The notes below the pieces were generated by a model. The model made no database searches. It was not told the DNA's origin and saw nothing but the letters and a program-made list of their open reading frames with translations. Of a DNA stretch of 64,000 bases, positions 1 to 64,000 are shown piece by piece. The DNA comes from Hydrogenovibrio kuenenii DSM 12350. GTDB lineage: Bacteria > Pseudomonadota > Gammaproteobacteria > Thiomicrospirales > Thiomicrospiraceae. The stretch lies in the NCBI RefSeq assembly GCF_000526715.1, contig NZ_JAGP01000001.1:620001-684000 (forward strand), read 5' to 3'. The translations under genes were made by a program, and so were the position numbers. Every line of letters starts with the position of its first letter. The first letter of the stretch is position 1.

Positions 1-306
1 TCCACAGACCAGATAAGCGATAAATACAATTTTATTGTGTCTGATTGCCAATGACCAATTTGCAACGATATACCAATGAGACTGAGCATGTTTTTTGATT
101 TCGGTAAGTAATGATTTCCAATAAAAATATTGAAATAGCATAATGCTGATGGAGATAACTGGAATTAGCCAAAACCAGTGAATCAGATTGAGTTCAAATA
201 GAATAACAACGGCAAATAGATGAACCAGAATAATGTTCATGTTGAAAATGTTATGTGGCGTTCTAGCCCGTCTTTTTTGGTTATAATCAAAGGCGTGTTG
301 TGACAT
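1..306 (-). CDS. Membrane protein, 3' end cut by window edge
   Basis: An open frame of 102 codons starts with ATG at 306 and runs off the window. AGGAG lies 7 bases before the ATG on the minus strand. The visible part has a basic N-terminus (about residues 1-25), then two hydrophobic stretches near residues 27-43 and 46-62 rich in Ile, Leu, Val and Phe, so it is probably an inner-membrane protein. I do not recognise the family. It is divergent from nsrR and shares its promoter region, where an NsrR-like operator sits 18 bases before this start codon. I infer that it belongs to a nitric-oxide response; the sequence does not give its activity. Confidence 0.7.
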   Translation of the reverse strand, partial: MSQHAFDYNQKRRARTPHNIFNMNIILVHLFAVVILFELNLIHWFWLIPVISISIMLFQYFYWKSLLTEIKKHAQSHWYIVANWSLAIRHNKIVFIAYLVCG

Positions 307-323
307 AAGGCGACTCCTGATTT

Positions 324-346
324 AAGATGTATTTAAGATGCATCTT
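324..346. promoter_or_regulatory. NsrR-like operator
   Basis: A near-perfect 23 bp palindrome with half-sites AAGATGTATTT and AGATGCATCTT around a central A. It matches the known NsrR consensus (AAGATGyATTT-n-AAATrCATCTT) with one mismatch. It lies between the divergent membrane-protein gene and nsrR, where it could repress both. Confidence 0.8.
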
Positions 347-371
347 AAATGAAAAGAAACTAGAAGTCTAT

Positions 372-394
372 AAGATATATATAAGATACATTTT
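372..394. promoter_or_regulatory. Second, degenerate NsrR-like site
   Basis: A 23 bp stretch related to the operator at 324-346 (about four differences), with AAGATATATAT on the left and AGATACATTTT on the right. It ends directly at the nsrR start codon, so binding here would block translation-start-proximal transcription and suggests autoregulation. Weaker than the first site. Confidence 0.45.
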
Positions 395-847
395 ATGCAG
401 TTAACAAAATATACTGATTACGCTTTGCGGGTGCTGATGTTTTTGGCGATTCAAGAAGATAGAACTGAGAAAATACAGATTCAAACCATTGCAGATAAGT
501 TTGGTATTCCCAAAAATCATTTAATTAAGGTTGTGCACCGATTGGGTCAGGAGGGTTTTATCAGCACGGTAAAAGGAAAGGGAGGCGGCATTTTCTTGTG
601 TCGGGCACCTTCGACGATTACGGTAGGGCAGGTGGTCCGCCGTTTGGAAATGACTTTAAACCCTGTTAACTGTGATGAACCCATGTGTTGTATTAAGGAG
701 GTTTGTTTGCTTAAACCAGTGTTAAATGAAGCGATGGAAGCTTTTTTAACGACTCTGGATAACTATAGTCTGTCGGATATTACCCGCAATGATCGGCCGT
801 TATCGAACCTGTTGCATACAGGAGGCACGGAGAACTTTTTTAAGTAA
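395..847 (+). CDS. nsrR: NsrR, Rrf2-family nitric-oxide-sensing repressor
   Basis: This 150-residue Rrf2-type regulator opens with MQLTKYTDYALR, the usual start of NsrR. The winged helix spans about residues 1-65. Cysteines at 93, 98 and 104 (C-x4-C-x5-C) match the three [Fe-S] ligands of Escherichia coli NsrR in spacing and position; an extra Cys99 adjoins the second. Known family role: the iron-sulfur cluster reacts with nitric oxide and the repressor leaves DNA. The start has no good Shine-Dalgarno sequence. NsrR rather than IscR is favoured by the cysteine spacing and by the palindrome at 324-346. Its likely target here is the divergent membrane-protein gene plus itself. Confidence 0.9.
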   Translation: MQLTKYTDYALRVLMFLAIQEDRTEKIQIQTIADKFGIPKNHLIKVVHRLGQEGFISTVKGKGGGIFLCRAPSTITVGQVVRRLEMTLNPVNCDEPMCCIKEVCLLKPVLNEAMEAFLTTLDNYSLSDITRNDRPLSNLLHTGGTENFFK

Positions 848-884
848 CCTGATTAGGTTTTGAGTTTAACGTATTTAAAAAGCT

Positions 885-909
885 AGGCCTCATCAATGCG
901 ATGAGGCCT
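885..909. terminator. Hairpin between convergent nsrR and the Spy-like gene
   Basis: A perfect 10 bp stem (AGGCCTCATC / GATGAGGCCT) with a 5-base loop. Read on the minus strand it is followed by CTTTTTAAA, so it is a good intrinsic terminator for the minus-strand Spy-like gene. It may also serve nsrR on the plus strand, where the following T content is poor. Confidence 0.8.
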
Positions 910-931
910 GATCCAGTTTAGATTGAAAGTA

Positions 932-1510
932 TTAGTTACCCATCATCATGTTTTCATAAGCATCTTTGAGCTCTTCTTTTTGCTCTTTGGTAAGGACTTT
1001 TCTCATTTTTTCTTGCATTTTCAATCGCTGTACAAAGGCTTCTTTTTTGCGAGCAGAAAGGTTGTCGTAAGCCTTACCGATCATTTTATAATCACGTTTG
1101 TCAGTACGCATCGCTTTCCATAAAGCGGTTCTGGCTTTCCACATTTTGCGCATGATTGGCTGCATGTCTTTCATTGCATCAGAACGAATTTTTTGCATTT
1201 GCTTCATTTGTTCGTCACTCAGGTTGATCATGCCCATGCCTTGACCTCGCATACCATAGCCCATGCCAAAGCCACCCATCATGCTCATACCGTAACCTCC
1301 CATCATTCCTGGAGCATATCCATTGCGCATGTGGTAGCCATTTCCATACCCCATGCCTTGACCATTCATCATGCCTGGGCTGTAGCCACCGCCCATCATG
1401 CTCATGCCACCATAACCCATCGGTGGATAGTTGTGATCATCAGCCTGTGCAATTGTAAAAGGTGAGGATAAAGTGAATGTCAGTAAGAGTGCTTTAATTA
1501 TTGTTTTCAT
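932..1510 (-). CDS. Spy/CpxP-like periplasmic protein, Met/Gly-rich
   Basis: A 192-residue exported protein. The start chosen is the ATG at 1510 (MKTIIKALLL), preceded by AAAGGA; an upstream in-frame start would add 46 residues before the signal peptide. Signal peptide residues 1-23 end at IAQA-DD. Residues about 25-90 are a low-complexity tract of Met, Gly and Tyr (repeated GMSMMGG and PGMM units) with a few His. The C-terminal half is helical and charged and ends with LTKEQ, the LTxxQ motif of Spy/CpxP periplasmic chaperones and metal-stress proteins. The Met-rich tract could bind copper(I) or silver; that is inference. No metal-resistance neighbour is visible. Confidence 0.7.
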   Translation of the reverse strand: MKTIIKALLLTFTLSSPFTIAQADDHNYPPMGYGGMSMMGGGYSPGMMNGQGMGYGNGYHMRNGYAPGMMGGYGMSMMGGFGMGYGMRGQGMGMINLSDEQMKQMQKIRSDAMKDMQPIMRKMWKARTALWKAMRTDKRDYKMIGKAYDNLSARKKEAFVQRLKMQEKMRKVLTKEQKEELKDAYENMMMGN

Positions 1511-1864
1511 TTTGTAATCCTTTATAACTATAAAAAAAATTAAATAGACAAAATACGACTTACCTCGCGAGCTGACCTCCTGTCGTTGCGGTGTTAAAAA
1601 TAGAAAACGATTTTGAAGCAAGACTTTGAATGTATATGTTGTTGTCAAAGACTCTATGTTGTTGATTGTTAATCTTTTTATTGTTTATGTCAAACAGTTG
1701 GTTATAGGGTTTTGTGTAATTTAACTGAAAGGTTTAAATCAATAATGTCTTCATAATGAATTAAGTTTCAATTGGTATTCTGAGTGATGATGTTGATGTT
1801 ATATACTATGTTCGTTGATTGTGTGTTGTGGCAATCAAGGAAGACGATAGAGTAAAGGATATTG
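1511..1864. other. Intergenic region between divergent genes
   Basis: About 354 bases hold the promoters of the Spy-like gene (minus) and the ATP-grasp gene (plus). A TATACT -10-like hexamer at 1802-1807 could serve the plus-strand genes, but no convincing -35 accompanies it. I see no RNA gene, repeat or further reading frame. Confidence 0.5.
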
Positions 1865-3091
1865 ATGAACGATTTTTCAGGTGAACGTACACCTCTTAAT
1901 ACATTTCTTGGGCTAGCGCCGTTTTTACGCTTAAGCTTAGAGGGACAAGACTTACTTCCTCTATCGCAAAAAATATTTGAGAAATTAGAAGAACATTCTG
2001 CAAACGCCGATTTGTTGATGAATTTATCGATGATTATGCAGATTCTCGGTGGTGAAGAACTGGGACTAGATATCCAGAAACAGGCGCTTCTTTTAAAACG
2101 AACATACCGAATTCCTCCAGCTATTCAACCTGCAAAATACAGGTTGCTATTGTTTATGGTTCCAGGTGTTGTATCCGAGAACACACCTCTTGATTGCTTA
2201 CTGGAAGGGGAAGCCGTTGAGCTGATTTTCTATTTTCTCGATGATAAAGAACCTTGGTTTTTAGAAGATATTCCCGAACATGATATTGCGATGGTTGGTG
2301 TTTGTGCGTCTGAACAGAATGGGCCTGCACTGGAAGCTTTAACAAAAAAGTTAGCGGGATGGGATAAACCAGTTCTCAACCTTCCTGAGTTTATAGGTAA
2401 TACCTACAGAACCCGTGCCAGTGAATTGTTACAGGATGTTCCTGGTATTGAGATCCCTATGACTTTTCTAGTTGAAAAGCCTGTATTAACAGGTTTGGTC
2501 GCTAATAAAGATCGGCTAGCAGATAGTTTTGAAGGCGTAAGGTTCCCTATTATTATTAGACCTCGCGATTCACATGCAGGTCGTGATTTGGAAAAAATGA
2601 ATGACCTAGATGCTTTGGCGGATTATTTACAGGCTGTGGATTGTGATGAGTTCTTTATCTCCAATTTTATTGACTACAGTGATGAAAAAGGGAACTTTAG
2701 TAAATACAGGGTGGTATTGATTGAAGGTGATGCCTATATCTGTCATAAAGCCATTTCTACGCATTGGATGATTCATTATGTGAATGCTGGCATGCTGGAA
2801 GAGCAAGATAAGCGTGATGATGAAGCCAAAAGCATGTTGCATTTTGATGAGTTTATTGGTCGTCATAAAGATGCGCTAAGCGCTATTTATGAAAAAACGG
2901 GATTGGATTATCTTGGTATTGATTGTGCTGAAACGATGGATGGACAGCTTTTAATATTTGAAATTGATCATGTTATGGTGGTTCACGGTATGGATCCGGT
3001 AGATATGTTTGCATATAAATTAGAGCCTATCCAAAAGATTAAAGATGCGTTCAATCAAATGGTGGACGATAAAATAACTGCAGGCTCTTAG
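1865..3091 (+). CDS. ATP-grasp domain protein of unknown substrate
   Basis: A 408-residue protein. The ATG at 1865 is preferred over the TTG directly before it because AAGGA lies 6 bases upstream. Residues 1-95 are helical and resemble a short helical-repeat domain. From about residue 190 the fold resembles RimK/glutathione-synthetase-type ATP-grasp: an IIIRP strand with RDSHAGRDL as the flexible nucleotide-binding loop, ISNFIDYSDEKG, a KYRVV strand, and the metal-binding end LDYLGIDCAE...LLIFEIDH. Such enzymes join a carboxylate to an amine or thiol using ATP. The substrate is not readable. serC follows after 40 bases, so the pair is probably one transcript. Confidence 0.6.
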   Translation: MNDFSGERTPLNTFLGLAPFLRLSLEGQDLLPLSQKIFEKLEEHSANADLLMNLSMIMQILGGEELGLDIQKQALLLKRTYRIPPAIQPAKYRLLLFMVPGVVSENTPLDCLLEGEAVELIFYFLDDKEPWFLEDIPEHDIAMVGVCASEQNGPALEALTKKLAGWDKPVLNLPEFIGNTYRTRASELLQDVPGIEIPMTFLVEKPVLTGLVANKDRLADSFEGVRFPIIIRPRDSHAGRDLEKMNDLDALADYLQAVDCDEFFISNFIDYSDEKGNFSKYRVVLIEGDAYICHKAISTHWMIHYVNAGMLEEQDKRDDEAKSMLHFDEFIGRHKDALSAIYEKTGLDYLGIDCAETMDGQLLIFEIDHVMVVHGMDPVDMFAYKLEPIQKIKDAFNQMVDDKITAGS

Positions 3092-3131
3092 TTTAAATGG
3101 CTCTTCTGTCTAACTTAATATGTAAACTTAT

Positions 3132-4235
3132 ATGAAAAACTTGAATGAATTAAACTTCTCCGCGGGTCCTGGTGCTTTACCTCAAAGCGTTCTTGATCAA
3201 GTTCAACAGTCCATTATTGCATTACCAGAAACCGGCATGTCTGTTTTAGGGATGAGTCACCGTTCAGCTTGGTTTCTTTCAGTTCTAGAAGAAGCTGAGG
3301 CGAATGTTCGTGAGCTATTGGGTATTGATGACGAGTTTCATGTGCTCTTTTTACAAGGGGGCGCAACTCAGCAGTTCTCAATGATTCCAATCACTTTGTT
3401 GCGAGGTTCAGGGCTGGAAGCGGAATATCTGCAAACAGGTTACTGGGGACAAAAGGCCGTTGCAGAAGCGAAAAAAGAAGGGAAAGTAAAGGTGCTATGG
3501 TCGGGAGAAGATGCAGGCTATCATCGTTTGCCGGATGATGAAGAGCTTACTTTTTCTAAGGATGCGGCTTATTTTCATTATGTTTCAAACGAAACGGTTG
3601 AAGGTCTACAGTTTCACAGAGTTTTAGGTCATGACAGTGTTCCGAGAGTTTGTGATATGTCATCTGACTTCTTGTCACGGCCTATTGAAGCGAATCGTTT
3701 TTCAATTATCTATGCACATGCCCAGAAAAACATTGGACCTGCAGGTGTGACGGTTGTTCTTATTAAAAAATCTGTTTTGGATAGTGCAAGAGAACAGGGC
3801 AATTTGCCATCATTTCTAGATTATAGAAACCAAGTTTCTGCACATTCTAATTACAACACGCCACCCGTATTCGCTATCTATGTCACGCTTTTAGTAACCC
3901 GTTGGATTAAAGATGAAGTCGGTGGCTTGAAAAACATGGAAGCAATCAATCGTAAAAAAGCAGAATTGTTGTACCAGGCCATTGATGGTAGTGACGGGTT
4001 TTATACCGGCTGGGCGCGACAAGAAGATCGCTCCTTGATGAACGTGGCGTTTAATTTAGCTACGCAGGAGTTAGAGCAAAGCTTTTTGCAGGCCGCAGGC
4101 GAAGCCGGTTTTTCAGGTTTAGATGGACACCGTTCTTTAGGTGGCGTCAGGGCTTCTATCTATAATGGTTTAACGATATCTGCAGCAGAACAGTTAGTAG
4201 ACTTTATGTCATCCTTTCAGCAGGCACACCGTTAA
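3132..4235 (+). CDS. serC: Phosphoserine aminotransferase
   Basis: A 367-residue class-V aminotransferase, normal SerC length. It begins with the family signature NFSAGPGALP (the usual form is SAGPAxLP) and carries HAQKNIGPAG, whose Lys199 should bind pyridoxal phosphate; GMSHRS and GGVRASIYN are other SerC landmarks. It converts 3-phosphohydroxypyruvate plus glutamate to 3-phosphoserine in serine synthesis, and can also serve vitamin B6 synthesis. It follows the ATP-grasp gene by 40 bases. A paralogue with an altered substrate for a small pathway with the ATP-grasp enzyme cannot be excluded, but conserved motifs favour true SerC. Confidence 0.85.
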   Translation: MKNLNELNFSAGPGALPQSVLDQVQQSIIALPETGMSVLGMSHRSAWFLSVLEEAEANVRELLGIDDEFHVLFLQGGATQQFSMIPITLLRGSGLEAEYLQTGYWGQKAVAEAKKEGKVKVLWSGEDAGYHRLPDDEELTFSKDAAYFHYVSNETVEGLQFHRVLGHDSVPRVCDMSSDFLSRPIEANRFSIIYAHAQKNIGPAGVTVVLIKKSVLDSAREQGNLPSFLDYRNQVSAHSNYNTPPVFAIYVTLLVTRWIKDEVGGLKNMEAINRKKAELLYQAIDGSDGFYTGWARQEDRSLMNVAFNLATQELEQSFLQAAGEAGFSGLDGHRSLGGVRASIYNGLTISAAEQLVDFMSSFQQAHR

Positions 4236-4356
4236 CTTTGTGATGCACTCATGATTTAGTTTGGTGCAAATCTGTTTTTTTGTTGAACAATATTCTTGAT
4301 TTAATCTTATTAAACCATTGATTTATAAGTATTTTTTCTTTTGGTATGCAGGTTGC

Positions 4357-4384
4357 TTATTACGAATATAGTAAATCGTAATAA
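4357..4384. promoter_or_regulatory. Inverted repeat, candidate operator of the guanidine operon
   Basis: A perfect dyad, TTATTACGA, 10 bases, TCGTAATAA, ends 27 bases before the permease start. The same architecture with three substitutions lies before the solute-binding-protein gene (24693-24720). Ribbon-helix-helix proteins of the NikR family bind spaced inverted repeats, so the NikR-like regulator encoded at 6342 is the likely binder (inference). Confidence 0.65.
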
Positions 4385-4411
4385 AATACTGATAAACCAA
4401 GAGAAAGCACT

Positions 4412-5386
4412 ATGGCAATCTTCCCTAAGACTTGGACAACACCTAGAACAGAGCTTGATAAAAAATCTAAACTTTGGCTGACTTTTGCGAGTTTTGCCAT
4501 TCCGCTTTTGCTTTGGAGTTTAGTCAGCTATGTTCCTTTTATATGGCACCCTCAAATTCAAGTAACGCATCCTGGTGATGTAAGTTATTTCCGAGTTGGC
4601 ACTTTAGTCAATAAGGATGTTTTTAATCGTGAAGTTGAAAAACGTTTGGCGATTAAGAATGAAAACCCTGTAAAAATTCCACAAGGCATACCAGCCAACC
4701 CTGTTTACTTGCCCGCTCCAGATCAGGTTGCTAAGGCAATGTATACGGCATTTACCACGCCGCCTAAGCGCTATAACGAACCTTGGTTGCACGAAAGTCT
4801 TTGGCACTCAATTCAAATTATTTTCTGGGGATTTTTCTGGTCGATGGTGTTTGGCGTGCCGCTTGGTATTTTGGCGGGAACCTATCATTCTGCATCACGA
4901 TTAATTGAACCCTTTACCGAGTTTTTCCGTTATTTGCCAGCACCTGCGTTTGGAGCGCTAGCAGTTGCAATTTTGGGTATTTATGACGCACCGAAAATTG
5001 CCATTATCTTTATAGGTACTTTCTTTCAAATGGTGCTGATTGTTGCTACCACGACGCGTAAGTTGAATATGGCTTTAGTAGAAGCAGCATTAACGCTGGG
5101 CTGTAAAGGTGGTTCGTTGATTCGTCGAGTCATCTTGCCGGGTGTCTTGCCTGATTTGTTCCGTGACATGCGTATTCTGCTAGGTTGGGCATGGACGTAT
5201 CTGATCGTTGCGGAATTGATTGGAACCAGCTCGGGGATTACCTTTTTTATCACGCAACAAGCACGCTATAAGAACTTTGACAATGTGTTCGCGGCGATAT
5301 TGATGATCAGTATTTTTGGTATTGTGACCGACATGATCTTAGCAAAACTTGGTAAACGTTTGTTCCCTTGGAATAATTCAAATTAA
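4412..5386 (+). CDS. ABC transporter permease (SsuC/TauC type), guanidine/urea cluster
   Basis: A 324-residue inner-membrane permease of the taurine/sulfonate/nitrate importer class. One membrane segment lies near residues 25-42, followed by a long periplasmic stretch of about 80 residues, then the core of five segments. The EAA-loop motif EAALTLGCKGGSLIRRVILPG-type (about residues 226-246) contacts the ATPase. The long periplasmic insertion after the first helix is typical of permeases annotated as urea-carboxylase-related. It heads an operon with the ATPase, a regulator and guanidine-degrading enzymes, so its substrate is probably guanidine or a related compound. The partner binding protein is not adjacent; it is at 23689-24678 on the other strand. 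Confidence 0.88.
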   Translation: MAIFPKTWTTPRTELDKKSKLWLTFASFAIPLLLWSLVSYVPFIWHPQIQVTHPGDVSYFRVGTLVNKDVFNREVEKRLAIKNENPVKIPQGIPANPVYLPAPDQVAKAMYTAFTTPPKRYNEPWLHESLWHSIQIIFWGFFWSMVFGVPLGILAGTYHSASRLIEPFTEFFRYLPAPAFGALAVAILGIYDAPKIAIIFIGTFFQMVLIVATTTRKLNMALVEAALTLGCKGGSLIRRVILPGVLPDLFRDMRILLGWAWTYLIVAELIGTSSGITFFITQQARYKNFDNVFAAILMISIFGIVTDMILAKLGKRLFPWNNSN

Positions 5387-5404
5387 GCAATTCTGGAGTA
5401 ATTA

Positions 5405-6340
5405 ATGACTAATACGACACACACTTCACCAGACAAGCACCCATTGGATGAATGGATAACGCCGGAAATTGCAGAAAGAAATGAGCGCATTGAGCAGCGC
5501 CCCGTTTCGCTTGAGTTGAAAGAGCTGCACAAATCGTTTGAACATAAGGGCAACGTCAATAAAGTTTTGGATGGCATTGATTTTAGTGTTTTTAAGCGTG
5601 AATTTATTTGTGTGGTTGGACCATCAGGTTGTGGTAAGTCGACCTTGGCAAGACTGATTTCAGGTTTGGAGCAAAAGGAAAGCGGGCAGATTCTAGTTGA
5701 TGGTCAAGATGTTGTTGAGCCCGGGCCAGATCGTGGCATGGTGTTTCAGGGCTATTCGTTATTTCCTTGGATGTCGGTAAAACAAAATGTGATGTTTGGT
5801 TTAACTGAATCGGGTATGGCGAAAAGCACAGCAGAAACAGAAGCCTTGCAATGGATTGATTTGGTTGGTTTGTCTAAGTTTGCCGATGCTTATCCTCACC
5901 AGCTGTCAGGCGGTATGAAACAACGTGTTGCTATCGTGAGAGCGTTGGCAAATCAACCGAAAATTTTGTTGATGGATGAGCCTTTTGCGGCACTAGACCC
6001 GAAAAACCGTTTGAAAATGCAGCAGTATTTATTGGAAATATGGCGCAATATCGACATTACCATTTTCTTTATTACGCATGATTTGGATGAAGCGATTTAT
6101 CTTGCAGACCGTATCTTAGTTTTGGATGCCAATCCTGGGCGTGTTCGAGAAGTGGTGAAGGTGCCTTTACCTAGACCGAGAGAAGACGATACCTTGTTAA
6201 GCCCAGCCTTCTTAGCAACCAAAGAATATTTAGAAACGCTTGTGCACCCGCCTGAAGTGGAAGAAGACACTTCAATGGAAGATAAGCTTAGTATGGTGCG
6301 CATGGTTCCTGTTAACGCAGAAGTTCCGGATATTTATTGA
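5405..6340 (+). CDS. ABC transporter ATP-binding protein, guanidine/urea cluster
   Basis: A 311-residue importer ATPase. Walker A GPSGCGKST lies at about residues 72-80, the signature LSGGMKQRV follows, and Walker B ILLMDEPFAALD and the switch His in FFITHDLDEA are present, so it should be active. A 35-residue N-terminal extension before the core is typical of the urea-carboxylase-associated subgroup. It sits 18 bases after the permease and only one base before the regulator, which implies co-translation. Energises uptake by the permease at 4412 with the distant binding protein at 23689. Confidence 0.9.
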   Translation: MTNTTHTSPDKHPLDEWITPEIAERNERIEQRPVSLELKELHKSFEHKGNVNKVLDGIDFSVFKREFICVVGPSGCGKSTLARLISGLEQKESGQILVDGQDVVEPGPDRGMVFQGYSLFPWMSVKQNVMFGLTESGMAKSTAETEALQWIDLVGLSKFADAYPHQLSGGMKQRVAIVRALANQPKILLMDEPFAALDPKNRLKMQQYLLEIWRNIDITIFFITHDLDEAIYLADRILVLDANPGRVREVVKVPLPRPREDDTLLSPAFLATKEYLETLVHPPEVEEDTSMEDKLSMVRMVPVNAEVPDIY

Positions 6341-6341
6341 T

Positions 6342-6824
6342 ATGGCACAACAACCTAAAAACACAAACAGCTTAGTAAGGACCAGTGCTTCATTGCCAGC
6401 GAAGGTGCTTGAAGATTTAGATCAACTGGTTGTCGATCGGGGTTTTCAGAATCGCTCGGCACTGTTGGCGGAAATGATTCAAAAAGAAGTTGCTTCCTAT
6501 CGCCAAAACTACACCAACGAGGTTATGGCAGGTACGCTGACTTTGGTTTATGACCACACGATTTCTGGCTTACAGCAAAAATTAAATCACTTGAAGCATC
6601 AAAATGTTGCCGAGATTATTTCCTCTACGCAGATCCAGTTAATGGATCAATATACATTAGAGGTGAACTTGATGCAGGGACCTGCACAAGACTTGAAACG
6701 TATCGGTGATGAAATGTTATCTAACCGCGGTGTAAAAACCGGAAATTTATATTTAACCCATTCTGCTTTGCCACCCATTTATACCCGGGTGAAAGACACA
6801 ACACAGGAGAAGTCGAATGACTGA
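6342..6824 (+). CDS. NikR-like ribbon-helix-helix regulator lacking nickel ligands
   Basis: A 160-residue protein starting at ATG 6342, one base after the ATPase stop. Residues about 10-50 form a ribbon-helix-helix DNA-binding domain (RTSASLPAKVLEDLDQLV); residues about 60-145 match the ACT-like ligand domain of NikR. In E. coli NikR nickel is held by His76, His87, His89 and Cys95. The aligned segment here reads STQIQLMDQYTLEVNLMQG: the paired His of TLHVH are Glu and Asn, and the Cys loop is missing. So it should not bind nickel at the usual site and may sense another molecule, perhaps guanidine, or act constitutively. The dyads at 4357 and 24693 are candidate operators. It overlaps the next gene by 8 bases. 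Confidence 0.8.
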   Translation: MAQQPKNTNSLVRTSASLPAKVLEDLDQLVVDRGFQNRSALLAEMIQKEVASYRQNYTNEVMAGTLTLVYDHTISGLQQKLNHLKHQNVAEIISSTQIQLMDQYTLEVNLMQGPAQDLKRIGDEMLSNRGVKTGNLYLTHSALPPIYTRVKDTTQEKSND

Positions 6825-7575
6825 AAACAATCTATCAAAATCTGCCAGGCTGGGTGATTTGATTTGGCGTGAAAACCTACCGGGTGGCGCCCATTGGTCA
6901 GGCGTGATTCGCCGTGGCACCGTTTTGAGAATCATGGATGTTGAGGGCGGTGCAAACGTTTCCATGCTGATGAACAACATCGAAGTGAAAAACGAACGCT
7001 ATAACATGCCGGATACCTTGAAAGCACAGAAAACCGCTTTTCTAACCACTCCGAATATGTGCTTTAGCGATATGGGACGCGTCATGTGTTCCATTATTGG
7101 CGATAGCTGCGGTTGGCACGACACCATTGGCGGTATTTCTAATGCACGCATGGTCGAGAAAAAGTTCGGTGTGAAGACTTATCAAGAAGCGCACAATGAT
7201 TATTACAAAAGCGGGTTTGATAGCTTGATCAACGAGCTGGAAAAATGGGGCTTGGGTGTTAGTGACATCATGCCTAACATTAACTGGTTCAGTAAAGTTC
7301 GCGTGGAAGAAAGTGGTGCGATGACCTTTGTGGAAGGCAACTCAAAAGCGGGCGATACGGTCGATTTACGTTTTGAGATGGACTGTATTGTCAGTTTAGC
7401 TACGGCTCAACACCCATTGGATCCGAATACAGCGTATGACCCAAAACCGATTGAACTAAGCGTCTTCAAAGCCATGCCAGTAGAGAATGACGACCCATGT
7501 CGTTTGCATAGAGCAGAAAACGAGCGCGCTTACTACAACACCAAAGTTTATTATGGAGAAAACCCAAATGGCTAA
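6817..7575 (+). CDS. DUF1989 protein, carboxyguanidine deiminase subunit (UAAP1)
   Basis: A 252-residue member of DUF1989, long annotated as urea-amidolyase-associated protein 1. Published work on this family showed that the two DUF1989 proteins together (CgdAB) hydrolyse carboxyguanidine to allophanate. Visible family features are [18 protein letters not shown] near the N-terminus, a SMLMNN strand, and the Cys/His-bearing segment [11 protein letters not shown] (about residues 99-109), a probable metal site. Start overlaps the regulator by 8 bases and its own end overlaps the second subunit by 8 bases, as expected for a heteromeric enzyme. One exact copy of the 19 bp dispersed repeat (minus orientation) lies at 6837-6855 inside this gene. 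Confidence 0.88.
6837..6855 (-). repeat. Dispersed 19 bp repeat, copy 1 (exact)
   Basis: ACCCAGCCTGGCAGATTTT on the minus strand, within the first DUF1989 gene. Matches the consensus ACCCAGCCTGGYAGATTTT with no mismatch. Confidence 0.8.
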
Positions 7576-8224
7576 TGTGATGCAGACAGAAACTTTTGAC
7601 GATAGCCGTATCGTTTACCGAGAAGTGGTTGAGGCAGGTAAACCTTGGATGCACGAAGTAAAAGCGGGGCAGTTTTTCCGTATTGTCGACTTGGAAGGTA
7701 ACCAAGCAGTAGACACTTTATTCTATAACGCGAAAGACCATTCAGAACGCTATTCAGCAGCGGATACCATTCGTGAACAAGGCAATATTTACTTGACGAC
7801 TGGTAGTGTGTTGCAATCTAATTTTATTAACCCGATGTTGACGATTGTTGATGATACCTGTGGTCGTCACGATACCATTGGCGGTGCGTGTTCAGCTGAA
7901 AGTAACACAGTGCGTTATGCGATTGAGAAACGTCATATGCACTCTTGCCGTGATTCCTTCTTGATGGCGTTGAACACGTGCGATTGCCATGCCGACCATC
8001 CGATGACAAAAGGAGATTTGGCGAGCAACATTAATTTCTTTATGAATGTACCGGTATCACCAGACGGGCATTTGGATTTTGATGATGGTATTTCAGCGCC
8101 AGGGCGTTATGTCGAAATGCAGGCGCATATGGACGTGCTTGTGTTGGTGTCGAACTGTCCGCAATTGAACAACCCATGTAATGGTTATAACCCGACGCCT
8201 GTAGAAATGGTGATTTGGGAATAA
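7568..8224 (+). CDS. DUF1989 protein, carboxyguanidine deiminase subunit (UAAP2)
   Basis: A 218-residue DUF1989 protein, the partner of the preceding gene. The ATG at 7568 is chosen because GGAG lies 9 bases upstream; an in-frame ATG 81 bases earlier is inside the previous gene. It carries [21 protein letters not shown]-type family sequence near residues 32-52 and [14 protein letters not shown] (about 95-108), matching the Cys/His segment of the first subunit. With it, it should remove ammonia from carboxyguanidine to give allophanate in the cytosol. The gene ends 36 bases before the guanidine-II riboswitch. Confidence 0.88.
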
Positions 8225-8260
8225 CTAAACAGTCAATGACGACTAATTAAAGAGTAAAGC

Positions 8261-8307
8261 CGGCTGGGACGACCCAGTTGAAGATGGTAGCTTCAGAACG
8301 ATCTGAA
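8261..8307 (+). promoter_or_regulatory. Guanidine-II (mini-ykkC) riboswitch
   Basis: Two small hairpins, each capped by the tetraloop ACGA: the first has stem CTGGG/CCCAG at 8264-8277, extendable by a C-G and two G-U pairs to 8261-8280; the second has stem TTCAGA/TCTGAA at 8292-8307. They are separated by 11 bases, and AGGA of the ribosome binding site follows 3 bases after the second stem, with the start codon at 8320. Tandem hairpins with ACGR loops just before a start codon define the guanidine-II riboswitch, where the loops kiss and free guanidinium binds each loop. It should control translation of the carboxylase and fixes the substrate of this operon as guanidine. Confidence 0.88.
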
Positions 8308-8319
8308 AAAGGAAAACCT

Positions 8320-11300
8320 ATGTTTAATAAAGTGCTGATTGCAAACCGCGGTGCCATCGCTACGCGTATTATTCGCACCCTGAAAAAAATGAATATCACT
8401 TCTGTTGTTTTGGCATCGGATGCTGACCGAGCATCGTTGCATGTAAAAGAAGCCGATGAAGTCATTTTTCTTAAAGGCAACGCAGCGACAGAAACTTATT
8501 TGAATGTTCCGTTGATTCTTGAGCGAGCAAAAGCATTGGGGGTGGAAGCGATACACCCTGGTTATGGTTTCTTGAGTGAAAACGCCAGCTTTGCGGAAGA
8601 TTGTGAACACATGGGAATCCGTTTTATCGGGCCGTCACCAAAGCATATTCGAGAGTTTGGTTTAAAGCACACAGCCCGTGAATTGGCGATTGAGGCAAAA
8701 GTGCCTTTGCTACCAGGTTCAGACCTGTTGGAAACTGTAGAAGAGGCTCTAAAAGAAGCGGATCGTATCGGTTATCCCGTAATGTTGAAAAGTACCGCGG
8801 GCGGTGGCGGTATTGGGATGCAGAAATGTGATTCGGCAGAGGTGTTGTCGGAAGCATTTGAGCAGGTCGCACGTCTGAGTCAGAACTCATTCGGTCAAGC
8901 CGGTATTTTCCTAGAGAAGTTTGTTGTTAACGCCCGTCATATCGAAATCCAGATTTTCGGTGATGGTAAAGGCAAGGTCGTTTCGCTTGGCGAGCGTGAT
9001 TGTTCATTGCAACGTCGTAACCAAAAGGTGGTGGAAGAAACGCCTGCGGTCGGCATTAGCCGAGATATGGTTGCTGAAATGGAAGCCCATGCGGTGCGTT
9101 TGGGAGAGTTGGTCAGTTACCAATCTGCCGGTACGGTTGAGTATGTTTATGATGCCGATGCCAATCAATATTATTTCTTGGAAGTAAACACGCGTTTGCA
9201 GGTAGAGCACGGTATTACCGAGGCAGTTCGTAATGTCGATTTAGTCGAATGGATGGTGCAAGTCGCCTTTGACCAAAATCTGCCAGGCGGGGGTAAGGTT
9301 AACCCAGCAACAGGACATGCCATCGAAGTACGTGTTTATGCCGAAGACCCATTTAAAAACTTCCAGCCAAGTTCCGGTAAATTGACGGGTTGGGATATGC
9401 CAACTGATTGCCGAGTGGATACCTGGTGTTCCAAAGGTCAGGAAGTCAGCTCTTTCTATGATCCTATGCTGGCGAAAATCATCGTTACAGGGAAAGACCG
9501 AAACGATGCAGTTAGTAAGTTGAACATGGCATTGAAATCAACGCGTATTTACGGTTTTGAAACCAATGTGTTTTACTTGGAGGCCTTAAGCGAATCGCCA
9601 GATTTCATCAAAGCAAAAAACTTATATACGCAATTTCTCAATAGTTTTAGCCATGACCCTTATACGGTAGAAGTGACCAATCCTGGTACTCACTCCATGT
9701 TGGTGAGCTATCCTGGGCGTGTCGGTTTTTGGGATATTGGTGTTCCGCCTTCGGGGCCGATGGATGCTTTATCGCATCGTCTTGCAAACCGTTGTTTGAA
9801 CAACCCCGAAGATGCTGCGACTATTGAAATGACCGTGTCGGGCATCAGCCTGAAGTTTGACCGTGATACGGTGATCTGCGTCACTGGAGCAGACATTCAA
9901 CCGACTTTAGATAAAGAGCCGATTCCACAATGGCAGGCGGTTCATGTTAAAGCGGGTCAACAATTTAAATCGAAAGTCATCAAAGAAACCGGGCAAAGAG
10001 CTTACTTGGCCGTGTTAGGTGGATTTGATGTGCCGGATTATATGGGCAGTAAAACCACTTTCTCGCTAGGTGGGTTTGGTGGACATGGCGGTCGTCTATT
10101 ACGTGCAGGGGATGTATTACGTTTATCCCGCCATAGTGTTCAGGATGCCGTATTGAATGACTTACCGAAAGGTTTAATTCCAAAATTGGATAACCGTGTC
10201 GAGATTGCGGTGATTTACGGGCCACAGGGCGCACCGGATTTCTTTACCGATGAAGATATAGACACCTTCTTTTCAACCGATTGGGAAGTGCATTACAACT
10301 CGAGCCGCACCGGGATTCGCCTGATCGGGCCAAAACCCAAGTGGGCGCGAACAGATGGTGGTGAAGCCGGACTGCATCCATCGAATATTCACGATAATCC
10401 TTATGCGATTGGTGCTATCGACTTCACGGGTGATATGCCGGTTATCCTGGCGCAAGATGGCCCTAGTTTGGGCGGTTTCGTTTGCCCGGCAACCATTATC
10501 GAAGCAGAGCAATGGAAAATGGGGCAATTGCGTCCAGGTGATAAAGTTCGCTTTAGACCCGTTTCGATTGAGATGGCTGAAGAAGAGCTTAAAGCTCAAG
10601 AAGCCGCTTTAGCAGGATTGACGGACTGGATGTTGGCCGATACAAAATTTCTGGCTTCGCCAACAGAGCAATCATGTCTTGCACTAGAAATTTCTTCAGA
10701 TGAACATGAGTTTGGTGTCAAATATCGCCGCTCAGGTGATAGTCATGTGTTGATTGAGTACGGTGCAATGGAGCTGGATTTGGCACTGCGTTTCCGTATT
10801 CAAGTGTTGGTAGAGAAGTTGAAAACACTGAAAGATGAAGACCCAGCCTGGCAGTTTTTACGTGATTTGACGCCAGGGATTCGTTCACTACAAGTTCACT
10901 ATGATCCGAAAAAAGTTTCTCAGAATCATTTGATTCAAATGCTGAAAGCACTGGAAGATGAGATTTCTTCAGCAAAAGATTTAACGGTGAAAAGCCGTGT
11001 TGTTCGTCTGCCTTTGTCTTGGGATGATCCAAGCACGCGTTTGGCGATTGAAAAATACATGACAACTGTGCGTCCAGATGCGCCTTGGTGTCCAAGTAAT
11101 ATTGAGTTTATTCGTCGTATCAATGGATTGGATTCGATTGAAGATGTGAAGCGTATTGTGTTCGATGCCAAATATTTGGTCATGGGCTTGGGAGATGTTT
11201 ATCTAGGAGCTCCAGTGGCGACACCTTTGGACCCTCGTCACCGCTTGGTTACCACTAAATACAATCCAGCTCGTACCTGGACACCAGAAAATGCCGTTGG

Positions 11301-11955
11301 TATCGGCGGCGCCTATATGTGTGTCTACGGTATGGAAGGCCCAGGTGGTTATCAGTTTGTCGGGCGTACCATCCAGATGTGGAATGCCTATTTCAATACG
11401 CCATTTTTCCAGCAAGGAAAACCTTGGCTGTTGGATTTCTTCGACCAGATTCAATTTTATCCAGTCAGCGAAGAAGAGTTGGCCAAGGCGAGAAATGATT
11501 TCCCGCTTGGGCGCTATGACATTGAAATCGAGGAAACGACTTTATCTTTAAGCGCGTATCAAGGGTTCTTAGCAGAAGAAGCCGATAGCATCCAAACTTT
11601 CCAAACTAAGCAACAAGCTGCTTTTGAAGCAGAGCGTCAGCGTTGGGAGGAAACCGGACAAGCGAATTTCGAGTCTAACGCTGCGCAAGAAGAAGTGCTG
11701 GGTGAGACGCCAATAGAAATTCCTGAAGGCTTTGAAGCCGCCATGTCACCGATTACCGGTAGTGCTTGGAAAATTACGGTTAAACCAGGCGACAGAGTCG
11801 AGGAAGGGGGTGTGATTGCCATTCTGGAAACGATGAAAATTGAGATTCCCGTTGAAGCAGAGTGCGATGGCACCGTGGCAGAAATTTTGGTGAATGAAGG
11901 TGACCTGATTCAAAACGGGCAGGCGTTAATGATTTTGGAGGTAGGTGAGGAATGA
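8320..11955 (+). CDS. Guanidine carboxylase (annotated in databases as urea carboxylase)
   Basis: A 1211-residue biotin-dependent carboxylase; ATG at 8320 chosen, with AGGA 7 bases upstream. Domains in order: biotin carboxylase about 1-450 (MFNKVLIANRGAIATRII, glycine-rich ATP loop STAGGGGIGM); carboxyltransferase made of fused KipA- and KipI-like parts about 465-1075 (GRVGFWDIGVPPSGPMD, later GAYMCVYGMEGPGGYQF); and biotin carrier about 1140-1211 with ETMKIE, Lys1173 being the biotin site. Urea carboxylase shares this architecture. The neighbouring DUF1989 pair and the guanidine-II riboswitch favour guanidine as substrate: guanidine plus bicarbonate plus ATP gives carboxyguanidine. It overlaps allophanate hydrolase by ATGA. 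Confidence 0.9.
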   Translation: MFNKVLIANRGAIATRIIRTLKKMNITSVVLASDADRASLHVKEADEVIFLKGNAATETYLNVPLILERAKALGVEAIHPGYGFLSENASFAEDCEHMGIRFIGPSPKHIREFGLKHTARELAIEAKVPLLPGSDLLETVEEALKEADRIGYPVMLKSTAGGGGIGMQKCDSAEVLSEAFEQVARLSQNSFGQAGIFLEKFVVNARHIEIQIFGDGKGKVVSLGERDCSLQRRNQKVVEETPAVGISRDMVAEMEAHAVRLGELVSYQSAGTVEYVYDADANQYYFLEVNTRLQVEHGITEAVRNVDLVEWMVQVAFDQNLPGGGKVNPATGHAIEVRVYAEDPFKNFQPSSGKLTGWDMPTDCRVDTWCSKGQEVSSFYDPMLAKIIVTGKDRNDAVSKLNMALKSTRIYGFETNVFYLEALSESPDFIKAKNLYTQFLNSFSHDPYTVEVTNPGTHSMLVSYPGRVGFWDIGVPPSGPMDALSHRLANRCLNNPEDAATIEMTVSGISLKFDRDTVICVTGADIQPTLDKEPIPQWQAVHVKAGQQFKSKVIKETGQRAYLAVLGGFDVPDYMGSKTTFSLGGFGGHGGRLLRAGDVLRLSRHSVQDAVLNDLPKGLIPKLDNRVEIAVIYGPQGAPDFFTDEDIDTFFSTDWEVHYNSSRTGIRLIGPKPKWARTDGGEAGLHPSNIHDNPYAIGAIDFTGDMPVILAQDGPSLGGFVCPATIIEAEQWKMGQLRPGDKVRFRPVSIEMAEEELKAQEAALAGLTDWMLADTKFLASPTEQSCLALEISSDEHEFGVKYRRSGDSHVLIEYGAMELDLALRFRIQVLVEKLKTLKDEDPAWQFLRDLTPGIRSLQVHYDPKKVSQNHLIQMLKALEDEISSAKDLTVKSRVVRLPLSWDDPSTRLAIEKYMTTVRPDAPWCPSNIEFIRRINGLDSIEDVKRIVFDAKYLVMGLGDVYLGAPVATPLDPRHRLVTTKYNPARTWTPENAVGIGGAYMCVYGMEGPGGYQFVGRTIQMWNAYFNTPFFQQGKPWLLDFFDQIQFYPVSEEELAKARNDFPLGRYDIEIEETTLSLSAYQGFLAEEADSIQTFQTKQQAAFEAERQRWEETGQANFESNAAQEEVLGETPIEIPEGFEAAMSPITGSAWKITVKPGDRVEEGGVIAILETMKIEIPVEAECDGTVAEILVNEGDLIQNGQALMILEVGEE
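9275..9293 (-). repeat. Dispersed 19 bp repeat, copy 2 (two mismatches)
   Basis: Minus-strand CCCCCGCCTGGCAGATTTT within the biotin-carboxylase part of guanidine carboxylase. Differences are at positions 1 and 5. Confidence 0.5.
10841..10859 (+). repeat. Dispersed 19 bp repeat, copy 3 (one mismatch)
   Basis: ACCCAGCCTGGCAGTTTTT within guanidine carboxylase; A to T at position 15. Confidence 0.65.
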
Positions 11956-13754
11956 GTACTCAAAGAGACTTACGTATTTCATCGTTGAAGCAGCTTTATG
12001 CTTCCGGCGAGCTGTCGCCTCGTGAGCTTATGTCTGAGCTTGTGAAAGAAGCGCAAGGTTATAGCAATCATAATATTTTTATCCATTTATTGTCTGAAGC
12101 TGAGCTAGACCCTTATTTGTCGAAACTGGAAGCCAGTGAACCAAATAGTTTGCCGTTGTGGGGCGTTCCGTTTGTCATTAAAGATAATATCGATTTGGCG
12201 GGTATTCCAACTACTGCGGCTTGCCCTGAGTACGCTTATGTACCTGAATCTTCGGCAACGGTGGTTCAGTTGTTGATTGATGCTGGAGCGATTCCTTTGG
12301 GTAAAGCCAATATGGACCAGTTCGCAACCGGCTTAGTCGGCACGCGTTCGCCTTATGGTGTGTGTCACAACTCGTTTGATTTCGATATGATTTCTGGCGG
12401 TTCAAGTTCTGGTTCGGCAGTTTCTGTGGCATTAAACCTATGTAGTTTTTCTTTGGGAACTGACACGGCAGGCTCTGGTCGTGTGCCGGCTGCATTCAAC
12501 AACTTGATTGGATTAAAGCCTTCTAAAGGACTGTTAAGTACCAAAGGTGTTGTGCCAGCGGTTCGCTCTCAAGATGTGGTGAGCGTGTTTGCGCTGAATT
12601 CGCAAGATGCCTATGACGTATTTGAAGTGGCAGCACAAGCTGACGATGAAGATGAGTTCAGTCGTGATGAAATGGCGTTGATGCCACCAGCTTGGGGCGC
12701 GCGTCCGGTATTTGGGATTCCTACTGCGGAGACTTTGGAGTTTGCGGGTGATAAGCAAGCTGAGAAGCATTTTTACGATTCAATCGCTACATTGAAAAAA
12801 CAAGGCTATGAAGTTAAAGAAATCGACTTTCAGCCTTGGTTGGACACTGCAAAACTACTCTATGAAGGTGCTTGGGTTGCTGAACGCTATGTCGCGATTG
12901 CTGACTTTATGGAAACGCATGAAGAGGTAATGGATCCGAGTGTTGGAAGCATTATCGCTGGGGCGAGAAGCTTGAGTGCAGCAGATGCATACAAAGGCAG
13001 TTATGCTCTACAGAAAGCACAGAAGTTAACCGAGTTTTTGTGGGGTGAGATTGATTGCATGATTACACCAACCACACCGACCATTTACTCTATTGAGCAG
13101 ATGCAGAAAGAACCGATTAAGCTCAATTCAATGTTGGGAACTTACACTAATTTCATGAACCTGTTGGATTATGCTGCTTTGGCAATGCCGACTGGATTCA
13201 GAGAAGACAGTTTGCCAGCAGGTCTGACTATGTTTGCACCAGCAGGTTCTGATCGTTTGTTGATGCAACTTGCCGATAAATTGCACGGTCAATTCGTGCA
13301 AACATCAGGAGCGAAGCAAACCCCTGTGACGGAAAGGAATTCATCACACTTCGTTAATCCGCATAGCATTTCGCTGGCGGTGGTTGGAGCGCATTTGACG
13401 GGCTTTCCTTTGAATTGGCAGTTAACTGAGCGCGGTGCAAAATTGTTGCAGACCACGCAAACAGCAGCAAAATATAATTTTTACGAACTCTCTGAAAGAC
13501 CAATTCTAAAGCCAGGTCTAGTGAAAAATGAAGCAACAGGCTTTAGCATTGAAGTAGAAGTATGGGCGATGCCTAAGCAGCATTTAGGCTCTTTTCTGGC
13601 ATTGATTCCATCACCGTTGGGTTTGGGTAAGGTTGAGTTGGTTGATGGTTCGCAAGTGGTCGGTTTTATTTGTGAGCCTTATGGTATAGAAGGTGCCAAG
13701 AGTATCAGCCAAACCGGTGGTTGGCGCAACTGGATGTCGGAAAGAGATCATTAA
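11952..13754 (+). CDS. atzF: Allophanate hydrolase
   Basis: A 600-residue amidase-signature enzyme. The catalytic Ser-cisSer-Lys triad is visible as Lys77 (FVIKDNIDLAG), a serine of GGSSSGSAV (about 151-153) and nucleophile Ser175 (TDTAGSGRVPA). The C-terminal domain (about 470-600, AVVGAHLTGFPLN...GICEPYG-like sequence ending GGWRNW) matches the AtzF second domain. It converts allophanate to two ammonia and two carbon dioxide, the last step of guanidine nitrogen release. Here it is a separate polypeptide, not fused to the carboxylase as in fungal urea amidolyase. It overlaps the carboxylase by four bases and closes the operon. Confidence 0.92.
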   Translation: MSTQRDLRISSLKQLYASGELSPRELMSELVKEAQGYSNHNIFIHLLSEAELDPYLSKLEASEPNSLPLWGVPFVIKDNIDLAGIPTTAACPEYAYVPESSATVVQLLIDAGAIPLGKANMDQFATGLVGTRSPYGVCHNSFDFDMISGGSSSGSAVSVALNLCSFSLGTDTAGSGRVPAAFNNLIGLKPSKGLLSTKGVVPAVRSQDVVSVFALNSQDAYDVFEVAAQADDEDEFSRDEMALMPPAWGARPVFGIPTAETLEFAGDKQAEKHFYDSIATLKKQGYEVKEIDFQPWLDTAKLLYEGAWVAERYVAIADFMETHEEVMDPSVGSIIAGARSLSAADAYKGSYALQKAQKLTEFLWGEIDCMITPTTPTIYSIEQMQKEPIKLNSMLGTYTNFMNLLDYAALAMPTGFREDSLPAGLTMFAPAGSDRLLMQLADKLHGQFVQTSGAKQTPVTERNSSHFVNPHSISLAVVGAHLTGFPLNWQLTERGAKLLQTTQTAAKYNFYELSERPILKPGLVKNEATGFSIEVEVWAMPKQHLGSFLALIPSPLGLGKVELVDGSQVVGFICEPYGIEGAKSISQTGGWRNWMSERDH

Positions 13755-13774
13755 CTTTCCACTTTAGCTAAGGC

Positions 13775-13810
13775 TCCAGACTTTTGTAATTACCTTGGAG
13801 AAAGTCTGGA
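13775..13810 (+). terminator. Hairpin after the guanidine operon
   Basis: A perfect 10 bp stem, TCCAGACTTT / AAAGTCTGGA, with a 16-base loop, starts 20 bases after the allophanate hydrolase stop. The following tract (ATCTTGGTTTAATTTTG) is only moderately T-rich, so termination may be partial. Confidence 0.6.
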
Positions 13811-14063
13811 ATCTTGGTTTAATTTTGTTTCAAAGCTTGTTTTCTTTGCTGTGTTTTGTACAATCAAAACATCTAATCTTTTAATTTAAGTATTTAAATT
13901 TCAAACGTTTTTTATCCTGATGACGATATTTGGGGTAGAACAAACAGTCTTTTTTAAATCGCATCAATCGATGATGTGTGTCTGTGTGCGTGCCATGATG
14001 GCGTAAGTCGTGCATCGAAACTATGAACCGTCAAAGCCTTGAATAAGGGAGGAATAGGATTCT
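13811..14063 (+). promoter_or_regulatory. Leader of the sucrose operon with a candidate promoter
   Basis: Together with the terminator this makes a gene-free stretch of 309 bases. TTGTTT at 13837-13842 and TACAAT at 13859-13864 are separated by 16 bases and could be a housekeeping promoter, leaving a leader of about 190 bases. A strong GGGAGGAA ribosome site precedes the first gene. I see no known riboswitch; the long leader could hold an osmotic control element, but nothing in the sequence proves it. Confidence 0.35.
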
Positions 14064-16253
14064 ATGCCTGAGACAGGGAAGTTGTACATTGCGTTAATCA
14101 GTGTGCATGGTTTGATTCGTGGAAAAAATCTTGAGTTGGGGCGAGATGCTGATACCGGCGGGCAAACACTCTATGTGCTTGAACTTGCTCAGGCTTTAGC
14201 CAAACATCCTGCTGTTGGCCGTGTGGATTTGTTTACCCGTAAAGTGGTAGATGATGATGTTTCAAAAGACTATGCCGTACCTCGTGAAAAACTGCCTAAT
14301 CATTTGCAAATAGTTCGGATTGAAGCCGGCCCAAACCAGTATGTGCAAAAAGAACAGCTTTGGGACTACCTAGACGCTTTTACCGACAATATGATGAACT
14401 ATTTTCGCGAGCAGGATGCTTACCCGGATATCTTACATAGTCATTATGCGGATGGTGGTTATGTGGCAGAACATCTGGCGAATCAACTCGGTATTCCTTT
14501 GGTTCATACAGGGCATTCTTTAGGGCGCGTGAAGCGTAGGCGATTGTTAGCCAGTGGATTGTCCGCACAAGAAATTGAAGTTCTCTACAACATGACGCGT
14601 CGAATCGATGCGGAAGAAAATGTGTTGGCTGTTGCCGAAAGGGTGATTACCAGCACTCACCAGGAAATAGAAGAACAATACGAGCTCTATGACTTCTATC
14701 AGCCTGAAAAAATGCGTGTATTGCCACCAGGAACGAATCTAAATGATTTTATGCCACCTGATGGTGATCATGAGTTGGATACCCCTTTGTTTTACGAACT
14801 GGTGAAACATCTGAAAGAACCATTCCGTCCGATAATTCTTGCTTTATCCAGACCTGACAAGCGAAAAAATATTGTTTCTTTGGTTGAGGCCTATGGTCAA
14901 TCTTTAAGACTGCAATCATTGGCGAATTTGGTCATTATTGCGGGTAATCGAGATGATATAGACGATTTGGAGCATGGAGCACAATCTGTATTTCAAGAGA
15001 TTTTTGTGGCGATAGACCGTTATGATCTTTACGGCAAAGTTGCATTACCAAAGCATCATAAACGAGAACAAGTTTCCCAAATTTATCGAATTGCCGCCGC
15101 GACCAAAGGTATTTTTGTCAATCCCGCACTGACCGAACCTTTTGGATTGACTCTGATAGAAGCAGCCGCTTCTGGGCTGCCCATCGTGGCAACAGAAGAT
15201 GGTGGGCCGAGAGACATCATTGGCAATTGTCATAACGGTATTTTGATTGATCCTTTGGAGCCTGAAACCCTCAGTGATGCCTTATTAAAGCTACTGACTT
15301 TTCCTGACTTGTATAGTCGCTATGTAGAGAACGGTTTAAAAGGTGTGCGAGAGCATTACTCTTGGGACGCGCACGTTGAACGCTATTTGGATGTTACGGA
15401 AACCATAGCGAAAGATTCAGAACAACGACTGAAGCCGAGTGTATCAGGGCAGCGTCGAGATATTTATCCTGATCGTGTCTTTGTCACGAGTTTGGATCAA
15501 AACTTAATGGGCGACAGTGAATCATTGCATGAGTTGATAGGTCTGTTGCGTCAAAATCGTAAGAACACATTATTTATCGTCGCAACCGGAAGGCGTCTAG
15601 ATTCTGCATTGAAGCTAATGAAAAAAAATGGCATGCCGGAGCCGGATATTTTGATTAGTAGTGGCGGAACCGAAATCAATTATGCACCCAAACTTACCAT
15701 GGATACTGCATGGGCAAAACACATCGATTATCACTGGACAAGGCATAAATTAAAGCAGCTTTTGGATGAATATCCAGGTTTGGAACGTCAGCCAAAACTT
15801 GAACAAAGCTTCTTCAAACTCAGTTATTTTATTGATCCCGATATAGCCGATGTAGAAGAGATTAAACGTTTGTTGCATAAAGAAGAGCAGTCGGTGAATG
15901 TACAACTGTCATTTGGACAGTTTTTAGATATCTTGCCGATACGCGCGTCAAAAGGCATGGCTCTGCGCTATGTTGTCAATCAATGGCAAATTCCTTTGGA
16001 AAGGGTTTTTGTTGCAGGTGGTGCTGGCTCGGATGAAGATATGATGCGAGGCAATTCATTGGCTGCAGTCGTGGCAAACCGCCATGATGAAGAGTTATCT
16101 AAATTGGTGGATATTGATCGTATTTATTTTGCCGACCAACCTTATGAAAAAGGAATATTGGAAGCCTTAGAATTTTATGATTTCTTTGGTAGCTGTCGTG
16201 ATCCGCGTGAAGAACAGGACGTAATCAAAACCATGGAGGTTGAAGGTTCGTGA
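14064..16253 (+). CDS. Sucrose-phosphate synthase with degenerate phosphatase-like tail
   Basis: A 729-residue protein. Residues 1-450 are a family-4 glycosyltransferase: N-terminal SVHGLIRGKNLELGRDADTGGQ-type donor/acceptor loop and the C-terminal LTEPFGLTLIEAAASGLPIV motif with the retaining Glu pair. It makes sucrose 6-phosphate from UDP- or ADP-glucose and fructose 6-phosphate. Residues about 468-710 form a HAD-like domain resembling sucrose-phosphatase, but the expected DxDxT nucleophile motif reads SLDQN: the first Asp is Ser476. So the tail is probably non-catalytic, and the separate phosphatase next door does that step. It overlaps the phosphatase gene by 4 bases. Confidence 0.92.
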   Translation: MPETGKLYIALISVHGLIRGKNLELGRDADTGGQTLYVLELAQALAKHPAVGRVDLFTRKVVDDDVSKDYAVPREKLPNHLQIVRIEAGPNQYVQKEQLWDYLDAFTDNMMNYFREQDAYPDILHSHYADGGYVAEHLANQLGIPLVHTGHSLGRVKRRRLLASGLSAQEIEVLYNMTRRIDAEENVLAVAERVITSTHQEIEEQYELYDFYQPEKMRVLPPGTNLNDFMPPDGDHELDTPLFYELVKHLKEPFRPIILALSRPDKRKNIVSLVEAYGQSLRLQSLANLVIIAGNRDDIDDLEHGAQSVFQEIFVAIDRYDLYGKVALPKHHKREQVSQIYRIAAATKGIFVNPALTEPFGLTLIEAAASGLPIVATEDGGPRDIIGNCHNGILIDPLEPETLSDALLKLLTFPDLYSRYVENGLKGVREHYSWDAHVERYLDVTETIAKDSEQRLKPSVSGQRRDIYPDRVFVTSLDQNLMGDSESLHELIGLLRQNRKNTLFIVATGRRLDSALKLMKKNGMPEPDILISSGGTEINYAPKLTMDTAWAKHIDYHWTRHKLKQLLDEYPGLERQPKLEQSFFKLSYFIDPDIADVEEIKRLLHKEEQSVNVQLSFGQFLDILPIRASKGMALRYVVNQWQIPLERVFVAGGAGSDEDMMRGNSLAAVVANRHDEELSKLVDIDRIYFADQPYEKGILEALEFYDFFGSCRDPREEQDVIKTMEVEGS

Positions 16254-17095
16254 ATCAGCAATCGATACTCTTGTGTACCGACATGGATCGTACATTGATT
16301 CCTAATGGTGAACAGCCAGATGAACCTGAATCAAGGCGTTTATTTGCTCAGTGTTGTCGTTTGGATGACGTAAGCTTGATTTATGTAACAGGTAGGCATA
16401 AAGCTCTTGTAGAAGAAGCAATAGCGGAATATAACTTACCGACACCGGATTACGCGATTACCGATGTTGGTACACAAATCTATCATGTCGATAACGGTAA
16501 GTGGCAAGTTTGGCAAGTTTGGGAAGACGAAATCGCGCCGGATTGGCAAGGTTGGACAAACCAGAGTATTCGAAAACTGTTAGCGCCAATAGAGCAACTC
16601 TTACCTCAAGAAGAAAGTAAGCAGAATCATCATAAATTGAGTTATTACGTTTCTTTGCCTGTAGATGAAAAAATCTTGATGAAACAAGTCGAGGCCAGCC
16701 TGGCAGAAAATGCGATTAAGGCGAATCTGATTTGGAGTATTGATGATTTAACTAATGTTGGATTGCTGGATATTTTGCCTGCTTCTGCAACAAAACTTCA
16801 TGCGATTCGCTTTTTACATCAACGCCTGAATCATGGAGAAAATCAGGTGTTTTTTGCTGGAGATAGTGGTAATGATTTGCCTGTGTTGGCAAGTGAAATT
16901 CCTTCGGTTTTAGTGGCAAATGCGACGGATTCAGTTAGAAAAGAAGCGCAATTGCAGGCAAGAAAACTGGGAAATGAAAGAGCACTTTATTTAGCGAAAA
17001 AGCAGCAACAAGGTAACGGCAATTACGTGGATGGTATTTTGCAAGGATTGGAATACTTTAAATTTTGTAATTTAAGGCTTAAATCAGGCGATTGA
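16250..17095 (+). CDS. Sucrose-6-phosphate phosphatase
   Basis: A 281-residue HAD-superfamily hydrolase; start is GTG at 16250, overlapping the synthase stop by four bases. Motif I is intact, TDMDRTL with Asp11 as nucleophile and Asp13 as acid/base; motif II is YVTGRH, and motif IV GDSGNDLPVL is present. It removes phosphate from sucrose 6-phosphate, driving the synthase forward. Its intact motif I contrasts with the altered one in the synthase tail. Cytosolic, second gene of the sucrose operon. Confidence 0.92.
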   Translation: MNQQSILLCTDMDRTLIPNGEQPDEPESRRLFAQCCRLDDVSLIYVTGRHKALVEEAIAEYNLPTPDYAITDVGTQIYHVDNGKWQVWQVWEDEIAPDWQGWTNQSIRKLLAPIEQLLPQEESKQNHHKLSYYVSLPVDEKILMKQVEASLAENAIKANLIWSIDDLTNVGLLDILPASATKLHAIRFLHQRLNHGENQVFFAGDSGNDLPVLASEIPSVLVANATDSVRKEAQLQARKLGNERALYLAKKQQQGNGNYVDGILQGLEYFKFCNLRLKSGD

Positions 17096-17111
17096 TTGAG
17101 GTAAAGGGAAG

Positions 17112-18014
17112 ATGGCGGATCAAACTCAAATAGTTGTATTTGGAGAGGTTCTATTCGATTGTTTTTCGGATGGAAATGAGGTGTTAGGGGGCGCACCATT
17201 TAATGTAGCTTGGCATCTACAAGCATTTGGTGATAATCCAATTTTTATTTCTCGAATCGGCAATGACCCGAGAGGGCAAAAGGTGGTTTATGAAATGCGT
17301 CAATGGGGTATGGATTTGACGCAACTTCAAGTCGATGCCACTCATCCTACCGGTCAGGTTGATATATCGTTACTAGATGGTGAGCCACATTATGAGATTA
17401 CACCAGACTGTGCTTATGATTTTATTGATTTTCATGAAATAAGCCCTTTGCCTGAAGAAAGGATTCTTTATCATGGAACGCTAGGGTTACGTAATCGTGT
17501 TTCGCGTCATGCTCTGGTTGAAATGTCCTCGACTTTGGGAAACTCTATTTTCTTAGATGTGAATTTACGAGAACCTTGGTGGACGAAACAAGAAGTTCTT
17601 TATTGGCTGGATTCTGCGCGTTGGGTAAAGCTAAACCAAGACGAGTTGAGAGCGCTAGGTTTTACTACGCCAGATTTAAAATCGGCTTTGACGGAGCTGG
17701 CTGAAAACTATGCGTTGGAACAAGTCATACTGACTCGCGGCGAAATGGGAGCGATGGTGTTTGATGCTGAAGAAGGCTTCTTTGAAATAAAACCTGAAAC
17801 TGTTTTATCCAATAACAATGCTGAAATTGTCGATGCAGTGGGAGCGGGCGATGCCTTCACTTCGGTCTATTTGCATGGATTAGTGCATGAATGGCCAATA
17901 GATAAAACCCTTAAAATGGCACAGGCCTTTGCGTCACAAATTATCAGCATGCGTGGCGCGACTACAAATGACTGTGACTTTTACCAAACAATCCTAAATA
18001 CCATTAAAGAGTAG
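17112..18014 (+). CDS. Fructokinase (PfkB family)
   Basis: A 300-residue ribokinase/PfkB kinase. N-terminal GEVLFDCF...GGAPFNVAWHLQAFG and the C-terminal VDAVGAGDAFTS motif carry the sugar site and the anion hole with catalytic Asp. It phosphorylates fructose to fructose 6-phosphate. In this operon it would recycle the fructose set free by amylosucrase, or feed the synthase. Located 16 bases after the phosphatase with a GAGGTAAAGGGAAG ribosome site. The order synthase, phosphatase, fructokinase, amylosucrase matches sucrose clusters known from halotolerant methylotrophs. Confidence 0.9.
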   Translation: MADQTQIVVFGEVLFDCFSDGNEVLGGAPFNVAWHLQAFGDNPIFISRIGNDPRGQKVVYEMRQWGMDLTQLQVDATHPTGQVDISLLDGEPHYEITPDCAYDFIDFHEISPLPEERILYHGTLGLRNRVSRHALVEMSSTLGNSIFLDVNLREPWWTKQEVLYWLDSARWVKLNQDELRALGFTTPDLKSALTELAENYALEQVILTRGEMGAMVFDAEEGFFEIKPETVLSNNNAEIVDAVGAGDAFTSVYLHGLVHEWPIDKTLKMAQAFASQIISMRGATTNDCDFYQTILNTIKE

Positions 18015-18025
18015 AAAGGAAATAT

Positions 18026-19978
18026 ATGTACGAACAGATCTCGCACACCCTGTTAAATGATATTCTCAACCAAATTAAACCGGAAATTTCCAAGGCAGAT
18101 TTGCGTCATTTTTATACTAGGTTGGGGGCGAACTTTTACGCGATACATTCGTTATTTGAGAAGCTTTATGGGGATCGGGACGACTTTGCCGAACACGCTT
18201 TGCGTTTGGTTGAAACTATGGCGCGTAAGTACATTAACCGCTCAGAAGAACTCAAACTATTGGATGAAAGTAGAGAACGGGATTATAACTGGTTCTTAAG
18301 CCAGAAGTGGGTTGGTATGGCGTTGTATGCCAATGGATTTGCTGGCGACCTGAAAGGGTTGAGAGATCACTTGGGCTACTTCCAGGAATTAGGCGTGAAT
18401 ATGGTGCATATCATGCCAATTATGGAGTGCCCGGATGGCAGTAGTGATGGTGGTTATGCGGTCAGTAATTTCAGACAGATAGATGACAGAATCGGTACAT
18501 TAGAAGATTTGAATGACCTAGCAAAAGATATGCGCCAGCGTGATCTTTTGCTGGTGATGGATGTGGTTCTGAATCATACATCCGATGAGCATGAATGGGC
18601 CTGTAAAGCGCGTAAAGGCGAACAAAAATACTTGGATTATTACTATACGTTTGAGAACCGAACGGTGCCAGATATGTTTGAACAAAGCATGTTGGAGGTG
18701 TTCCCACAGACTGCACCGGGCAATTTTACCTGGAATGAGGAAATGCAGCGCTGGGTGATGACGGTATTTAATAACTACCAATGGGATTTGAACTATAACA
18801 ACCCAGCAGTGTTTATTGAAATGCTTGATATTATTCTCTTTTGGGCGAACCAAGGTGTTGATGTACTGCGATTGGATGCGGTGGCGTTTTTGTGGAAAAA
18901 AATTGGTAGTACCTGTCAAAATGAACGTGAAGCGCATTTGATTTTGCAGCTTTTAAAAGACTGTTGCCAAGTTGTTGCACCAAGTGTCCTTTTCATTGCT
19001 GAAGCGATAGTGGCGCCGTCAGAAGTGATTAAGTACTTTGGTGAAGATGCGGTTATCGCCAAAGAGTGTGAGGTTGCCTATAACGCAACCTTTATGGCCT
19101 TGATGTGGGATGCGGTAGCCACTAAAAACGCCAAACTTCTCAATCAGGGTATTAAGAGCTTGCCTGTGAAATTGGATCGCGCTACATGGCTCAACTATGT
19201 ACGGTGCCATGATGATATCGGTTTAGGGTTCGATGATAAGGATGTGATTAAAGCTGGGTATGAGCCGACATCACATAGGCATTTTTTAGTTGAGTATTTT
19301 TTAGGAAAGTTTGATCACTCGCACGCCCGAGGGTTACCCTTTGGGCAAAATCTGAAAACGGGTGATATGCGAATATCTGGCTCGTTAGCCTCTCTTGTGG
19401 GTTTGCAATATGCATTGGAAGTTGGAGATATTGAGGCAACCGATAATTCAATCAAAATGATTTTGCTGCTACACAGTCTTATTTTTTCTTTTGGTGGCAT
19501 TCCTCTGCTCTACTATGGTGATGAAATTGGTACCTTGAATGACGATTCCTATTTGGCTAACCCTTATAAGATGGATGACACTCGTTGGGTGCATAGACCC
19601 ACCATTGATTGGGAGAAAGCCGATTTAAGGCATGCGCCGGGTACAGTGGAGTATGCCATTTTCAGTGAACTCAAACGGATGATTGCGGTCAGAAAAGAGA
19701 TAGATGTTTTTGCAGACTTTAACAATCGTGAACTGATTGATGTAGATAACCCTAATCTGTTTGTATTCGAACGTTACAACCTGCACAAACAGGGTGACCA
19801 TGTGCTTGTAGTGGCGAATTTTAATGCCGAACCCCAATACTTGAACCTAGAAGAGATTGGAGAATGGAAAAACCAGAAAGATCAAATCGTTGACCTTTAT
19901 TCAGGTAAATCTCCTGATATTTATAAAAATATGTTGCTGATTCCTCGGTTTGGATTTTATTGGCTGCACCAAGCCTAA
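18026..19978 (+). CDS. Amylosucrase (GH13)
   Basis: A 650-residue glycoside hydrolase family 13 enzyme, full family length. An N-terminal helical domain (1-90) precedes the barrel. Conserved regions are MDVVLNHTSDEHEW, DVLRLDAVAFLWK with nucleophile Asp284, LFIAEAIV with acid/base Glu326, and VRCHDDIGLGF with Asp396. It moves glucose from sucrose to glucan and releases fructose, so it can turn the osmolyte into storage glucan or, run with the fructokinase, recover carbon when osmotic stress ends. A signal peptide is absent. It ends at 19978 and the convergent EamA gene ends at 19979 with no base between the two stop codons. Confidence 0.92.
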   Translation: MYEQISHTLLNDILNQIKPEISKADLRHFYTRLGANFYAIHSLFEKLYGDRDDFAEHALRLVETMARKYINRSEELKLLDESRERDYNWFLSQKWVGMALYANGFAGDLKGLRDHLGYFQELGVNMVHIMPIMECPDGSSDGGYAVSNFRQIDDRIGTLEDLNDLAKDMRQRDLLLVMDVVLNHTSDEHEWACKARKGEQKYLDYYYTFENRTVPDMFEQSMLEVFPQTAPGNFTWNEEMQRWVMTVFNNYQWDLNYNNPAVFIEMLDIILFWANQGVDVLRLDAVAFLWKKIGSTCQNEREAHLILQLLKDCCQVVAPSVLFIAEAIVAPSEVIKYFGEDAVIAKECEVAYNATFMALMWDAVATKNAKLLNQGIKSLPVKLDRATWLNYVRCHDDIGLGFDDKDVIKAGYEPTSHRHFLVEYFLGKFDHSHARGLPFGQNLKTGDMRISGSLASLVGLQYALEVGDIEATDNSIKMILLLHSLIFSFGGIPLLYYGDEIGTLNDDSYLANPYKMDDTRWVHRPTIDWEKADLRHAPGTVEYAIFSELKRMIAVRKEIDVFADFNNRELIDVDNPNLFVFERYNLHKQGDHVLVVANFNAEPQYLNLEEIGEWKNQKDQIVDLYSGKSPDIYKNMLLIPRFGFYWLHQA

Positions 19979-20869
19979 TTAATGAGGTGCAGCGGCAATA
20001 TGGGATTGTGATCGAAGCGCTTCTAACAACGCAGCGCATAAAATCAAAAAACCACCGATTGATTCGGTTATGTCTAGACTTTCATTGGTCAAGAGCACCG
20101 CTGAGATAACGGCAACGACGAGTTCCATAATGATAATCACTGAAGAACGGCTGGCGGGCATATGGGTCACTCCCCATTGTGAACCATAGTTAGCAATCAG
20201 CAACCAGACAAGTCCGTAGAAGACCAGCAGAGCCCAGTCCGATTGATGGATGAGGTTGGGGAGAGGGGCGTCAGTGACCAGAGCCAAAACGCCAGACAAG
20301 ATCATGGTACCTATAAACAAAGCGCTGAGTTTTGGTACCATCGGAATGTCCTGATGGGCTCGGAATGCGAGATTATTCATCGCAAATAAAAAGCCGGACA
20401 ATAAAGCAACACCATCGACCCAGCCTGGCGGATTTTCAAATATGGTCATTCCGCCCACAATCAGGAAGGCACCAAAGATAGCCAACCCGGCCGCGAGCCA
20501 ACCTTTTGCATCCACATGTTCTTTTAGAATAAATTTCCCCCCCAATACACCCCATAGTGGCAGTAAATAGAAAAGTACCATCACACGAATGACCTCGCCA
20601 TAAATCAGCGCGGTATTGAAAGCGAGGTTCGCACCGCCCCCGAGTAGAGCAATGAGCAGCCAAGGTCTTAAATGTGATACTAAATATTTCTTTTGCTGGA
20701 GAAGAAAGGGGATGAATGCTAATGACAATAACGCATAGGCAAAGAAAACGATGAGTGAACCATCAAAACCGGATTGATGAAGGATTTTGAGTGGTAGCCA
20801 ACTCAATCCCCAAAAAATTGAGGCAAAAAGCAACACCATTACCGGAAAAGCATCATGTCTTGTGTTCAT
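19979..20869 (-). CDS. EamA/DMT-family transporter
   Basis: A 296-residue protein with about ten hydrophobic helices in two EamA halves (first about 10-135, second about 150-285). The first half begins MVLLFASIFWGLSWLP, typical of drug/metabolite transporter family members that export amino acids, nucleosides or other small molecules. It is the last gene of a minus-strand operon led by a solute-binding protein, 17 bases after the TIM-barrel gene. Its substrate is unknown; export of a toxic intermediate or by-product of the operon is possible. Its stop codon abuts that of amylosucrase, leaving no room for a separate terminator. Confidence 0.85.
   Translation of the reverse strand: MNTRHDAFPVMVLLFASIFWGLSWLPLKILHQSGFDGSLIVFFAYALLSLAFIPFLLQQKKYLVSHLRPWLLIALLGGGANLAFNTALIYGEVIRVMVLFYLLPLWGVLGGKFILKEHVDAKGWLAAGLAIFGAFLIVGGMTIFENPPGWVDGVALLSGFLFAMNNLAFRAHQDIPMVPKLSALFIGTMILSGVLALVTDAPLPNLIHQSDWALLVFYGLVWLLIANYGSQWGVTHMPASRSSVIIIMELVVAVISAVLLTNESLDITESIGGFLILCAALLEALRSQSHIAAAPH
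20418..20436 (+). repeat. Dispersed 19 bp repeat, copy 4 (one mismatch)
   Basis: ACCCAGCCTGGCGGATTTT, antisense within the EamA gene; A to G at position 13. Confidence 0.65.
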
Positions 20870-20886
20870 AGGAATGTATTCTTATA

Positions 20887-21738
20887 TTAGGGTTGTAGCG
20901 TTTGTCGGAACTGCTTAAAGTGTTCGCGTTCAGTTGCGCCCATCCATTGGTTGACTTCCCACAGGTCGGCAACAGGCTTCTGAGTAAAAGGCATTAAATG
21001 TAAGTAACCATCAGGCCCAAATTCAGGGGTTAATGTGGAAAAAGCATAGCCTTTTAGGTACTGTTTTGTCCAAAACATTTCCCAGATGCCTTGATGAGAT
21101 TTTAAAGCATCAGCGTATTCTGGAGCGGCAGGATTTGGCACTTGTGGGCCTTGATCGTAGCCGACGCGCCCATGAATATGATGGACGTTATTCGATAAGG
21201 CTTCGAGAGTCGGTATTTCAGAGTCCATTAAACGTTCACATACGACACACCAGTGGCTGATGTCAGCGGTTAACTTCATATTTGGCAGCTGTTCGATAAT
21301 GCGAAGGGTTGTCCAAGGGTTAAATAGACTGCGACTACGATGGGTTTCAAAACTGATGGTTAAGCCATAGCTGTCAGACAGTTCAATGGCTCGCTGGAAA
21401 AAATCAATACTTTGCGATTCTTCCCAAGCATCACAGCCGGTAATGCAAGTCGCAAATAAAGGCGCAATCATTAGGCTGCTTTCTATTTGTCGTTTTAGAT
21501 CATCAAGGTGCTGCTCTACTGTCCAATTTCTATTGGGAACATAGTCTCCTCCCGTGACGATTTCAGCGATATAGTCACTACCGGAGTTTTTGATGGCATT
21601 TAACATTTCGATTTGTTGCTCTCGGCTACTTGGAGCCTGACCTTCAATGCCACTGAATCCTGCACTAATAGCCTGATCACAGGCATCGTCGATAGATAAT
21701 TGGTTGCCCCAAAGGGTTTTAAAGGTTTTTAGCTGCAT
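20887..21738 (-). CDS. TIM-barrel sugar-phosphate isomerase/epimerase-like protein
   Basis: A 283-residue AP-endonuclease-2/xylose-isomerase-like TIM barrel. Probable metal ligands are the Glu of ISFETHRSR, the Asp/His of TADISHW, the His of VHHIHGRVG and a late Glu in LTPEFGPDG, so it should bind a divalent metal. Families of this fold isomerise or epimerise sugars and related polyols, or cleave them. The exact reaction is not readable. It is fourth in the minus-strand operon, between the metallo-hydrolase (36 bases upstream) and the EamA exporter (17 bases downstream). Confidence 0.8.
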   Translation of the reverse strand: MQLKTFKTLWGNQLSIDDACDQAISAGFSGIEGQAPSSREQQIEMLNAIKNSGSDYIAEIVTGGDYVPNRNWTVEQHLDDLKRQIESSLMIAPLFATCITGCDAWEESQSIDFFQRAIELSDSYGLTISFETHRSRSLFNPWTTLRIIEQLPNMKLTADISHWCVVCERLMDSEIPTLEALSNNVHHIHGRVGYDQGPQVPNPAAPEYADALKSHQGIWEMFWTKQYLKGYAFSTLTPEFGPDGYLHLMPFTQKPVADLWEVNQWMGATEREHFKQFRQTLQP

Positions 21739-21774
21739 CTTTGCTTGTCTTTATTTTATGAAGTAACGATTTCA

Positions 21775-22557
21775 TCAGTCGAAAAAGTTAGGGAAACGAT
21801 TGTGTTCTTGAAAAAACTGCCAGTCGTGATTGGGCCAGATATTCGCTTGAGTGGTTTTACTGACTTGCTTTAGCTTTTGAATACTTTGAATCGCCAGTTG
21901 TTCTTGATCTTGCCAGCACAGGCCGGGTGCGATTTCATCTTCGATATTCTCCATTAAATCGGCAGCGTCACCGGCAAGTAGTATTGGTTTCCCCTTTGGC
22001 AGTTCTATCAGCATCGACATGTGGCCTGCTGTATGGCCCGGGGTTTCAATGGCACTGACGCCTGGTGCTAAATCATATTCACCGGTTTGTAGTTTCCAGT
22101 TTAGAGGTAGCGCAAAGTCTGAGGCAAAGTAGGCTTCATCTGCAGGTTCCTTTGCAGCTTCCATTTCTTTGGTATGAACATGGACTTCTGCATTGCAAAA
22201 TTCGCACAAGCCACCTGCATGGTCAAAGTGGAGGTGGCTACAAAAAACCATATCGACATCTTCTGGTTGTAGGCCCAAGACTTCTAAACGGTTTGGCAGA
22301 CGCTCTTCTTCATCCATTTCTGGAGGGCCAAACGGAAAGCCTTCATGCTCATAGTAAAATTTGCGTTGTTCGGCATTCTGAATCTTTTCGTAATCACAGC
22401 CCACATCAAATAAGATGCGACCATTTGCGGTTTCGATTAAATAGGCCAAGATAGGGGCTTTAATGATTTCACCGTGGCCGCGTCCACGCGTCGATAAGGT
22501 TTTTTCGTAGGTGTGACGGCCTGTCAGAATGGGCCAGAATTTTTTTACTTGCGTCAT
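21775..22557 (-). CDS. Metallo-beta-lactamase-fold hydrolase (lactonase-like)
   Basis: A 260-residue MBL-fold enzyme without a signal peptide. The dinuclear-metal motif is intact: SHLHFDHAGG with His108, His110, Asp112 and His113; the later ETPGHTAGHMS His, LLAGDAAD Asp and WPNHDW His complete the set. Closest general resemblance is to the N-acyl-homoserine lactonase (AiiA/AttM) subgroup, whose members also open other lactones or cleave esters. In this operon it follows the desaturase-like gene by 20 bases, so it may hydrolyse an oxidised product of that enzyme (inference); quorum quenching is an alternative with no local support. Confidence 0.8.
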   Translation of the reverse strand: MTQVKKFWPILTGRHTYEKTLSTRGRGHGEIIKAPILAYLIETANGRILFDVGCDYEKIQNAEQRKFYYEHEGFPFGPPEMDEEERLPNRLEVLGLQPEDVDMVFCSHLHFDHAGGLCEFCNAEVHVHTKEMEAAKEPADEAYFASDFALPLNWKLQTGEYDLAPGVSAIETPGHTAGHMSMLIELPKGKPILLAGDAADLMENIEDEIAPGLCWQDQEQLAIQSIQKLKQVSKTTQANIWPNHDWQFFQEHNRFPNFFD

Positions 22558-22577
22558 GTTTATATCCTTGTGATTCG

Positions 22578-23588
22578 TTAGTGGGCGGTCAGGAAAGACA
22601 CGCCGTCAACACCAATGAAAGTTTCGCCTTCGTCGGTTTTGACATCGAGATAAACTGGATCACCATTCAAGATTCTGGGTACACGATAGTGATGAAAACT
22701 TTTAATCAGGTGTCTTAAAGTCAGAACTTGTTGTTTATCTGAGCCATAGATTTCTTGGTGCAGCTTTGGTAGGCGATACCAAGGTTGTAATTGTTGGTCA
22801 TGATGCACATTGTGATAACAGAAGTTCAGCACCAATAAATTTACCCAAGGATATTTTTCCGAGAGTAGGTTCGAGTAGGTGTTTTTGTGTTCAAATTCAC
22901 GATCACGGAGTCTGGCTTCCGGGCCCCTAGGCTGATCAAGTGTTTCGAAAACTTCGTAAGTATGTTGGTGGATGTCCATAAAACGCATAACGGTTAAAAA
23001 CAGCAAATAAGCAATAGGGTAGAGCCAGAGTACTTGAATGCTAATGCTTGCTAACAAGGTAAAGAAGGCAATTCGTAGAATTAAAACCGTGATGATTCGT
23101 GGGCGTCTTGCTTTGCGATTTTGTTTAACGAAAGGCAAGATAATCACCAAAGCGTGCATCAGAATTTCAAGAGCGGGAATATAAGCCCATTCGAGTGCTT
23201 TGATGAGTTTTAGAAATTTGGGATGTTGTGCTAGTAAGGGTCTAAAGTCGAAAGAGACAACATCGGCGCGATCTATATGATGGCGGTTATGCTTGTTTCG
23301 AATATCTTCGAAATGGGAATAACTATTTCCCGTTACCCAAAGCAGAAGTTCTGCATACCATTGGTTGTGTTTTTTATCTCGGAACAAGCTCATGTGAGCG
23401 GTTTCATGTATGAGATAAGCGGCAATGACCATGGCGTGTGCAAGAATAAGAATGCCCAAAATATTGGCAATCAGATTCTCGGTGAGGATGAGGGTAAACC
23501 CACCTGTATAGGTGATTAACACGTAGCTGAAGGCAAGTAGATTTGGAATCAGCGCGTCTTCGTGCCTAAAAATGGATTTGTTTTTCAT
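22578..23588 (-). CDS. Fatty-acid-desaturase-family membrane di-iron enzyme
   Basis: A 336-residue membrane protein. ATG at 23588 is chosen, with AAAGGTG 9 bases upstream; the frame extends 22 codons further without support. Histidine boxes are present: HETAH (His61-His65), NKHNRHH, HQH in FMDIHQHTYE, and YHNVHHDQ near the C-terminus. About four to six hydrophobic helices. Such di-iron enzymes desaturate or hydroxylate lipids, but the family also acts on small nitrogen compounds. Its position between a guanidine-type binding protein and two soluble enzymes suggests oxidation of an imported or derived small molecule rather than a lipid (inference). Gap of 100 bases to the upstream gene holds a hairpin. 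Confidence 0.82.
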   Translation of the reverse strand: MKNKSIFRHEDALIPNLLAFSYVLITYTGGFTLILTENLIANILGILILAHAMVIAAYLIHETAHMSLFRDKKHNQWYAELLLWVTGNSYSHFEDIRNKHNRHHIDRADVVSFDFRPLLAQHPKFLKLIKALEWAYIPALEILMHALVIILPFVKQNRKARRPRIITVLILRIAFFTLLASISIQVLWLYPIAYLLFLTVMRFMDIHQHTYEVFETLDQPRGPEARLRDREFEHKNTYSNLLSEKYPWVNLLVLNFCYHNVHHDQQLQPWYRLPKLHQEIYGSDKQQVLTLRHLIKSFHHYRVPRILNGDPVYLDVKTDEGETFIGVDGVSFLTAH

Positions 23589-23638
23589 GAGCTTCACCTT
23601 TGTTTTAAATGGTGGGCTTAAGGGTAAGTTGTATAAAT

Positions 23639-23674
23639 GATCCCAGACGAGCAACGAATGTTGCTCAAGGGATC
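23639..23674 (-). other. Intercistronic hairpin after the solute-binding-protein gene
   Basis: Upper stem GAGCAAC/GTTGCTC (7 bp, 4-base loop) on a lower stem GATCCC/GGGATC (6 bp) with a small internal loop. It lies in the 100-base gap between the binding-protein gene and the desaturase-like gene, 14 bases after the former. No T-run follows on the minus strand. Such hairpins commonly stabilise the mRNA of an abundant binding protein relative to genes downstream. Confidence 0.6.
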
Positions 23675-23688
23675 GAGAGGGTTAGTAT

Positions 23689-24678
23689 TTATTTCAATGA
23701 TTCAGTTAGGCTACCGTCAAAGTATGCATTGACATCTTGTGGCTTGTCATACACCTTGTTGGCAACGTTGAAGTCATCAGTTACTTTTGATGAACCGTAG
23801 ATTGAATCTAGCCCTGGTCCTTTTTTGAATGCTGCTTTAGCTTCAGACAGAGTTAGAATTTTGGTTCCTTTTAATAAAGGTTCATAAGCTTTGGGTGAAA
23901 TGTTGACTCGTGAAGCCATGATCTTAACAGCATCTGCATGTGTTTTAGGATCATTAATGTAGGCAACAGTTTTATACCAAACTTTTAGAACTTTTTCCCA
24001 GTCAGCTTTACGAGCTTCCAAGCTAGCAGGGTTTACAGATAAACCATCGTAAATTAAGCCAGGTTCACTTGCAGAAGTATAGAAAGCTTTTGAACCAGGA
24101 ACAGATGTTAAAGCCTGTCCAGAGCTAGGTTGCCAAGCTGCGATAGCTGATACTTGACCAGAAGCTAATACTTGAGGTGTTTCATTTGTAGGTACATTCA
24201 CCAATGTCACATCTGACTCTTTCATGCCAGCGGATTCAAGTGCTTTTAAAACTAAAAGATGATCTACGAAACCAACTTCAACACCAATTTTCTTACCTTT
24301 AAGTTGCTTTATTGACGTAATTCCAGGCTGACCGATAATCATGTCATTACCATCGGAGTAGTCATTGATAAGAATCATGGTACTTGGAGCACCAGTCGAA
24401 CCAGTTACTAATGCATCACCATTAGTCATGTGAGTGGCATCTAGTTTACCGGCAGCGTAGGCATCCATGGAGGCTACATAGTCAAACCATTCGAAGTCTA
24501 CATCAACGCCAGCTTCTTTAAACCAGCCTTTTTGCAAAGGAATTTCCCAAGCAACCCAGCCAGGCCAGTCACTGTAGCCAATTTTTAAAGGTTCGGCAGC
24601 ATTAGCCTGCCAGCTCATTGCGCTTAGCGTTAATCCAGCGACGAAACCAAGCGTTTTGGATATAAGTTTGGATTTCAT
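23689..24678 (-). CDS. ABC transporter solute-binding protein, guanidine/urea-carboxylase type
   Basis: A 329-residue periplasmic protein of the SsuA/TauA/NMT1 class. Signal peptide about 1-27, cut after SWQANA. The mature protein begins [21 protein letters not shown], the form seen in binding proteins annotated as urea-carboxylase-related. It is the evident partner of the permease/ATPase at 4412-6340, which lack one, although it lies about 17 kb away on the opposite strand. GGGAG precedes the ATG at 24678, and the same spaced dyad as before the permease sits 15-42 bases upstream. It heads a five-gene minus-strand operon. The ligand is predicted to be guanidine or a guanidino/ureido compound. 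Confidence 0.88.
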
Positions 24679-24692
24679 TACACATCTCCCAG

Positions 24693-24720
24693 TTATTATG
24701 ATTTACCAAAAAGGTAATAA
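24693..24720. promoter_or_regulatory. Inverted repeat matching the guanidine-operon dyad
   Basis: TTATTATGA, 10 bases, AGGTAATAA on the plus strand. Compared with the dyad at 4357-4384 it has one change in the left arm and two in the right arm, with identical arm length and spacer. It lies 15-42 bases before the binding-protein start, so a bound repressor would block that promoter. Confidence 0.6.
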
Positions 24721-24907
24721 TTCTTAAGCATTAGGTATACCATTAAATTTAAGTTATTGAAATAAAAGAATAATTTTTATTTATGTGTAAGATTTTTTTG
24801 ATTTTTCTATCATAGTTGATTTATTTTGGTGCGAATTTTGTAATTTTTTGGTGAGTTATTGTTTGCAATGCTTTATATTGAAATCAGGTGGAATTTTTCA
24901 AACTTTA

Positions 24908-24936
24908 TTTAAAGATGAGAGTGAACTCTGTATAAT
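24908..24936 (+). promoter_or_regulatory. Promoter of the 4.5S RNA gene
   Basis: A perfect -10 box TATAAT at 24931-24936 lies about 16 bases before the mature 5' end of the RNA. The -35 is weak (TTTAAA at 24908-24913, 17 bases upstream). Confidence 0.6.
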
Positions 24937-24952
24937 AAGCGCCTCACAATAT

Positions 24953-25066
24953 GGTGACTCTGTTCGTCCCCTCGCGATGATAGGTTGGGAACCCCGCCAG
25001 GTCCGGAAGGAAGCAACGGTACCTTCTGATTCATGCGCCGAGGATCGGCGGATAGGGTCGCCACCC
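24953..25066 (+). ncRNA. ffs: 4.5S signal recognition particle RNA
   Basis: About 114 bases. The universally conserved SRP apical segment CAGGTCCGGAAGGAAGCA is present near the middle, and the ends pair (GGTGACTC with GGGTCGCC). A run of seven T follows directly (25067-25073) and would end transcription. It binds Ffh for co-translational membrane targeting. Exact ends are inferred from the terminal stem. Confidence 0.95.
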
Positions 25067-25190
25067 TTTTTTTAGTTTTCCTTTTCTTTTTAAGAATATT
25101 TTTCTTGCTTCAATGTCTGTTGAACTTTTTTCTATTGTGATTCGAGACAGGTTAAAATAATCTAAATTTTAAATGTGAAGTATTTGATTC

Positions 25191-27440
25191 GTGAGTTATA
25201 CCGTACTTGCCCGAAAGTGGCGTCCGAAAAATTTTTCCGAGTTGGTAGGGCAGCAGCATGTTATGCAGGCTTTGTCCAATGCGTTGGATCAACAGCGTTT
25301 GCACCATGCTTATCTGTTTACAGGTACTCGAGGGGTCGGTAAGACGACGATAGCACGTATTTTCGCCAAGGCCTTAAATTGCGAGCAAGGTATTACCTCA
25401 AAGCCTTGTGGGCAATGTGCAACTTGTCGTTCTATTGATGAAGGGCGTTTTGTTGACTTGATCGAAGTGGATGCTGCGTCAAGAACTAAGGTTGAAGATA
25501 CTCGCGAGCTACTAGAAAATGTTCAATACGCACCCGTTCAAGGGCGCTTCAAAGTCTATCTGATAGATGAAGTTCATATGCTTTCCAAAAGCAGCTTCAA
25601 TGCCCTGCTGAAAACTTTGGAGGAGCCGCCAGAGCATGTGAAGTTCCTGCTGGCGACAACTGATCCGCATAAATTACCGATTACCGTTTTATCGCGTTGT
25701 TTGCAATTCAATCTAATGCGTTTGACGCCAACCCAAATTCAGAATCATTTGGCTTATATTCTTCAACAAGAGCAGGTGTCTTTTGAAGATGCGGCTTTGA
25801 GTATGATTGCAAAAAGTGCCGATGGGTCTGCGCGTGATTCTTTAAGTATTTTAGATCAAGCCATTGCCTATGGTGGTGGTCAAGTAATGTTTGAGCCAGT
25901 CCAAGCAATGCTTGGTTTAGTGGATCAGCAATTTGTCGTGAAAATTTTGACAGCTTTGTTGAACCAAGCGCCGCAAGAGATCAAAGCGGTGATGCAAGAG
26001 TTGTCACAAATGGGTGTGGATTATGAAGCGCTGAATCATCAGTTGATAGAGGCGTTTCACCAGCTTTCTTTGCTTCAAGTGTTGGGTGCGTTGAACGACT
26101 TAGCGGTTGTCGACGAATCTTTCTTGCAACAGGTTGCACAAACTTTATTCCCTGAAAAGGTGCAGGTGTTATATCAAATTGCACTTTTGGCTCAACAGGA
26201 TATGCGTTTAGCCCCTGATGTGCGGATAGGGTTTGAAATGGCTTTGCTGAGAATGCTGGCGTTTGAACCTGCACAAGGTGGTGGTTCAGGTTCGAATGTA
26301 GCGTCATCAGGTATACAGAATGGTGCAAACAGTGTTGTTGCACCGCAATCCGTACAGGCGGCACCAAAAATGCAGCCAACCTCTATGCCTGAAAGCAATG
26401 CTCAAGCCCCTCAACAACCAATAGCAAGTGAAAATGCGGCTAATATTCAATCGCAAGTGCCTGCTTCGGACAGTGTAGAACAAACAATTCAAACGACACC
26501 TTCTCCAGTTGTGGCGTCTCAAGAAATATCTCCTGAGCCTTCGTTGCAGAAAGATAAAGATGCTCAACATCTAATGAGCTTAAAGGAGAAGATTAGTCAA
26601 TCATTGGGAAAGCTCCAGGCTAAAAATTCGGTTAAAAGTGATGTTCAGAAAGAAGTTTCTTCTTCGACCGCTTTAGAATCGAATGTACCAATATTTGAAG
26701 ATAGTCAGTCTTCAGAACAACAAGTAGCAGAAGAGCCTGTAATTGAAAATACTCCGCTGGAGACGGCATCGTCTGAGCAAGCAGAATTAACGCAATCAGA
26801 TTCGTTTTTGGAATCAATTCCAGTTGAGGCTTATGAAAATGATATCTCATCTATGGCTGTTGAAGAACAGGGTGATGTGTCTGATAGTCATGCTGGTGCA
26901 TTTAATGATGGACAGATGGCTTCAGCTGCTGAGGCTATGAGCCACAATACAGTCGCAGAACAATCGATTTCTAATGTTGTGGAAGATCGTGAAGAGCAGA
27001 GCACTTTGCAGCCACAGCCAGAAGAGCCTGTTATCGAGTTGCCTGAAAATGCCGAATCTATTGAAAATTGGGTTAGGTTGATACAAAGTTTAAATATAGA
27101 TGGTTGGGCTGCTGAGCTAGTGAATCAATCTATGTTGGTTTCTTATGATCAACAAAAGCTTGTATTAAGTATTGATCCTGAACAAGCTTCGGCTAAATCC
27201 GATTTGGCATTGAGCAAGTTAACAGAGGTGGTGCAGCAAAGACTTGGATGTGAGCTTGTTTATGTTGAAACTCAGGGGGAGCACTATACGCCTGCAAAAT
27301 ATTGGCAGCATCAAAAACAGTTGCAGCAACAAGATGCAGTGCAATCTATTTATCAAGACCCGAGTATTCAGGGTTTTGTAGATATTCTAAATATGCGAGT
27401 GATTGATTCGTCGATTCAGTCACTTGGCAAAACGCAATAA
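25191..27440 (+). CDS. dnaX: DNA polymerase III subunit tau/gamma
   Basis: A 749-residue clamp-loader ATPase. Start is GTG at 25191, giving SYTVLARKWRPKNF, the standard DnaX N-terminus; the ribosome site is weak. Walker A GTRGVGKTT, four zinc-site cysteines (CEQGITSKPCGQCATC), Walker B DEVHMLS and sensor SRC are all present. Domain III ends near residue 365. Residues about 370-620 are a long Gln/Glu/Ser/Pro-rich linker, unusually acidic, and the last 130 residues form the tau domain that binds the polymerase. I find no clear A-AAA-AAG slippery site for a gamma form. First gene of dnaX-ybaB-recR. Confidence 0.95.
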   Translation: MSYTVLARKWRPKNFSELVGQQHVMQALSNALDQQRLHHAYLFTGTRGVGKTTIARIFAKALNCEQGITSKPCGQCATCRSIDEGRFVDLIEVDAASRTKVEDTRELLENVQYAPVQGRFKVYLIDEVHMLSKSSFNALLKTLEEPPEHVKFLLATTDPHKLPITVLSRCLQFNLMRLTPTQIQNHLAYILQQEQVSFEDAALSMIAKSADGSARDSLSILDQAIAYGGGQVMFEPVQAMLGLVDQQFVVKILTALLNQAPQEIKAVMQELSQMGVDYEALNHQLIEAFHQLSLLQVLGALNDLAVVDESFLQQVAQTLFPEKVQVLYQIALLAQQDMRLAPDVRIGFEMALLRMLAFEPAQGGGSGSNVASSGIQNGANSVVAPQSVQAAPKMQPTSMPESNAQAPQQPIASENAANIQSQVPASDSVEQTIQTTPSPVVASQEISPEPSLQKDKDAQHLMSLKEKISQSLGKLQAKNSVKSDVQKEVSSSTALESNVPIFEDSQSSEQQVAEEPVIENTPLETASSEQAELTQSDSFLESIPVEAYENDISSMAVEEQGDVSDSHAGAFNDGQMASAAEAMSHNTVAEQSISNVVEDREEQSTLQPQPEEPVIELPENAESIENWVRLIQSLNIDGWAAELVNQSMLVSYDQQKLVLSIDPEQASAKSDLALSKLTEVVQQRLGCELVYVETQGEHYTPAKYWQHQKQLQQQDAVQSIYQDPSIQGFVDILNMRVIDSSIQSLGKTQ

Positions 27441-27466
27441 TGTTTTAAAGAGAATAAGGAGAAACC

Positions 27467-27796
27467 ATGTTTGGTGGGAAAGGTGGTCTAGGTAACATCA
27501 TGAAGCAGGCGCAAGAAATGCAAAAGAATATGCAAGCTGCGCAGGAAGAAATAACCAAAATGGAAGTCGTTGGTGAAGCTGGTGGCGGCATGGTCAAAGT
27601 TGTAATGACAGGAAAGCATGAATTGGTAAAAGTTGAGCTAGATGATGGTTTGATGGATGACAAGGAAATGCTTGAAGATTTGTTTGCGGCTGCGGTGAAC
27701 AGTGCTGCACGTAAAGTGGAAGAGACAACTCAAGAAAAAATGGGTGGATTAACTTCTGGTCTTGACATGCCGCCAGGCATGAAAATGCCATTTTAG
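27467..27796 (+). CDS. ybaB: YbaB/EbfC-family nucleoid-associated protein
   Basis: A 109-residue DNA-binding protein of the YbaB family. It begins [23 protein letters not shown], a long amphipathic helix, followed by the [17 protein letters not shown] strand region typical of the family, and ends with the Met/Pro-rich PPGMKMPF tail. Dimeric, binds DNA in clamp fashion. Located between dnaX and recR as in most gammaproteobacteria; AAGGAGAAA precedes the start. Confidence 0.95.
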
Positions 27797-27800
27797 TCTA

Positions 27801-27819
27801 ACCCAGCCTGGTAGATTTT
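27801..27819 (+). repeat. Dispersed 19 bp repeat, copy 5 (exact)
   Basis: ACCCAGCCTGGTAGATTTT fills most of the ybaB-recR gap and ends on the base before the recR start codon. Confidence 0.8.
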
Positions 27820-28407
27820 ATGCAAAGTCCTTTGCTGACAGAACTGGTAAATGCGCTGAAGATTTTGCCAGGTGTTGGGCCTAAGTCTGCACAGCGCATG
27901 GCCTACTATTTGTTGGAGCGTAATAGAACGGGCGCAGAACACTTGGCTGAAGTGTTGCAGGAGTCTTTGGAGAAGATAGGGCATTGCGAGCGCTGTCGTG
28001 ATTTGTCAGAAGACACTGTGTGCCATTTGTGTCGCTCTCCTTCGCGTCATGCTAATGAGCTTTGTGTTGTGGAATCGCCTTCAGATGTGTTGGCAATTGA
28101 ACAGTCAGGCATTTATAGAGGGTTGTATTTCGTCTTGATGGGGCACTTATCTCCAATTGATGGTATCGGTCCCGAAGAGATAGGATTGTCTCAGCTTGAA
28201 GATCGCCTTAAGAATGAAAATATTGATGAATTAATTTTGGCGACTAACCCGACAGTTGAAGGGGAAGCGACAGCGCATTATATTCAGCAGATGGCAAATC
28301 GTTTAGAAGTGAAGGTAACGCGTTTGGCGCAAGGTATTCCTCTAGGTGGTGAGCTGGAATATATTGACAGCGGTACACTAGGGCAAGCCTTTGCTGGTCG
28401 GAAATAA
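27820..28407 (+). CDS. recR: Recombination protein RecR
   Basis: A 195-residue recombination mediator. Helix-hairpin-helix [17 protein letters not shown] is near the N-terminus; four zinc cysteines ([16 protein letters not shown], about residues 57-72) and the Toprim domain ([12 protein letters not shown] onward) follow, with the Walker-like C-terminal [11 protein letters not shown]. It helps load RecA at gaps with RecO/RecF. Oddly, the 19 bp dispersed repeat at 27801-27819 ends on the base before the ATG and leaves no recognisable Shine-Dalgarno sequence; translation may depend on coupling to ybaB, 23 bases upstream. Confidence 0.95.
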
Positions 28408-28423
28408 TTTAAGTTGTAGAAAT

Positions 28424-28452
28424 AAAAAAGCCCTCATAATGAGGGCTTTTTT
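28424..28452. terminator. Bidirectional terminator between recR and argF
   Basis: A 12 bp stem AAAAAAGCCCTC/GAGGGCTTTTTT with a 5-base loop. T-runs on both strands serve the convergent recR and argF genes. Confidence 0.95.
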
Positions 28453-28468
28453 GTCATTGGAATAAGGC

Positions 28469-29371
28469 TTATTTTTTTGCCATTAAGAATTCCAATAGTG
28501 CCTTTTGAGCATGTAGGCGGTTTTCTGCTTCATCCCAGACGACGGAGTCAGGAGCATCTATTACAGATGTACAAACTTCTTCACCGCGGTGTGCAGGTAA
28601 GCAGTGCATAAATAATGCATCATTATCTGCACGTTGCATTAGGTCTTGATTGACCTGGAAGCTTTTAAAAGCTTTTTCACGCTTTTTCTGTTCTTCTTCT
28701 TGCCCCATGCTTGCCCAAACGTCAGTAACGACGACATCAACGTTTTCGGCAGCTTCCATAGGGTCTCTGAATACTTCTACTATGTCAGCATGAGCTTTAA
28801 CGAGATCGCTATTTGGATCGTAGCCTTCTGGCGCAGCTATGCGTAACTTGAAACCGTATTGTGCAGCTGCATTAATATAGGAATGACACATATTGTTGCC
28901 ATCACCAACCCAAAGTACGGTTTTACCTTGAATGGAACCTCGGTGTTCATAATAGGTTTGCATGTCTGCCAAAAGTTGGCAAGGATGAAAATCATCTGTC
29001 AATGCATTGATAACTGGAACGGAGGAGTACTGGGCAAAGGTTTCGACAATATCGTGACCGAAAGTGCGGATCATGATGCCATCAGCCATGCTTGAAATGA
29101 CTTTTGCGCTGTCTTCAATTGGTTCACCGCGGCCTAGTTGAGTTGCATCCGGCGACATAAATAAAGCGTGACCGCCTAATTGTGTCATACCAATTTCAAA
29201 CGAGAGACGAGTACGAGTTGAAGATTTTTCGAAAATCATCGCCAAAGTTTGGTTTTTTAAAGGTTCGTAAATTTCACCTGCTTTTTGCATAGCTTTGAGT
29301 TCGGTTGCTCGAATCAAAAGTTTATGCAGTTCATCAGGGGTGAAATCTTTTAGCGTTAAAAAATGTCTCAT
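28469..29371 (-). CDS. argF: Ornithine carbamoyltransferase
   Basis: A 300-residue transcarbamylase. The carbamoyl-phosphate motif [13 protein letters not shown] (about residues 50-62), the [10 protein letters not shown] motif and the ornithine-loop [12 protein letters not shown] identify OTCase rather than aspartate transcarbamylase. It makes citrulline from ornithine and carbamoyl phosphate in arginine synthesis. It lies 35 bases downstream of argD on the same strand and should be co-transcribed with it. Complete, normal length. Confidence 0.95.
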
Positions 29372-29406
29372 AATCTTATAGGGTAGTTTTTAATTTTGGT
29401 TGCTTG

Positions 29407-30591
29407 TTACTCTGCGCTTGAGTGGTTTTTAATAAGTGCGACCACTTTTTCAATAAGCTCATCAATTTGTTGGTTTTGAATAACAAATGGCGGCAGCAAG
29501 CGAATGGTGTCACCACGGGTGACATTAATAAGTAGCTTTTGTTCTAAGGCTTGTTTGACCAGTTCACCACATGGCGAATCAAGTTGGATACCTATCATAA
29601 AGCCTTTTCCACGAACATTGACTACGTTTGATTGGTTTTTTAGTGCTTCTTGGAAACGCTCGACAATCATCTGTCCTTTGGTATGAACTTGATCGATAAG
29701 GCTATGTGTTTCCATAACATTAAGCGTCGCAAGACCAGCGGCACAAGCCAGAGGGTTGCCGCCAAAGGTAGTGCCGTGGTTACCCGGAACAAGTACTTCT
29801 GCAGCTTTCCCTTTCGCTAAGCAAGCGCCAATGGGGACACCGTTTCCAAGTGCTTTGGCAAGTGTCATAACATCCGGCACTATGTCGTCATGCTGGTGTG
29901 CAAACCATTTTCCTGTTCTGCCAATGCCTGTTTGTATTTCATCAAGCATCAATAGCCAGTCGTTTTGTTCACAAATTTCTTTAAGCTGTTTTAGGTATCC
30001 AGGTTTTGGAACGTGAACGCCACCTTCGCCCTGAATTGGTTCAACCAATATGGCGACAATGTCTGGGTCATTACTTAGTTCTTTAACCGCTTGAACGTCA
30101 TCGAACGGTACGCGTACAAAACCTTCTACTAAAGGGTAGAAGCCTTCATGTACTTTTTCATTACCCGTTGCGGACAGCGTTGCTAATGTACGCCCGTGGA
30201 AACTATTTTCCATGACGATGATTTTAGCGCGATCAATGTTTTTTTGATGGCCATATTTACGTGCGATTTTCAATGTGGCTTCATTCGCTTCTGCACCGGA
30301 GTTGGAGAAGAAAACGCGATCCATTTGAGATAGCTCAATGAGTTTTTCCGCTAATAGATTTTGTTTTTCTACTTGATACAGGTTTGAGGTGTGAATGAGT
30401 TGGCCAGCTTGATGACAAATCGCTTCTGTAACAGCAGGGTGTGTGTGGCCTAGGCTACATACGGCAATGCCGCTTACCGCATCCAAGTATTCCTGGTGGT
30501 TTTCATCACGAAGCACGGCACCGTCACCAGAAATAAAAGTGATTGGTAAGCGTGCATAGGTATTCATAATGGGGTCAACGGTTGTTGTCAT
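29407..30591 (-). CDS. argD: Acetylornithine aminotransferase
   Basis: A 394-residue class-III aminotransferase. ATG at 30591 (MTTTVDPIMNTYARLP) is chosen; the frame extends 36 codons upstream, but that part reads through the terminator hairpin at 30661-30693 and does not resemble ArgD. Motifs: GAEANEATLKIARKYG, the LMLDEIQTGIGRTGKWFA active-site region and the LAKALGNGVPIGA lysine segment for pyridoxal phosphate. It acts in arginine synthesis, and in lysine synthesis in some species. The ribosome site is weak (AAAGAGATAAAAG). It is first in argD-argF. Confidence 0.93.
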   Translation of the reverse strand: MTTTVDPIMNTYARLPITFISGDGAVLRDENHQEYLDAVSGIAVCSLGHTHPAVTEAICHQAGQLIHTSNLYQVEKQNLLAEKLIELSQMDRVFFSNSGAEANEATLKIARKYGHQKNIDRAKIIVMENSFHGRTLATLSATGNEKVHEGFYPLVEGFVRVPFDDVQAVKELSNDPDIVAILVEPIQGEGGVHVPKPGYLKQLKEICEQNDWLLMLDEIQTGIGRTGKWFAHQHDDIVPDVMTLAKALGNGVPIGACLAKGKAAEVLVPGNHGTTFGGNPLACAAGLATLNVMETHSLIDQVHTKGQMIVERFQEALKNQSNVVNVRGKGFMIGIQLDSPCGELVKQALEQKLLINVTRGDTIRLLPPFVIQNQQIDELIEKVVALIKNHSSAE

Positions 30592-30649
30592 AATTGTTCG
30601 TTCTTTTATCTCTTTTGGTATTAAGCTATCCTGCTTGATGCCGTTGTGC

Positions 30650-30693
30650 CTAAAAACAAAAAAGCAATCGCAAGACGGGCTTGGGATTGCTTT
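30650..30693 (-). terminator. Leader terminator (possible attenuator) before argD
   Basis: On the minus strand, stem AAAGCAATC/GATTGCTTT (9 bp, 15-base loop) is followed by TTTGTTTTTA. It lies between the candidate argD promoter (30741-30768) and the argD start, so transcripts must pass it. No arginine codons are seen in a short leader frame, so the control signal, if any, is unclear. Confidence 0.6.
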
Positions 30694-30740
30694 CTTCATG
30701 AAAGTTAGTTTTTTGATTTTGATGAGGAATCAAAGTAATG

Positions 30741-30768
30741 ATTTTAGCGATAAAAAAATGAATTTCAA
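30741..30768 (-). promoter_or_regulatory. Candidate argD promoter
   Basis: On the minus strand, TTGAAA (30768-30763), 16 bases, TAAAAT (30746-30741). The predicted start near 30734 places the terminator-like hairpin about 40 bases into the leader. Confidence 0.45.
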
Positions 30769-30877
30769 GCTAAACAGGGTTATTTTGTCATCTTTTCGTT
30801 TTATAAAATCCAATGATTGGGATAGAATAATCCGTTTCAGATAATTATTAATTCATGATTAACGAAGGATATTTGCA

Positions 30878-31804
30878 ATGCAAACAATGAGCGACCGCGA
30901 TGGCCTGATTTGGTTAGATGGTGAGATGGTGGACTGGCGTGAAGCTAAGACTCATGTGTTAACCCACACTCTACATTATGGAATGGGGGTGTTTGAAGGT
31001 GTGCGCGCTTATGATGCGGAGCAAGGGACTTCGATTTTCCGTTTGGAAGCACATACGGATCGATTGTTCAATTCAGCAAAAATCATGAATATGGCAATGC
31101 CGTTTTCAAAAGAAGAAATTAATGAAGCGCAACGTGCGGCAGTACGTGAAAATAATCTAAAATCGGCTTATATCCGCCCGATGGTATTTTACGGATCAGA
31201 GGGGATGGGGCTAAGAGCAGATAACTTGAAAACGCATATTGTTGTTGCAGCCTGGGAATGGGGTGCTTATATGGGTGAAGAGAATTTGCAACGCGGCATT
31301 AAGATTGCAACCTCTTCATTTACGCGTCATCATCCAAATATTACGATGACTAAAGCCAAGTCAAACGGTCAGTACATGAATTCAATGTTGGCACTACAGG
31401 AAGCAACCAGTCACGGTTGCGATGAAGCGTTGTTGTTGGATAAAGATGGCTTTGTTTCCGAAGGTTCCGGTGAAAACTTCTTTATGGTTAAGGAAGGTGT
31501 TATTTATACACCTTTCCTGACTTCTGCTCTTGATGGAATTACGCGTAAAACCATTATTCAATTTGCTAAAGAAGAAGGATTTGAAGTTGTAGAGCGTAAT
31601 ATTACGCGCGATGAGGTTTATATCGCAGATGAAGCGTTTTTTACAGGAACGGCCGCAGAAGTGACGCCGATTCGTGAATTGGATAATCGCGAAATTGGTA
31701 CGGGTTCTAGAGGGCCGATTACGGAATTATTACAGGCAAAATATTTTGATGTAGTGCATGGGCGTTCATCTAAACACTTGGACTGGTTAACGACAGTTGC
31801 CTAA
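30878..31804 (+). CDS. ilvE: Branched-chain amino acid aminotransferase
   Basis: A 308-residue fold-type IV aminotransferase, the usual length. It opens with WLDGEMVDWREAKTHVLTH; Lys161 in TMTKAKSNGQY should hold pyridoxal phosphate, and EGSGENFFMV plus FFTGTAAEVTPI are IlvE signatures. It catalyses the last step of leucine, isoleucine and valine synthesis and the first step of their breakdown. GAAGGA lies 9 bases before the ATG. It is divergent from argD and is followed after 27 bases by a zinc-finger gene. Confidence 0.95.
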   Translation: MQTMSDRDGLIWLDGEMVDWREAKTHVLTHTLHYGMGVFEGVRAYDAEQGTSIFRLEAHTDRLFNSAKIMNMAMPFSKEEINEAQRAAVRENNLKSAYIRPMVFYGSEGMGLRADNLKTHIVVAAWEWGAYMGEENLQRGIKIATSSFTRHHPNITMTKAKSNGQYMNSMLALQEATSHGCDEALLLDKDGFVSEGSGENFFMVKEGVIYTPFLTSALDGITRKTIIQFAKEEGFEVVERNITRDEVYIADEAFFTGTAAEVTPIRELDNREIGTGSRGPITELLQAKYFDVVHGRSSKHLDWLTTVA

Positions 31805-31831
31805 TGAGATAAAGTTTTTAAGAGAGAGATT

Positions 31832-32023
31832 ATGTCAGATCAAAGCGTTGTAAAAATAACTTATGATGATGTTCCTTTAACTTGCCCAATGAACGGCCAG
31901 GAGCAGTGGAATTCTCACCCTAAAGTCATGTTACCGATTGAAGAAACTGGTAAATCTAAGTGTCCTTATTGTGGCACTGAATATGTATTGGAAGGTTGGG
32001 ATCCTAATCATAGCGCTCATTAA
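31832..32023 (+). CDS. CHCC zinc-finger domain protein
   Basis: A 63-residue protein. Cys18, His29, Cys44 and Cys47 (C-x10-H-x14-C-x2-C with CPYC) match the zf-CHCC family, related to the zinc-binding subunit of respiratory complex I (NDUFS6). GAGAGA precedes the ATG. It is commonly found near ilvE in gammaproteobacteria. The cellular role of the bacterial free-standing form is not established. Confidence 0.88.
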   Translation: MSDQSVVKITYDDVPLTCPMNGQEQWNSHPKVMLPIEETGKSKCPYCGTEYVLEGWDPNHSAH

Positions 32024-32031
32024 GCGATAGA

Positions 32032-32050
32032 CCCCAGCCTGGCAGATTTT
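32032..32050 (+). repeat. Dispersed 19 bp repeat, copy 6 (one mismatch)
   Basis: CCCCAGCCTGGCAGATTTT between the zinc-finger gene and its terminator; only position 1 differs. Confidence 0.75.
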
Positions 32051-32060
32051 GTCAGTATTA

Positions 32061-32089
32061 AAAAAGCCCCGATTTCGGGGCTTTTTTTT
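32061..32089. terminator. Bidirectional terminator after the zinc-finger gene
   Basis: GC-rich stem GCCCCG/CGGGGC flanked by AAAAA and a run of eight T, with an ATTT loop. It serves ilvE/zinc-finger on the plus strand and sbmA on the minus strand. Confidence 0.95.
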
Positions 32090-32098
32090 GTTTGAAGA

Positions 32099-33109
32099 TT
32101 AAGCAGAATAGTCTTTTGGTGTGGTGACCAAATTTGGTTGGTTGGGTTCTATGCCATGTACTAGGTGTTTTTCAAACTCGTTCAAACGTTTGACGACGGA
32201 GATGAATTTGGTGATGTCTGTCCAGCGGTCAATTAAGTAAGAGAAGCTATCGTTAACTTTGCCGAAGGCATTTCCTGTTTGTGTTACAACTCCCAATGAT
32301 ATAGCACCAGTAAACAGAGAAGGCGCCATTAATAGGTAAGGTAGGATAATCATTATTTGCCCGTATAGAGTGCTCCAGAGCGTAAAGTAGGAGTAGTGAT
32401 TAAACATTCTGAAGTAGTTGGTTCTTAACCCTGTGAAGAGCTCAGTTAAAGAAGGGATGTGCGCAAAGGATTTATCATCTTCAGAGTAGACTAATTGCTT
32501 CCGGTAGGCTGCTTCTACACGTTGGTTGTTGTATTCTAGCCCCGGTAGTTTTATGCCGACAAAATATGAGATGAAAATACCACCGATAGAAGTAATTAGT
32601 GCAATCCATACCAGAGAACCTTCAATGTCTTCAAGGAAAGGTAAAGTGACTTTGCTCGACAGTGTCCAAAGAATTGGGATAAAGGCAATTAGAGTGAGCG
32701 TTGCTCGGAACATACCTAACCCCAAACTTTCTAAGCTTTTAGCAAAGTCATAGGTGTCTTGTTGAATACGTTGTGAAGCACCTTCAATGGTGTGTGGTGT
32801 TTTTTCCCAGTGAGGAAGATAGTGGAAGGTTATCGCTTGTCGCCAACGGAAAGAATAGTGTTGAGCAAAATAAAAGGCAAACATCGCAATGAAAATATAG
32901 GGGATAGCGATATAGGTAAATTCAATCATGCTGTGCCAAAACGCTTGAATATCTTTCGCTTTTTGCAGGATGTCGTAAAACTTGCCATACCAGCTATTTA
33001 GCAATACGGTTAAGTAGACTTGAAGCCAGGTTACGCCAATCAGTAGAAATAATCCTCCCCAGGCCCAAAGAGCCCACTCCTTACGACCAAAAAAACTTTT
33101 TAACATCAT
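32099..33109 (-). CDS. sbmA: SbmA/BacA-like peptide transporter
   Basis: A 336-residue inner-membrane protein with about seven hydrophobic helices and no ATPase domain, as in SbmA/BacA. Family landmarks are IEGASQRIQQDTYDFA (about residues 107-122), NQRVEAAYRKQLVYSEDD (about 194-211), LRTNYFRMFNHYSYF and the C-terminal GKVNDSFSYLIDRWTDITKF. The family uses the proton gradient to import peptides such as microcins and proline-rich antimicrobial peptides. It is shorter than E. coli SbmA (about 400 residues) mainly at the N-terminus. Monocistronic, convergent with the zinc-finger gene. Confidence 0.88.
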   Translation of the reverse strand: MMLKSFFGRKEWALWAWGGLFLLIGVTWLQVYLTVLLNSWYGKFYDILQKAKDIQAFWHSMIEFTYIAIPYIFIAMFAFYFAQHYSFRWRQAITFHYLPHWEKTPHTIEGASQRIQQDTYDFAKSLESLGLGMFRATLTLIAFIPILWTLSSKVTLPFLEDIEGSLVWIALITSIGGIFISYFVGIKLPGLEYNNQRVEAAYRKQLVYSEDDKSFAHIPSLTELFTGLRTNYFRMFNHYSYFTLWSTLYGQIMIILPYLLMAPSLFTGAISLGVVTQTGNAFGKVNDSFSYLIDRWTDITKFISVVKRLNEFEKHLVHGIEPNQPNLVTTPKDYSA

Positions 33110-33250
33110 TTACCCTTATGATTTTTCTTTGCAGACAGTTTAGTTGATATTTATGACCGACAGAAGCGTTAATGCGTTATTTTCATTGTGCATTCAGTGT
33201 TTTTTAAGAATTATTGTGCGGGAAAAATATTAGAGATAAATTTTAGGTAT

Positions 33251-33278
33251 AAAAAAACCCGCACAAGGCGGGTTTTTT
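33251..33278 (-). terminator. glnA terminator
   Basis: Stem AAAAAACCCGC/GCGGGTTTTTT with a 5-base loop, directly after glnA. T-runs occur on both strands, so it would also stop readthrough on the plus strand. Confidence 0.93.
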
Positions 33279-33292
33279 GTAATCGATTCCGA

Positions 33293-34699
33293 TTATGAAG
33301 AATAATACATGTCGAATTCGATTGGGTGAGTTGTTGCACGGAAACGTGTAACTTCTTCCATTTTTAACTCAATGTAAGAGTCGATAGCTTCATCAGTGAA
33401 TACCCCACCAGCTTTCAAGAACTCACGATCTTTGTCTAATTCAGACAATGCTTCGTCTAGAGACGCACAAACTGTGTTATAAGTTGCTTCTTCTTCAGGA
33501 GGAAGGTCATATAGATCTTTCTCTGCTGGCTCGCCTGGATCGATCTTGTTTAGGATACCGTCAAGACCTGCCATCAACGAAGCTGTGAATGCTAGGTATG
33601 GGTTAGCAGTTGGATCTGGGAAACGAAGCTCAACACGACGTGAACGCTCAGAAGGTGCGTATGGAATACGAATAGAAGCTGAACGGTTTTTACCAGAGTA
33701 AGCTAGCAGGATTGGTGCTTCAAAACCAGGAACCAAACGCTTATAAGAGTTTGTACCAGGGTTAGTGAAAGCGTTCAATGCGCGAGCATGCTTCATTAGA
33801 CCACCGATGTACCAGATAGCTTCTTGAGAAAGACCTGAGTAGATGTCACCCGCAAAAATGTTTTTACCACCTTTAGATAAAGACATGTTGATGTGCATAC
33901 CAGAACCGTTATCACCAACGATTGGTTTAGGCATGAAAGTAGCTGTTTTACCAAGTGCGTTACAAGTGTTGTGTACAGCGTATTTCAAGATTTGAACTTC
34001 ATCTGCTTTCGCTGTCAAAGTATTACCAGCAACTGCTAGCTCACACTGTCCACCTGCTGCCACTTCATGGTGATGTGCTTCAAGTTTTAGGCCCATAGCT
34101 TCTGCCATAGCACAGATATCTGCACGAACTTCATGAAGTTGATCAACAGGAGGAACTGGGAAGTAACCACCTTTAACTTTTGGACGGTGACCAAGGTTAC
34201 CGTCAGAATATACTTTTTCAGTGTTCCAAGCGGCTTCATTACCATCAATTTTTACGAAGCTACCTGACATGTCAGAACCCCAACGAACATCGTCGAAGAT
34301 AAAGAATTCTGGCTCTGGACCGAAGAATGCTGCATCTGCAATACCAGTTGATTTTAGGTAAGCTTCAGCTTTTTTAGAGATTCCGCGAGGATCTTTTTCA
34401 TAAGATTCCATTGTAGCTGGCTCAACGATCATACAACGAATGATTAGTGTTGGATCGTTAGTGAATGGGTCCATAAAGAAACCATCAGTTTGTGGCATTA
34501 GCAGCATGTCTGAATCGTTAATACCTTTCCAGCCCTGAATAGAAGAACCATCAAAGGTTTCGCCGTCTGCGAAAAAGTCTTCATCAACTTTCGATGCTGG
34601 GATAGTAACGTGTTGTTCTTTACCATGAGTGTCAGTGAATCGAAGATCAACCCACTTAACGTCGTTGTCTTTCATTAGATCAAAGATTTCTTGTGACAT
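33293..34699 (-). CDS. glnA: Glutamine synthetase, type I
   Basis: A 468-residue GSI-beta enzyme. Metal and ATP motifs [26 protein letters not shown] and [15 protein letters not shown] are intact. Tyr397 in [10 protein letters not shown] is the site adenylylated by GlnE, so activity control by adenylylation is expected. It makes glutamine from glutamate, ammonia and ATP, the main entry for ammonia released from guanidine upstream in this window. A sigma-54 promoter and an NtrC site precede it. ntrBC do not follow directly; sbmA lies downstream after a terminator. Confidence 0.97.
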
Positions 34700-34774
34700 G
34701 CTGTGTCCTTATGTTTGTGTTGATTGGCACTCAAAATAGGTGCTCTGATTACCTGTTTAAACAGGCATGATGAT

Positions 34775-34791
34775 AGCTTGAACTGTGCCAA
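34775..34791 (-). promoter_or_regulatory. Sigma-54 promoter of glnA
   Basis: Minus-strand TTGGCACAGTTCAAGCT matches TTGGCAC-R-N4-TTGC-W; the invariant GG (-24) and GC (-12) have the exact spacing. It is about 76 bases before the glnA start. Implies nitrogen control through RpoN. Confidence 0.82.
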
Positions 34792-34886
34792 AATTCCAAT
34801 TATTTTTTTGAATAAAATAAGTGTATGAATTTTATCAAAAAAACTATTTGTGTCTAGTTTGTAGTGATAATGAAAAATACCAATCA

Positions 34887-34903
34887 CGCCCTAGTTTGGT
34901 GCA
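34887..34903 (-). promoter_or_regulatory. NtrC enhancer site
   Basis: Minus-strand TGCACCAAACTAGGGCG resembles the NtrC consensus TGCAC-N7-GTGCA-like dyad at 12 of 17 positions. It lies about 100 bases upstream of the sigma-54 promoter, the usual enhancer distance. Confidence 0.55.
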
Positions 34904-35270
34904 GAGTTTTGATTATTTTGGGGCGTAACAAAAGTGTCAAGTATTATAAGAAAATTTAATCTGTTTGTAATTTGTATGGGTTATATTTCAGGCCAATAGT
35001 AGTTTGCGTGAATTTTTGTTCTGTTTTTTGTTTCTTTAATTGTCCTATGTGCAATACCCCTAGTTGGAAAGTATTGGTTGAGATTTGAACATAATTGAGT
35101 TGGCTTCAATAAAGTTTTATTGAAAAAAACGCTGTCTAAGTTATTATTGTTCCAATTAGGAGCTCCACGCAAAATTAAGATCCTTGATTGAAGAGACTTG
35201 TCGACAGTTTGGTTTCTAAGGTTATAAAAACAAAAAAGCAGCTCCTAAAATTTTTAAAGAGGAAAGGTAA
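34904..35270. other. Intergenic region before phoU
   Basis: With the glnA control sites this makes a 571-base gap. It must hold the phoU promoter, but I find no convincing Pho box. A 9 bp inverted repeat, TTAGGAGCT (35156-35164) and AGCTCCTAA (35240-35248), brackets 75 bases and ends just before the ribosome site GAGGAAAGG. It could fold the leader. No RNA gene or reading frame of note. Confidence 0.45.
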
Positions 35271-36008
35271 ATGGATAAGCAGGATTTTACGTCACACATC
35301 TCGACCGAATTAAATCGAAATCTCGAGGCTTTATTTAACCATATTTTGGAGATGGGTGGTTTGGTTGAAAGTCAGTTCGAAGGTGCGATGATGGCTTTGA
35401 CCGAGAACAACGTTAATCGAGCACAAGAAGTAATTTTGCTTGACCGTGCTGTGAATAACGCTGAAATGACGATTGATAAATTATGCGCTAAGGTCTTGTC
35501 CAGACAGCACCCTACGGCATCCGACTTGAGATTGATTATCGCGACAATTCGCATCGCCATTGATTTAGAACGTATTGGTGACGAAATTGTGAAGGTTGCC
35601 AAAATGGTAATGACCTTTGCGAAAGAAGATCAAATTGATAGCTGTGCAACCTTACCTGGTTATCTTTCGTTGATAGATATGGCCAACCGATCAATTAATA
35701 TGTTGCATGATGCATTAGATGGATTTGCTCGTGTAACAACAGAAGCGTCTCTAAAGCTTATCCAAGAAGAAGAGAATGTGGATAGGATTTATAAAGAAGG
35801 TTATCGAGAAGTGATTGAAGGTTTCAAAAATACACCTGAGAAAGCAGCGTGTTTAGCGGAAGTATTAATAACTTTGCGTGCCTTAGAGCGCATTTCTGAT
35901 CATGCCCGCAATATTGGTGAAAGCATTATTTATTTGATTAAGGGTAAAGACGTGAGAGAAATGGATCGCGAAACTTTAGTGGCATTTATTAACTCTCTTG
36001 AGGATTAA
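35271..36008 (+). CDS. phoU: PhoU phosphate signalling protein
   Basis: A 245-residue all-helical protein with two PhoU repeats, about residues 18-110 and 120-220; metal-binding acidic/Arg motifs such as DLERIGDEIVKVA and LERISDHARNIGE are present. PhoU dampens PhoR when phosphate is plentiful. Here it leads phoU-phoB-phoR, with 6 bases to phoB, and no pst transporter genes are adjacent. Instead a PiT-type permease is convergent downstream. GAGGAAAGG precedes the ATG. Confidence 0.95.
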   Translation: MDKQDFTSHISTELNRNLEALFNHILEMGGLVESQFEGAMMALTENNVNRAQEVILLDRAVNNAEMTIDKLCAKVLSRQHPTASDLRLIIATIRIAIDLERIGDEIVKVAKMVMTFAKEDQIDSCATLPGYLSLIDMANRSINMLHDALDGFARVTTEASLKLIQEEENVDRIYKEGYREVIEGFKNTPEKAACLAEVLITLRALERISDHARNIGESIIYLIKGKDVREMDRETLVAFINSLED

Positions 36009-36014
36009 GATAGG

Positions 36015-36707
36015 ATGGCGAACCACACTGTATTGGTTGTAGAGGATGAAGCGGCCATTCGTGATATGTTGAATTTCACGCTTTCGGCAGCAGATTTTAA
36101 AGTCATTGAAGCACCGAATGCAGAACAGGGCTGGAATTTGCTTTTGGAGCACCAGCCTGACTGTGTCATTCTAGATTGGATGTTGCCGGGTACCTCAGGT
36201 GTTTCTTTAGCGCAACGAATTCGCCAGCATGATCAAGTAGGACATACGCCTATTTTAATGCTGACTGCAAAAGGCGAAGAAAATGATCAGGTTAAGGGGT
36301 TTGAGGCTGGTGCAGACGACTATGTTGTGAAGCCTTTTTCACCACGTGCATTGGTAGCAAGATGTCAAGCGTTGCTTAGACGTCACATGCCGGATAAGCA
36401 TTCTTCTGAAATTATCAAAGCGGGGCTTTTGCAATTAGATTTGAGTAGCTATCGTTTTACTGTTGATGGTCAAGAAGTGAAGCTTGGTCCAACCGAATTC
36501 AAATTAATGCATTTCTTTATGACTCATTCTAATCGCGTGTATACGCGTTCCCAATTATTAGATCACGTCTGGGGTGAGAGTATTATTGTTGAAGAAAGAA
36601 CTGTGGATGTTCATATTCGACGACTCAGAAAAATCTTGGAACCAGTAGGTGTTGCTGATGTTATTCAAACAGTTAGAGGAGCGGGTTACCGCTTTTCTAC
36701 TGACTAA
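36015..36707 (+). CDS. phoB: PhoB response regulator
   Basis: A 230-residue OmpR-family regulator. The receiver domain (1-120) has phospho-acceptor Asp54 in VILDWMLPG, the acidic pair EDEAA and Lys in VVKPF; the winged-helix domain (about 135-228) has KLGPTEFKLMHFFM and RTVDVHIRRLRK. PhoB activates phosphate-starvation genes by binding Pho boxes; one is present before the PiT gene at 39695. It lies between phoU and phoR, so it is co-transcribed with both. Confidence 0.95.
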   Translation: MANHTVLVVEDEAAIRDMLNFTLSAADFKVIEAPNAEQGWNLLLEHQPDCVILDWMLPGTSGVSLAQRIRQHDQVGHTPILMLTAKGEENDQVKGFEAGADDYVVKPFSPRALVARCQALLRRHMPDKHSSEIIKAGLLQLDLSSYRFTVDGQEVKLGPTEFKLMHFFMTHSNRVYTRSQLLDHVWGESIIVEERTVDVHIRRLRKILEPVGVADVIQTVRGAGYRFSTD

Positions 36708-36726
36708 ATGCAAGTAGGTTATTGCA

Positions 36727-38028
36727 TTGACTGAAGGTGTTTCAAGAGAACTTACCTGGACGATTACAACGCTTTGGGGTGCACTTTTTATAGGCTGGTT
36801 AATTGAAGATTATGAGGTGGCTTTAGCGGGTTATCTTGTTTTCTTCTTGGGGCGCCATTTTTACAGTTTGAGGAAGTTTGAACTATGGCTAAAAGGGAGC
36901 TCTAAAGCATCATACCCTCCCGCTTCAGGTTTTTGGTCTGAAATAGGCTATTTGGTTTCTCGTAAGCAACGCTCGCTTGAAAAACTAGCTGAATTACAAG
37001 CACATAAATACCAGCAACTGCAAGCAGCATCCATGTCTATACCGGATGCCATTATCTCTATTGATCCCGGTGGTAAAATAGAGTGGTTCAATGCGGCAGC
37101 TAAGCGTATGCTGCACTTAAGGCATTCTGACGTTTCCCTTTCTCTTGAACCGCTTGTTCGTGTCCCAGAGTTTATTTCTTATTTAAAGCAAGAAAATTAC
37201 ACTAAACCTCTAATTTTGCCCTCATTTAAAGGTGTAAAAAGAGTTTTGAGTGTATCCGTTTTTGAATATTACCAGCATCACAAACTTATTGTGATTAAAG
37301 ATATTCATGAGCTTTACAACTTGGCACAAATTCGTAAAGATTTTATCGCCAATGCCTCTCATGAGTTAAGAACGCCTTTGACGGTATTTAATGGCTATTT
37401 GGAAATGATGCTGGAAATGCAGTCGGATGAGTCCACGTGGCAAAAACCTTTAGAACAAATGCATACTCAGTCGCAAAGAATGCAATCCATCATCAATGAC
37501 TTGCTAACCTTGTCAGCGATGGAGTCTGAAACGTTGACTGAAGATAAAAAAGTTATTGATGTACCATCTATTCTTAATGGCCTTCAATTAAATGCAGGGC
37601 TGATTAGCTCAGATAAACATCAGTTTAAATTTGAGATAGAGCCTGGTTTAAAAATAGTAGGTTACTTAACGCCATTAACCAGTGTATTTACAAACTTGAT
37701 TGCTAATGCGGTTCGCTATACACCAGAAAATGGGTCGATTACCGTTAGGTGGTATCAAAATTCAAAGGGCGTGTTTTTTGAAGTTGAGGATACTGGGATA
37801 GGCATTGCGCAAGAGCACATACCAAGAGTTACGGAAAGATTTTATCGGGTTGATACGGCAAGATCACGTGACACTGGTGGAACAGGTCTTGGTTTAGCCA
37901 TTGTTAAACATATCTTAGAAAGGCACCAAGCTGAGCTGGTTATTAAAAGTCAGGTAAGGGTTGGTTCCACTTTTATTTGCCGTTTTCCACTGACTGCAAA
38001 ATCAGATGCGAAGACAGAAGAAGCTTAA
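36727..38028 (+). CDS. phoR: PhoR sensor histidine kinase
   Basis: A 433-residue membrane kinase starting at TTG 36727. Two membrane helices lie within about residues 10-45, with almost no periplasmic part, as in PhoR; a PAS domain spans about 95-195; HisKA carries NASHELRTPLT with His212; the ATPase domain has NLIANAVRYTP, DTGIGI and GTGLGLAIVKH. It phosphorylates PhoB when phosphate is scarce. Its end is 38 bases from the convergent PiT gene. Confidence 0.95.
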   Translation: MTEGVSRELTWTITTLWGALFIGWLIEDYEVALAGYLVFFLGRHFYSLRKFELWLKGSSKASYPPASGFWSEIGYLVSRKQRSLEKLAELQAHKYQQLQAASMSIPDAIISIDPGGKIEWFNAAAKRMLHLRHSDVSLSLEPLVRVPEFISYLKQENYTKPLILPSFKGVKRVLSVSVFEYYQHHKLIVIKDIHELYNLAQIRKDFIANASHELRTPLTVFNGYLEMMLEMQSDESTWQKPLEQMHTQSQRMQSIINDLLTLSAMESETLTEDKKVIDVPSILNGLQLNAGLISSDKHQFKFEIEPGLKIVGYLTPLTSVFTNLIANAVRYTPENGSITVRWYQNSKGVFFEVEDTGIGIAQEHIPRVTERFYRVDTARSRDTGGTGLGLAIVKHILERHQAELVIKSQVRVGSTFICRFPLTAKSDAKTEEA

Positions 38029-38066
38029 AGTCCAGTATATTGAAGCTTGTTTGCTTGAACTGAACC

Positions 38067-39638
38067 TTACGGTAGCATAATGCCTCTAATCGTGAAGTAA
38101 ATCAGTGCTGCAATTAATGCAGAAGCGGGTACGGTAATAAGCCATGCAGCAACAATTTTCAGAAAGGCAGAACGCTTAACTAACTCTTTTTGATAAACCT
38201 TATTTAAAGATTTACGTTCTTTTTTGGTCAGCTCAATAGAAGCTTTATGTTGCTTTAATTCTGCCAACATTTGCTTTTTTTGAATAAGGCTAGCACTAGA
38301 AAATTGCTTAATGTATTGGTCAACATCGGTTTGTCCGAGACTTTGATAGTGCTCCCGAATGTTTTGCAGGGTTTTTGCATGATTGCGCTTTAAATATTCC
38401 CGCAGAAATCCAACACCGAAAATCCCACCAACTGCAATGTGTGTTGAGCTGACAGGTAAACCTAGTTGTGATGCCACGATAACTGTAATAGCTGCAGCCA
38501 TGGCGATCGAAAAGGCCCGCATTTGATCTAAATCAGTAATTTCTTCGCCCACTGTTTTTATCAGTTTAGGACCAAATAAAGCTAAGCCTAAACTAATCCC
38601 TAGGGCGCCAATAAGCATAATCCAAAGAGGAATGCTTGCTGTCGATGCAACGCCGTCATGAACGATGGCATCATTGATTGCAGCTAAAGGCCCTACGGCA
38701 TTTGCGACATCATTGGCACCATGAGCAAAGCTAAGGAGTGCTGCAGCAAAGATAAGAGGAATCGTGAAAAGGGTGTTTACACTCGCCTTTTCATTTTTCA
38801 TATGTATTGATTGACCCTTCATGACTTGTTTGACGATGATGTAAACCACAATAGCGACAATAAGACCGATAAGCGTTGCGATAGAGAAATCGGTTTTCCA
38901 AATCTTTTTGAAGCCTTTTAGAATGAGATAGGTTGAGAATGCCCATGCCATGATGGAAACCATAATGGGAACCATTTTGCGGGCGGCCGCGATCATGTCT
39001 TCTTTGTAAGTAATACTGCGCTTGATCCAAAGCAGAAAGGCAGCAGCAATGGCTCCGCCTATTACAGGTGAGATGACCCAGCTTGCAACAATAGAGCCCA
39101 TTTTATCCCAGTTTGCAATGTCCCAGCCGGCGGCAGCGATACCTGCGCCGAGTACACCGCCAACAATGGAGTGCGTTGTTGAAACTGGTGCGCCAACAGC
39201 AGTAGCAATATTTAGCCAAATAGCACCAGATAAAAGAGCTGCCATCATTAACCAAACAAAGGTATGGCTATTTTCAATAAGTGCTGGGTCTATGATGCCA
39301 TTTTTAATGGTGTTTACAACATCGCCGCCAGCAATCAATGCCCCGGCAGATTCACAGATAGCAGCAATAATAATTGCGCCGGTCAATGTAACGGCTTTTG
39401 AACCAACCGCAGGTCCAACATTATTGGCGACATCATTAGCACCGATATTCATGGCCATGTAGCCACCAATCATCGCACCGACAATGAGCTCAATGCTGAA
39501 AGAACCCGTTCCAAGGTGAAGGTTCGCAGAAAAGATCATAATGGAGATAATAAAAAGCAGTGATGCCCCTAAGCGGAACATCTCTTTGCGACTCTTTTGA
39601 GTAGCATCTTCAATTTCATTTATATTTCGAAATTCCAT
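38067..39638 (-). CDS. PiT-family inorganic phosphate permease
   Basis: A 523-residue membrane protein with about ten to twelve helices. The paired PiT signatures are present: GANDVANNVGPAVGSKA in the N-terminal half and GANDVANAVGPLAA in the C-terminal half, plus PVSTTHSIVGG and PVSSTHIAVGG. A hydrophilic region of about 90 residues follows the tenth helix. It imports phosphate (with cation or proton). A Pho box lies upstream, so it is probably induced at low phosphate by the neighbouring PhoBR, which is unusual for a PiT transporter that is often constitutive. Confidence 0.93.
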   Translation of the reverse strand: MEFRNINEIEDATQKSRKEMFRLGASLLFIISIMIFSANLHLGTGSFSIELIVGAMIGGYMAMNIGANDVANNVGPAVGSKAVTLTGAIIIAAICESAGALIAGGDVVNTIKNGIIDPALIENSHTFVWLMMAALLSGAIWLNIATAVGAPVSTTHSIVGGVLGAGIAAAGWDIANWDKMGSIVASWVISPVIGGAIAAAFLLWIKRSITYKEDMIAAARKMVPIMVSIMAWAFSTYLILKGFKKIWKTDFSIATLIGLIVAIVVYIIVKQVMKGQSIHMKNEKASVNTLFTIPLIFAAALLSFAHGANDVANAVGPLAAINDAIVHDGVASTASIPLWIMLIGALGISLGLALFGPKLIKTVGEEITDLDQMRAFSIAMAAAITVIVASQLGLPVSSTHIAVGGIFGVGFLREYLKRNHAKTLQNIREHYQSLGQTDVDQYIKQFSSASLIQKKQMLAELKQHKASIELTKKERKSLNKVYQKELVKRSAFLKIVAAWLITVPASALIAALIYFTIRGIMLP

Positions 39639-39694
39639 GAGACTTTTGCAATTTTGATATTCGTGTGCAGATTGTAATCAATTAAGTGGGTTTT

Positions 39695-39712
39695 ATGACA
39701 AAAATGTGACAA
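39695..39712 (-). promoter_or_regulatory. Pho box before the PiT permease gene
   Basis: On the minus strand, TTGTCACATTTTTGTCAT contains two TGTCAY units 11 bases apart, start to start, the spacing of the PhoB consensus (CTGTCAT-N5-CTGTCAT). It lies about 57 bases before the start codon. Confidence 0.72.
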
Positions 39713-39842
39713 AAAATAACTAATGAGCTGTTTTAGCAAAATTTTCAGGAGAATTAGCTGAAAAATTTTCATTGATATGTCACATAAGTACAGATGCAAC
39801 AAGTCAGAATATTAGCTTTTAATTTTGCCAAAAGGTTGAGAA

Positions 39843-39974
39843 GTGAAAAGGTTTGTTGTGTTGGTGATTGGTGTGTTGAGTTCTGTGGCGTCTACTCAGG
39901 CAATTTCAGAGACGGCAATTGATAGAGCTGGAGAGTCATCTGGTCAGATTTTAGAGTTTATTTCTCAAGAATGA
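39843..39974 (+). CDS. Small exported protein, 43 residues
   Basis: A short frame with a GTG start at 39843 and AAAGG 8 bases upstream. Residues 1-20 look like a signal peptide (two basic residues, then VVLVIGVLSSVAS, with cleavage near TQA-IS). The mature part would be only about 23 residues, mostly polar. A hairpin follows six bases after the stop. I do not recognise it. It could be a small periplasmic peptide or the remnant of a longer gene. Confidence 0.4.
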   Translation: MKRFVVLVIGVLSSVASTQAISETAIDRAGESSGQILEFISQE

Positions 39975-39980
39975 ATTCCT

Positions 39981-40007
39981 GGCTTTATTTGTCGAATGAA
40001 TAAAGCC
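39981..40007. terminator. Hairpin between the small exported protein and the ferredoxin gene
   Basis: Stem GGCTTTATT/AATAAAGCC (9 bp) with a 9-base loop. Neither strand has a good T-run after it, so it may be a weak terminator for the convergent pair. Confidence 0.45.
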
Positions 40008-40023
40008 AAAAAGGAAGAATGTT

Positions 40024-40275
40024 TTAAATTAACTCTATTTCAATATCTGAAGTAGGGATAACACTACAAGTCAGAATATCTTGTCCCTCTGTCTCATAAA
40101 CTGCTTCTTGAATGTTTTCGATGCTGCCTGATAGTAAACGTACTTCACAGGCACCACAGTTGCCACCACGGCAGCTATAGGGCATATCAAAGCCAGCTTC
40201 ATCTAAGCATTCTAAAAGTGAGAACTGTCCATCAAATTCACATTCACCTTGCCCAATTACGGTAATTTTATGCAT
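40024..40275 (-). CDS. Plant-type [2Fe-2S] ferredoxin
   Basis: An 83-residue soluble electron carrier. Cys35, Cys40, Cys43 and Cys70 (C-x4-C-x2-C-x26-C in YSCRGGNCGAC...ILTC) hold the cluster, matching short YfaE-like and plant-type ferredoxins. It passes electrons to an oxygenase or reductase. No ribonucleotide reductase gene is adjacent, so the partner is unknown; the desaturase-like enzyme at 22578 is one possible customer, without proof. ATG at 40275 follows AAGGAAC. Confidence 0.9.
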   Translation of the reverse strand: MHKITVIGQGECEFDGQFSLLECLDEAGFDMPYSCRGGNCGACEVRLLSGSIENIQEAVYETEGQDILTCSVIPTSDIEIELI

Positions 40276-40399
40276 AACTCTTTGTTCCTTAGTTCTTAGC
40301 GTTGTGCGATTAAAAACAGAATTATTCTAACAGATTCGCTGAAGCTAATAAGTTGCATTTATGAGGAGGTGATTGGGCGGATCTGGAGTGAAAAAATAA

Positions 40400-40428
40400 A
40401 TTAAAGGAGCTCTTGAGGCTCCTTTAAT
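40400..40428 (-). terminator. Terminator of the DsrE-like gene
   Basis: Stem ATTAAAGGAGC/GCTCCTTTAAT (11 bp) with a 7-base loop; on the minus strand it is followed by TTATTTTTT. Lies 15 bases after the DsrE-like gene. Confidence 0.88.
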
Positions 40429-40443
40429 CGGAACTATAGCAGT

Positions 40444-40977
40444 TTACCAAACGAGTAGTTTGTAGCCTTTTTCTTGTAAGGCCATGAGTGCAGCAGCACC
40501 AACTTGAGCATATTCCGCAAAAGGGCGCATGTCCTTGTCGGTCCAACCAATGGTTTTCATTGTGTTTCCGCAAGCAATCCATCGAACATGATAATCTGTC
40601 GCCAAACTTTTCACTCGAGCGTAGATTTCGGGAGGGACTTTTCGTTGTGGATGTTTTGCCAATACGTGAATACCAGGGCCGATAGCAACCACTGCAATGC
40701 CAACATTGTCACCGAATTCAGTAATCATAGCTTGGATTGAGTTAAGAATATGTGTTTGATAGTCTGGGTCAGATTTATTCCACATGTAAACCGCTTTATG
40801 TTCCGGTGGGTCACCCGGGAAACGGTCGCTTGGTGGTATTTGAAGTTCGGGAAGGACTTTTAAAGTGTGGTTTGCTTGTTTGGTCATATCTGCGTGACTT
40901 ATAACCGGCAAAGCAATGAGTACAATTAAAGCAATTAAGTTTAATTGGAAAGGTTTGGGAATGATGAACTGTTTCAT
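40444..40977 (-). CDS. Exported DsrE/F-like protein
   Basis: A 177-residue protein. ATG at 40977 is chosen because AAAGGA lies 7 bases upstream. Residues 1-32 are a signal peptide (NLIALIVLIALPVISHA). The rest has a DsrE/F-type fold: HKAVYMWNKSDPD, IAVVAIGPGIHVLA, an IACGNTM segment with one cysteine, and a C-terminal LMALQEKGYKLLVW. DsrE-like proteins take part in sulfur transfer; exported single-Cys forms are common in sulfur-oxidising bacteria, but the specific role here is not known. Divergent from bolA. Confidence 0.75.
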   Translation of the reverse strand: MKQFIIPKPFQLNLIALIVLIALPVISHADMTKQANHTLKVLPELQIPPSDRFPGDPPEHKAVYMWNKSDPDYQTHILNSIQAMITEFGDNVGIAVVAIGPGIHVLAKHPQRKVPPEIYARVKSLATDYHVRWIACGNTMKTIGWTDKDMRPFAEYAQVGAAALMALQEKGYKLLVW

Positions 40978-41079
40978 ATCAAGTCCTTTATGAGGTCTGA
41001 TGAAAAAAATCAAATATATAGTTTTAAGTATAAACGTTATTATATAGCGAATTATTCCAAAGTATGTATTGAGAAAAAA

Positions 41080-41382
41080 ATGAGTTTACAAGCTGTAATA
41101 GAATCGAAAATCCAAACAGCATTTCAAGTTAAGTATTTAGCCATAGAGAACGAAAGTCATATGCACTCAGGATCTGCAGTTGAATCACACTTTAAAATGA
41201 CGCTAGTAGCCAATGAGTTTGAGGGGATGTCAAAGGTAAAAAGGCATCAAGCTGTATATAAAGCTTTAGCCGAAGAAATGCCAAAGTTTCATGCCTTGGC
41301 ATTACATACGTTTTCGCCGACAGAGTGGCAAGAAACACCTAGTGTTGCGGACTCTCCGTTATGTCAAGGCGGTGGAAAGTAG
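41080..41382 (+). CDS. bolA: BolA-family protein
   Basis: A 100-residue BolA protein. The ATG at 41080 gives MSLQAVIESKIQTAF, the normal start; the frame upstream to 40945 is not BolA-like. The motif SHFKMTLVANEFEGMSKVKRHQAVY (described here as the SHF...F-G...RH-x2-Y pattern, about residues 34-58) and the H-ALALHTFSP strand are typical. BolA proteins pair with monothiol glutaredoxins in iron-sulfur handling and affect cell shape. It is convergent with the 193-residue membrane-protein gene, with 4 bases between stops. Confidence 0.93.
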   Translation: MSLQAVIESKIQTAFQVKYLAIENESHMHSGSAVESHFKMTLVANEFEGMSKVKRHQAVYKALAEEMPKFHALALHTFSPTEWQETPSVADSPLCQGGGK

Positions 41383-41386
41383 GAAG

Positions 41387-41968
41387 CTACTCTTCTTCTT
41401 CAGGTACGTAGTTTGGATCTGTTTCAGGGTGTTTTAGACGCCAAATATAAATGAACTTTTCAAGGTCCAGTTTGTTTTGTAGTAAGCGTATAGCAGCGAT
41501 GTATTGCTCAATATAGATGAAATTTTTTCTGCGAACACTTTGCCATAGGTGACGATATTTTGTGGGTAAAAAATCATGAAAATGTGGGATTAACCCATAC
41601 TCTCCCTCAAGTGCCTCGATGCGTCTAATGGCTTCGAGTCTGGCGAGCCCTTTAAATTTGCGCTCATATTGGTCTAACATTTGACCGATGATAAAGATTA
41701 TGGCGGCAGATATAATGAAGCTGGCAATGAAGTAACCTGTTAAAAAGGTGCCAAGCAATGTACCTATGACCAGTATCAGGGCGCTTACAGGCATAGTCAT
41801 AACAAATAGCCATGCCTGATTGCCTTTGACTTCTTCAGTTAAGTTTGCCAAGTCAAGGTCATCAAGGTTAACTTGTTGAAGACGAGTAAGCATCTCTTCC
41901 GCTGTTGGCGGAGAGAAAGTTGCTTCCTCTTCTGCTTCAGGTTGTATATATTCGTTTTCTTCCGCCAT
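41387..41968 (-). CDS. Uncharacterised membrane protein, 193 residues
   Basis: The N-terminal 50 residues are acidic and polar, followed by two adjacent membrane helices (about 52-74 and 78-96) and a basic, helical C-terminal domain of about 95 residues with an acidic tail (VPEEEE). No signal peptide. I do not recognise a family. It lies 14 bases downstream of apaH on the same strand and is probably at the end of the lptD-surA-pdxA-rsmA-apaH transcript. Confidence 0.75.
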   Translation of the reverse strand: MAEENEYIQPEAEEEATFSPPTAEEMLTRLQQVNLDDLDLANLTEEVKGNQAWLFVMTMPVSALILVIGTLLGTFLTGYFIASFIISAAIIFIIGQMLDQYERKFKGLARLEAIRRIEALEGEYGLIPHFHDFLPTKYRHLWQSVRRKNFIYIEQYIAAIRLLQNKLDLEKFIYIWRLKHPETDPNYVPEEEE

Positions 41969-41982
41969 TTCTTACCTAAGTC

Positions 41983-42816
41983 TTATTTACGGCAATTTTC
42001 TGGACAGTTTACCGTATGCCTTTGATTGGTATCCAAACAGTATGCCGTGAGTTGTCCACCCCATAAGCAGCCTGTATCTGTTGAATGAATTTCATAAGCA
42101 TCGATTGCGCCAAGTGTTGACCAGTGCCCGAAGAAAATTTGCTTATCGAGGTTTTGTCGTTCTTCAAAACAAAACCAAGGTTGGTACTTGGATTTTAGGA
42201 TTGTACCTGATGGTGCCATTTTACTTTTAAATTCAAGTTTGCCATTTTTATCACAATAACGCATTCTAACTAACGCATTTAGAATATAGCGAATACGGTC
42301 CCAGTCTTTTAATTTGTCGTCCCATTCGTTGGGTTCACTGCCAAAAAGATGGTGCTTAAGGCTTTTTTTCCAGTCGTCTGCTTGAATCACTGCTTCGACT
42401 TCTTGAGCGCGCTCTTTAGCCTGTTTAATGGACCATTGTGGAGGAATGCCAGCGTGAACCATTACAGCAGGAAATTTAGAATGCTCAACAAATAATGGTT
42501 GATGCCTTAGCCAGTTAATGAGGTCGTCAGCATCTTTTGCTTTTAGGATAGGTTGGAGTGTATCTGTCTTTGCTCGGTATTTATCAAGCCCTGCATAGGC
42601 TGCCAATAAGTGGAAGTCATGGTTACCAAGTACCATTTTGCCTGAATCGCCAAGGTTTTTTACAAACCTCAAGCACTCTAAAGATTTTGGGCCACGATTT
42701 ACGATGTCTCCAGCAAACCAGAGTTCGTCTTTTGCCGGATCATATTTGATTTTATCCAACAAATTCATTAAGTCATCATAACAGCCCTGTAAGTCTCCTA
42801 TGATATAGGTTGCCAT
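41983..42816 (-). CDS. apaH: Symmetrical diadenosine tetraphosphatase
   Basis: A 277-residue metallophosphatase. Motifs GDLQGCYDDL, GDIVNRGPKSLE and GNHDFHLLA bind the dinuclear metal, and the late MVHAG and HW segments complete the site. It hydrolyses Ap4A to two ADP, and can remove caps from RNA. It follows rsmA by 3 bases; apaG, often between them, is absent here. Confidence 0.95.
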   Translation of the reverse strand: MATYIIGDLQGCYDDLMNLLDKIKYDPAKDELWFAGDIVNRGPKSLECLRFVKNLGDSGKMVLGNHDFHLLAAYAGLDKYRAKTDTLQPILKAKDADDLINWLRHQPLFVEHSKFPAVMVHAGIPPQWSIKQAKERAQEVEAVIQADDWKKSLKHHLFGSEPNEWDDKLKDWDRIRYILNALVRMRYCDKNGKLEFKSKMAPSGTILKSKYQPWFCFEERQNLDKQIFFGHWSTLGAIDAYEIHSTDTGCLWGGQLTAYCLDTNQRHTVNCPENCRK

Positions 42817-42819
42817 GGT

Positions 42820-43641
42820 TTACAAAGTCTCCTGATAAAGGTTCGCGAGTTTTACAAACCCTTCAACACCAATGCTTTCAGCTCTATCTGAAGGTGAGAT
42901 GCCACAAGCTTCTATTTGTTCCGAAGATAGCAAGCCTTTTAAATTATTACGTAAGGTTTTACGTTTTTGTGAAAAAGCTTGTTTAACCAGCTTACCAAAA
43001 GCTTCTTCGTTTGTGGCCTGAAATGGCTTTGTTGGATAAGGTGATAATCGGACAATCGCTGAATCTACTTTGGGTGGCGGTGTAAAATTTGCCGGTCCTA
43101 CGGTAAATAAATATTCAGCTTGGCAAGCGTATTGAATCATTACGCTTAGTCGTCCGAATGTCTTACTTCCTGGTTCAGCCGTCATACGATCTACGACTTC
43201 TTTTTGTAGCATAAAATGCATGTCGCGAATTAAAGGCGCATAGTTCAGTAAATGAAAAAGAAGTGGGCTGGAAATATTATAGGGAAGATTGCCAACAACT
43301 CTCAATGGGGTAGCTTCATCTTCTTCGGATTTCTCTATCAGTGATGCATAATCAAACGTTAAGGCATCATGATGGTGAAGGTGGAAAGCTTTATTTTGGC
43401 TAAAACGTTGTGTTAGTGGCTTAATCAAGTCGTTGTCTATTTCGATAATGTCGAGTTTGCGAACGACTTCAAGTAATGGTGCTGTTAAAGCAGCTTCACC
43501 AGGGCCAATTTCTACCAAGTGTTGTTCTGGTTTTGGTTGGATAGACATAACGATACGGTCAATGATTGTCTGGTTATTTAAGAAGTTCTGACCGAAACGT
43601 TTTTTGTGTTGATATCCTGAATGACCGCGTTTAGGTTTCAT
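42820..43641 (-). CDS. rsmA: 16S rRNA dimethyladenosine methyltransferase RsmA
   Basis: A 273-residue methyltransferase (KsgA). The N-terminal KKRFGQNFLNN, SAM motif VEIGPGEAALTAPLL, catalytic NLPYNISSPLLF and the C-terminal FSQKRKTLRNNLKG are present. It dimethylates two adjacent adenosines near the 3' end of 16S rRNA. It overlaps pdxA by four bases. Confidence 0.97.
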   Translation of the reverse strand: MKPKRGHSGYQHKKRFGQNFLNNQTIIDRIVMSIQPKPEQHLVEIGPGEAALTAPLLEVVRKLDIIEIDNDLIKPLTQRFSQNKAFHLHHHDALTFDYASLIEKSEEDEATPLRVVGNLPYNISSPLLFHLLNYAPLIRDMHFMLQKEVVDRMTAEPGSKTFGRLSVMIQYACQAEYLFTVGPANFTPPPKVDSAIVRLSPYPTKPFQATNEEAFGKLVKQAFSQKRKTLRNNLKGLLSSEQIEACGISPSDRAESIGVEGFVKLANLYQETL

Positions 43642-44636
43642 GATGCTCCTGTCATCTCAATGGCGACTTGTATTGCATAATGAAAACTATTGATGTCAGC
43701 TTGACCTGTGCCGGCAATACTTAGTGCGGTACCGTGATCAACCGATGTTCTGATAAAAGGTAGACCCAAGGTAACATTAACGGCTTTTCCAAATCCAAGC
43801 GTCTTCAACACAGGCAATCCCTGATCGTGATACATCGCTAAAAATGCATCAGCAGCTTCTAAGTTTGTTGGGCTGAAAATGGTGTCAGCAGGTAAGCTGC
43901 CAATAAGATCCATGCCTTCTTGTTGAAGTTTATGGATAACAGGGTTAATGGTTGTGAGCTCTTCTGTGCCCAAGTGCCCATCTTCGCCTGCATGTGGGTT
44001 AAGCCCCATAATAAAGATTTTTGGGCGTGCAATGCCAAATTGATTCTGTAGCGAGTCATGCAAAATGCGAATAACACTTTCCAGCAATTCAGGTGTAATG
44101 GCATCTGGTACTTCTCGTAATGGCAAATGAGTCGTTACCAACGGCACGCGAAGTTGTGGTGTTGCCAGCATCATGACAACTTGTTCGGCGCCGGAAGTCT
44201 CGGCCAGAAGTTCAGTGTGTCCAGTAAATTTCAGACCTGCCTCATTGATGATGCCTTTATGTATCGGACCGGTAACCATGGCATCGAAATCACCAGACAT
44301 ACAGCCTTGAATGGCAGTATCCAGCATTTGTAAAACGTAGTCGGCATTTTTAACATTAAGCTGTCCCGCGATAGAGGGGGCAGCAAGGGGTATGTCAATC
44401 AGCTTGACCCAGCCTGGTAGATTTTTGCTAGCAAGGGTACTGACGTCAAAAGCTTCTATGTTAATTGATAAGCCGATTTGCTTAGCACGTGCTTCAAGTA
44501 GGTCTTTATTGCCAATTACGACCCATTCGACATTGGAACCAAGATCAATGTCAGAATTGGCTAATTGTACGATCTGTTCAGGACCGATGCCTGCAGGCTC
44601 ACCAGATGTAATGACAATGCGCTTAACCTTGGGCAT
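43638..44636 (-). CDS. pdxA: 4-hydroxythreonine-4-phosphate dehydrogenase
   Basis: A 332-residue dehydrogenase of vitamin B6 synthesis. Motifs: ITSGEPAGIGPE at the N-terminus, VTGPIHKGIINEAG, FTGHTELLAE, the metal-binding GLNPHAGEDGH and AMYHDQGLPVLK. It acts after SerC in the DXP-dependent pyridoxal phosphate pathway. Start overlaps the surA stop by one base. An exact copy of the dispersed repeat lies at 44407-44425 inside the gene. Confidence 0.95.
   Translation of the reverse strand: MPKVKRIVITSGEPAGIGPEQIVQLANSDIDLGSNVEWVVIGNKDLLEARAKQIGLSINIEAFDVSTLASKNLPGWVKLIDIPLAAPSIAGQLNVKNADYVLQMLDTAIQGCMSGDFDAMVTGPIHKGIINEAGLKFTGHTELLAETSGAEQVVMMLATPQLRVPLVTTHLPLREVPDAITPELLESVIRILHDSLQNQFGIARPKIFIMGLNPHAGEDGHLGTEELTTINPVIHKLQQEGMDLIGSLPADTIFSPTNLEAADAFLAMYHDQGLPVLKTLGFGKAVNVTLGLPFIRTSVDHGTALSIAGTGQADINSFHYAIQVAIEMTGAS
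44407..44425 (+). repeat. Dispersed 19 bp repeat, copy 7 (exact)
   Basis: ACCCAGCCTGGTAGATTTT, antisense within pdxA, where it encodes part of NLPGWV on the other strand. Confidence 0.8.
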
Positions 44637-45982
44637 TACTTATCATCCATTTTTTCACTATCGAGGTCGTTTTGTTTGCCAAGGTTGATGTTGATTACAG
44701 CATCATCTTTCAGGCGACGTAACCAAATCTCATAGGCTTCATTTGCTTTTTTCAAGCGTAATGTTTCTTCGGCTTGTTTACGTTTTCCTGCGGCATTCAT
44801 ATCTTGCAAGCGCTTACCATCTACAAACAAAATAACCCAACCTTTTTCGGTAGCAAAAGGGATAGCCGCATGCTTAGGGGGTACATCAGAGATCGCTTTG
44901 GCATATTCGAGTGGCATTTGTTGGGTAGTTTGCCATCCCAGGTTGCCATGAGCATTTACAGAAGCTGGGATATCGGAATATTTTTTATTCAATTTCTTGA
45001 AGTCTTCAAGAGACTTGATGTTCTTAGCCAATTCTATTAATGCTTTGGGTGGATTGGATTGCTTTTTGGCATTATCTGATAAAAGGATAAAGCGATAGAG
45101 ATGGTATTGTTCTACCAATTTGCTGCCTTTATCTCGTTTTCCAAGCAGCTTGATAATGTGGTAACCAACTGGGCTGTGGATAATGTTACTGAGTTGTCCA
45201 ACTTTTAAAGACTCGACAGTATTGGTAAAGAAAGTTGGGATTTGATCAGTTGTGAGCCAGCCTAGGTCACCGCCATTAAGTGCTTTACTGCCTTCTGAGT
45301 AGCGTACGGCAACTTGACTGAAATCTTCTCCATCTTGTAATCGTTCAAGGATTGCTTCTGCTTTTTGCTTTGCTTTGTCACGTTGTTCTGGCGTTGCAGA
45401 GTCAGGTAAATTCACCATGATATGACCAACATGATATTCAAAGTTATTTTGAATTAAGCTTTGGCGTTGTAGGTAGCTGTTGATTTCATCTTCAGTAACT
45501 TGTGTTTGGTCTAGGACTTCAACTTGTCGAAGTTTTTGGAATAGCATCTGTTGACGAATGCGCTGACGAAAATGTTTGAAACCATCTGGCTCGGATAAAT
45601 TTAGGCGGTCACGAAGCTCTAAAACCGTTAGGTTGTTACGTTTTGCTATTTGTTGGATTTGACCAAGCACTTCTTCATCTTGAACTTGGATGCCATGCGC
45701 TTTGATGCGCTGTAATTGCAACTTTTCCATAATCATTTTATCAAGTACTTTACGCTTAAGTTGCTCAATGTCTGTAATTTGTACGTTGCGGGCAGTCAAA
45801 TCTTTTTCGGTGGTAGCAACCTGTCGATCCAGTTCACTTTTTAAGATAATGTCATCATTTACGGTCGCCACGATGCGATCAAGTAATTGCCCTTTTTCCG
45901 GTGCTGCTAATAATACAGAAGGAAGGAGTGTGATGAAGGCGAAGAGGATTAAGTTGCGTTGCCAGAACTTTGAAAGTGTCAT
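44636..45982 (-). CDS. surA: Periplasmic chaperone/isomerase SurA
   Basis: A 448-residue exported protein. Signal peptide about 1-26 (LLPSVLLAAP); N-terminal helical chaperone domain to about 170; two parvulin domains (about 175-275, with HIMVNLPDS...GGDLGWLTTDQIP; and 290-385, with GNLGWQTTQQMP); and a C-terminal helix. It helps outer-membrane proteins, including LptD, reach the Bam complex. The gene starts one base after lptD ends. Confidence 0.94.
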   Translation of the reverse strand: MTLSKFWQRNLILFAFITLLPSVLLAAPEKGQLLDRIVATVNDDIILKSELDRQVATTEKDLTARNVQITDIEQLKRKVLDKMIMEKLQLQRIKAHGIQVQDEEVLGQIQQIAKRNNLTVLELRDRLNLSEPDGFKHFRQRIRQQMLFQKLRQVEVLDQTQVTEDEINSYLQRQSLIQNNFEYHVGHIMVNLPDSATPEQRDKAKQKAEAILERLQDGEDFSQVAVRYSEGSKALNGGDLGWLTTDQIPTFFTNTVESLKVGQLSNIIHSPVGYHIIKLLGKRDKGSKLVEQYHLYRFILLSDNAKKQSNPPKALIELAKNIKSLEDFKKLNKKYSDIPASVNAHGNLGWQTTQQMPLEYAKAISDVPPKHAAIPFATEKGWVILFVDGKRLQDMNAAGKRKQAEETLRLKKANEAYEIWLRRLKDDAVININLGKQNDLDSEKMDDK

Positions 45983-45983
45983 A

Positions 45984-48326
45984 TTAGAAATCTAGTTTAT
46001 TGGTTAAGTATTTTGAAAAAGAGGTCCCCACAGAGCTGAGCCCTTTAAGCTCAATCAGGTATTGGATGCTGTAATTATACAAGCCATTTCCTAATTGTGC
46101 TTCTTTAAGTGAGAGTTCGCTTGCCCAGCAGCAACTATCATAGCGTAAGGCTGAGTTAATTTCTGTATTGAGGCCTGCTGTGAAGTCATGGTTCCAGTAG
46201 CTGCCGAGTGTCCATTTGTCGTTCATTCGCCAGTTAAATCCAGCAGCGAGATTTTCTTGTTCGCCGGGTCGGTTATTGTTTGTCACTGTATTGGTTACCA
46301 AGAGTTTAAACTTAGGTGATAAGTCCAGTTTTAATCGGCTGTTGGCGTTGGTAAGCTCGAAGTTTTGTCTGGAATATTGGCTGGTTGAAGCAAAGGTAAA
46401 TTTAGATGCAGTAAATCCGAGGTTAAGGTAGTAGTCAGAAGTACGGTTGGTGTCAATTGCATTGCCGCTGAGTTGTACTTTCCGGTCGTCTAAATAAAAA
46501 ATCTGTCCTAAACCAGCTTGGGCAATGGGTGTGCCGTCCGAAGTTAAAAATCGTGTTGTTAGCGCTGCGGAAACTTGCTGTGTATCGCCAATGCGGTCAT
46601 AACCTGAAAAACGATTGTATGAAAACAGATTGCTGAAATCCAAGCTATGAACGCCAGTATCAAAAACAGGAATATTGCTTTGATCTTGATAAGGCACAAA
46701 TAGATATTGAATTTTAGGTTCTAGTGTTTGTATCAAGCTATGTGAGTCTAGGTTCAGATTTCGTTCAAATTTTAGACCGCCATTAAGGGCGTATTGAGGA
46801 ATGGTAATATCATGTTCATTGGCTCCTGTATTATTGAAGCCATTATTTTTCATCGTATAGTGCACCTTGTTAGCAACGACTTCTGCTTTTATATGTCCAT
46901 AAGGTTTCGTTAGTGTGTAGTCGATGCTCGGAGATAAATAAGTTCGTTTGGCTTCTGGTTTTTGCGCAAGTGCTGATGCCACCTGAAAGTCGGTTGCTTC
47001 GGCAATAATGTTGGTACTGAAGTTTTTTAACCCACCTTGTTCAAAATTATGTAAATAACTCATACCTATTTCGGGTTTTTTCTCATAGTTATAAGGCGCA
47101 TTTTGTCGCAAACGCAAATAGTTGAGCATAGAAATATGGGATGAAAAGTTTTGATTTTGATAGTTAAGGTTAATGTGCCTTTCAGTGGTGGTAACGGTAT
47201 CTAAAGTGGTATCCACCGGAATGTCAGCATAGAAGTTTTCATCAGACACTTCACGCCACAAAATATCACTATTGAGACCTGGTGCCCAGTGTTGGTTAGC
47301 TGTGAGTTGAGCGTCCCAGCGGTCAGCGATAGGTGTGGTCTGTTGAAGTGTTCCGCTGTTATTTGTGATTTGATCTCTTAACCAATGGGTTGTTAACGTC
47401 GCACTATGATTTGGTTCTAAGTAGCGGAATTCATTGCCTAAAACGGTACCGCGTTTTTCCATTTGGGTAATGGTTAGCGTGTCATCGTAGTTGGGCGCTA
47501 GGTTAAAGTAGTAAGGAACTGATAAATAAGATTCCGGTGTGGTTTGTGTTATCGATTGATGTGTTCCAAAGGTTGGAAATAGAAAACCGCTTGCGCGATT
47601 ATCCATTGGAAAGTTGATGTAAGGGGTATAAAACATAGGAACGGATTTAAAATACAATACGGCATTCTTGCCATAAATACGGCGTTTTGCATCGTCTATT
47701 TTTAGATGGCTGAAATCCAGTTCCCAGTCGTATTTTTTAGTGGGTGATGATTTTTGGTCTCTATCCTGAAAAACCACGCCTTTACAGGTGGTATAGTTGG
47801 CATCATCTAAATTTGCTAGACGGTCTTGTTGGTCGAGAGATACTTTCTTTGCAGTACCATGTGCACGACTTGCTGTGAATTGGTATTGCGAGTTATCGAA
47901 TATAGCTGTTTTGGCATTTTGGTTAAGTATTGCAGAGGTTCCAGTTAAAATTAGGTCACTGCGATGTAACTCAACCTGCCCAAATGCATGGGCTGTTTGT
48001 TTTAAACGATTAAATTTTGCTTGATCTGATATAAGGATGCTACCAGGACGCTCAATGACAACGTTTCCTAAGAGCCTGTAATTGTTTGGTGTAGTCTGTA
48101 TTAATTCATCGGCGCTGGCGTTGTTTTGCGTGCTAGGACCTGGTATAGCTCGTGGCGTAGCTATCCAGTCAGGTTTACATGAGTCTTGTGCGGATGTGGC
48201 ACACTTATCTTGTGAGTCTTGTTGTTTTTGTTCTGTCGCACTAGCTTGAGCGGTAGAGAAAATACCACTCCCTAAGACAAAAAAAATTAAACTTGTTTGT
48301 ACAAGAGAACGAAGATGAATTGACAT
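45984..48326 (-). CDS. lptD: LPS-assembly protein LptD
   Basis: A 780-residue outer-membrane protein. Signal peptide about 1-30; the OstA-like periplasmic domain about 75-220 (NVVIERPGSILISDQAKF); and the beta-barrel from about 235 to the end, ending in a Phe (KLDF). Cysteines occur near the N-terminus and near the C-terminal SCCWASELS, as needed for the inter-domain disulfides. It inserts lipopolysaccharide at the cell surface with LptE. It is first in the operon and divergent from amgK. Confidence 0.95.
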   Translation of the reverse strand: MSIHLRSLVQTSLIFFVLGSGIFSTAQASATEQKQQDSQDKCATSAQDSCKPDWIATPRAIPGPSTQNNASADELIQTTPNNYRLLGNVVIERPGSILISDQAKFNRLKQTAHAFGQVELHRSDLILTGTSAILNQNAKTAIFDNSQYQFTASRAHGTAKKVSLDQQDRLANLDDANYTTCKGVVFQDRDQKSSPTKKYDWELDFSHLKIDDAKRRIYGKNAVLYFKSVPMFYTPYINFPMDNRASGFLFPTFGTHQSITQTTPESYLSVPYYFNLAPNYDDTLTITQMEKRGTVLGNEFRYLEPNHSATLTTHWLRDQITNNSGTLQQTTPIADRWDAQLTANQHWAPGLNSDILWREVSDENFYADIPVDTTLDTVTTTERHINLNYQNQNFSSHISMLNYLRLRQNAPYNYEKKPEIGMSYLHNFEQGGLKNFSTNIIAEATDFQVASALAQKPEAKRTYLSPSIDYTLTKPYGHIKAEVVANKVHYTMKNNGFNNTGANEHDITIPQYALNGGLKFERNLNLDSHSLIQTLEPKIQYLFVPYQDQSNIPVFDTGVHSLDFSNLFSYNRFSGYDRIGDTQQVSAALTTRFLTSDGTPIAQAGLGQIFYLDDRKVQLSGNAIDTNRTSDYYLNLGFTASKFTFASTSQYSRQNFELTNANSRLKLDLSPKFKLLVTNTVTNNNRPGEQENLAAGFNWRMNDKWTLGSYWNHDFTAGLNTEINSALRYDSCCWASELSLKEAQLGNGLYNYSIQYLIELKGLSSVGTSFSKYLTNKLDF

Positions 48327-48401
48327 CCAATTAAAAATCGTGAATTATGAATTAAACGCCTATTCTAACCGAGATTACTCTCCGTACGACCAAAGATTTG
48401 C

Positions 48402-49442
48402 ATGACACAACGATTTGATAACCTACAGAGCTGGCTTGAGCAGCTTGATTCCTTTACTCAAGACATTTTTACCACTCCAGAACCTGCTTCTAATGATGCC
48501 AGTTTTAGGCGTTATTTTCGCACGCAGTTAAAGCACTCTATTGGTGAATACTCACAAGGACAAACTTTTATTGTTATGGATGCGCCACCTCAGCATGAGG
48601 ATTGTCGTCCTTTTATTAAAGTTTCTCAGGAAATGACTGCGATGGGGGTGAATGTTCCAAGAGTGATTGAGCAGAATCTTGAGCAAGGTTTTTTGTTGTT
48701 GACTGATTTGGGTGCGGATACTTATGCATCTAAATTAAATGAATCAACAGCGGACTATCTTTATCGCGATGCGATGCGGGCTTTGATTAAGTTACAAAGT
48801 CTGAGTGAACCTTATGTAAATGGGTTGCCATCCTATGATGGTCCGTTATTGGCAACTGAGATGTCTTTGTTTAGTGATTGGCTGTGCGAGAAACATCTTG
48901 GTTTGCATATGAGTAAACTCGAGAAAATAGAGTGGCAGGATACGCAGGATGTTTTGATTCAATCTGCTTTACAGCAACCCCGGACTTATGTGCATCGAGA
49001 TTATCATAGTCGGAATCTTATGGTGTTGGCAAAGGGAAACCCAGGTGTTTTGGATTTTCAGGATGCTGTTCACGGGCCTTTGACCTATGATGCGGTTTCT
49101 TTATTTAGAGATTGTTATGTGCGTTGGCCAGCTGAACAAGTCAAAGAGTGGATTCGCGAGTATTTTTTGAGATTGGTTGAGCTTAGATTGCTTTCACGTG
49201 ATGAATGGAAACCGTTCGTTAAATCGATTGATCTAATGGGAATTCAACGCCATCTGAAAGCATCTGGTATTTTCGCTCGCTTGTATCATCGTGATGGAAA
49301 GGATGGTTACTTGGCGGATATCCCCAATACTTTGAACTATATTGTAGAAGTGGGACGAGAGTATCCCGAAATGCGCTTTGTTGCTAACTTGGTTGAAGAA
49401 AAACTGTTGCCAACCTTGATAGAAGTCAATAAAGCCGTTTAA
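48402..49442 (+). CDS. amgK: N-acetylmuramate/N-acetylglucosamine kinase AmgK
   Basis: A 346-residue aminoglycoside-phosphotransferase-fold kinase. The catalytic loop VHRDYHSRNLMV and the metal motif VLDFQDAVHGPLTYD are intact. In Pseudomonas the AmgK-MurU pair recycles muramic acid straight to UDP-MurNAc, by-passing fosfomycin-sensitive MurA. The order lptD / amgK-murU, divergent, is the same here and supports the call. A Shine-Dalgarno sequence is not obvious. Confidence 0.9.
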   Translation: MTQRFDNLQSWLEQLDSFTQDIFTTPEPASNDASFRRYFRTQLKHSIGEYSQGQTFIVMDAPPQHEDCRPFIKVSQEMTAMGVNVPRVIEQNLEQGFLLLTDLGADTYASKLNESTADYLYRDAMRALIKLQSLSEPYVNGLPSYDGPLLATEMSLFSDWLCEKHLGLHMSKLEKIEWQDTQDVLIQSALQQPRTYVHRDYHSRNLMVLAKGNPGVLDFQDAVHGPLTYDAVSLFRDCYVRWPAEQVKEWIREYFLRLVELRLLSRDEWKPFVKSIDLMGIQRHLKASGIFARLYHRDGKDGYLADIPNTLNYIVEVGREYPEMRFVANLVEEKLLPTLIEVNKAV

Positions 49443-49481
49443 TATTCTTTTCAATACAGTATTGAGTGGTAAATTAAAAGT

Positions 49482-50177
49482 ATGGATAGGCAAGCGATGA
49501 TTCTGGCTGCAGGCCGGGGGAATAGGTTAAGGCCGTTAACGGACACAGTTCCAAAGCCACTGGTGAAGGTTGGTGACTGTTCATTAATAGAGCATCATTT
49601 GCATAAATTCTGCCAGGCTGGGGTTAGAGAGTTAGTAGTGAATCACGCTTGGTTGGGTAAAGAAATAGAGCGTGCACTAGGTGATGGTTCAGATTACGGT
49701 CTAAAAATCGACTATTCACCTGAGCCAGAAGAAGGATTGGAAACGGCTGGTGGCATTTTACAAGCTTTGCCAAGCTTGACGGATGGTGTGCAGCCATTTT
49801 GTGTGGTAAATGGCGATGTTTTTACTGACTATCCATTTGAAAGCCTGGTTAAGCGAATTTTGCCAGACGGTGTTCTAGCACATTTGATCTTGGTGCCGAA
49901 TCCGACCTTTAAAGAGCAGGGTGACTTTGGTATCAAAGGCAGTATGGCAACCTTAGAAAAAGACTATACTTTTTCCGGCTTGAGTGTGTTGCATCCTACA
50001 TTGTTTCAAGGGTTACAGCCAGGGCGTTTAGCTTTGGGAGGGCTGTTGAAGCAAGCAATTGCAGAGCAAAAGGTGACGGCGGAGCTTTATGAAGGTTATT
50101 GGAGTGACGTTGGTACGCTGGATCGCTTGGAAAAGACAAGACAAGATTTTGAACTAAATTTTAATAAAAATAAATAA
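49482..50177 (+). CDS. murU: N-acetylmuramate alpha-1-phosphate uridylyltransferase MurU
   Basis: A 231-residue sugar-nucleotide transferase. The NTP motif MILAAGRGNRLRPLTDTVPKPLV, substrate motif ETAGGILQALP and metal Asp in VVNGDVFTDY are present, and the length fits MurU. Start could be ATG 49482 or 49497; the first is kept because homologues have a few residues before MILAAG. Second step of cell-wall recycling after AmgK. It contains a two-mismatch copy of the dispersed repeat (49605-49623). Confidence 0.92.
   Translation: MDRQAMILAAGRGNRLRPLTDTVPKPLVKVGDCSLIEHHLHKFCQAGVRELVVNHAWLGKEIERALGDGSDYGLKIDYSPEPEEGLETAGGILQALPSLTDGVQPFCVVNGDVFTDYPFESLVKRILPDGVLAHLILVPNPTFKEQGDFGIKGSMATLEKDYTFSGLSVLHPTLFQGLQPGRLALGGLLKQAIAEQKVTAELYEGYWSDVGTLDRLEKTRQDFELNFNKNK
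49605..49623 (-). repeat. Dispersed 19 bp repeat, copy 8 (two mismatches)
   Basis: Minus-strand CCCCAGCCTGGCAGAATTT within murU; differences at positions 1 and 16. Confidence 0.55.
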
Positions 50178-50188
50178 ATGGAGATTTT

Positions 50189-50449
50189 ATGGGACATAAA
50201 CATCAAGCAATGGTAGATAAGGTATTTGCACACCCAATGGCAATGAACTTAGATTGGAAAAAGTTATCCTCAGCATTAACGCATTTTGGTGCTGAAATTA
50301 CCGTTTCAGAAAGTAACCATGCAAAAATCATAGTGAATGGTAGTGAGTTTAATTTGAGTTTGCCACACCATGGTCATGAGTTGAATAATCGTGATGATAT
50401 TGCCAGGCTTAAGCACTTTTTAGAAGAAAATGGTATTAAAGGGCAATAG
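50189..50449 (+). CDS. Small HicA-like hypothetical protein
   Basis: An 86-residue protein 11 bases after murU, with GGAGA before the ATG. The pattern LDWKKLSSALTHFGAEI ... NHAKIIVNGSEFNLSLPHHGHE ... LKHFLEENGI resembles the dsRBD-like HicA fold (helix, strand, strand with His, PxH motif, helix). No HicB-like antitoxin gene follows, so a toxin role is unlikely; a chromosomal HicA-fold protein of unknown function is more probable. Function not known. Confidence 0.65.
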   Translation: MGHKHQAMVDKVFAHPMAMNLDWKKLSSALTHFGAEITVSESNHAKIIVNGSEFNLSLPHHGHELNNRDDIARLKHFLEENGIKGQ

Positions 50450-50590
50450 TAATCGTTATAAAATCGAAGAACGGTAGGATAAAGAGAATCTCTACGAAAG
50501 AAAGAGTGGTTCGGTTGCAATTGCTTTACGAGTATTTAATAATGTTGCGGACTTATTAAGTTTCAACCAACCTTAATGAAAGGATAAAAA

Positions 50591-50758
50591 ATGAGATTAA
50601 CAGCTTTACTACTAACAATGATGATGGCTTTAGGTCTAACAGCTTGTTCTGGCGGAAGTGATTCCGGTAAATCTGCTAGCGAAAAGGCAGCGTCAGCTCC
50701 AGCAGCAGCTCCAGCAAAAGCTTATAACCCTGATGCTGATACAGATGGTGATTGCTAA
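50591..50758 (+). CDS. Small lipoprotein with acidic C-terminus
   Basis: A 55-residue frame, ATG at 50591, with AAAGGA 8 bases upstream and a clear terminator after it. Signal sequence MRLTALLLTMMMALGLTA is followed by lipobox LTAC with Cys19 as lipidation site and Ser20-Gly21 after it. Residues 24-43 are Ser/Ala/Pro-rich. The tail DADTDGDC has a D-x-D-x-D-G-like calcium-loop start and ends in Cys55. No family recognised. Good coding signs (operon-independent promoter region and terminator) make it probably real. Confidence 0.7.
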   Translation: MRLTALLLTMMMALGLTACSGGSDSGKSASEKAASAPAAAPAKAYNPDADTDGDC

Positions 50759-50788
50759 GTTTTAGCAAAAAATCTTATCTGATTAAAG

Positions 50789-50820
50789 AAGAGCTAGTGC
50801 GTTTGCCTAGCTCTTTTTTT
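50789..50820 (+). terminator. Terminator after the small lipoprotein gene
   Basis: Stem AAGAGCTAG/CTAGCTCTT (9 bp) with a 9-base loop, followed by five further T. Confidence 0.93.
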
Positions 50821-50911
50821 ATGTGGTTTGAAATATAATTGTTACGATTGTTTGTTGTAAGAAATGGATCGCGTTTGAGGTCTGTGTAATTAATGATCTA
50901 AGGTGTTATTG

Positions 50912-51685
50912 ATGTTATTTGTTATTTCCCCGGCTAAATCGTTAGACTCATCACCAGCGTCTTTGTCACTTAAAGAGAGTCAGTCAGATTTTCTGGATCA
51001 ATCTCAGATTTTGGTTAATCAGCTTAAAGGTTTTGGACCTGTTGATATCGCGAACCTAATGGGCTTGAGTGATAAGTTGTCTGAGCTTAACTATCAAAGA
51101 TACCAGGATTGGCAATTACCTATGCCAGCAGAATCCGCTCGGCCTGCAGGGTTTTTATTTAAGGGTGATGTTTATCAAGGACTTGATATACGTAGCTTGG
51201 ATGAGCAACAAGTATCTTATTTGCAAACGCATTTAGGTATTTTGTCAGGCTTATATGGCATCGTTAGACCAATGGATGTCATATTGCCTTATCGTTTGGA
51301 AATGGGTACTGGGCTGGAGAATGAGCGCGGAAAAAACTTGTATCAGTTTTGGGGAGGTCGTATTACCGATTGGATTAATGCGCATTTAAACGCTAAAACA
51401 GGGAAGGTTTTGGTAAACCTTGCGTCAAATGAGTATTTTAAAGCGGTTGATCGTAAAAAACTGGATGCGACCATTATTACCCCTCAGTTCAAAGACTGGA
51501 AAAATGGCCAGTATAAAATGATTAGTTTTTATGCAAAAAAAGCTCGTGGTTTAATGGTTCGTTATGCTGCTGTTGAACAGGTTGAACAGGTTGAAGACTT
51601 AAAACATTTTGATTATGAAGGTTATAAGTTTGCGCCGGAACTTTCAAGTGAAACGGATTGGGTGTTTACACGTAAACAACCCTAA
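50912..51685 (+). CDS. yaaA: Peroxide stress protein YaaA
   Basis: A 257-residue protein of the YaaA (DUF328/UPF0246) family. The ATG at 50912, with AAGGTG 7 bases upstream, gives [12 protein letters not shown], the standard start; a GTG three codons earlier is in the ribosome-site region. Family motifs [32 protein letters not shown] and [11 protein letters not shown] are present. In E. coli it lowers free iron during peroxide stress and protects DNA. Confidence 0.93.
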
Positions 51686-51695
51686 AACTGTAGGG

Positions 51696-51836
51696 TTACA
51701 GCAGAAAGCTCAAGCCATTGTTTTTGCCGTACATGGATAATAGGCTAGCGATAGCTAAAAACGATAAGCCTATTAAAAGTATATAGGGCCGAGCTTGGGC
51801 TAAAAAGCGTTTTTTTATAGGGTGCGTGTTGTTCAT
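51696..51836 (-). CDS. Small single-helix membrane protein, 46 residues
   Basis: A short minus-strand frame with ATG at 51836 and GGAT 7 bases upstream. A basic N-terminus (PIKKRFLAQARP) precedes one hydrophobic helix (YILLIGLSFLAIASLLSM), then KNNGLSFLL. This topology is common in small membrane proteins; no family is recognised. It is convergent with yaaA, with a weak hairpin (AACCCTA/TAGGGTT, 51678-51697) at the junction. Short length keeps confidence modest. Confidence 0.45.
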   Translation of the reverse strand: MNNTHPIKKRFLAQARPYILLIGLSFLAIASLLSMYGKNNGLSFLL

Positions 51837-51935
51837 ATGCTATCCATGTTTATGCGTTCGAGAATTTTAGCAAACGCATCTTTTTAAGACTAATCACTCT
51901 TCTTTATCTTTGTATAAATCTTTATTTTCATTTGT

Positions 51936-51965
51936 TTAGACTTTTGAGTCTCAATTCTGTATAGT
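51936..51965 (+). promoter_or_regulatory. Promoter of the RNase P RNA gene
   Basis: TTAGAC (51936-51941), 18 bases, TATAGT (51960-51965). The RNA begins 8 bases after the -10 box, as expected. Confidence 0.7.
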
Positions 51966-51972
51966 TTGCGCC

Positions 51973-52344
<372 letters not shown>

Positions 52345-52737
52345 ATTTTTTCTTCTTAGTTTCTTGTTTTTTTTATTACATGTCTTTCGTGTAACCCCTT
52401 CTTGATTATTTTTGTCCTTGTTTTGTGCCTTTTTATCTATTTTTTGTAAAAAATCCCCACTTACCACCACTTTTTTCTAAAAAAATGAATTTAATACTAT
52501 ATGTGGTGTTCTATTTTTATTTCCGATGTATATATGGTGTTTTTGTTGCTGGGTTGTGAAATTTGTTTTTGTTCAATGTATTGCATTTATAACCTTAATC
52601 TCTTCTTGATGTATTACTTGTAACTTATTGATTTAGTTGAATTTGAAAAAAGTTATATTTTGGTATTCATCCTTGTCTAGATCTCGCTAAGTTATTGGTC
52701 TGTATGGAAAAAGTATACAAAAACGCTATGGGGTTGC
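52345..52737. other. AT-rich intergenic region before the dcw cluster
   Basis: Between rnpB and the mraZ promoter; very T-rich, with no reading frame, RNA gene or clear repeat visible. With the promoter region it makes a 461-base gap. Confidence 0.6.
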
Positions 52738-52766
52738 TTGACAGTGGGGTTTAAGTTGAATATAGT
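52738..52766 (+). promoter_or_regulatory. dcw cluster promoter
   Basis: Consensus -35 TTGACA (52738-52743), 17 bases, TATAGT (52761-52766). It is the best promoter match in the window and is overlapped by the MraZ-type repeats. Confidence 0.88.
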
Positions 52767-52798
52767 GGCGTCAAGTGGAGAAATGTGGTGTAAAGTGG
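52765..52798 (+). promoter_or_regulatory. MraZ operator: four GTGG repeats, 10 bp period
   Basis: GTGG at 52765, 52775, 52785 and 52795, exactly 10 bases apart, between the -10 box and the mraZ start, with a further GTGGGG at 52744. MraZ is known to bind spaced direct repeats with a TGG core in its own promoter, so these are the probable autoregulatory sites. Confidence 0.82.
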
Positions 52799-52805
52799 AA
52801 ACATA

Positions 52806-53264
52806 ATGTTGTTTTTCAGAGGTATAAATTCAATCAACATGGATACAAAGGGAAGGTTAGCAATTCCCAAAAAGTATCGTGAGTCGATTGAGGAAGCGAG
52901 CGAAAGTCAATTGGTGGCAACCATTGATTTAAATAGCCCGTGCCTGCTGATTTACACCATGGATGAATGGGAAGTGATTGAGCGAAAGCTGATGTCATTA
53001 CCCAATATGGATCCACAAGCCAGATTGGTTCAGAGGCTTTTGCTTGGGCATGCTACTGAGATGGAAATGGATTCTCAAGGGAGAATTCTTTTGCCGAGCA
53101 TGCTGAGAGATCATGCAAAGCTAGATAAAAATGTGATTTTGCTTGGGCAGGGAAATAAGTTTGAGCTCTGGTCGCAAGAAGCATGGGATGCCTCTCGACC
53201 AGATATGTTGGATACAGCTTCGGCGGGTGATGTGTCTGACGCGCTATCAACATTGAGTTTGTAG
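52806..53264 (+). CDS. mraZ: Transcriptional regulator MraZ
   Basis: A 152-residue protein of two AbrB-like repeats, each with the DxxGR signature: MDTKGRLAIPKKYR (about residues 13-26) and MDSQGRILLPSMLR (about 83-96). It forms a ring and represses the dcw cluster through the GTGG repeats directly upstream. GTGGAAAC before the ATG serves as a weak ribosome site and is itself part of the operator. First gene of the cluster. Confidence 0.96.
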   Translation: MLFFRGINSINMDTKGRLAIPKKYRESIEEASESQLVATIDLNSPCLLIYTMDEWEVIERKLMSLPNMDPQARLVQRLLLGHATEMEMDSQGRILLPSMLRDHAKLDKNVILLGQGNKFELWSQEAWDASRPDMLDTASAGDVSDALSTLSL

Positions 53265-53267
53265 TTT

Positions 53268-54200
53268 ATGGAGACTCAGGAGCAATTCTCGCATTACTCA
53301 GTAATGCTGAAGGAATCCGTAGAAGGGTTGGCAATAAAACCGGATGGTATTTACGTTGATTGTACTTTTGGTCGAGGCGGACATAGTCGGGCAATATTAG
53401 ACAAGTTAACGTCGGGTAAATTGTTGGCAATTGATCAAGATCCTGAAGCCATTGAGTACGCACAAAATAATTTTAAACAAGATGGCTTTGAGATTCAGTA
53501 CGGTAGTTTTGAGCAATTAAAAGACTATTGTGAGGCCAGAGGCTGGCTGGGAAAAGTAGATGGCGTTCTGATTGATTTGGGGGTTTCTTCCCCTCAGTTA
53601 GATGATGCTGCTAGAGGGTTTAGCTTTATGCGTGAGGGGCCTCTTGATATGCGAATGAATCCAGAGCAGGGTTTGAGCGCTAAAGAGTGGCTTGCTCAAG
53701 TGGATGAAAAAACACTGGCTCAAGTATTGAAGCAATACGGAGAAGAGCGGTTTTCAGGGCGTATAGCTCGAGTCATAAAAGAAGCTGTTCAGCAAGGTCA
53801 TTTGGAAACAACACTGGATCTTGCAGAGTTGGTAAAAAAAGCATCGCCAAAAACTGAAAAAAATAAGCATCCTGCTACGCGGACGTTTCAAGCGATTCGT
53901 ATAGCGGTTAACCGCGAGTTGGATGTGTTAAAGAATGTGTTGGAAGCTGCAGTTGCAGTGTTATCGCCAGGAGGGCGGTTGTCGGCTATCAGCTTTCATT
54001 CGCTAGAAGATAGAATTGTGAAGCAGTTTATTAGAGATCAGTCTCAGATGAAGGATCTGTTTCCAGACTCTCCGGTGCAGTTGGAAGTGGTTGAACCTAT
54101 TCTGAAGAAAGTAGGGAAACCAATTTTTCCATCAGCCGAAGAGTGTAAAGAAAATCCGCGTTCACGTAGTGCGGTATTGCGAATTGCGCAAAAAATTTAA
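53268..54200 (+). CDS. rsmH: 16S rRNA m4C1402 methyltransferase RsmH
   Basis: A 310-residue methyltransferase (MraW). Motifs HYSVMLKESVEGL, DCTFGRGGHSRAIL (SAM site), DLGVSSPQLDDAARGFSF and SFHSLEDRIVKQF are intact. It N4-methylates C1402 of 16S rRNA. It starts 3 bases after mraZ, without its own Shine-Dalgarno, so it is translationally coupled. A terminator-like hairpin follows, before ftsZ. Confidence 0.97.
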   Translation: METQEQFSHYSVMLKESVEGLAIKPDGIYVDCTFGRGGHSRAILDKLTSGKLLAIDQDPEAIEYAQNNFKQDGFEIQYGSFEQLKDYCEARGWLGKVDGVLIDLGVSSPQLDDAARGFSFMREGPLDMRMNPEQGLSAKEWLAQVDEKTLAQVLKQYGEERFSGRIARVIKEAVQQGHLETTLDLAELVKKASPKTEKNKHPATRTFQAIRIAVNRELDVLKNVLEAAVAVLSPGGRLSAISFHSLEDRIVKQFIRDQSQMKDLFPDSPVQLEVVEPILKKVGKPIFPSAEECKENPRSRSAVLRIAQKI

Positions 54201-54208
54201 GGTAGCTG

Positions 54209-54234
54209 CCTCGCGCTAATGCGGTGAGGTTTTT
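54209..54234 (+). terminator. Hairpin with T-run between rsmH and ftsZ
   Basis: CCTC/GAGG outer stem and CGC/GCG inner stem around a TAAT loop, then five T. It would reduce readthrough from mraZ-rsmH into ftsZ. Confidence 0.6.
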
Positions 54235-54281
54235 ATTAAGACGGACAAGTTTTTTAACGTGTGTTGTAAGGGGAGAGTCAC

Positions 54282-55451
54282 ATGAAGTTTAATCTGCAAG
54301 AAACCATTCCAGAAGATGCTGGTATGCCAAAAATAAAAGTCATCGGTCTCGGTGGCGGCGGCGGAAACGCTGTTGATTATATGGTTCGCTCTCAAGTAGA
54401 GGGTGTTGATTTTGTTTGTGCAAATACTGATGTTCAAGCACTTAAAAATTCAAGTGTTGAAACTTGTATTCAGCTAGGTTTGAATGGTTTAGGTGCTGGT
54501 GCGAATCCTGAAAAAGGGATGGAAGCAGCTAAGGAAAATATTGAACAGGTCAAGGAAGTGCTTAAAGGTGCTGATATGGTCTTTATTACTGCTGGTATGG
54601 GCGGTGGTACTGGAACAGGTTCAGCTCCAGTTGTTGCGCAAGCGGCAAGAGAAATGGGTATCTTGACTGTTGGTGTCGTAAGCAAGCCTTTTGGTTTTGA
54701 AAGACGTCACAAGGTTGCCGAAGCCGGGATTGCACAACTTGAAGAGCATGTTGATTCTTTAATTACAGTGCCTAATGACAAGCTACTAAAAGTTTTAGGT
54801 AAAGATTTTGTACTAGCCAAGGCTTTTGATTATGCAAATGAAGTTTTGCATGGTGCGGTACAGGGGATTTCTGAACTGGTAACTCGTCCAGGTATGATTA
54901 ACGTCGACTTTGAAGATTTGCGTACAGTTATGAGTGAGCGTGGTGTAGCTATGATGGGTGTCGGTCATGCGAGTGGTGAAGATCGAGCAATCAAAGCAGC
55001 AGAAAAAGCGATTGCCAATCCTTTGCTAGAAGATATTTCCGTTTCTGGTGCAAAAGGCTTACTTGTTAACATTACTTCTGGTTTGGATTTTACACTTGGT
55101 GAGTTCAATGAAGTAGGTGAGGTAATCGACCAAGTTGCTTCTGAAGATGCAAAAGTTATTATCGGAACTTCGATTGATGAAACCATGACGGATGAAATTC
55201 GTGTAACCGTTGTAGCAACTGGACTGAGTAACGTTTCAGGAAGCGGGCAGCGCCCTGAAATGGTTAAACCAAACCTTCAAGCTGTTGAAGCAAATAAAGC
55301 AGAAGAAAAGCAGCAGGTATTGGAAGAGGTCGAGAAAGCCCCTGAAGTTGTGCGACCAAAAATGGTTGTTAATGGTGGTGTGACGGCAAGTGTTGAGTCA
55401 AATTCCAATTACTTGGATATCCCAGCATTTCTTCGTCGTCAAGCCGATTAA
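54282..55451 (+). CDS. ftsZ: Cell division protein FtsZ
   Basis: A 389-residue tubulin-like GTPase, complete. Residues 107-113 are the GGGTGTG GTP motif, FGFERR and the T7-loop region MINVDFEDLRTVM are present, and the C-terminal peptide YLDIPAFLRRQAD is intact for FtsA/ZipA binding. Strong GGGGAGAG ribosome site. Position is unusual: in related bacteria ftsZ follows ftsA, near the end of the dcw cluster, not between rsmH and ftsL. It is bounded by hairpins on both sides, so it may be separately transcribed. It is either a relocated sole copy or a second ftsZ. Confidence 0.97.
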   Translation: MKFNLQETIPEDAGMPKIKVIGLGGGGGNAVDYMVRSQVEGVDFVCANTDVQALKNSSVETCIQLGLNGLGAGANPEKGMEAAKENIEQVKEVLKGADMVFITAGMGGGTGTGSAPVVAQAAREMGILTVGVVSKPFGFERRHKVAEAGIAQLEEHVDSLITVPNDKLLKVLGKDFVLAKAFDYANEVLHGAVQGISELVTRPGMINVDFEDLRTVMSERGVAMMGVGHASGEDRAIKAAEKAIANPLLEDISVSGAKGLLVNITSGLDFTLGEFNEVGEVIDQVASEDAKVIIGTSIDETMTDEIRVTVVATGLSNVSGSGQRPEMVKPNLQAVEANKAEEKQQVLEEVEKAPEVVRPKMVVNGGVTASVESNSNYLDIPAFLRRQAD

Positions 55452-55458
55452 TTGGTTT

Positions 55459-55484
55459 GACCGATAGGAATTAGCTTATCGGTC
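55459..55484 (+). terminator. Hairpin between ftsZ and ftsL
   Basis: Perfect 8 bp stem GACCGATA/TATCGGTC with a 10-base loop, 8 bases after the ftsZ stop. No strong T-run follows, so partial termination or mRNA processing is likely. Confidence 0.6.
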
Positions 55485-55499
55485 CATTTGCTCGGCAGC

Positions 55500-55874
55500 A
55501 TGGTGATGCAATCTCTCCCCGGTTCACGTCAGTTTAATTTATTTAACTGGCAACGGACCATTGCACTCCTGCTGTTGGGTATTATTTGTTTTCTTTTCAT
55601 TTTAATTGTTCAGGTTCAGCATCAAGTTCGACATCTTGAAACTCGCTATGCGAATGCCCTCCAAAAAGAAGTTGAGCTTCACCAGGATTTTGGCAAACTT
55701 ACTTTAGAATTACATCATTTAACAGCTTTAGCTCGTGTTGAGGAAGTTGCAACCAAGCAATTGAACCTTACTATTGATAAAGCACCTGATAAAAACAACG
55801 TTCAAACAATTTTTCTTGATCCTTTACCTGTAGATCAGTCAGCTACTTTTAAAAAAGGAATCTCAGGTGAATAA
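55500..55874 (+). CDS. ftsL: Cell division protein FtsL
   Basis: A 124-residue bitopic protein; ATG at 55500 chosen among close alternatives (TTG 55488, ATG 55506), none with a strong ribosome site. One membrane helix (IALLLLGIICFLFILIVQV, about residues 23-41) is followed by a periplasmic coiled coil (about 45-90). With FtsB and FtsQ it activates FtsWI for septal wall synthesis. It overlaps ftsI by 8 bases. Confidence 0.9.
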   Translation: MVMQSLPGSRQFNLFNWQRTIALLLLGIICFLFILIVQVQHQVRHLETRYANALQKEVELHQDFGKLTLELHHLTALARVEEVATKQLNLTIDKAPDKNNVQTIFLDPLPVDQSATFKKGISGE

Positions 55875-57747
55875 CCATTTTCAATACCAAAGAATTAAGC
55901 GAGACACGGTTGTCTATAGCTTGGTTTTTATTTTGTTTATGGTGGTCCTTGCGAAAGCCTTCGATGTTCAGATCGTCCAATCTTCATTTTTGCAAAATGA
56001 AGGTAATAAGCGACAAATTCGTACCATGACGATTCCAGCCCCTAGGGGAGAAATTTATGATCGAAATGGTAATTTGCTTGCTCTGAGTACACCTATTGAT
56101 TCTATTTGGGTCGATCCCAAAATCCTAAGCTATTATCTTGACCCTGTTCAACAGCAACAAAACGCAATCAAAGAACATTTAAGTGTGAAGGATGTGCAAA
56201 AACAGCAGGCACAAATTTCGCAAGATGTTAAGCGTTATAAAGAAATGCTTCGTATTTTAGGACTAGATGAGAAAAATATTACTCAGACTCTATTGGCAAA
56301 GAAAAACAAGCGATTTTTGTATATAAAACGTAGCGTGTTGCCTCCTGTTACCAGACAGGTCGAAAACTTGGATGTACCTGGAGTTTTTATACAAAATCAA
56401 TATAAACGTTATTATCCAGCAGGCGAAATACTTGGACATGTTGTTGGCTTTACCAATATAGATGATAAAGGGATTTCAGGTATTGAGAAGGCTTATGACA
56501 AATGGCTGACTGGTCAGCAGGGCAAAAAAGAAGTGATTAAAGACCGCGCGGGCAGAGTCGTTGATTTTGTTAAAGACTTGGTGCCCGCGAAGCCAGGGCA
56601 TAGCATTACATTAAGTATCGATAAGGATATTCAATTCTTTCTTTATCATGCGCTAAAAAAAGCCTATATTCGTCATCAAGCAAAATCAGTTCAATCGGTT
56701 ATCCTGGATGCAAAGACTGGTGAAATTCTGGGTATGGCAACCATTCCAAGTTTTAATCCAAATAATCGAAGTCAATTACAAGGTAGTCGATTAAGAAACA
56801 GAGTAATTACTGATGTTTTTGAACCGGGGTCACCTGCTAAGCCTTTTATTATTTCAAAAGCACTCGACTTAGGTTTGATTAAGCTGGATACAATCATAGA
56901 TACTTCACCAGGTGCAATGTGGATACAAGGTCAGCGCATTACAGATACAAGTGATCACGGCAAGTTAACCCCGCAGGGTATTATCGAGAAATCCAGTAAT
57001 ATTGGTGCCAGTAAAGTTGCCTTCAAAATGACGCCAGATCAAGAGTGGCAGATGTTAAACGGGGTTGGCTTTGGTCAAGATTTGGGGATTTATTTACCAG
57101 GAGAATCTATTGGCTACATGAAGTCTCCTGTTGAATGGCAAAAAATTGATCAGGCATCTGCTTCATTTGGCTATGGGTTTAATATCAACCTGCTTCAGTT
57201 GGCAAGAGCGTATACCATTTTTGCCAACCATGGTGTACTTGAGCCGGTATCTATTTTGAAATTGACGTCAAAGCAACTGACAGAGCGATTAAAGAAAACA
57301 GAGAAAACCAAGGCTTATGGTATAAAAAATGGCAATGAAAAAGATATCGGCTTAGATACAAATTACTCAGCAACAGAGGTTCATCGAGTTATTTCTGCTA
57401 AAACTGCTGATGAAGTTTTGGCTATGATGCAAACAGTCGTTTCCCCAGAGGGAACGGCGAAGAAAGCAAGAATACCAGGGTATACAGTTGCGGGCAAAAC
57501 AGGTACTGTCCATAAAACAAAAGTTGGTGGTTACCATCAAAACGAATATTTTTCTGTATTTGTTGGATTAGTGCCAGCGTCAAACCCGAAGTATGTGATG
57601 GCAACGGTGGTGAATGAGCCGAGCCGAGGCGTGTATTATGGTGGTTTAGTGGCGGCGCCGATTTTTAAGGAAGTGATGCAAGATGTTTTGCGCATCAAAA
57701 ATGTACCGCCAGATCAAACCCCAACAAGTCATAAGGAGGAAAGATGA
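55867..57747 (+). CDS. ftsI: Peptidoglycan transpeptidase FtsI (PBP3)
   Basis: A 626-residue bitopic penicillin-binding protein; GTG start at 55867 with AAGGA 11 bases upstream. Membrane helix about 14-32; pedestal domain with PAPRGEIYDRNGNLLA; transpeptidase domain with EPGSPAK (Ser322, Lys325), SSN in KSSNIGASK and KTG in AGKTGTVHK. It cross-links septal peptidoglycan. Overlaps murE by four bases. Confidence 0.96.
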   Translation: MNNHFQYQRIKRDTVVYSLVFILFMVVLAKAFDVQIVQSSFLQNEGNKRQIRTMTIPAPRGEIYDRNGNLLALSTPIDSIWVDPKILSYYLDPVQQQQNAIKEHLSVKDVQKQQAQISQDVKRYKEMLRILGLDEKNITQTLLAKKNKRFLYIKRSVLPPVTRQVENLDVPGVFIQNQYKRYYPAGEILGHVVGFTNIDDKGISGIEKAYDKWLTGQQGKKEVIKDRAGRVVDFVKDLVPAKPGHSITLSIDKDIQFFLYHALKKAYIRHQAKSVQSVILDAKTGEILGMATIPSFNPNNRSQLQGSRLRNRVITDVFEPGSPAKPFIISKALDLGLIKLDTIIDTSPGAMWIQGQRITDTSDHGKLTPQGIIEKSSNIGASKVAFKMTPDQEWQMLNGVGFGQDLGIYLPGESIGYMKSPVEWQKIDQASASFGYGFNINLLQLARAYTIFANHGVLEPVSILKLTSKQLTERLKKTEKTKAYGIKNGNEKDIGLDTNYSATEVHRVISAKTADEVLAMMQTVVSPEGTAKKARIPGYTVAGKTGTVHKTKVGGYHQNEYFSVFVGLVPASNPKYVMATVVNEPSRGVYYGGLVAAPIFKEVMQDVLRIKNVPPDQTPTSHKEER

Positions 57748-59339
57748 AAAGCTTTCAAGAGCTGGTTGACTTTTTGGCAATAGATTTGCAAGAGCACTAT
57801 TTACCTCAAGATAATGAGGCGATATTGACTCAAGCCTTAAAAAACCTTTTTACAAATTCCTCTGAGATGGCCCAAGGTGGCGTATTTTTGGCGCTTGCAG
57901 GAACGCAAAAACATGGTATTGAATTCTTGGATCAGGCTCTTGAAAAAGGGGCTGTTTGTGTCATAACAGATAAAATGCCAGCAGAACCCGTAGCACTTCA
58001 AATTCCATTATTGATGATTGACGATCTAGCCCAGCGTTTAGCGGGTCTTGCAGATTGGTTTTATCAAAGACCCAGTCAAAAAATAAAAGTGATTGGCATT
58101 ACGGGTACCAATGGTAAAACATCAACGGCGCATTATATTGCGCAGATATTTAGCCAATCTTACTCCGTGGCAATATTGGGAACACTGGGTAATGGTGTTT
58201 TTGGGGCCTTGTTGCCTTCAGCCAATACGACTCTTGAGGTTGTATCGCTTAACCGTAAACTCTATGAGTTTGTTCAATTAGGCGTGGATTATGTGGTTAT
58301 GGAAGTTTCATCCCATGCGATCGCGTTGGGTCGGATTCAGAATATAAGGTTTGAAGCTTTAGCTTTAACACAGGTTACGCGAGATCACCTAGATTTTCAT
58401 GAAACAGAAGAAGCTTATCGTGAAACCAAGGCACGCCTGTTTTTGGAGTTTCCTGCTAAATTCAGAGTGTTAAATCTATCTGATGAGCTTGGTAAAAGCC
58501 TTATGGAAACGCTTGTACAAAGTGTTGGCGAGAAAGTGTTTGGTTATGCGTTAAATGATGATCTGTGCAACCAAGCTAGAATGAATTTACACCCTGAACT
58601 GGATGCCAGTTTTACTTGCGTAACTTTTCAGGAGTTGACTCTATTACCTTCAGGTATGGAGGGAGAGATTTCAATATCTAATTTGGGTGAGGATAACCCA
58701 AGTTCGACACAAATTTCACAGATGCCTTTTTTATCGAACCTGATGGGAAGTTTTAACGCGGAAAACTTACTTTGTGCGGTAACCGTTGCGCTTGGCTGTG
58801 GGTTGGATTTTCCTGCAATTGAAGATGGAATTAAACTTCTTTCTCCAGTAAGTGGGCGAATGGAAAAGGTTAATGAGCATCCATTAATTTTGATTGATTA
58901 TGCGCATACACCAGATGCACTGGACTCAGCATTAAATGCGGTAAAACAGCACTTTTCTACTGAAGATATGAAATTATGGTTGGTGTTTGGCTGTGGTGGT
59001 GATAGAGATGCAGGCAAGCGACCGCTTATGGGAAAAGTTGCGGAACAATTGTCTGATCAAATTGTGATTACCGATGATAATCCTCGTAATGAAGACCCGG
59101 AACAAATTGCAGACCAAATTCGTCAAGGCATGTCTAGCTCGGCTGATGTAGAAATTATTCATGATCGAGCGCAAGCCATAGAGTATGCAATTCGTCATGC
59201 GGAACCTCAGGATGTTGTGCTAATTGCCGGTAAAGGACATGAAAATTATCAAGAAATTCAAGGGCAACGTTATTTTATGAGTGACGCCGTGTTGACAGAT
59301 TTAACGTTAAGAGACCTTGAGAAGGAAACCAATACATGA
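57744..59339 (+). CDS. murE: UDP-MurNAc-tripeptide synthetase MurE
   Basis: A 531-residue Mur ligase. ATP loop GITGTNGKTSTAHY (about residues 118-131), EVSSHAIALGR, and the DDNPRNEDP motif, in which DNPR marks the meso-diaminopimelate-adding type. It therefore adds mDAP to UDP-MurNAc-Ala-Glu in the cytosol. Slightly longer than E. coli MurE (495). Overlaps ftsI and murF by four bases each. Confidence 0.96.
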   Translation: MKSFQELVDFLAIDLQEHYLPQDNEAILTQALKNLFTNSSEMAQGGVFLALAGTQKHGIEFLDQALEKGAVCVITDKMPAEPVALQIPLLMIDDLAQRLAGLADWFYQRPSQKIKVIGITGTNGKTSTAHYIAQIFSQSYSVAILGTLGNGVFGALLPSANTTLEVVSLNRKLYEFVQLGVDYVVMEVSSHAIALGRIQNIRFEALALTQVTRDHLDFHETEEAYRETKARLFLEFPAKFRVLNLSDELGKSLMETLVQSVGEKVFGYALNDDLCNQARMNLHPELDASFTCVTFQELTLLPSGMEGEISISNLGEDNPSSTQISQMPFLSNLMGSFNAENLLCAVTVALGCGLDFPAIEDGIKLLSPVSGRMEKVNEHPLILIDYAHTPDALDSALNAVKQHFSTEDMKLWLVFGCGGDRDAGKRPLMGKVAEQLSDQIVITDDNPRNEDPEQIADQIRQGMSSSADVEIIHDRAQAIEYAIRHAEPQDVVLIAGKGHENYQEIQGQRYFMSDAVLTDLTLRDLEKETNT

Positions 59340-60751
59340 AGTGGTCGTTGGATAATTTGATCGAGGCCACTGGCGGTACATTGCTTGGTCAACAAGACTC
59401 TGCCGTTGGCTTTAATTCAGTATCCACCGACAGTCGTGAAGTTGATGCAGCTAGTCTTTATATCGCGATTAAAGGCGTAAGATTCGATGGGCATGGCTTC
59501 ATTCAACAAGCGGTGCAACAAGGGGCTGCTGTCATATTGTCATCTGAAGTTATTGAGACATCTGTTCCGGTGGTTTTGGTAAAAGATACTCGTATTGCTC
59601 TAGGCCTTTTTGCAGCGTGGCACCGTCAACAAATGCCGTTGAAAAAGCTCATTGCCATTACGGGTAGCAATGGCAAAACCACCTGTAAAAATATGGTTCA
59701 GCACTTATTATCCAAACACGCGAATGTATTGGCGACACAAGGTAACTTGAACAACGATTTTGGTGTGCCGAGAACACTACTACAAATCACTGAAGAACAT
59801 GAGTATGCGGTCATTGAAATGGGCGCAAACCATTCAAAAGAAATTGAATATGTAACGCAAATAGCTAAGCCTGATATTGCATTGATTACAGTGGCAGCAG
59901 CTGCACATCTTGAAGGATTTGGCTCATTGGAAGGGGTTATTCAGACCAAAGCCGAAATCTTATCTGGCTTGGAAGACAATGCAGGTGTCGCAGTGTTGAA
60001 TAGCGATTCGCCAGGTATCGATATTTGGCGCCTGATGTGTCATGACAGAGGCTTGAGAGTCTTGACTTTTGGTTCAACAAATATTTCCGATGTGCATTAT
60101 GAGAACTTTGAGCAATCCCCTCAAACAATAGAGTTTGATGTGCAAACGCGTGATAGCGAATTTTTTGGTATGACTAGACTGCATGCTGTAGCGCCATTAT
60201 TGGGTGAGCATAATGCAAAAAATGCTTGTGCCGCCTTAACTGTAGCAATGGCTTGCGGTTTTGAGTTAGATGACTTGATACCCAGCCTGGCAGATTTTGG
60301 TGGGGTTGTTGGACGGCTACAGAAAGTGAATTTGCCGAATGGTATTTTGATTGACGATAGCTATAATGCAAACCCAGATTCAATGAAGGCAGCGTTAAAA
60401 ACACTTATAGGTTTGCCAGGCGATAGTATTGCTTGTTTAGGTGCTATGGCAGAGATTGGTGAGACGTCTGTAATCGCTCATGAAGAAGTAGCACGTTACG
60501 CTAAATCTATCGGAGTGCCTTATTTGCTTGTTTATGGTGAAGGGGCAAAGCCCATGGTGAAAGCATTTGGTGCTGGTGCCTATTGGTTTGACTCTCATCA
60601 GGATTTAGTTACCAAAGCCGTTGAACTTATGCAGGCACATAATCTTAACCATTGCCTGGTAAAGGGCTCGCGCTCCAGCCGTATGGAACTAGTCAGTCAG
60701 GGCATCTTGCAGTGCATGAATGACCAAACTTTAGAATCACAGAACACTTAG
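59336..60751 (+). CDS. murF: UDP-MurNAc-pentapeptide synthetase MurF
   Basis: A 471-residue Mur ligase. The ATP loop ITGSNGKTTCKNMV, the EMGANHSKEIEY motif and IDDSYNANPDSM are typical of MurF. It adds D-Ala-D-Ala to the tripeptide precursor. An exact copy of the dispersed 19 bp repeat (60280-60298) encodes part of IPSLADF in this gene. mraY follows after 9 bases. Confidence 0.96.
   Translation: MKWSLDNLIEATGGTLLGQQDSAVGFNSVSTDSREVDAASLYIAIKGVRFDGHGFIQQAVQQGAAVILSSEVIETSVPVVLVKDTRIALGLFAAWHRQQMPLKKLIAITGSNGKTTCKNMVQHLLSKHANVLATQGNLNNDFGVPRTLLQITEEHEYAVIEMGANHSKEIEYVTQIAKPDIALITVAAAAHLEGFGSLEGVIQTKAEILSGLEDNAGVAVLNSDSPGIDIWRLMCHDRGLRVLTFGSTNISDVHYENFEQSPQTIEFDVQTRDSEFFGMTRLHAVAPLLGEHNAKNACAALTVAMACGFELDDLIPSLADFGGVVGRLQKVNLPNGILIDDSYNANPDSMKAALKTLIGLPGDSIACLGAMAEIGETSVIAHEEVARYAKSIGVPYLLVYGEGAKPMVKAFGAGAYWFDSHQDLVTKAVELMQAHNLNHCLVKGSRSSRMELVSQGILQCMNDQTLESQNT
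60280..60298 (+). repeat. Dispersed 19 bp repeat, copy 9 (exact)
   Basis: ACCCAGCCTGGCAGATTTT within murF, sense strand, encoding part of IPSLADF. Confidence 0.8.
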
Positions 60752-60760
60752 GATAGTCTT

Positions 60761-61846
60761 ATGTTAATTTATTTAACCGAATTTCTAGCGCACTACATTT
60801 CAGGTTTTGGTGTTTTCAAATACATCACCATGCGCACAATTATGAGTGTTCTAACGGCGCTGATGCTGTCCTTCATAATCGGGCCTAAAGTCATTCGCTG
60901 GCTGATTCGCCTGAAGGTTGGTCAAAGTGTACGTTTGGATGGCCCAGAAACCCATTTAGTAAAAACGGGCACACCGACAATGGGCGGTGTGATGATTTTG
61001 TTTTCCGTTACCATTTCAGTTCTTTTATGGGGGGATTTGACCAATCACTATTTGTTGATTGTCACGCTTACCATGCTGGCTTTTGGTGTTATAGGCTTTA
61101 TTGACGATTACAAAAAAGTGGCCTACAAAGATCCCAACGGTATGCGTTCTCGTACCAAATACCTTTGGCAATCGATTGTCGGTTTGATTGCGGCTTACAG
61201 TCTTTTTTCTTTGGCACAAGTACCGGCTGAGCACCAGTTATTGATTCCGTATATGAAAGATACCTTCATTAATTTAGGGGCATGGACGGTTGTTTTATCC
61301 TATTTTGTGATTGTCGGAACCTCTAATGCAGTAAATCTAACTGATGGTTTGGACGGGTTGGCGATTATGCCGACGGTTATGGTCTCTGCCGCTTTGGGTA
61401 TATTCGCCTATATGACAGGTCACCTGTACTTTTCAGCTTATCTAACCATTCCTTATATTCCAGGTGTAGAAGAATTAACGATTTTTTGTGCAGCCTTAGC
61501 AGGAGCGGGTTTGGGATTCCTTTGGTTTAATGCTCACCCTGCGCAAGTGTTTATGGGTGATGTAGGTTCTTTGTCTATCGGTGCTGCACTTGGCGTGGTT
61601 GCCGTGGCCGTGAAGCAAGAATTGATTCTGTTTATTATGGGTGGAATTTTTGTTGCAGAAACCCTATCGGTGATTTTGCAAGTAGGATCCTACAAGCTCC
61701 GCAAGGGTAAACGCATTTTCTTGATGGCGCCTTTGCATCATCATTTTGAGCAAAAAGGTTGGCATGAATCTCAAGTGATTGTTCGTTTTTGGATTATCAC
61801 CATTTTCTTAGTGCTGATTGGTCTTGCTAGTTTGAAAATTCGCTAA
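60761..61846 (+). CDS. mraY: Phospho-MurNAc-pentapeptide translocase MraY
   Basis: A 361-residue membrane enzyme with ten helices. Conserved segments are [28 protein letters not shown] (catalytic Asp pair), [28 protein letters not shown] and [12 protein letters not shown]. It transfers phospho-MurNAc-pentapeptide to undecaprenyl phosphate, making lipid I. Length equals E. coli MraY. Confidence 0.97.
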
Positions 61847-61875
61847 TCTTAAATTATTTTTAAAGGAAAACAAAC

Positions 61876-63240
61876 GTGCACCTAGTGGTTGGATTAGGAA
61901 TCACCGGAAAAAGTGTTTTACAGTATTTGCTGTCACAAGGCGAAGCTTGTTTTGCTTATGATACAAGAGAAGAATTTGATTGTTCAGCATTGCAAAACGA
62001 ATTCCCGATGGTAACTTTTGCTTGTGGGCAGTTGCCAGCTGCTTGGGTTGAGCAAGAAGTTACGAATATCGTTATCAGTCCTGGTGTTGCCACTTCTGAG
62101 CCTTGGTTGGATACCTTTCGCGAAAAAGGGGTGCCGATTATTGGCGATATTGAATTATTTGCTCGCGCAGTGGGTAAGCCTGTTGTGGCGATTACGGGCT
62201 CGAATGGGAAAAGTACGGTAGCGACTTTGACTGCACAGGTGTTAGCACAAGCAGGCTACTATGTTGGCCTTGGCGGTAACATAGGTGTGCCTGCTTTGGA
62301 TTTGTTGCGAAGCGATCAATATTTTGATGTATTCGTGCTGGAATTATCCAGTTTTCAGCTTGAGACGACTTATTCTTTACAGCCTACCTCTGCCACGGTA
62401 CTGAATGTATCCGAAGATCATATGGATCGTTACACAGGTCTGGAGGACTATTTACAGGCGAAGATGACGATTTTAAATAACACACAATGGAGTGTGTTGC
62501 CCTATGATCTTGCGGATAGCCCGACCAGTGATCAAACCCATGCTTTGCATTTTGGTTTACAAAATGAAGGCTGCGAGTTAAAAGATACTCAATATGGTTT
62601 GATTGAGAAAGATGGCGCTTCTTACCTTGGCTATAACCATACGCCTTTATTAGCAGTAGAAAAAATGGCTTTAAAAGGGGAGCATCATCAACTCAATGCA
62701 CTGGCAGTTATGGCTTTATGCCGACCTTTTGAAGTTTCACCTTCAGATTACCAGCAAGTATTTTCTTCCTTTAAAGGGTTGCCGCATCGCACGCAATTGG
62801 TGATGGAAAAAGAAGGTGTTCAATGGATTAATGATTCTAAGGGCACCAATGTTGGCGCAACCCAAACAGCGATTAACAGTATTGCAAAACAAACTGCGCA
62901 GACGGAAGGGAAAATTATCCTGATCGCTGGTGGTGTTGGAAAAGAAGCTGATTTTTCAATGATGGCAGATGATGTACAGAAAGCTTGCCGTAAAGTGATT
63001 TTGTTTGGAAGAGATAAAGCCCTTATTGAAGAAAATCTACTACCAAATGTAAGTAAAGAAAAAATCGTGCTAACTGAAAACTTAGCAGAAGCTGTAGCAA
63101 TAGCTAAAGAGCAAGCATTGACAGATGATGTTGTATTGTTTTCGCCAGCTTGCGCTTCTTTTGATCAATTCGCTAACTATGTAGAACGGGGCGAAGTGTT
63201 TGAACAGCTTGTGAAACAAACCTTAAGTACTAACCCATAA
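61876..63240 (+). CDS. murD: UDP-MurNAc-alanine-D-glutamate ligase MurD
   Basis: A 454-residue Mur ligase with GTG start at 61876 (HLVVGLGITGKSV) and AAAGGA 10 bases upstream. ATP loop ITGSNGKSTVATL, ELSSFQLE, NVSEDHMDRY, INDSKGTNVGAT and the late LFSPACASFDQFANYVERG are all MurD landmarks. Adds D-glutamate to UDP-MurNAc-L-alanine. Confidence 0.96.
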   Translation: MHLVVGLGITGKSVLQYLLSQGEACFAYDTREEFDCSALQNEFPMVTFACGQLPAAWVEQEVTNIVISPGVATSEPWLDTFREKGVPIIGDIELFARAVGKPVVAITGSNGKSTVATLTAQVLAQAGYYVGLGGNIGVPALDLLRSDQYFDVFVLELSSFQLETTYSLQPTSATVLNVSEDHMDRYTGLEDYLQAKMTILNNTQWSVLPYDLADSPTSDQTHALHFGLQNEGCELKDTQYGLIEKDGASYLGYNHTPLLAVEKMALKGEHHQLNALAVMALCRPFEVSPSDYQQVFSSFKGLPHRTQLVMEKEGVQWINDSKGTNVGATQTAINSIAKQTAQTEGKIILIAGGVGKEADFSMMADDVQKACRKVILFGRDKALIEENLLPNVSKEKIVLTENLAEAVAIAKEQALTDDVVLFSPACASFDQFANYVERGEVFEQLVKQTLSTNP

Positions 63241-63252
63241 AGCGATGATTGT

Positions 63253-64000
63253 ATGAATCAAACAGATAAGCCGCTTTCCATTAATAGAATAGGCGATTGG
63301 CGTGAACTCAGTAAGCAGTGGCCAATTGATTTTTGGTTATTAGGCGCATTGCTAATTTTAATGGTATTGGGCTTAACCATGGTTGCTTCCAGTTCGGTGG
63401 CTATTAGTGAAAAGCGTTTCGGCACGACGCTGCACTATTTTCTCCGCCAAGCTTTTTCGATGGGGCTGGGTGTGTTTGTTGCCTATGTCGTATTGCATGT
63501 GCCTTTATCTTTTTGGCAAAAGCACCGCGGCAGAATCTTTATTGTTGGTCTAATATTACTGGTTTTGGTGCTAGGCATTGGTCGAGAAATCAATGGTTCA
63601 AAGCGTTGGTTACCATTGGTTGTTATGAATTTTCAAGTTTCTGAATTTATGAAACTGGCAGTTGTTATTTTCATGGCGGGTTATCTTAATCGACATGCAA
63701 ATGCGGTAAGAGAAAGTTTTGAAGCCGTAATGAGGTTGGCAATCCCGTTTGGTTTTATGGCGATATTGCTGTTAATGGAGCCAGATTTCGGAAGTACTTT
63801 TGTTATCGCTGTCGTCATTACGGGCATGCTATTAATTGCTGGCGCACCTTGGCGATTTTTTGTATTAACCGTTTTGCCGATGGCTGCCATTCTTGTCACC
63901 ATGGTTATCACTTCACCCTATCGAATGGCAAGGGTTACGAACTTTTTGGATCCTTGGTCAGACCCTTTTGGAAAAGGTTATCAGTTGACACAAGCGCTTA
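63253..64000 (+). CDS. ftsW: Lipid II polymerase FtsW, N-terminal part
   Basis: The frame begins with ATG 63253, 12 bases after murD, and continues past the window end (249 codons seen). At least six hydrophobic helices are visible. SEDS-family motifs are GSKRWLPL, EPDFGSTFV and the loop NFLDPWSDPFGKGYQLTQ. It polymerises septal glycan with FtsI. The ribosome site is weak, suggesting coupling to murD. Confidence 0.93.
   Translation, partial: MNQTDKPLSINRIGDWRELSKQWPIDFWLLGALLILMVLGLTMVASSSVAISEKRFGTTLHYFLRQAFSMGLGVFVAYVVLHVPLSFWQKHRGRIFIVGLILLVLVLGIGREINGSKRWLPLVVMNFQVSEFMKLAVVIFMAGYLNRHANAVRESFEAVMRLAIPFGFMAILLLMEPDFGSTFVIAVVITGMLLIAGAPWRFFVLTVLPMAAILVTMVITSPYRMARVTNFLDPWSDPFGKGYQLTQAL

Follow-up and report, generated by a model that had tools for sequence, protein, structure and literature searches.

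A guanidine-II-type element and a NikR-like regulator gene in the predicted guanidine-assimilation operon of Hydrogenovibrio kuenenii

Results

We analyzed a 64,000-nucleotide stretch of the Hydrogenovibrio kuenenii DSM 12350 genome (the window) and find that its guanidine-assimilation operon is best explained by two layers of control, in which a NikR-like repressor and NtrC/sigma54 would act on transcription and a guanidine-II riboswitch would act on translation of the carboxylase gene. We assign this reading as a whole a probability of roughly 0.7. Sequence comparison establishes the elements, their positions and conservation, the loss of nickel ligands and the exclusion of guanidine-I, and we infer regulator binding, the direction of control and the ligand. 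The novelty lies at the front of the operon, where a NikR homologue is found in the place expected for guanidine-I; the internal guanidine-II element follows the usual published layout.

Genes of the operon

On the forward strand, the operon consists of genes for an ABC transporter permease (4412..5386) and ATPase (5405..6340), a NikR-like ribbon-helix-helix regulator (6342..6824), UAAP1 (6817..7575; TIGR03425), UAAP2 (7568..8224; TIGR03424), a carboxylase annotated as a urea carboxylase (8320..11955; TIGR02712, 1800 bits) and allophanate hydrolase (11952..13754; NF006043/TIGR02713). UAAP1 and UAAP2 are DUF1989 proteins whose function as carboxyguanidine deiminase subunits is taken from the literature, for UAAP2 from partial text. 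This gene order is kept in 22 of the 23 loci of the family, and the 23rd locus is cut by a contig end.

Asp701 of the carboxylase (codon 10420-10422) aligns opposite Asn1330 of the K. lactis (yeast) urea carboxylase (5i8i), which we take to be the discriminating Asn of urea carboxylases. Asp is found at this position in 48 of the 49 carboxylases covered, the exception being L149, which has Asn. According to the available part of PMC12186494, guanidine carboxylases have Asp where urea carboxylases have Asn. Because Asp701 lies opposite Asn1330, guanidine is the likely substrate of the carboxylase. The original prediction had identified the enzyme as a guanidine carboxylase from the riboswitch; the assignment is supported by Asp701 and the operon partners, but the riboswitch by itself does not identify the substrate.

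The two-hairpin RNA before the carboxylase gene

Direct reading of the sequence between UAAP2 and the carboxylase gene confirms the two ACGA hairpins that had been predicted there. P1 (8261..8280, +) has a core of CTGGG-ACGA-CCCAG at 8264-8277, which two G-U pairs and one C-G pair extend to 8 bp, and its loop at 8269-8272 is closed by G8268-C8273. P2 (8292..8307, +), which reads TTCAGA-ACGA-TCTGAA, has its loop at 8298-8301 and an atypical closing pair, A8297-U8302. The predicted 11-base spacing holds with the 8-bp P1 and becomes 14 nt with a 5-bp P1. Members of the guanidine-II class have two ACGR-tetraloop hairpins that are mostly at least 13 nt apart (PMC5486947, available text), and the window RNA has this form. 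The Shine-Dalgarno sequence, AAAGGA, follows P2 and leads to the ATG at 8320 (8308..8322, +).

The covariance-model search proposed with the original prediction gave a match, albeit a weak one. Rfam model RF01068 aligns to 8261-8305 with 25.9 bits, a score below the gathering score of 32, and with an E of 0.029 for the 4.4 kb searched; for the whole 2.45 Mb genome, the E of the same match is 0.0039 and there is no other match at E<=10. The element is not listed in the window scan at the gathering score and is lost in a scan with stricter filters. RF01068 matches at E<=10 are themselves common, being found in 11 of 14 control genomes, with two of them above the cut-off. A search for two ACGR hairpins with stems of at least 5 inside 60 nt gives a single case in the window and none in 60 dinucleotide shuffles (both strands). 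The floor of the guanidine pocket is the G-C pair closing each loop; this pair is present in P1, and the A-U pair in P2 is off the binding-site consensus. The predicted guanidine-II architecture is supported, and is qualified by the Rfam score and the P2 closing pair.

A covariance model, R1, built solely from 17 guanidine-II matches of other families, finds six carboxylase leaders of the family in register (E<0.003); in the window, its best match (18.2 bits, E 0.042) loses the register and places the P2 of the model on the real P1. Folding with P1 and P2 enforced gives no change in access to the Shine-Dalgarno sequence, and a consensus scan for sigma70 promoters lists none in the stretch from UAAP2 to the carboxylase gene.

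Conservation of the hairpins

Both hairpins are present between UAAP2 and the carboxylase gene in 17 of the 23 family loci, 13 of which share the A-U closing pair of P2. In five others, what remains is a P2-like stem whose loop has six bases, and one has neither hairpin; RF01068 has no match at E<=1 in the family leaders L098 and L105. Pairs were counted on ungapped P1 and P2 pieces, and alignments of the whole two-hairpin region made with MAFFT were dropped, since they lost the register of P2 in the long-linker group. The compensation score is 0.607 for P1 (0.246 when shuffled) and 0.927 for P2 (0.457 when shuffled), values reached by 0 of 500 shuffles in both cases. Two-sided changes occur at 4 of 6 pairs in P1 and 5 of 5 in P2, counts that are reached in 178 and 49 of 500 shuffles, respectively. 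The covariation scores reveal the compensatory stem changes of a guanidine-II RNA, but the two-sided pair count of P1 is not above shuffles. The paired fraction is inflated because the rows were picked for having both hairpins.

In other gammaproteobacterial families, guanidine-II is found between UAAP2 and the carboxylase gene at the gathering score in 16 of 27 sampled operons. This arrangement has also been described in the available parts of PMC12186494 and PMC12508155. The internal position in the window is as predicted, but it is not the notable feature that the original prediction took it to be. We regard the element at 8261-8307 as a probable guanidine-II (mini-ykkC) riboswitch of atypical sequence, as part of the best explanation and with the confidence given to it above.

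The NikR-like regulator

That the front part of the operon uses a DNA-binding regulator, as originally predicted, is supported by the gene at 6342..6824. Its 160-aa product is clearly homologous to NikR (E 4e-24 to 2bj1) and contains both the ribbon-helix-helix and NikR_C domains. The nickel ligands of H. pylori NikR are H88, H99, H101 and C107 (PMC6332059, available part), and the window protein has H86, Q97, Q99 and T105 at these positions, so that the HxH..C ligands are replaced by QxQ..T. All 24 NikR-like proteins of the family have QxQ..T. The proteins used as canonical NikR have all four ligands in 15 of 15 cases, the operon-type proteins in 0 of 39, and the nickel cysteine is absent from all 39 of the latter. 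Five of the 39 keep HxH, two of them with three of the four ligands, and the L133 and L134 proteins keep all three histidines. The NikR-like proteins lie on a separate side of the tree from NikR (100/99). The class sample comprised 30 genomes with a UAAP1 match, with G273, which is below the cut-off, left out.

In the loci that were compared, this gene and guanidine-I are mutually exclusive at the front of the operon. Among NikR-bearing loci whose upstream DNA is visible, guanidine-I is found in 0 of 13 (the window and 12 others), compared with 21 of 22 loci that lack NikR. At E<=1, it is absent from nine regulator-bearing loci, among them L146, which is cut. In 62 family genomes, a search whose filters lose weak matches gave one chance-level match (E 0.072, G021). 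One locus, L249, has neither a NikR-like gene nor guanidine-I at the gathering score.

Given that its nickel site is lost and that it occupies the place of guanidine-I in related operons, the likeliest signal for the NikR-like protein is guanidine or a compound of the pathway. That guanidine itself is the ligand is a tentative proposal, which we hold at somewhat under even odds.

Proposed operators and sigma54-type promoters

A 28-bp palindrome of the form TTATTACG-N12-CGTAATAA (4357..4384, +) lies before the permease gene and is proposed as operator 1. It adjoins a sigma54-type promoter, TGGTATGCAGGTTGCT (GG-N10-GC; 4342..4357, +), and rpoN is present in the genome. The proposed operator 2, also a 28-bp palindrome (24693..24720, -), precedes a binding-protein gene and lies beside a second sigma54-type promoter, TGGTATACCTAATGCT (24727..24742, -). 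GG-N10-GC, the pattern that sigma54 promoters have at -24/-12, is thus present as sequence at the predicted promoter. The span of the palindrome equals that of the NikR operator, GTATGA-N16-TCATAC (PMC7055735, available part). In another class, L251 has a GTATGACG-N12-CGTCATAC site adjoining its NikR-like gene.

Every one of the 23 permease leaders and 23 binding-protein leaders has a candidate operator matching at least 12 of 16 positions, as do 5 of 6 leaders from outside the family; the same search finds one in 0.8% of mononucleotide shuffles. GG-N10-GC is found in 21 of 23 permease leaders (18 at one fixed phase), in 12 of 23 binding-protein leaders, where the phase is always the same, and in all 6 outside leaders, compared with 2.1% of shuffles; at the usual phase, the element is missing from 4 of 23 permease and 11 of 23 binding-protein leaders. 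NtrC-type half-sites occur in 10 of 23 permease and 18 of 23 binding-protein leaders (shuffle means, 0.7 and 0.8), and the binding-protein leader of the window contains no exact one. Six sites with two mismatches exist genome-wide, and operator 2 is among them. With three or fewer mismatches allowed, the genome contains 102 sites, fewer than the 231 of a reversed control pattern, so that the case for operator 2 rests on position and conservation. Palindromes matching at least 12 of 16 positions also occur in two loci that lack NikR, once inside the carboxylase gene (L138) and three times (L148), and we read these as chance.

The gene behind operator 2 encodes an NMT1/SsuA-type substrate-binding protein (23689..24678, -) that is orthologous to the protein heading the operon in other families. 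Behind it, and together spanning 19979..23654 (-), are genes for a fatty-acid-desaturase-like protein (22578-23654), an MBL-fold hydrolase (21775-22557), a TIM barrel protein (20887-21738) and an EamA/DMT permease (19979-20869).

Discussion

In the model that we favor, transcription of the transporter, regulator and deiminase genes would be controlled from the sigma54-type promoter, probably in an NtrC-dependent manner, and the palindrome at the start site of this promoter is the predicted target of the operon's own NikR-like protein, acting as a repressor. The same protein would control the separate binding-protein operon (19979-24678). Guanidine-II would add a second, local control of the carboxylase and allophanate hydrolase genes: by analogy with its class, whose action on translation is taken from the literature, binding of guanidine would fix the two ACGA loops to one another and increase carboxylase translation.

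Published guanidine operons begin with a guanidine-I riboswitch, as far as the available parts of PMC12508155 and PMC12186494 describe them. The gca operon of Vreelandella boliviensis (PMC12508155) resembles that of the window in its two-hairpin guanidine-II between cgdB and gca, its importer and deiminase genes and the allophanate hydrolase gene behind them. It differs in being headed by guanidine-I, where the window has the NikR-like gene, sigma54-type promoter and palindrome, and the A-U closing pair of P2 also sets the window apart. Likewise, the Raoultella, Klebsiella and Erwinia operons (PMC12186494) have an importer and deiminase front unit and a carboxylase and allophanate hydrolase rear unit under guanidine-II, but their front unit is under guanidine-I. 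The window-type regulator shares with NikR the ribbon-helix-helix and NikR_C domains and two half-sites spanning 28 bp (PMC7055735 and PMC6332059, available parts; PDB 2bj1, 2wvd and 1q5v compared by sequence search), and differs in its lost nickel ligands, its linkage to guanidine genes and the palindrome beside sigma54-type promoters. A literature search covering few subscription papers found nothing relevant that links NikR with guanidine, its riboswitches or the carboxylase, or a ribbon-helix-helix protein with guanidine and the carboxylase.

The regulator may instead respond to general nitrogen state or to another pathway compound (urea, carboxyguanidine, allophanate or 2-oxoglutarate) and leave the riboswitch as the only guanidine sensor. 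In favor of this, nitrogen is already linked to the operon through its sigma54-type promoters and NtrC-type half-sites, but the mutual exclusion with guanidine-I, a guanidine sensor, speaks against this alternative, which we consider a serious possibility though on balance doubtful. That the protein still senses nickel or some other metal, for instance in selecting between nitrogen routes that depend on nickel and routes free of it, would agree with the clear homology to NikR and with the few proteins that keep HxH or three ligands; it is quite unlikely, given that no operon-type protein has all four ligands, that the cysteine is gone throughout and that QxQ..T is invariant in the family.

The hairpins before the carboxylase gene could be a decaying remnant without a function in this species, the family's working guanidine-II being the one that precedes the desaturase-like gene in other members, where it scores highly (G025, G035 and G095). 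The sub-threshold Rfam score, the out-of-register R1 match, the altered P2 closing pair and the loss of one or both hairpins in 6 of 23 relatives all fit such decay. Nevertheless, we judge it unlikely, since the loops are intact, the stems are compensated in 17 loci and the A-U pair is common to 13 of them. A true urea carboxylase, with hairpins that have no relation to guanidine, would match the NCBIfam name of the enzyme, but Asp701 and the presence of a deiminase pair together with guanidine-II hairpins within a single operon make it very improbable.

Returning to two-layer control, a more far-reaching version of it, to which we give slightly less than an even chance, is as follows. A clade of NikR-fold proteins that lost the square-planar nickel site would have become the first transcription factor known to sense guanidine. 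It would have replaced the guanidine-I riboswitches heading operons in Gammaproteobacteria and another class of the phylum and would work on sigma54 promoters, with the internal guanidine-II retained as a second check. The desaturase-like, MBL-fold, TIM-barrel and DMT permease genes would come under its control as well; these genes would serve to free guanidine from a larger molecule, and some relatives have them under guanidine-II. If this is true, the locus would show sensors of protein and of RNA being exchanged for one another at a single position in the pathway. The locus provides a concrete candidate protein, a likely operator at two promoters and the exclusion of guanidine-I. A single purified protein and a pair of short DNAs would suffice to address the question of sensing. 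The locus also brings into view uncharacterised enzymes that may supply the pathway with guanidine.

The gathering-level family matches in G025 and G035 were ruled out as carboxylase leaders, as both precede the desaturase-like gene. A linker pairing in the window RNA, UUGAAG/CUUCAG, was judged by eye and rejected as not common to all relatives. In L134, from the other-family sample, an opposite-strand open frame also sits between UAAP2 and the carboxylase gene.

The hairpin pair before the carboxylase gene

Two hairpins with ACGA loops lie at 8261-8307, between the end of the UAAP2 gene (8224) and the ATG of the carboxylase gene (8320-11955, forward strand). Direct reading of 8261-8320 confirms the stems, the spacing and the distance to the Shine-Dalgarno sequence given in the original prediction, which had read the pair as a guanidine-II riboswitch. 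The Rfam guanidine-II covariance model, RF01068, matches the hairpins over its whole length, at 25.9 bits, which is below its gathering score of 32. The pair is not listed by a gathering-score RF01068 scan of the window or by a stricter-filter scan of the family. It is the sole RF01068 match at E<=10 in the H. kuenenii genome, and 11 of 14 control genomes likewise give matches at this threshold. The window has one such pair of hairpins with ACGR loops, and none turned up in 60 shuffles. It is likely that the pair belongs to the guanidine-II class.

Of 62 genomes searched in the window's family (Thiomicrospiraceae; the named relatives are Hydrogenovibrio and Thiomicrorhabdus), 23 encode a carboxylase above the family cut-off. 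The gene order permease, ATPase, NikR-like regulator, UAAP1, UAAP2, carboxylase and allophanate hydrolase is the same in 22 of these 23 loci; the other (G006) is cut by a contig end. Both hairpins, P1 and P2, lie between the UAAP2 and carboxylase genes in 17 of the 23. Across these 17 loci, the covariation score is 0.607 for P1 (shuffled mean 0.246) and 0.927 for P2 (shuffled mean 0.457), with 0 of 500 shuffles reaching either value in rows pre-selected for the presence of both hairpins, and the scores drop once the partners are slid. When 17 matches from other families are added, P1 scores 0.774 versus 0.194 for shuffles. Two-sided changes are seen at 4 of 6 pairs for P1, 5 of 5 for P2 and 5 of 6 for P1 with other families, but this count is a weaker sign than the covariation score, being attained by 178, 49 and 28 of 500 shuffles, respectively. 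Five loci (L095, L097, L106, L115 and L110, from G009, G002, G008, G039 and G005) lack P1 and have a P2-like stem whose loop is six bases long, the stem being displaced in L110, and neither hairpin was found in the UAAP2-carboxylase gap of L108 (G047). These five relatives and L108 display stages of riboswitch decay, yet keep the regulator and the proposed operator.

Guanidine is described as stacking on the closing pair G6-C11, the floor of its pocket, in a guanidine-II crystal structure (PMC5486947). Among the 17 family loci with both hairpins, the P1 closing pair is G-C in all, and that of P2 is A-U in 13 and G-C in 4. Judged from these bases, one of the two guanidine pockets is altered in most of the family. 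We also built a covariance model, R1, solely from the 17 gathering-level guanidine-II matches of other families (alignment A8) and used it to search the window together with 22 loci of the family. R1 matches six carboxylase leaders in register at E<0.003 (L094, L098, L112, L105, L100 and L107) and that of L103 in register at E 0.14; several further leaders are matched out of register or just weakly, and the best match in the window (18.2 bits, 8233-8277) is out of register. Therefore, P1 is typical of the class and P2 is the departing part.

Internal position and substrate

The original prediction held the internal position of the riboswitch to be notable. The element is internal, but this position is usual. 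In published descriptions, guanidine-II sits between cgdB and gca, and a unit headed by guanidine-I lies upstream of it (PMC12508155, PMC12186494). Our outside sample comprised 27 guanidine operons, namely all above-cut-off UAAP1 loci outside the window's family in 369 genomes of the class. Of its 17 gathering-level guanidine-II matches, 16 lie between the UAAP2 and carboxylase genes (with an intervening opposite-strand open frame in L134), and the other (L143) precedes a desaturase-like gene. The hairpin pair is real, and the prediction as worded describes something ordinary: a low-scoring guanidine-II member at the usual place of its class. In L134, a palindrome (oriented 10748-10775) lies ~40 bp before the guanidine-II element of the carboxylase (10816-10864), so this lineage may have a second promoter under regulation.

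The discriminating Asp/Asn residue is presumably Asn1330 of the K. lactis enzyme. Asp701 of the window carboxylase aligns with this residue (5i8i). Asp is reported for guanidine enzymes and Asn for urea enzymes (PMC12186494). Asp occupies this position in 48 of the 49 carboxylases covered (L131 is uncovered); the exception, L149 (G253), has Asn though its operon carries guanidine-I, and it is possible that this is a urea enzyme or that the rule is relaxed.

A NikR-like protein in place of guanidine-I

What sets this operon apart is that a protein appears to have taken the place of guanidine-I. In the class sample, 18 of 21 UAAP loci without a NikR-like gene carry guanidine-I at gathering score, and the other three (L135, L142 and L151) are cut at the transporter by contig ends. 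Guanidine-I is present in three of the four NikR-lacking loci scanned in the phylum sample; the fourth, L249 (G519), has neither a gathering-score guanidine-I nor a NikR-like match within its stretch. Conversely, guanidine-I was found in none of 13 NikR-bearing loci with visible upstream DNA (the window, G012, L133, L134, L136, L139, L152 and L241-L246), nor in NikR-bearing L146, which is cut at the gene. The hypergeometric figure for 14 versus 22 loci is 4e-9, for loci that are non-independent. G272 has both arrangements: a regulator beside the transporter without guanidine-I (L158), and a separate UAAP operon with guanidine-I (L147).

The 160-residue regulator (6342-6824, forward strand) is the one NikR homologue at E<=1e-5 in the H. 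kuenenii genome (E 4e-24 to 2bj1; NikR_C domain). Its AlphaFold model (mean pLDDT 76.7) has the expected helices and strands in both domains, with the first strand missing; three residues of the N-terminal strand, R13, S15 and S17, do not vary. The nickel ligands of H. pylori NikR are given as H88, H99, H101 and C107 (PMC6332059), and the window protein has H86, Q97, Q99 and T105 at these positions. All 24 NikR-like proteins of the family share QxQ..T, and the other 15 (seven from further families in the class sample, eight from the phylum sample) have NxN, HxN, HxF or HxH. None of the 39 operon-type proteins has the cysteine or the full ligand set, versus all four ligands in 15 of 15 proteins treated as canonical NikR, which were chosen by lower score and location away from UAAP genes and cover part of the lower-scoring matches. 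In a midpoint-rooted tree with long-branch warnings, 38 operon-type proteins (fragment L146 excluded) split from the 15 canonical ones at 100/99. Seven of the eight phylum-sample proteins come from another class than the window's, and six are encoded near UAAP1 (five adjacent; L246 ~7 kb off); the L252 gene follows a binding-protein/permease/ATPase set, and the L251 gene and its UAAP operon are on different contigs.

Proposed operator and promoter

A palindrome like TTATTACG-N12-CGTAATAA is present in 23 of 23 available permease leaders (the window, 21 carboxylase loci and G003), in the window at 4357-4384 (forward strand; proposed operator 1). At 28 bp, it is as long as the NikR operator described elsewhere, GTATGA-N16-TCATAC (PMC7055735). 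In 18 of these leaders, it starts at one fixed phase past a TGGYAY..TTGC-like element with GG-N10-GC. In six outside loci, a binding-protein gene stands first, and its leader has the palindrome (at least 12/16) in five and a sigma54 element in all six. Therefore, an operator was predicted at the binding-protein gene missing from the family operons. The orthologue was located at 23689-24678 in the window, with operator 2 at 24693-24720 (reverse strand); across 60 genomes searched, 23 of 23 family orthologues have the palindrome, beginning 40-55 bp upstream of the start codon, and 12 of 23 also have GG-N10-GC, always at the same phase. The palindrome appears in 0.8% and GG-N10-GC in 2.1% of mononucleotide-shuffled leaders, and NtrC-type half-sites are commoner in the leaders than in such shuffles. 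The H. kuenenii genome contains rpoN. Genome-wide, operator 1 is the sole exact pattern match and operator 2 is one of six sites with two mismatches. A reversed control pattern gives more matches than the operator pattern at <=3 mismatches; therefore, the pattern alone would have missed operator 2.

The elements of both layers of the following model, their positions and their conservation are observed, and we infer regulator binding, the sign of control and the ligand. NtrC and sigma54 would initiate transcription under nitrogen shortage, and the NikR-like protein on the start-site palindrome would block it until ligand arrives. Guanidine-II would then permit good carboxylase translation solely with guanidine in the cell. 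Six of 23 relatives have a decayed riboswitch but retain both the operator and the regulator, which suggests that the first layer is needed more than the second.

The desaturase-like cluster and other genes

In the window, genes for desaturase-like, MBL-fold and TIM-barrel proteins and a DMT permease follow the binding-protein gene behind the same proposed operator (19979-24678 in all, reverse strand). The desaturase-like gene is found in 23 of 23 carboxylase-bearing family genomes, after the binding-protein gene in 14 (including the window) and heading its own row in 9. The MBL, TIM and DMT genes adjoin it wherever the stretch extends that far, with no match to the TIM gene in the G009 and G002 stretches. 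In G025, G035 and G095, it comes after the allophanate hydrolase gene and is immediately preceded by two ACGR hairpins, a strong guanidine-II match (L111 13504-13550; L103 916-962 and L112 977-1022, both reverse strand). RF01068 scores 40.6 (G025) and 37.6 bits (G035) here, and R1 scores 48.5, 40.4 and 38.5 bits, respectively. L143, from a guanidine-I lineage, has guanidine-II before this gene, and L139 has a palindrome, as do the own-row genes of G008, G009, G002 and G039 (at least 12/16); neither element was found within 250 bp before the gene in G006 and G021. Thus, two kinds of guanidine-linked element mark the cluster, which is possibly a route freeing guanidine from a larger compound. 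Six relatives (L226, L227, L228, L229, L230 and L224) have a further palindrome past the DMT gene, followed by creatininase-like and glutamine-synthetase-like genes. This pair lies within the guanidine operon of L152 (5331-7490), and does not adjoin the cluster in the window.

The window also contains genes for the small SRP RNA (24961-25057) and RNase P RNA (51973-52348), both on the forward strand. The genes at 14064-19978 (forward strand), named from their translations by reading as glycosyltransferase, HAD-type protein, sugar kinase and amylase-like, look like a sucrose cluster.
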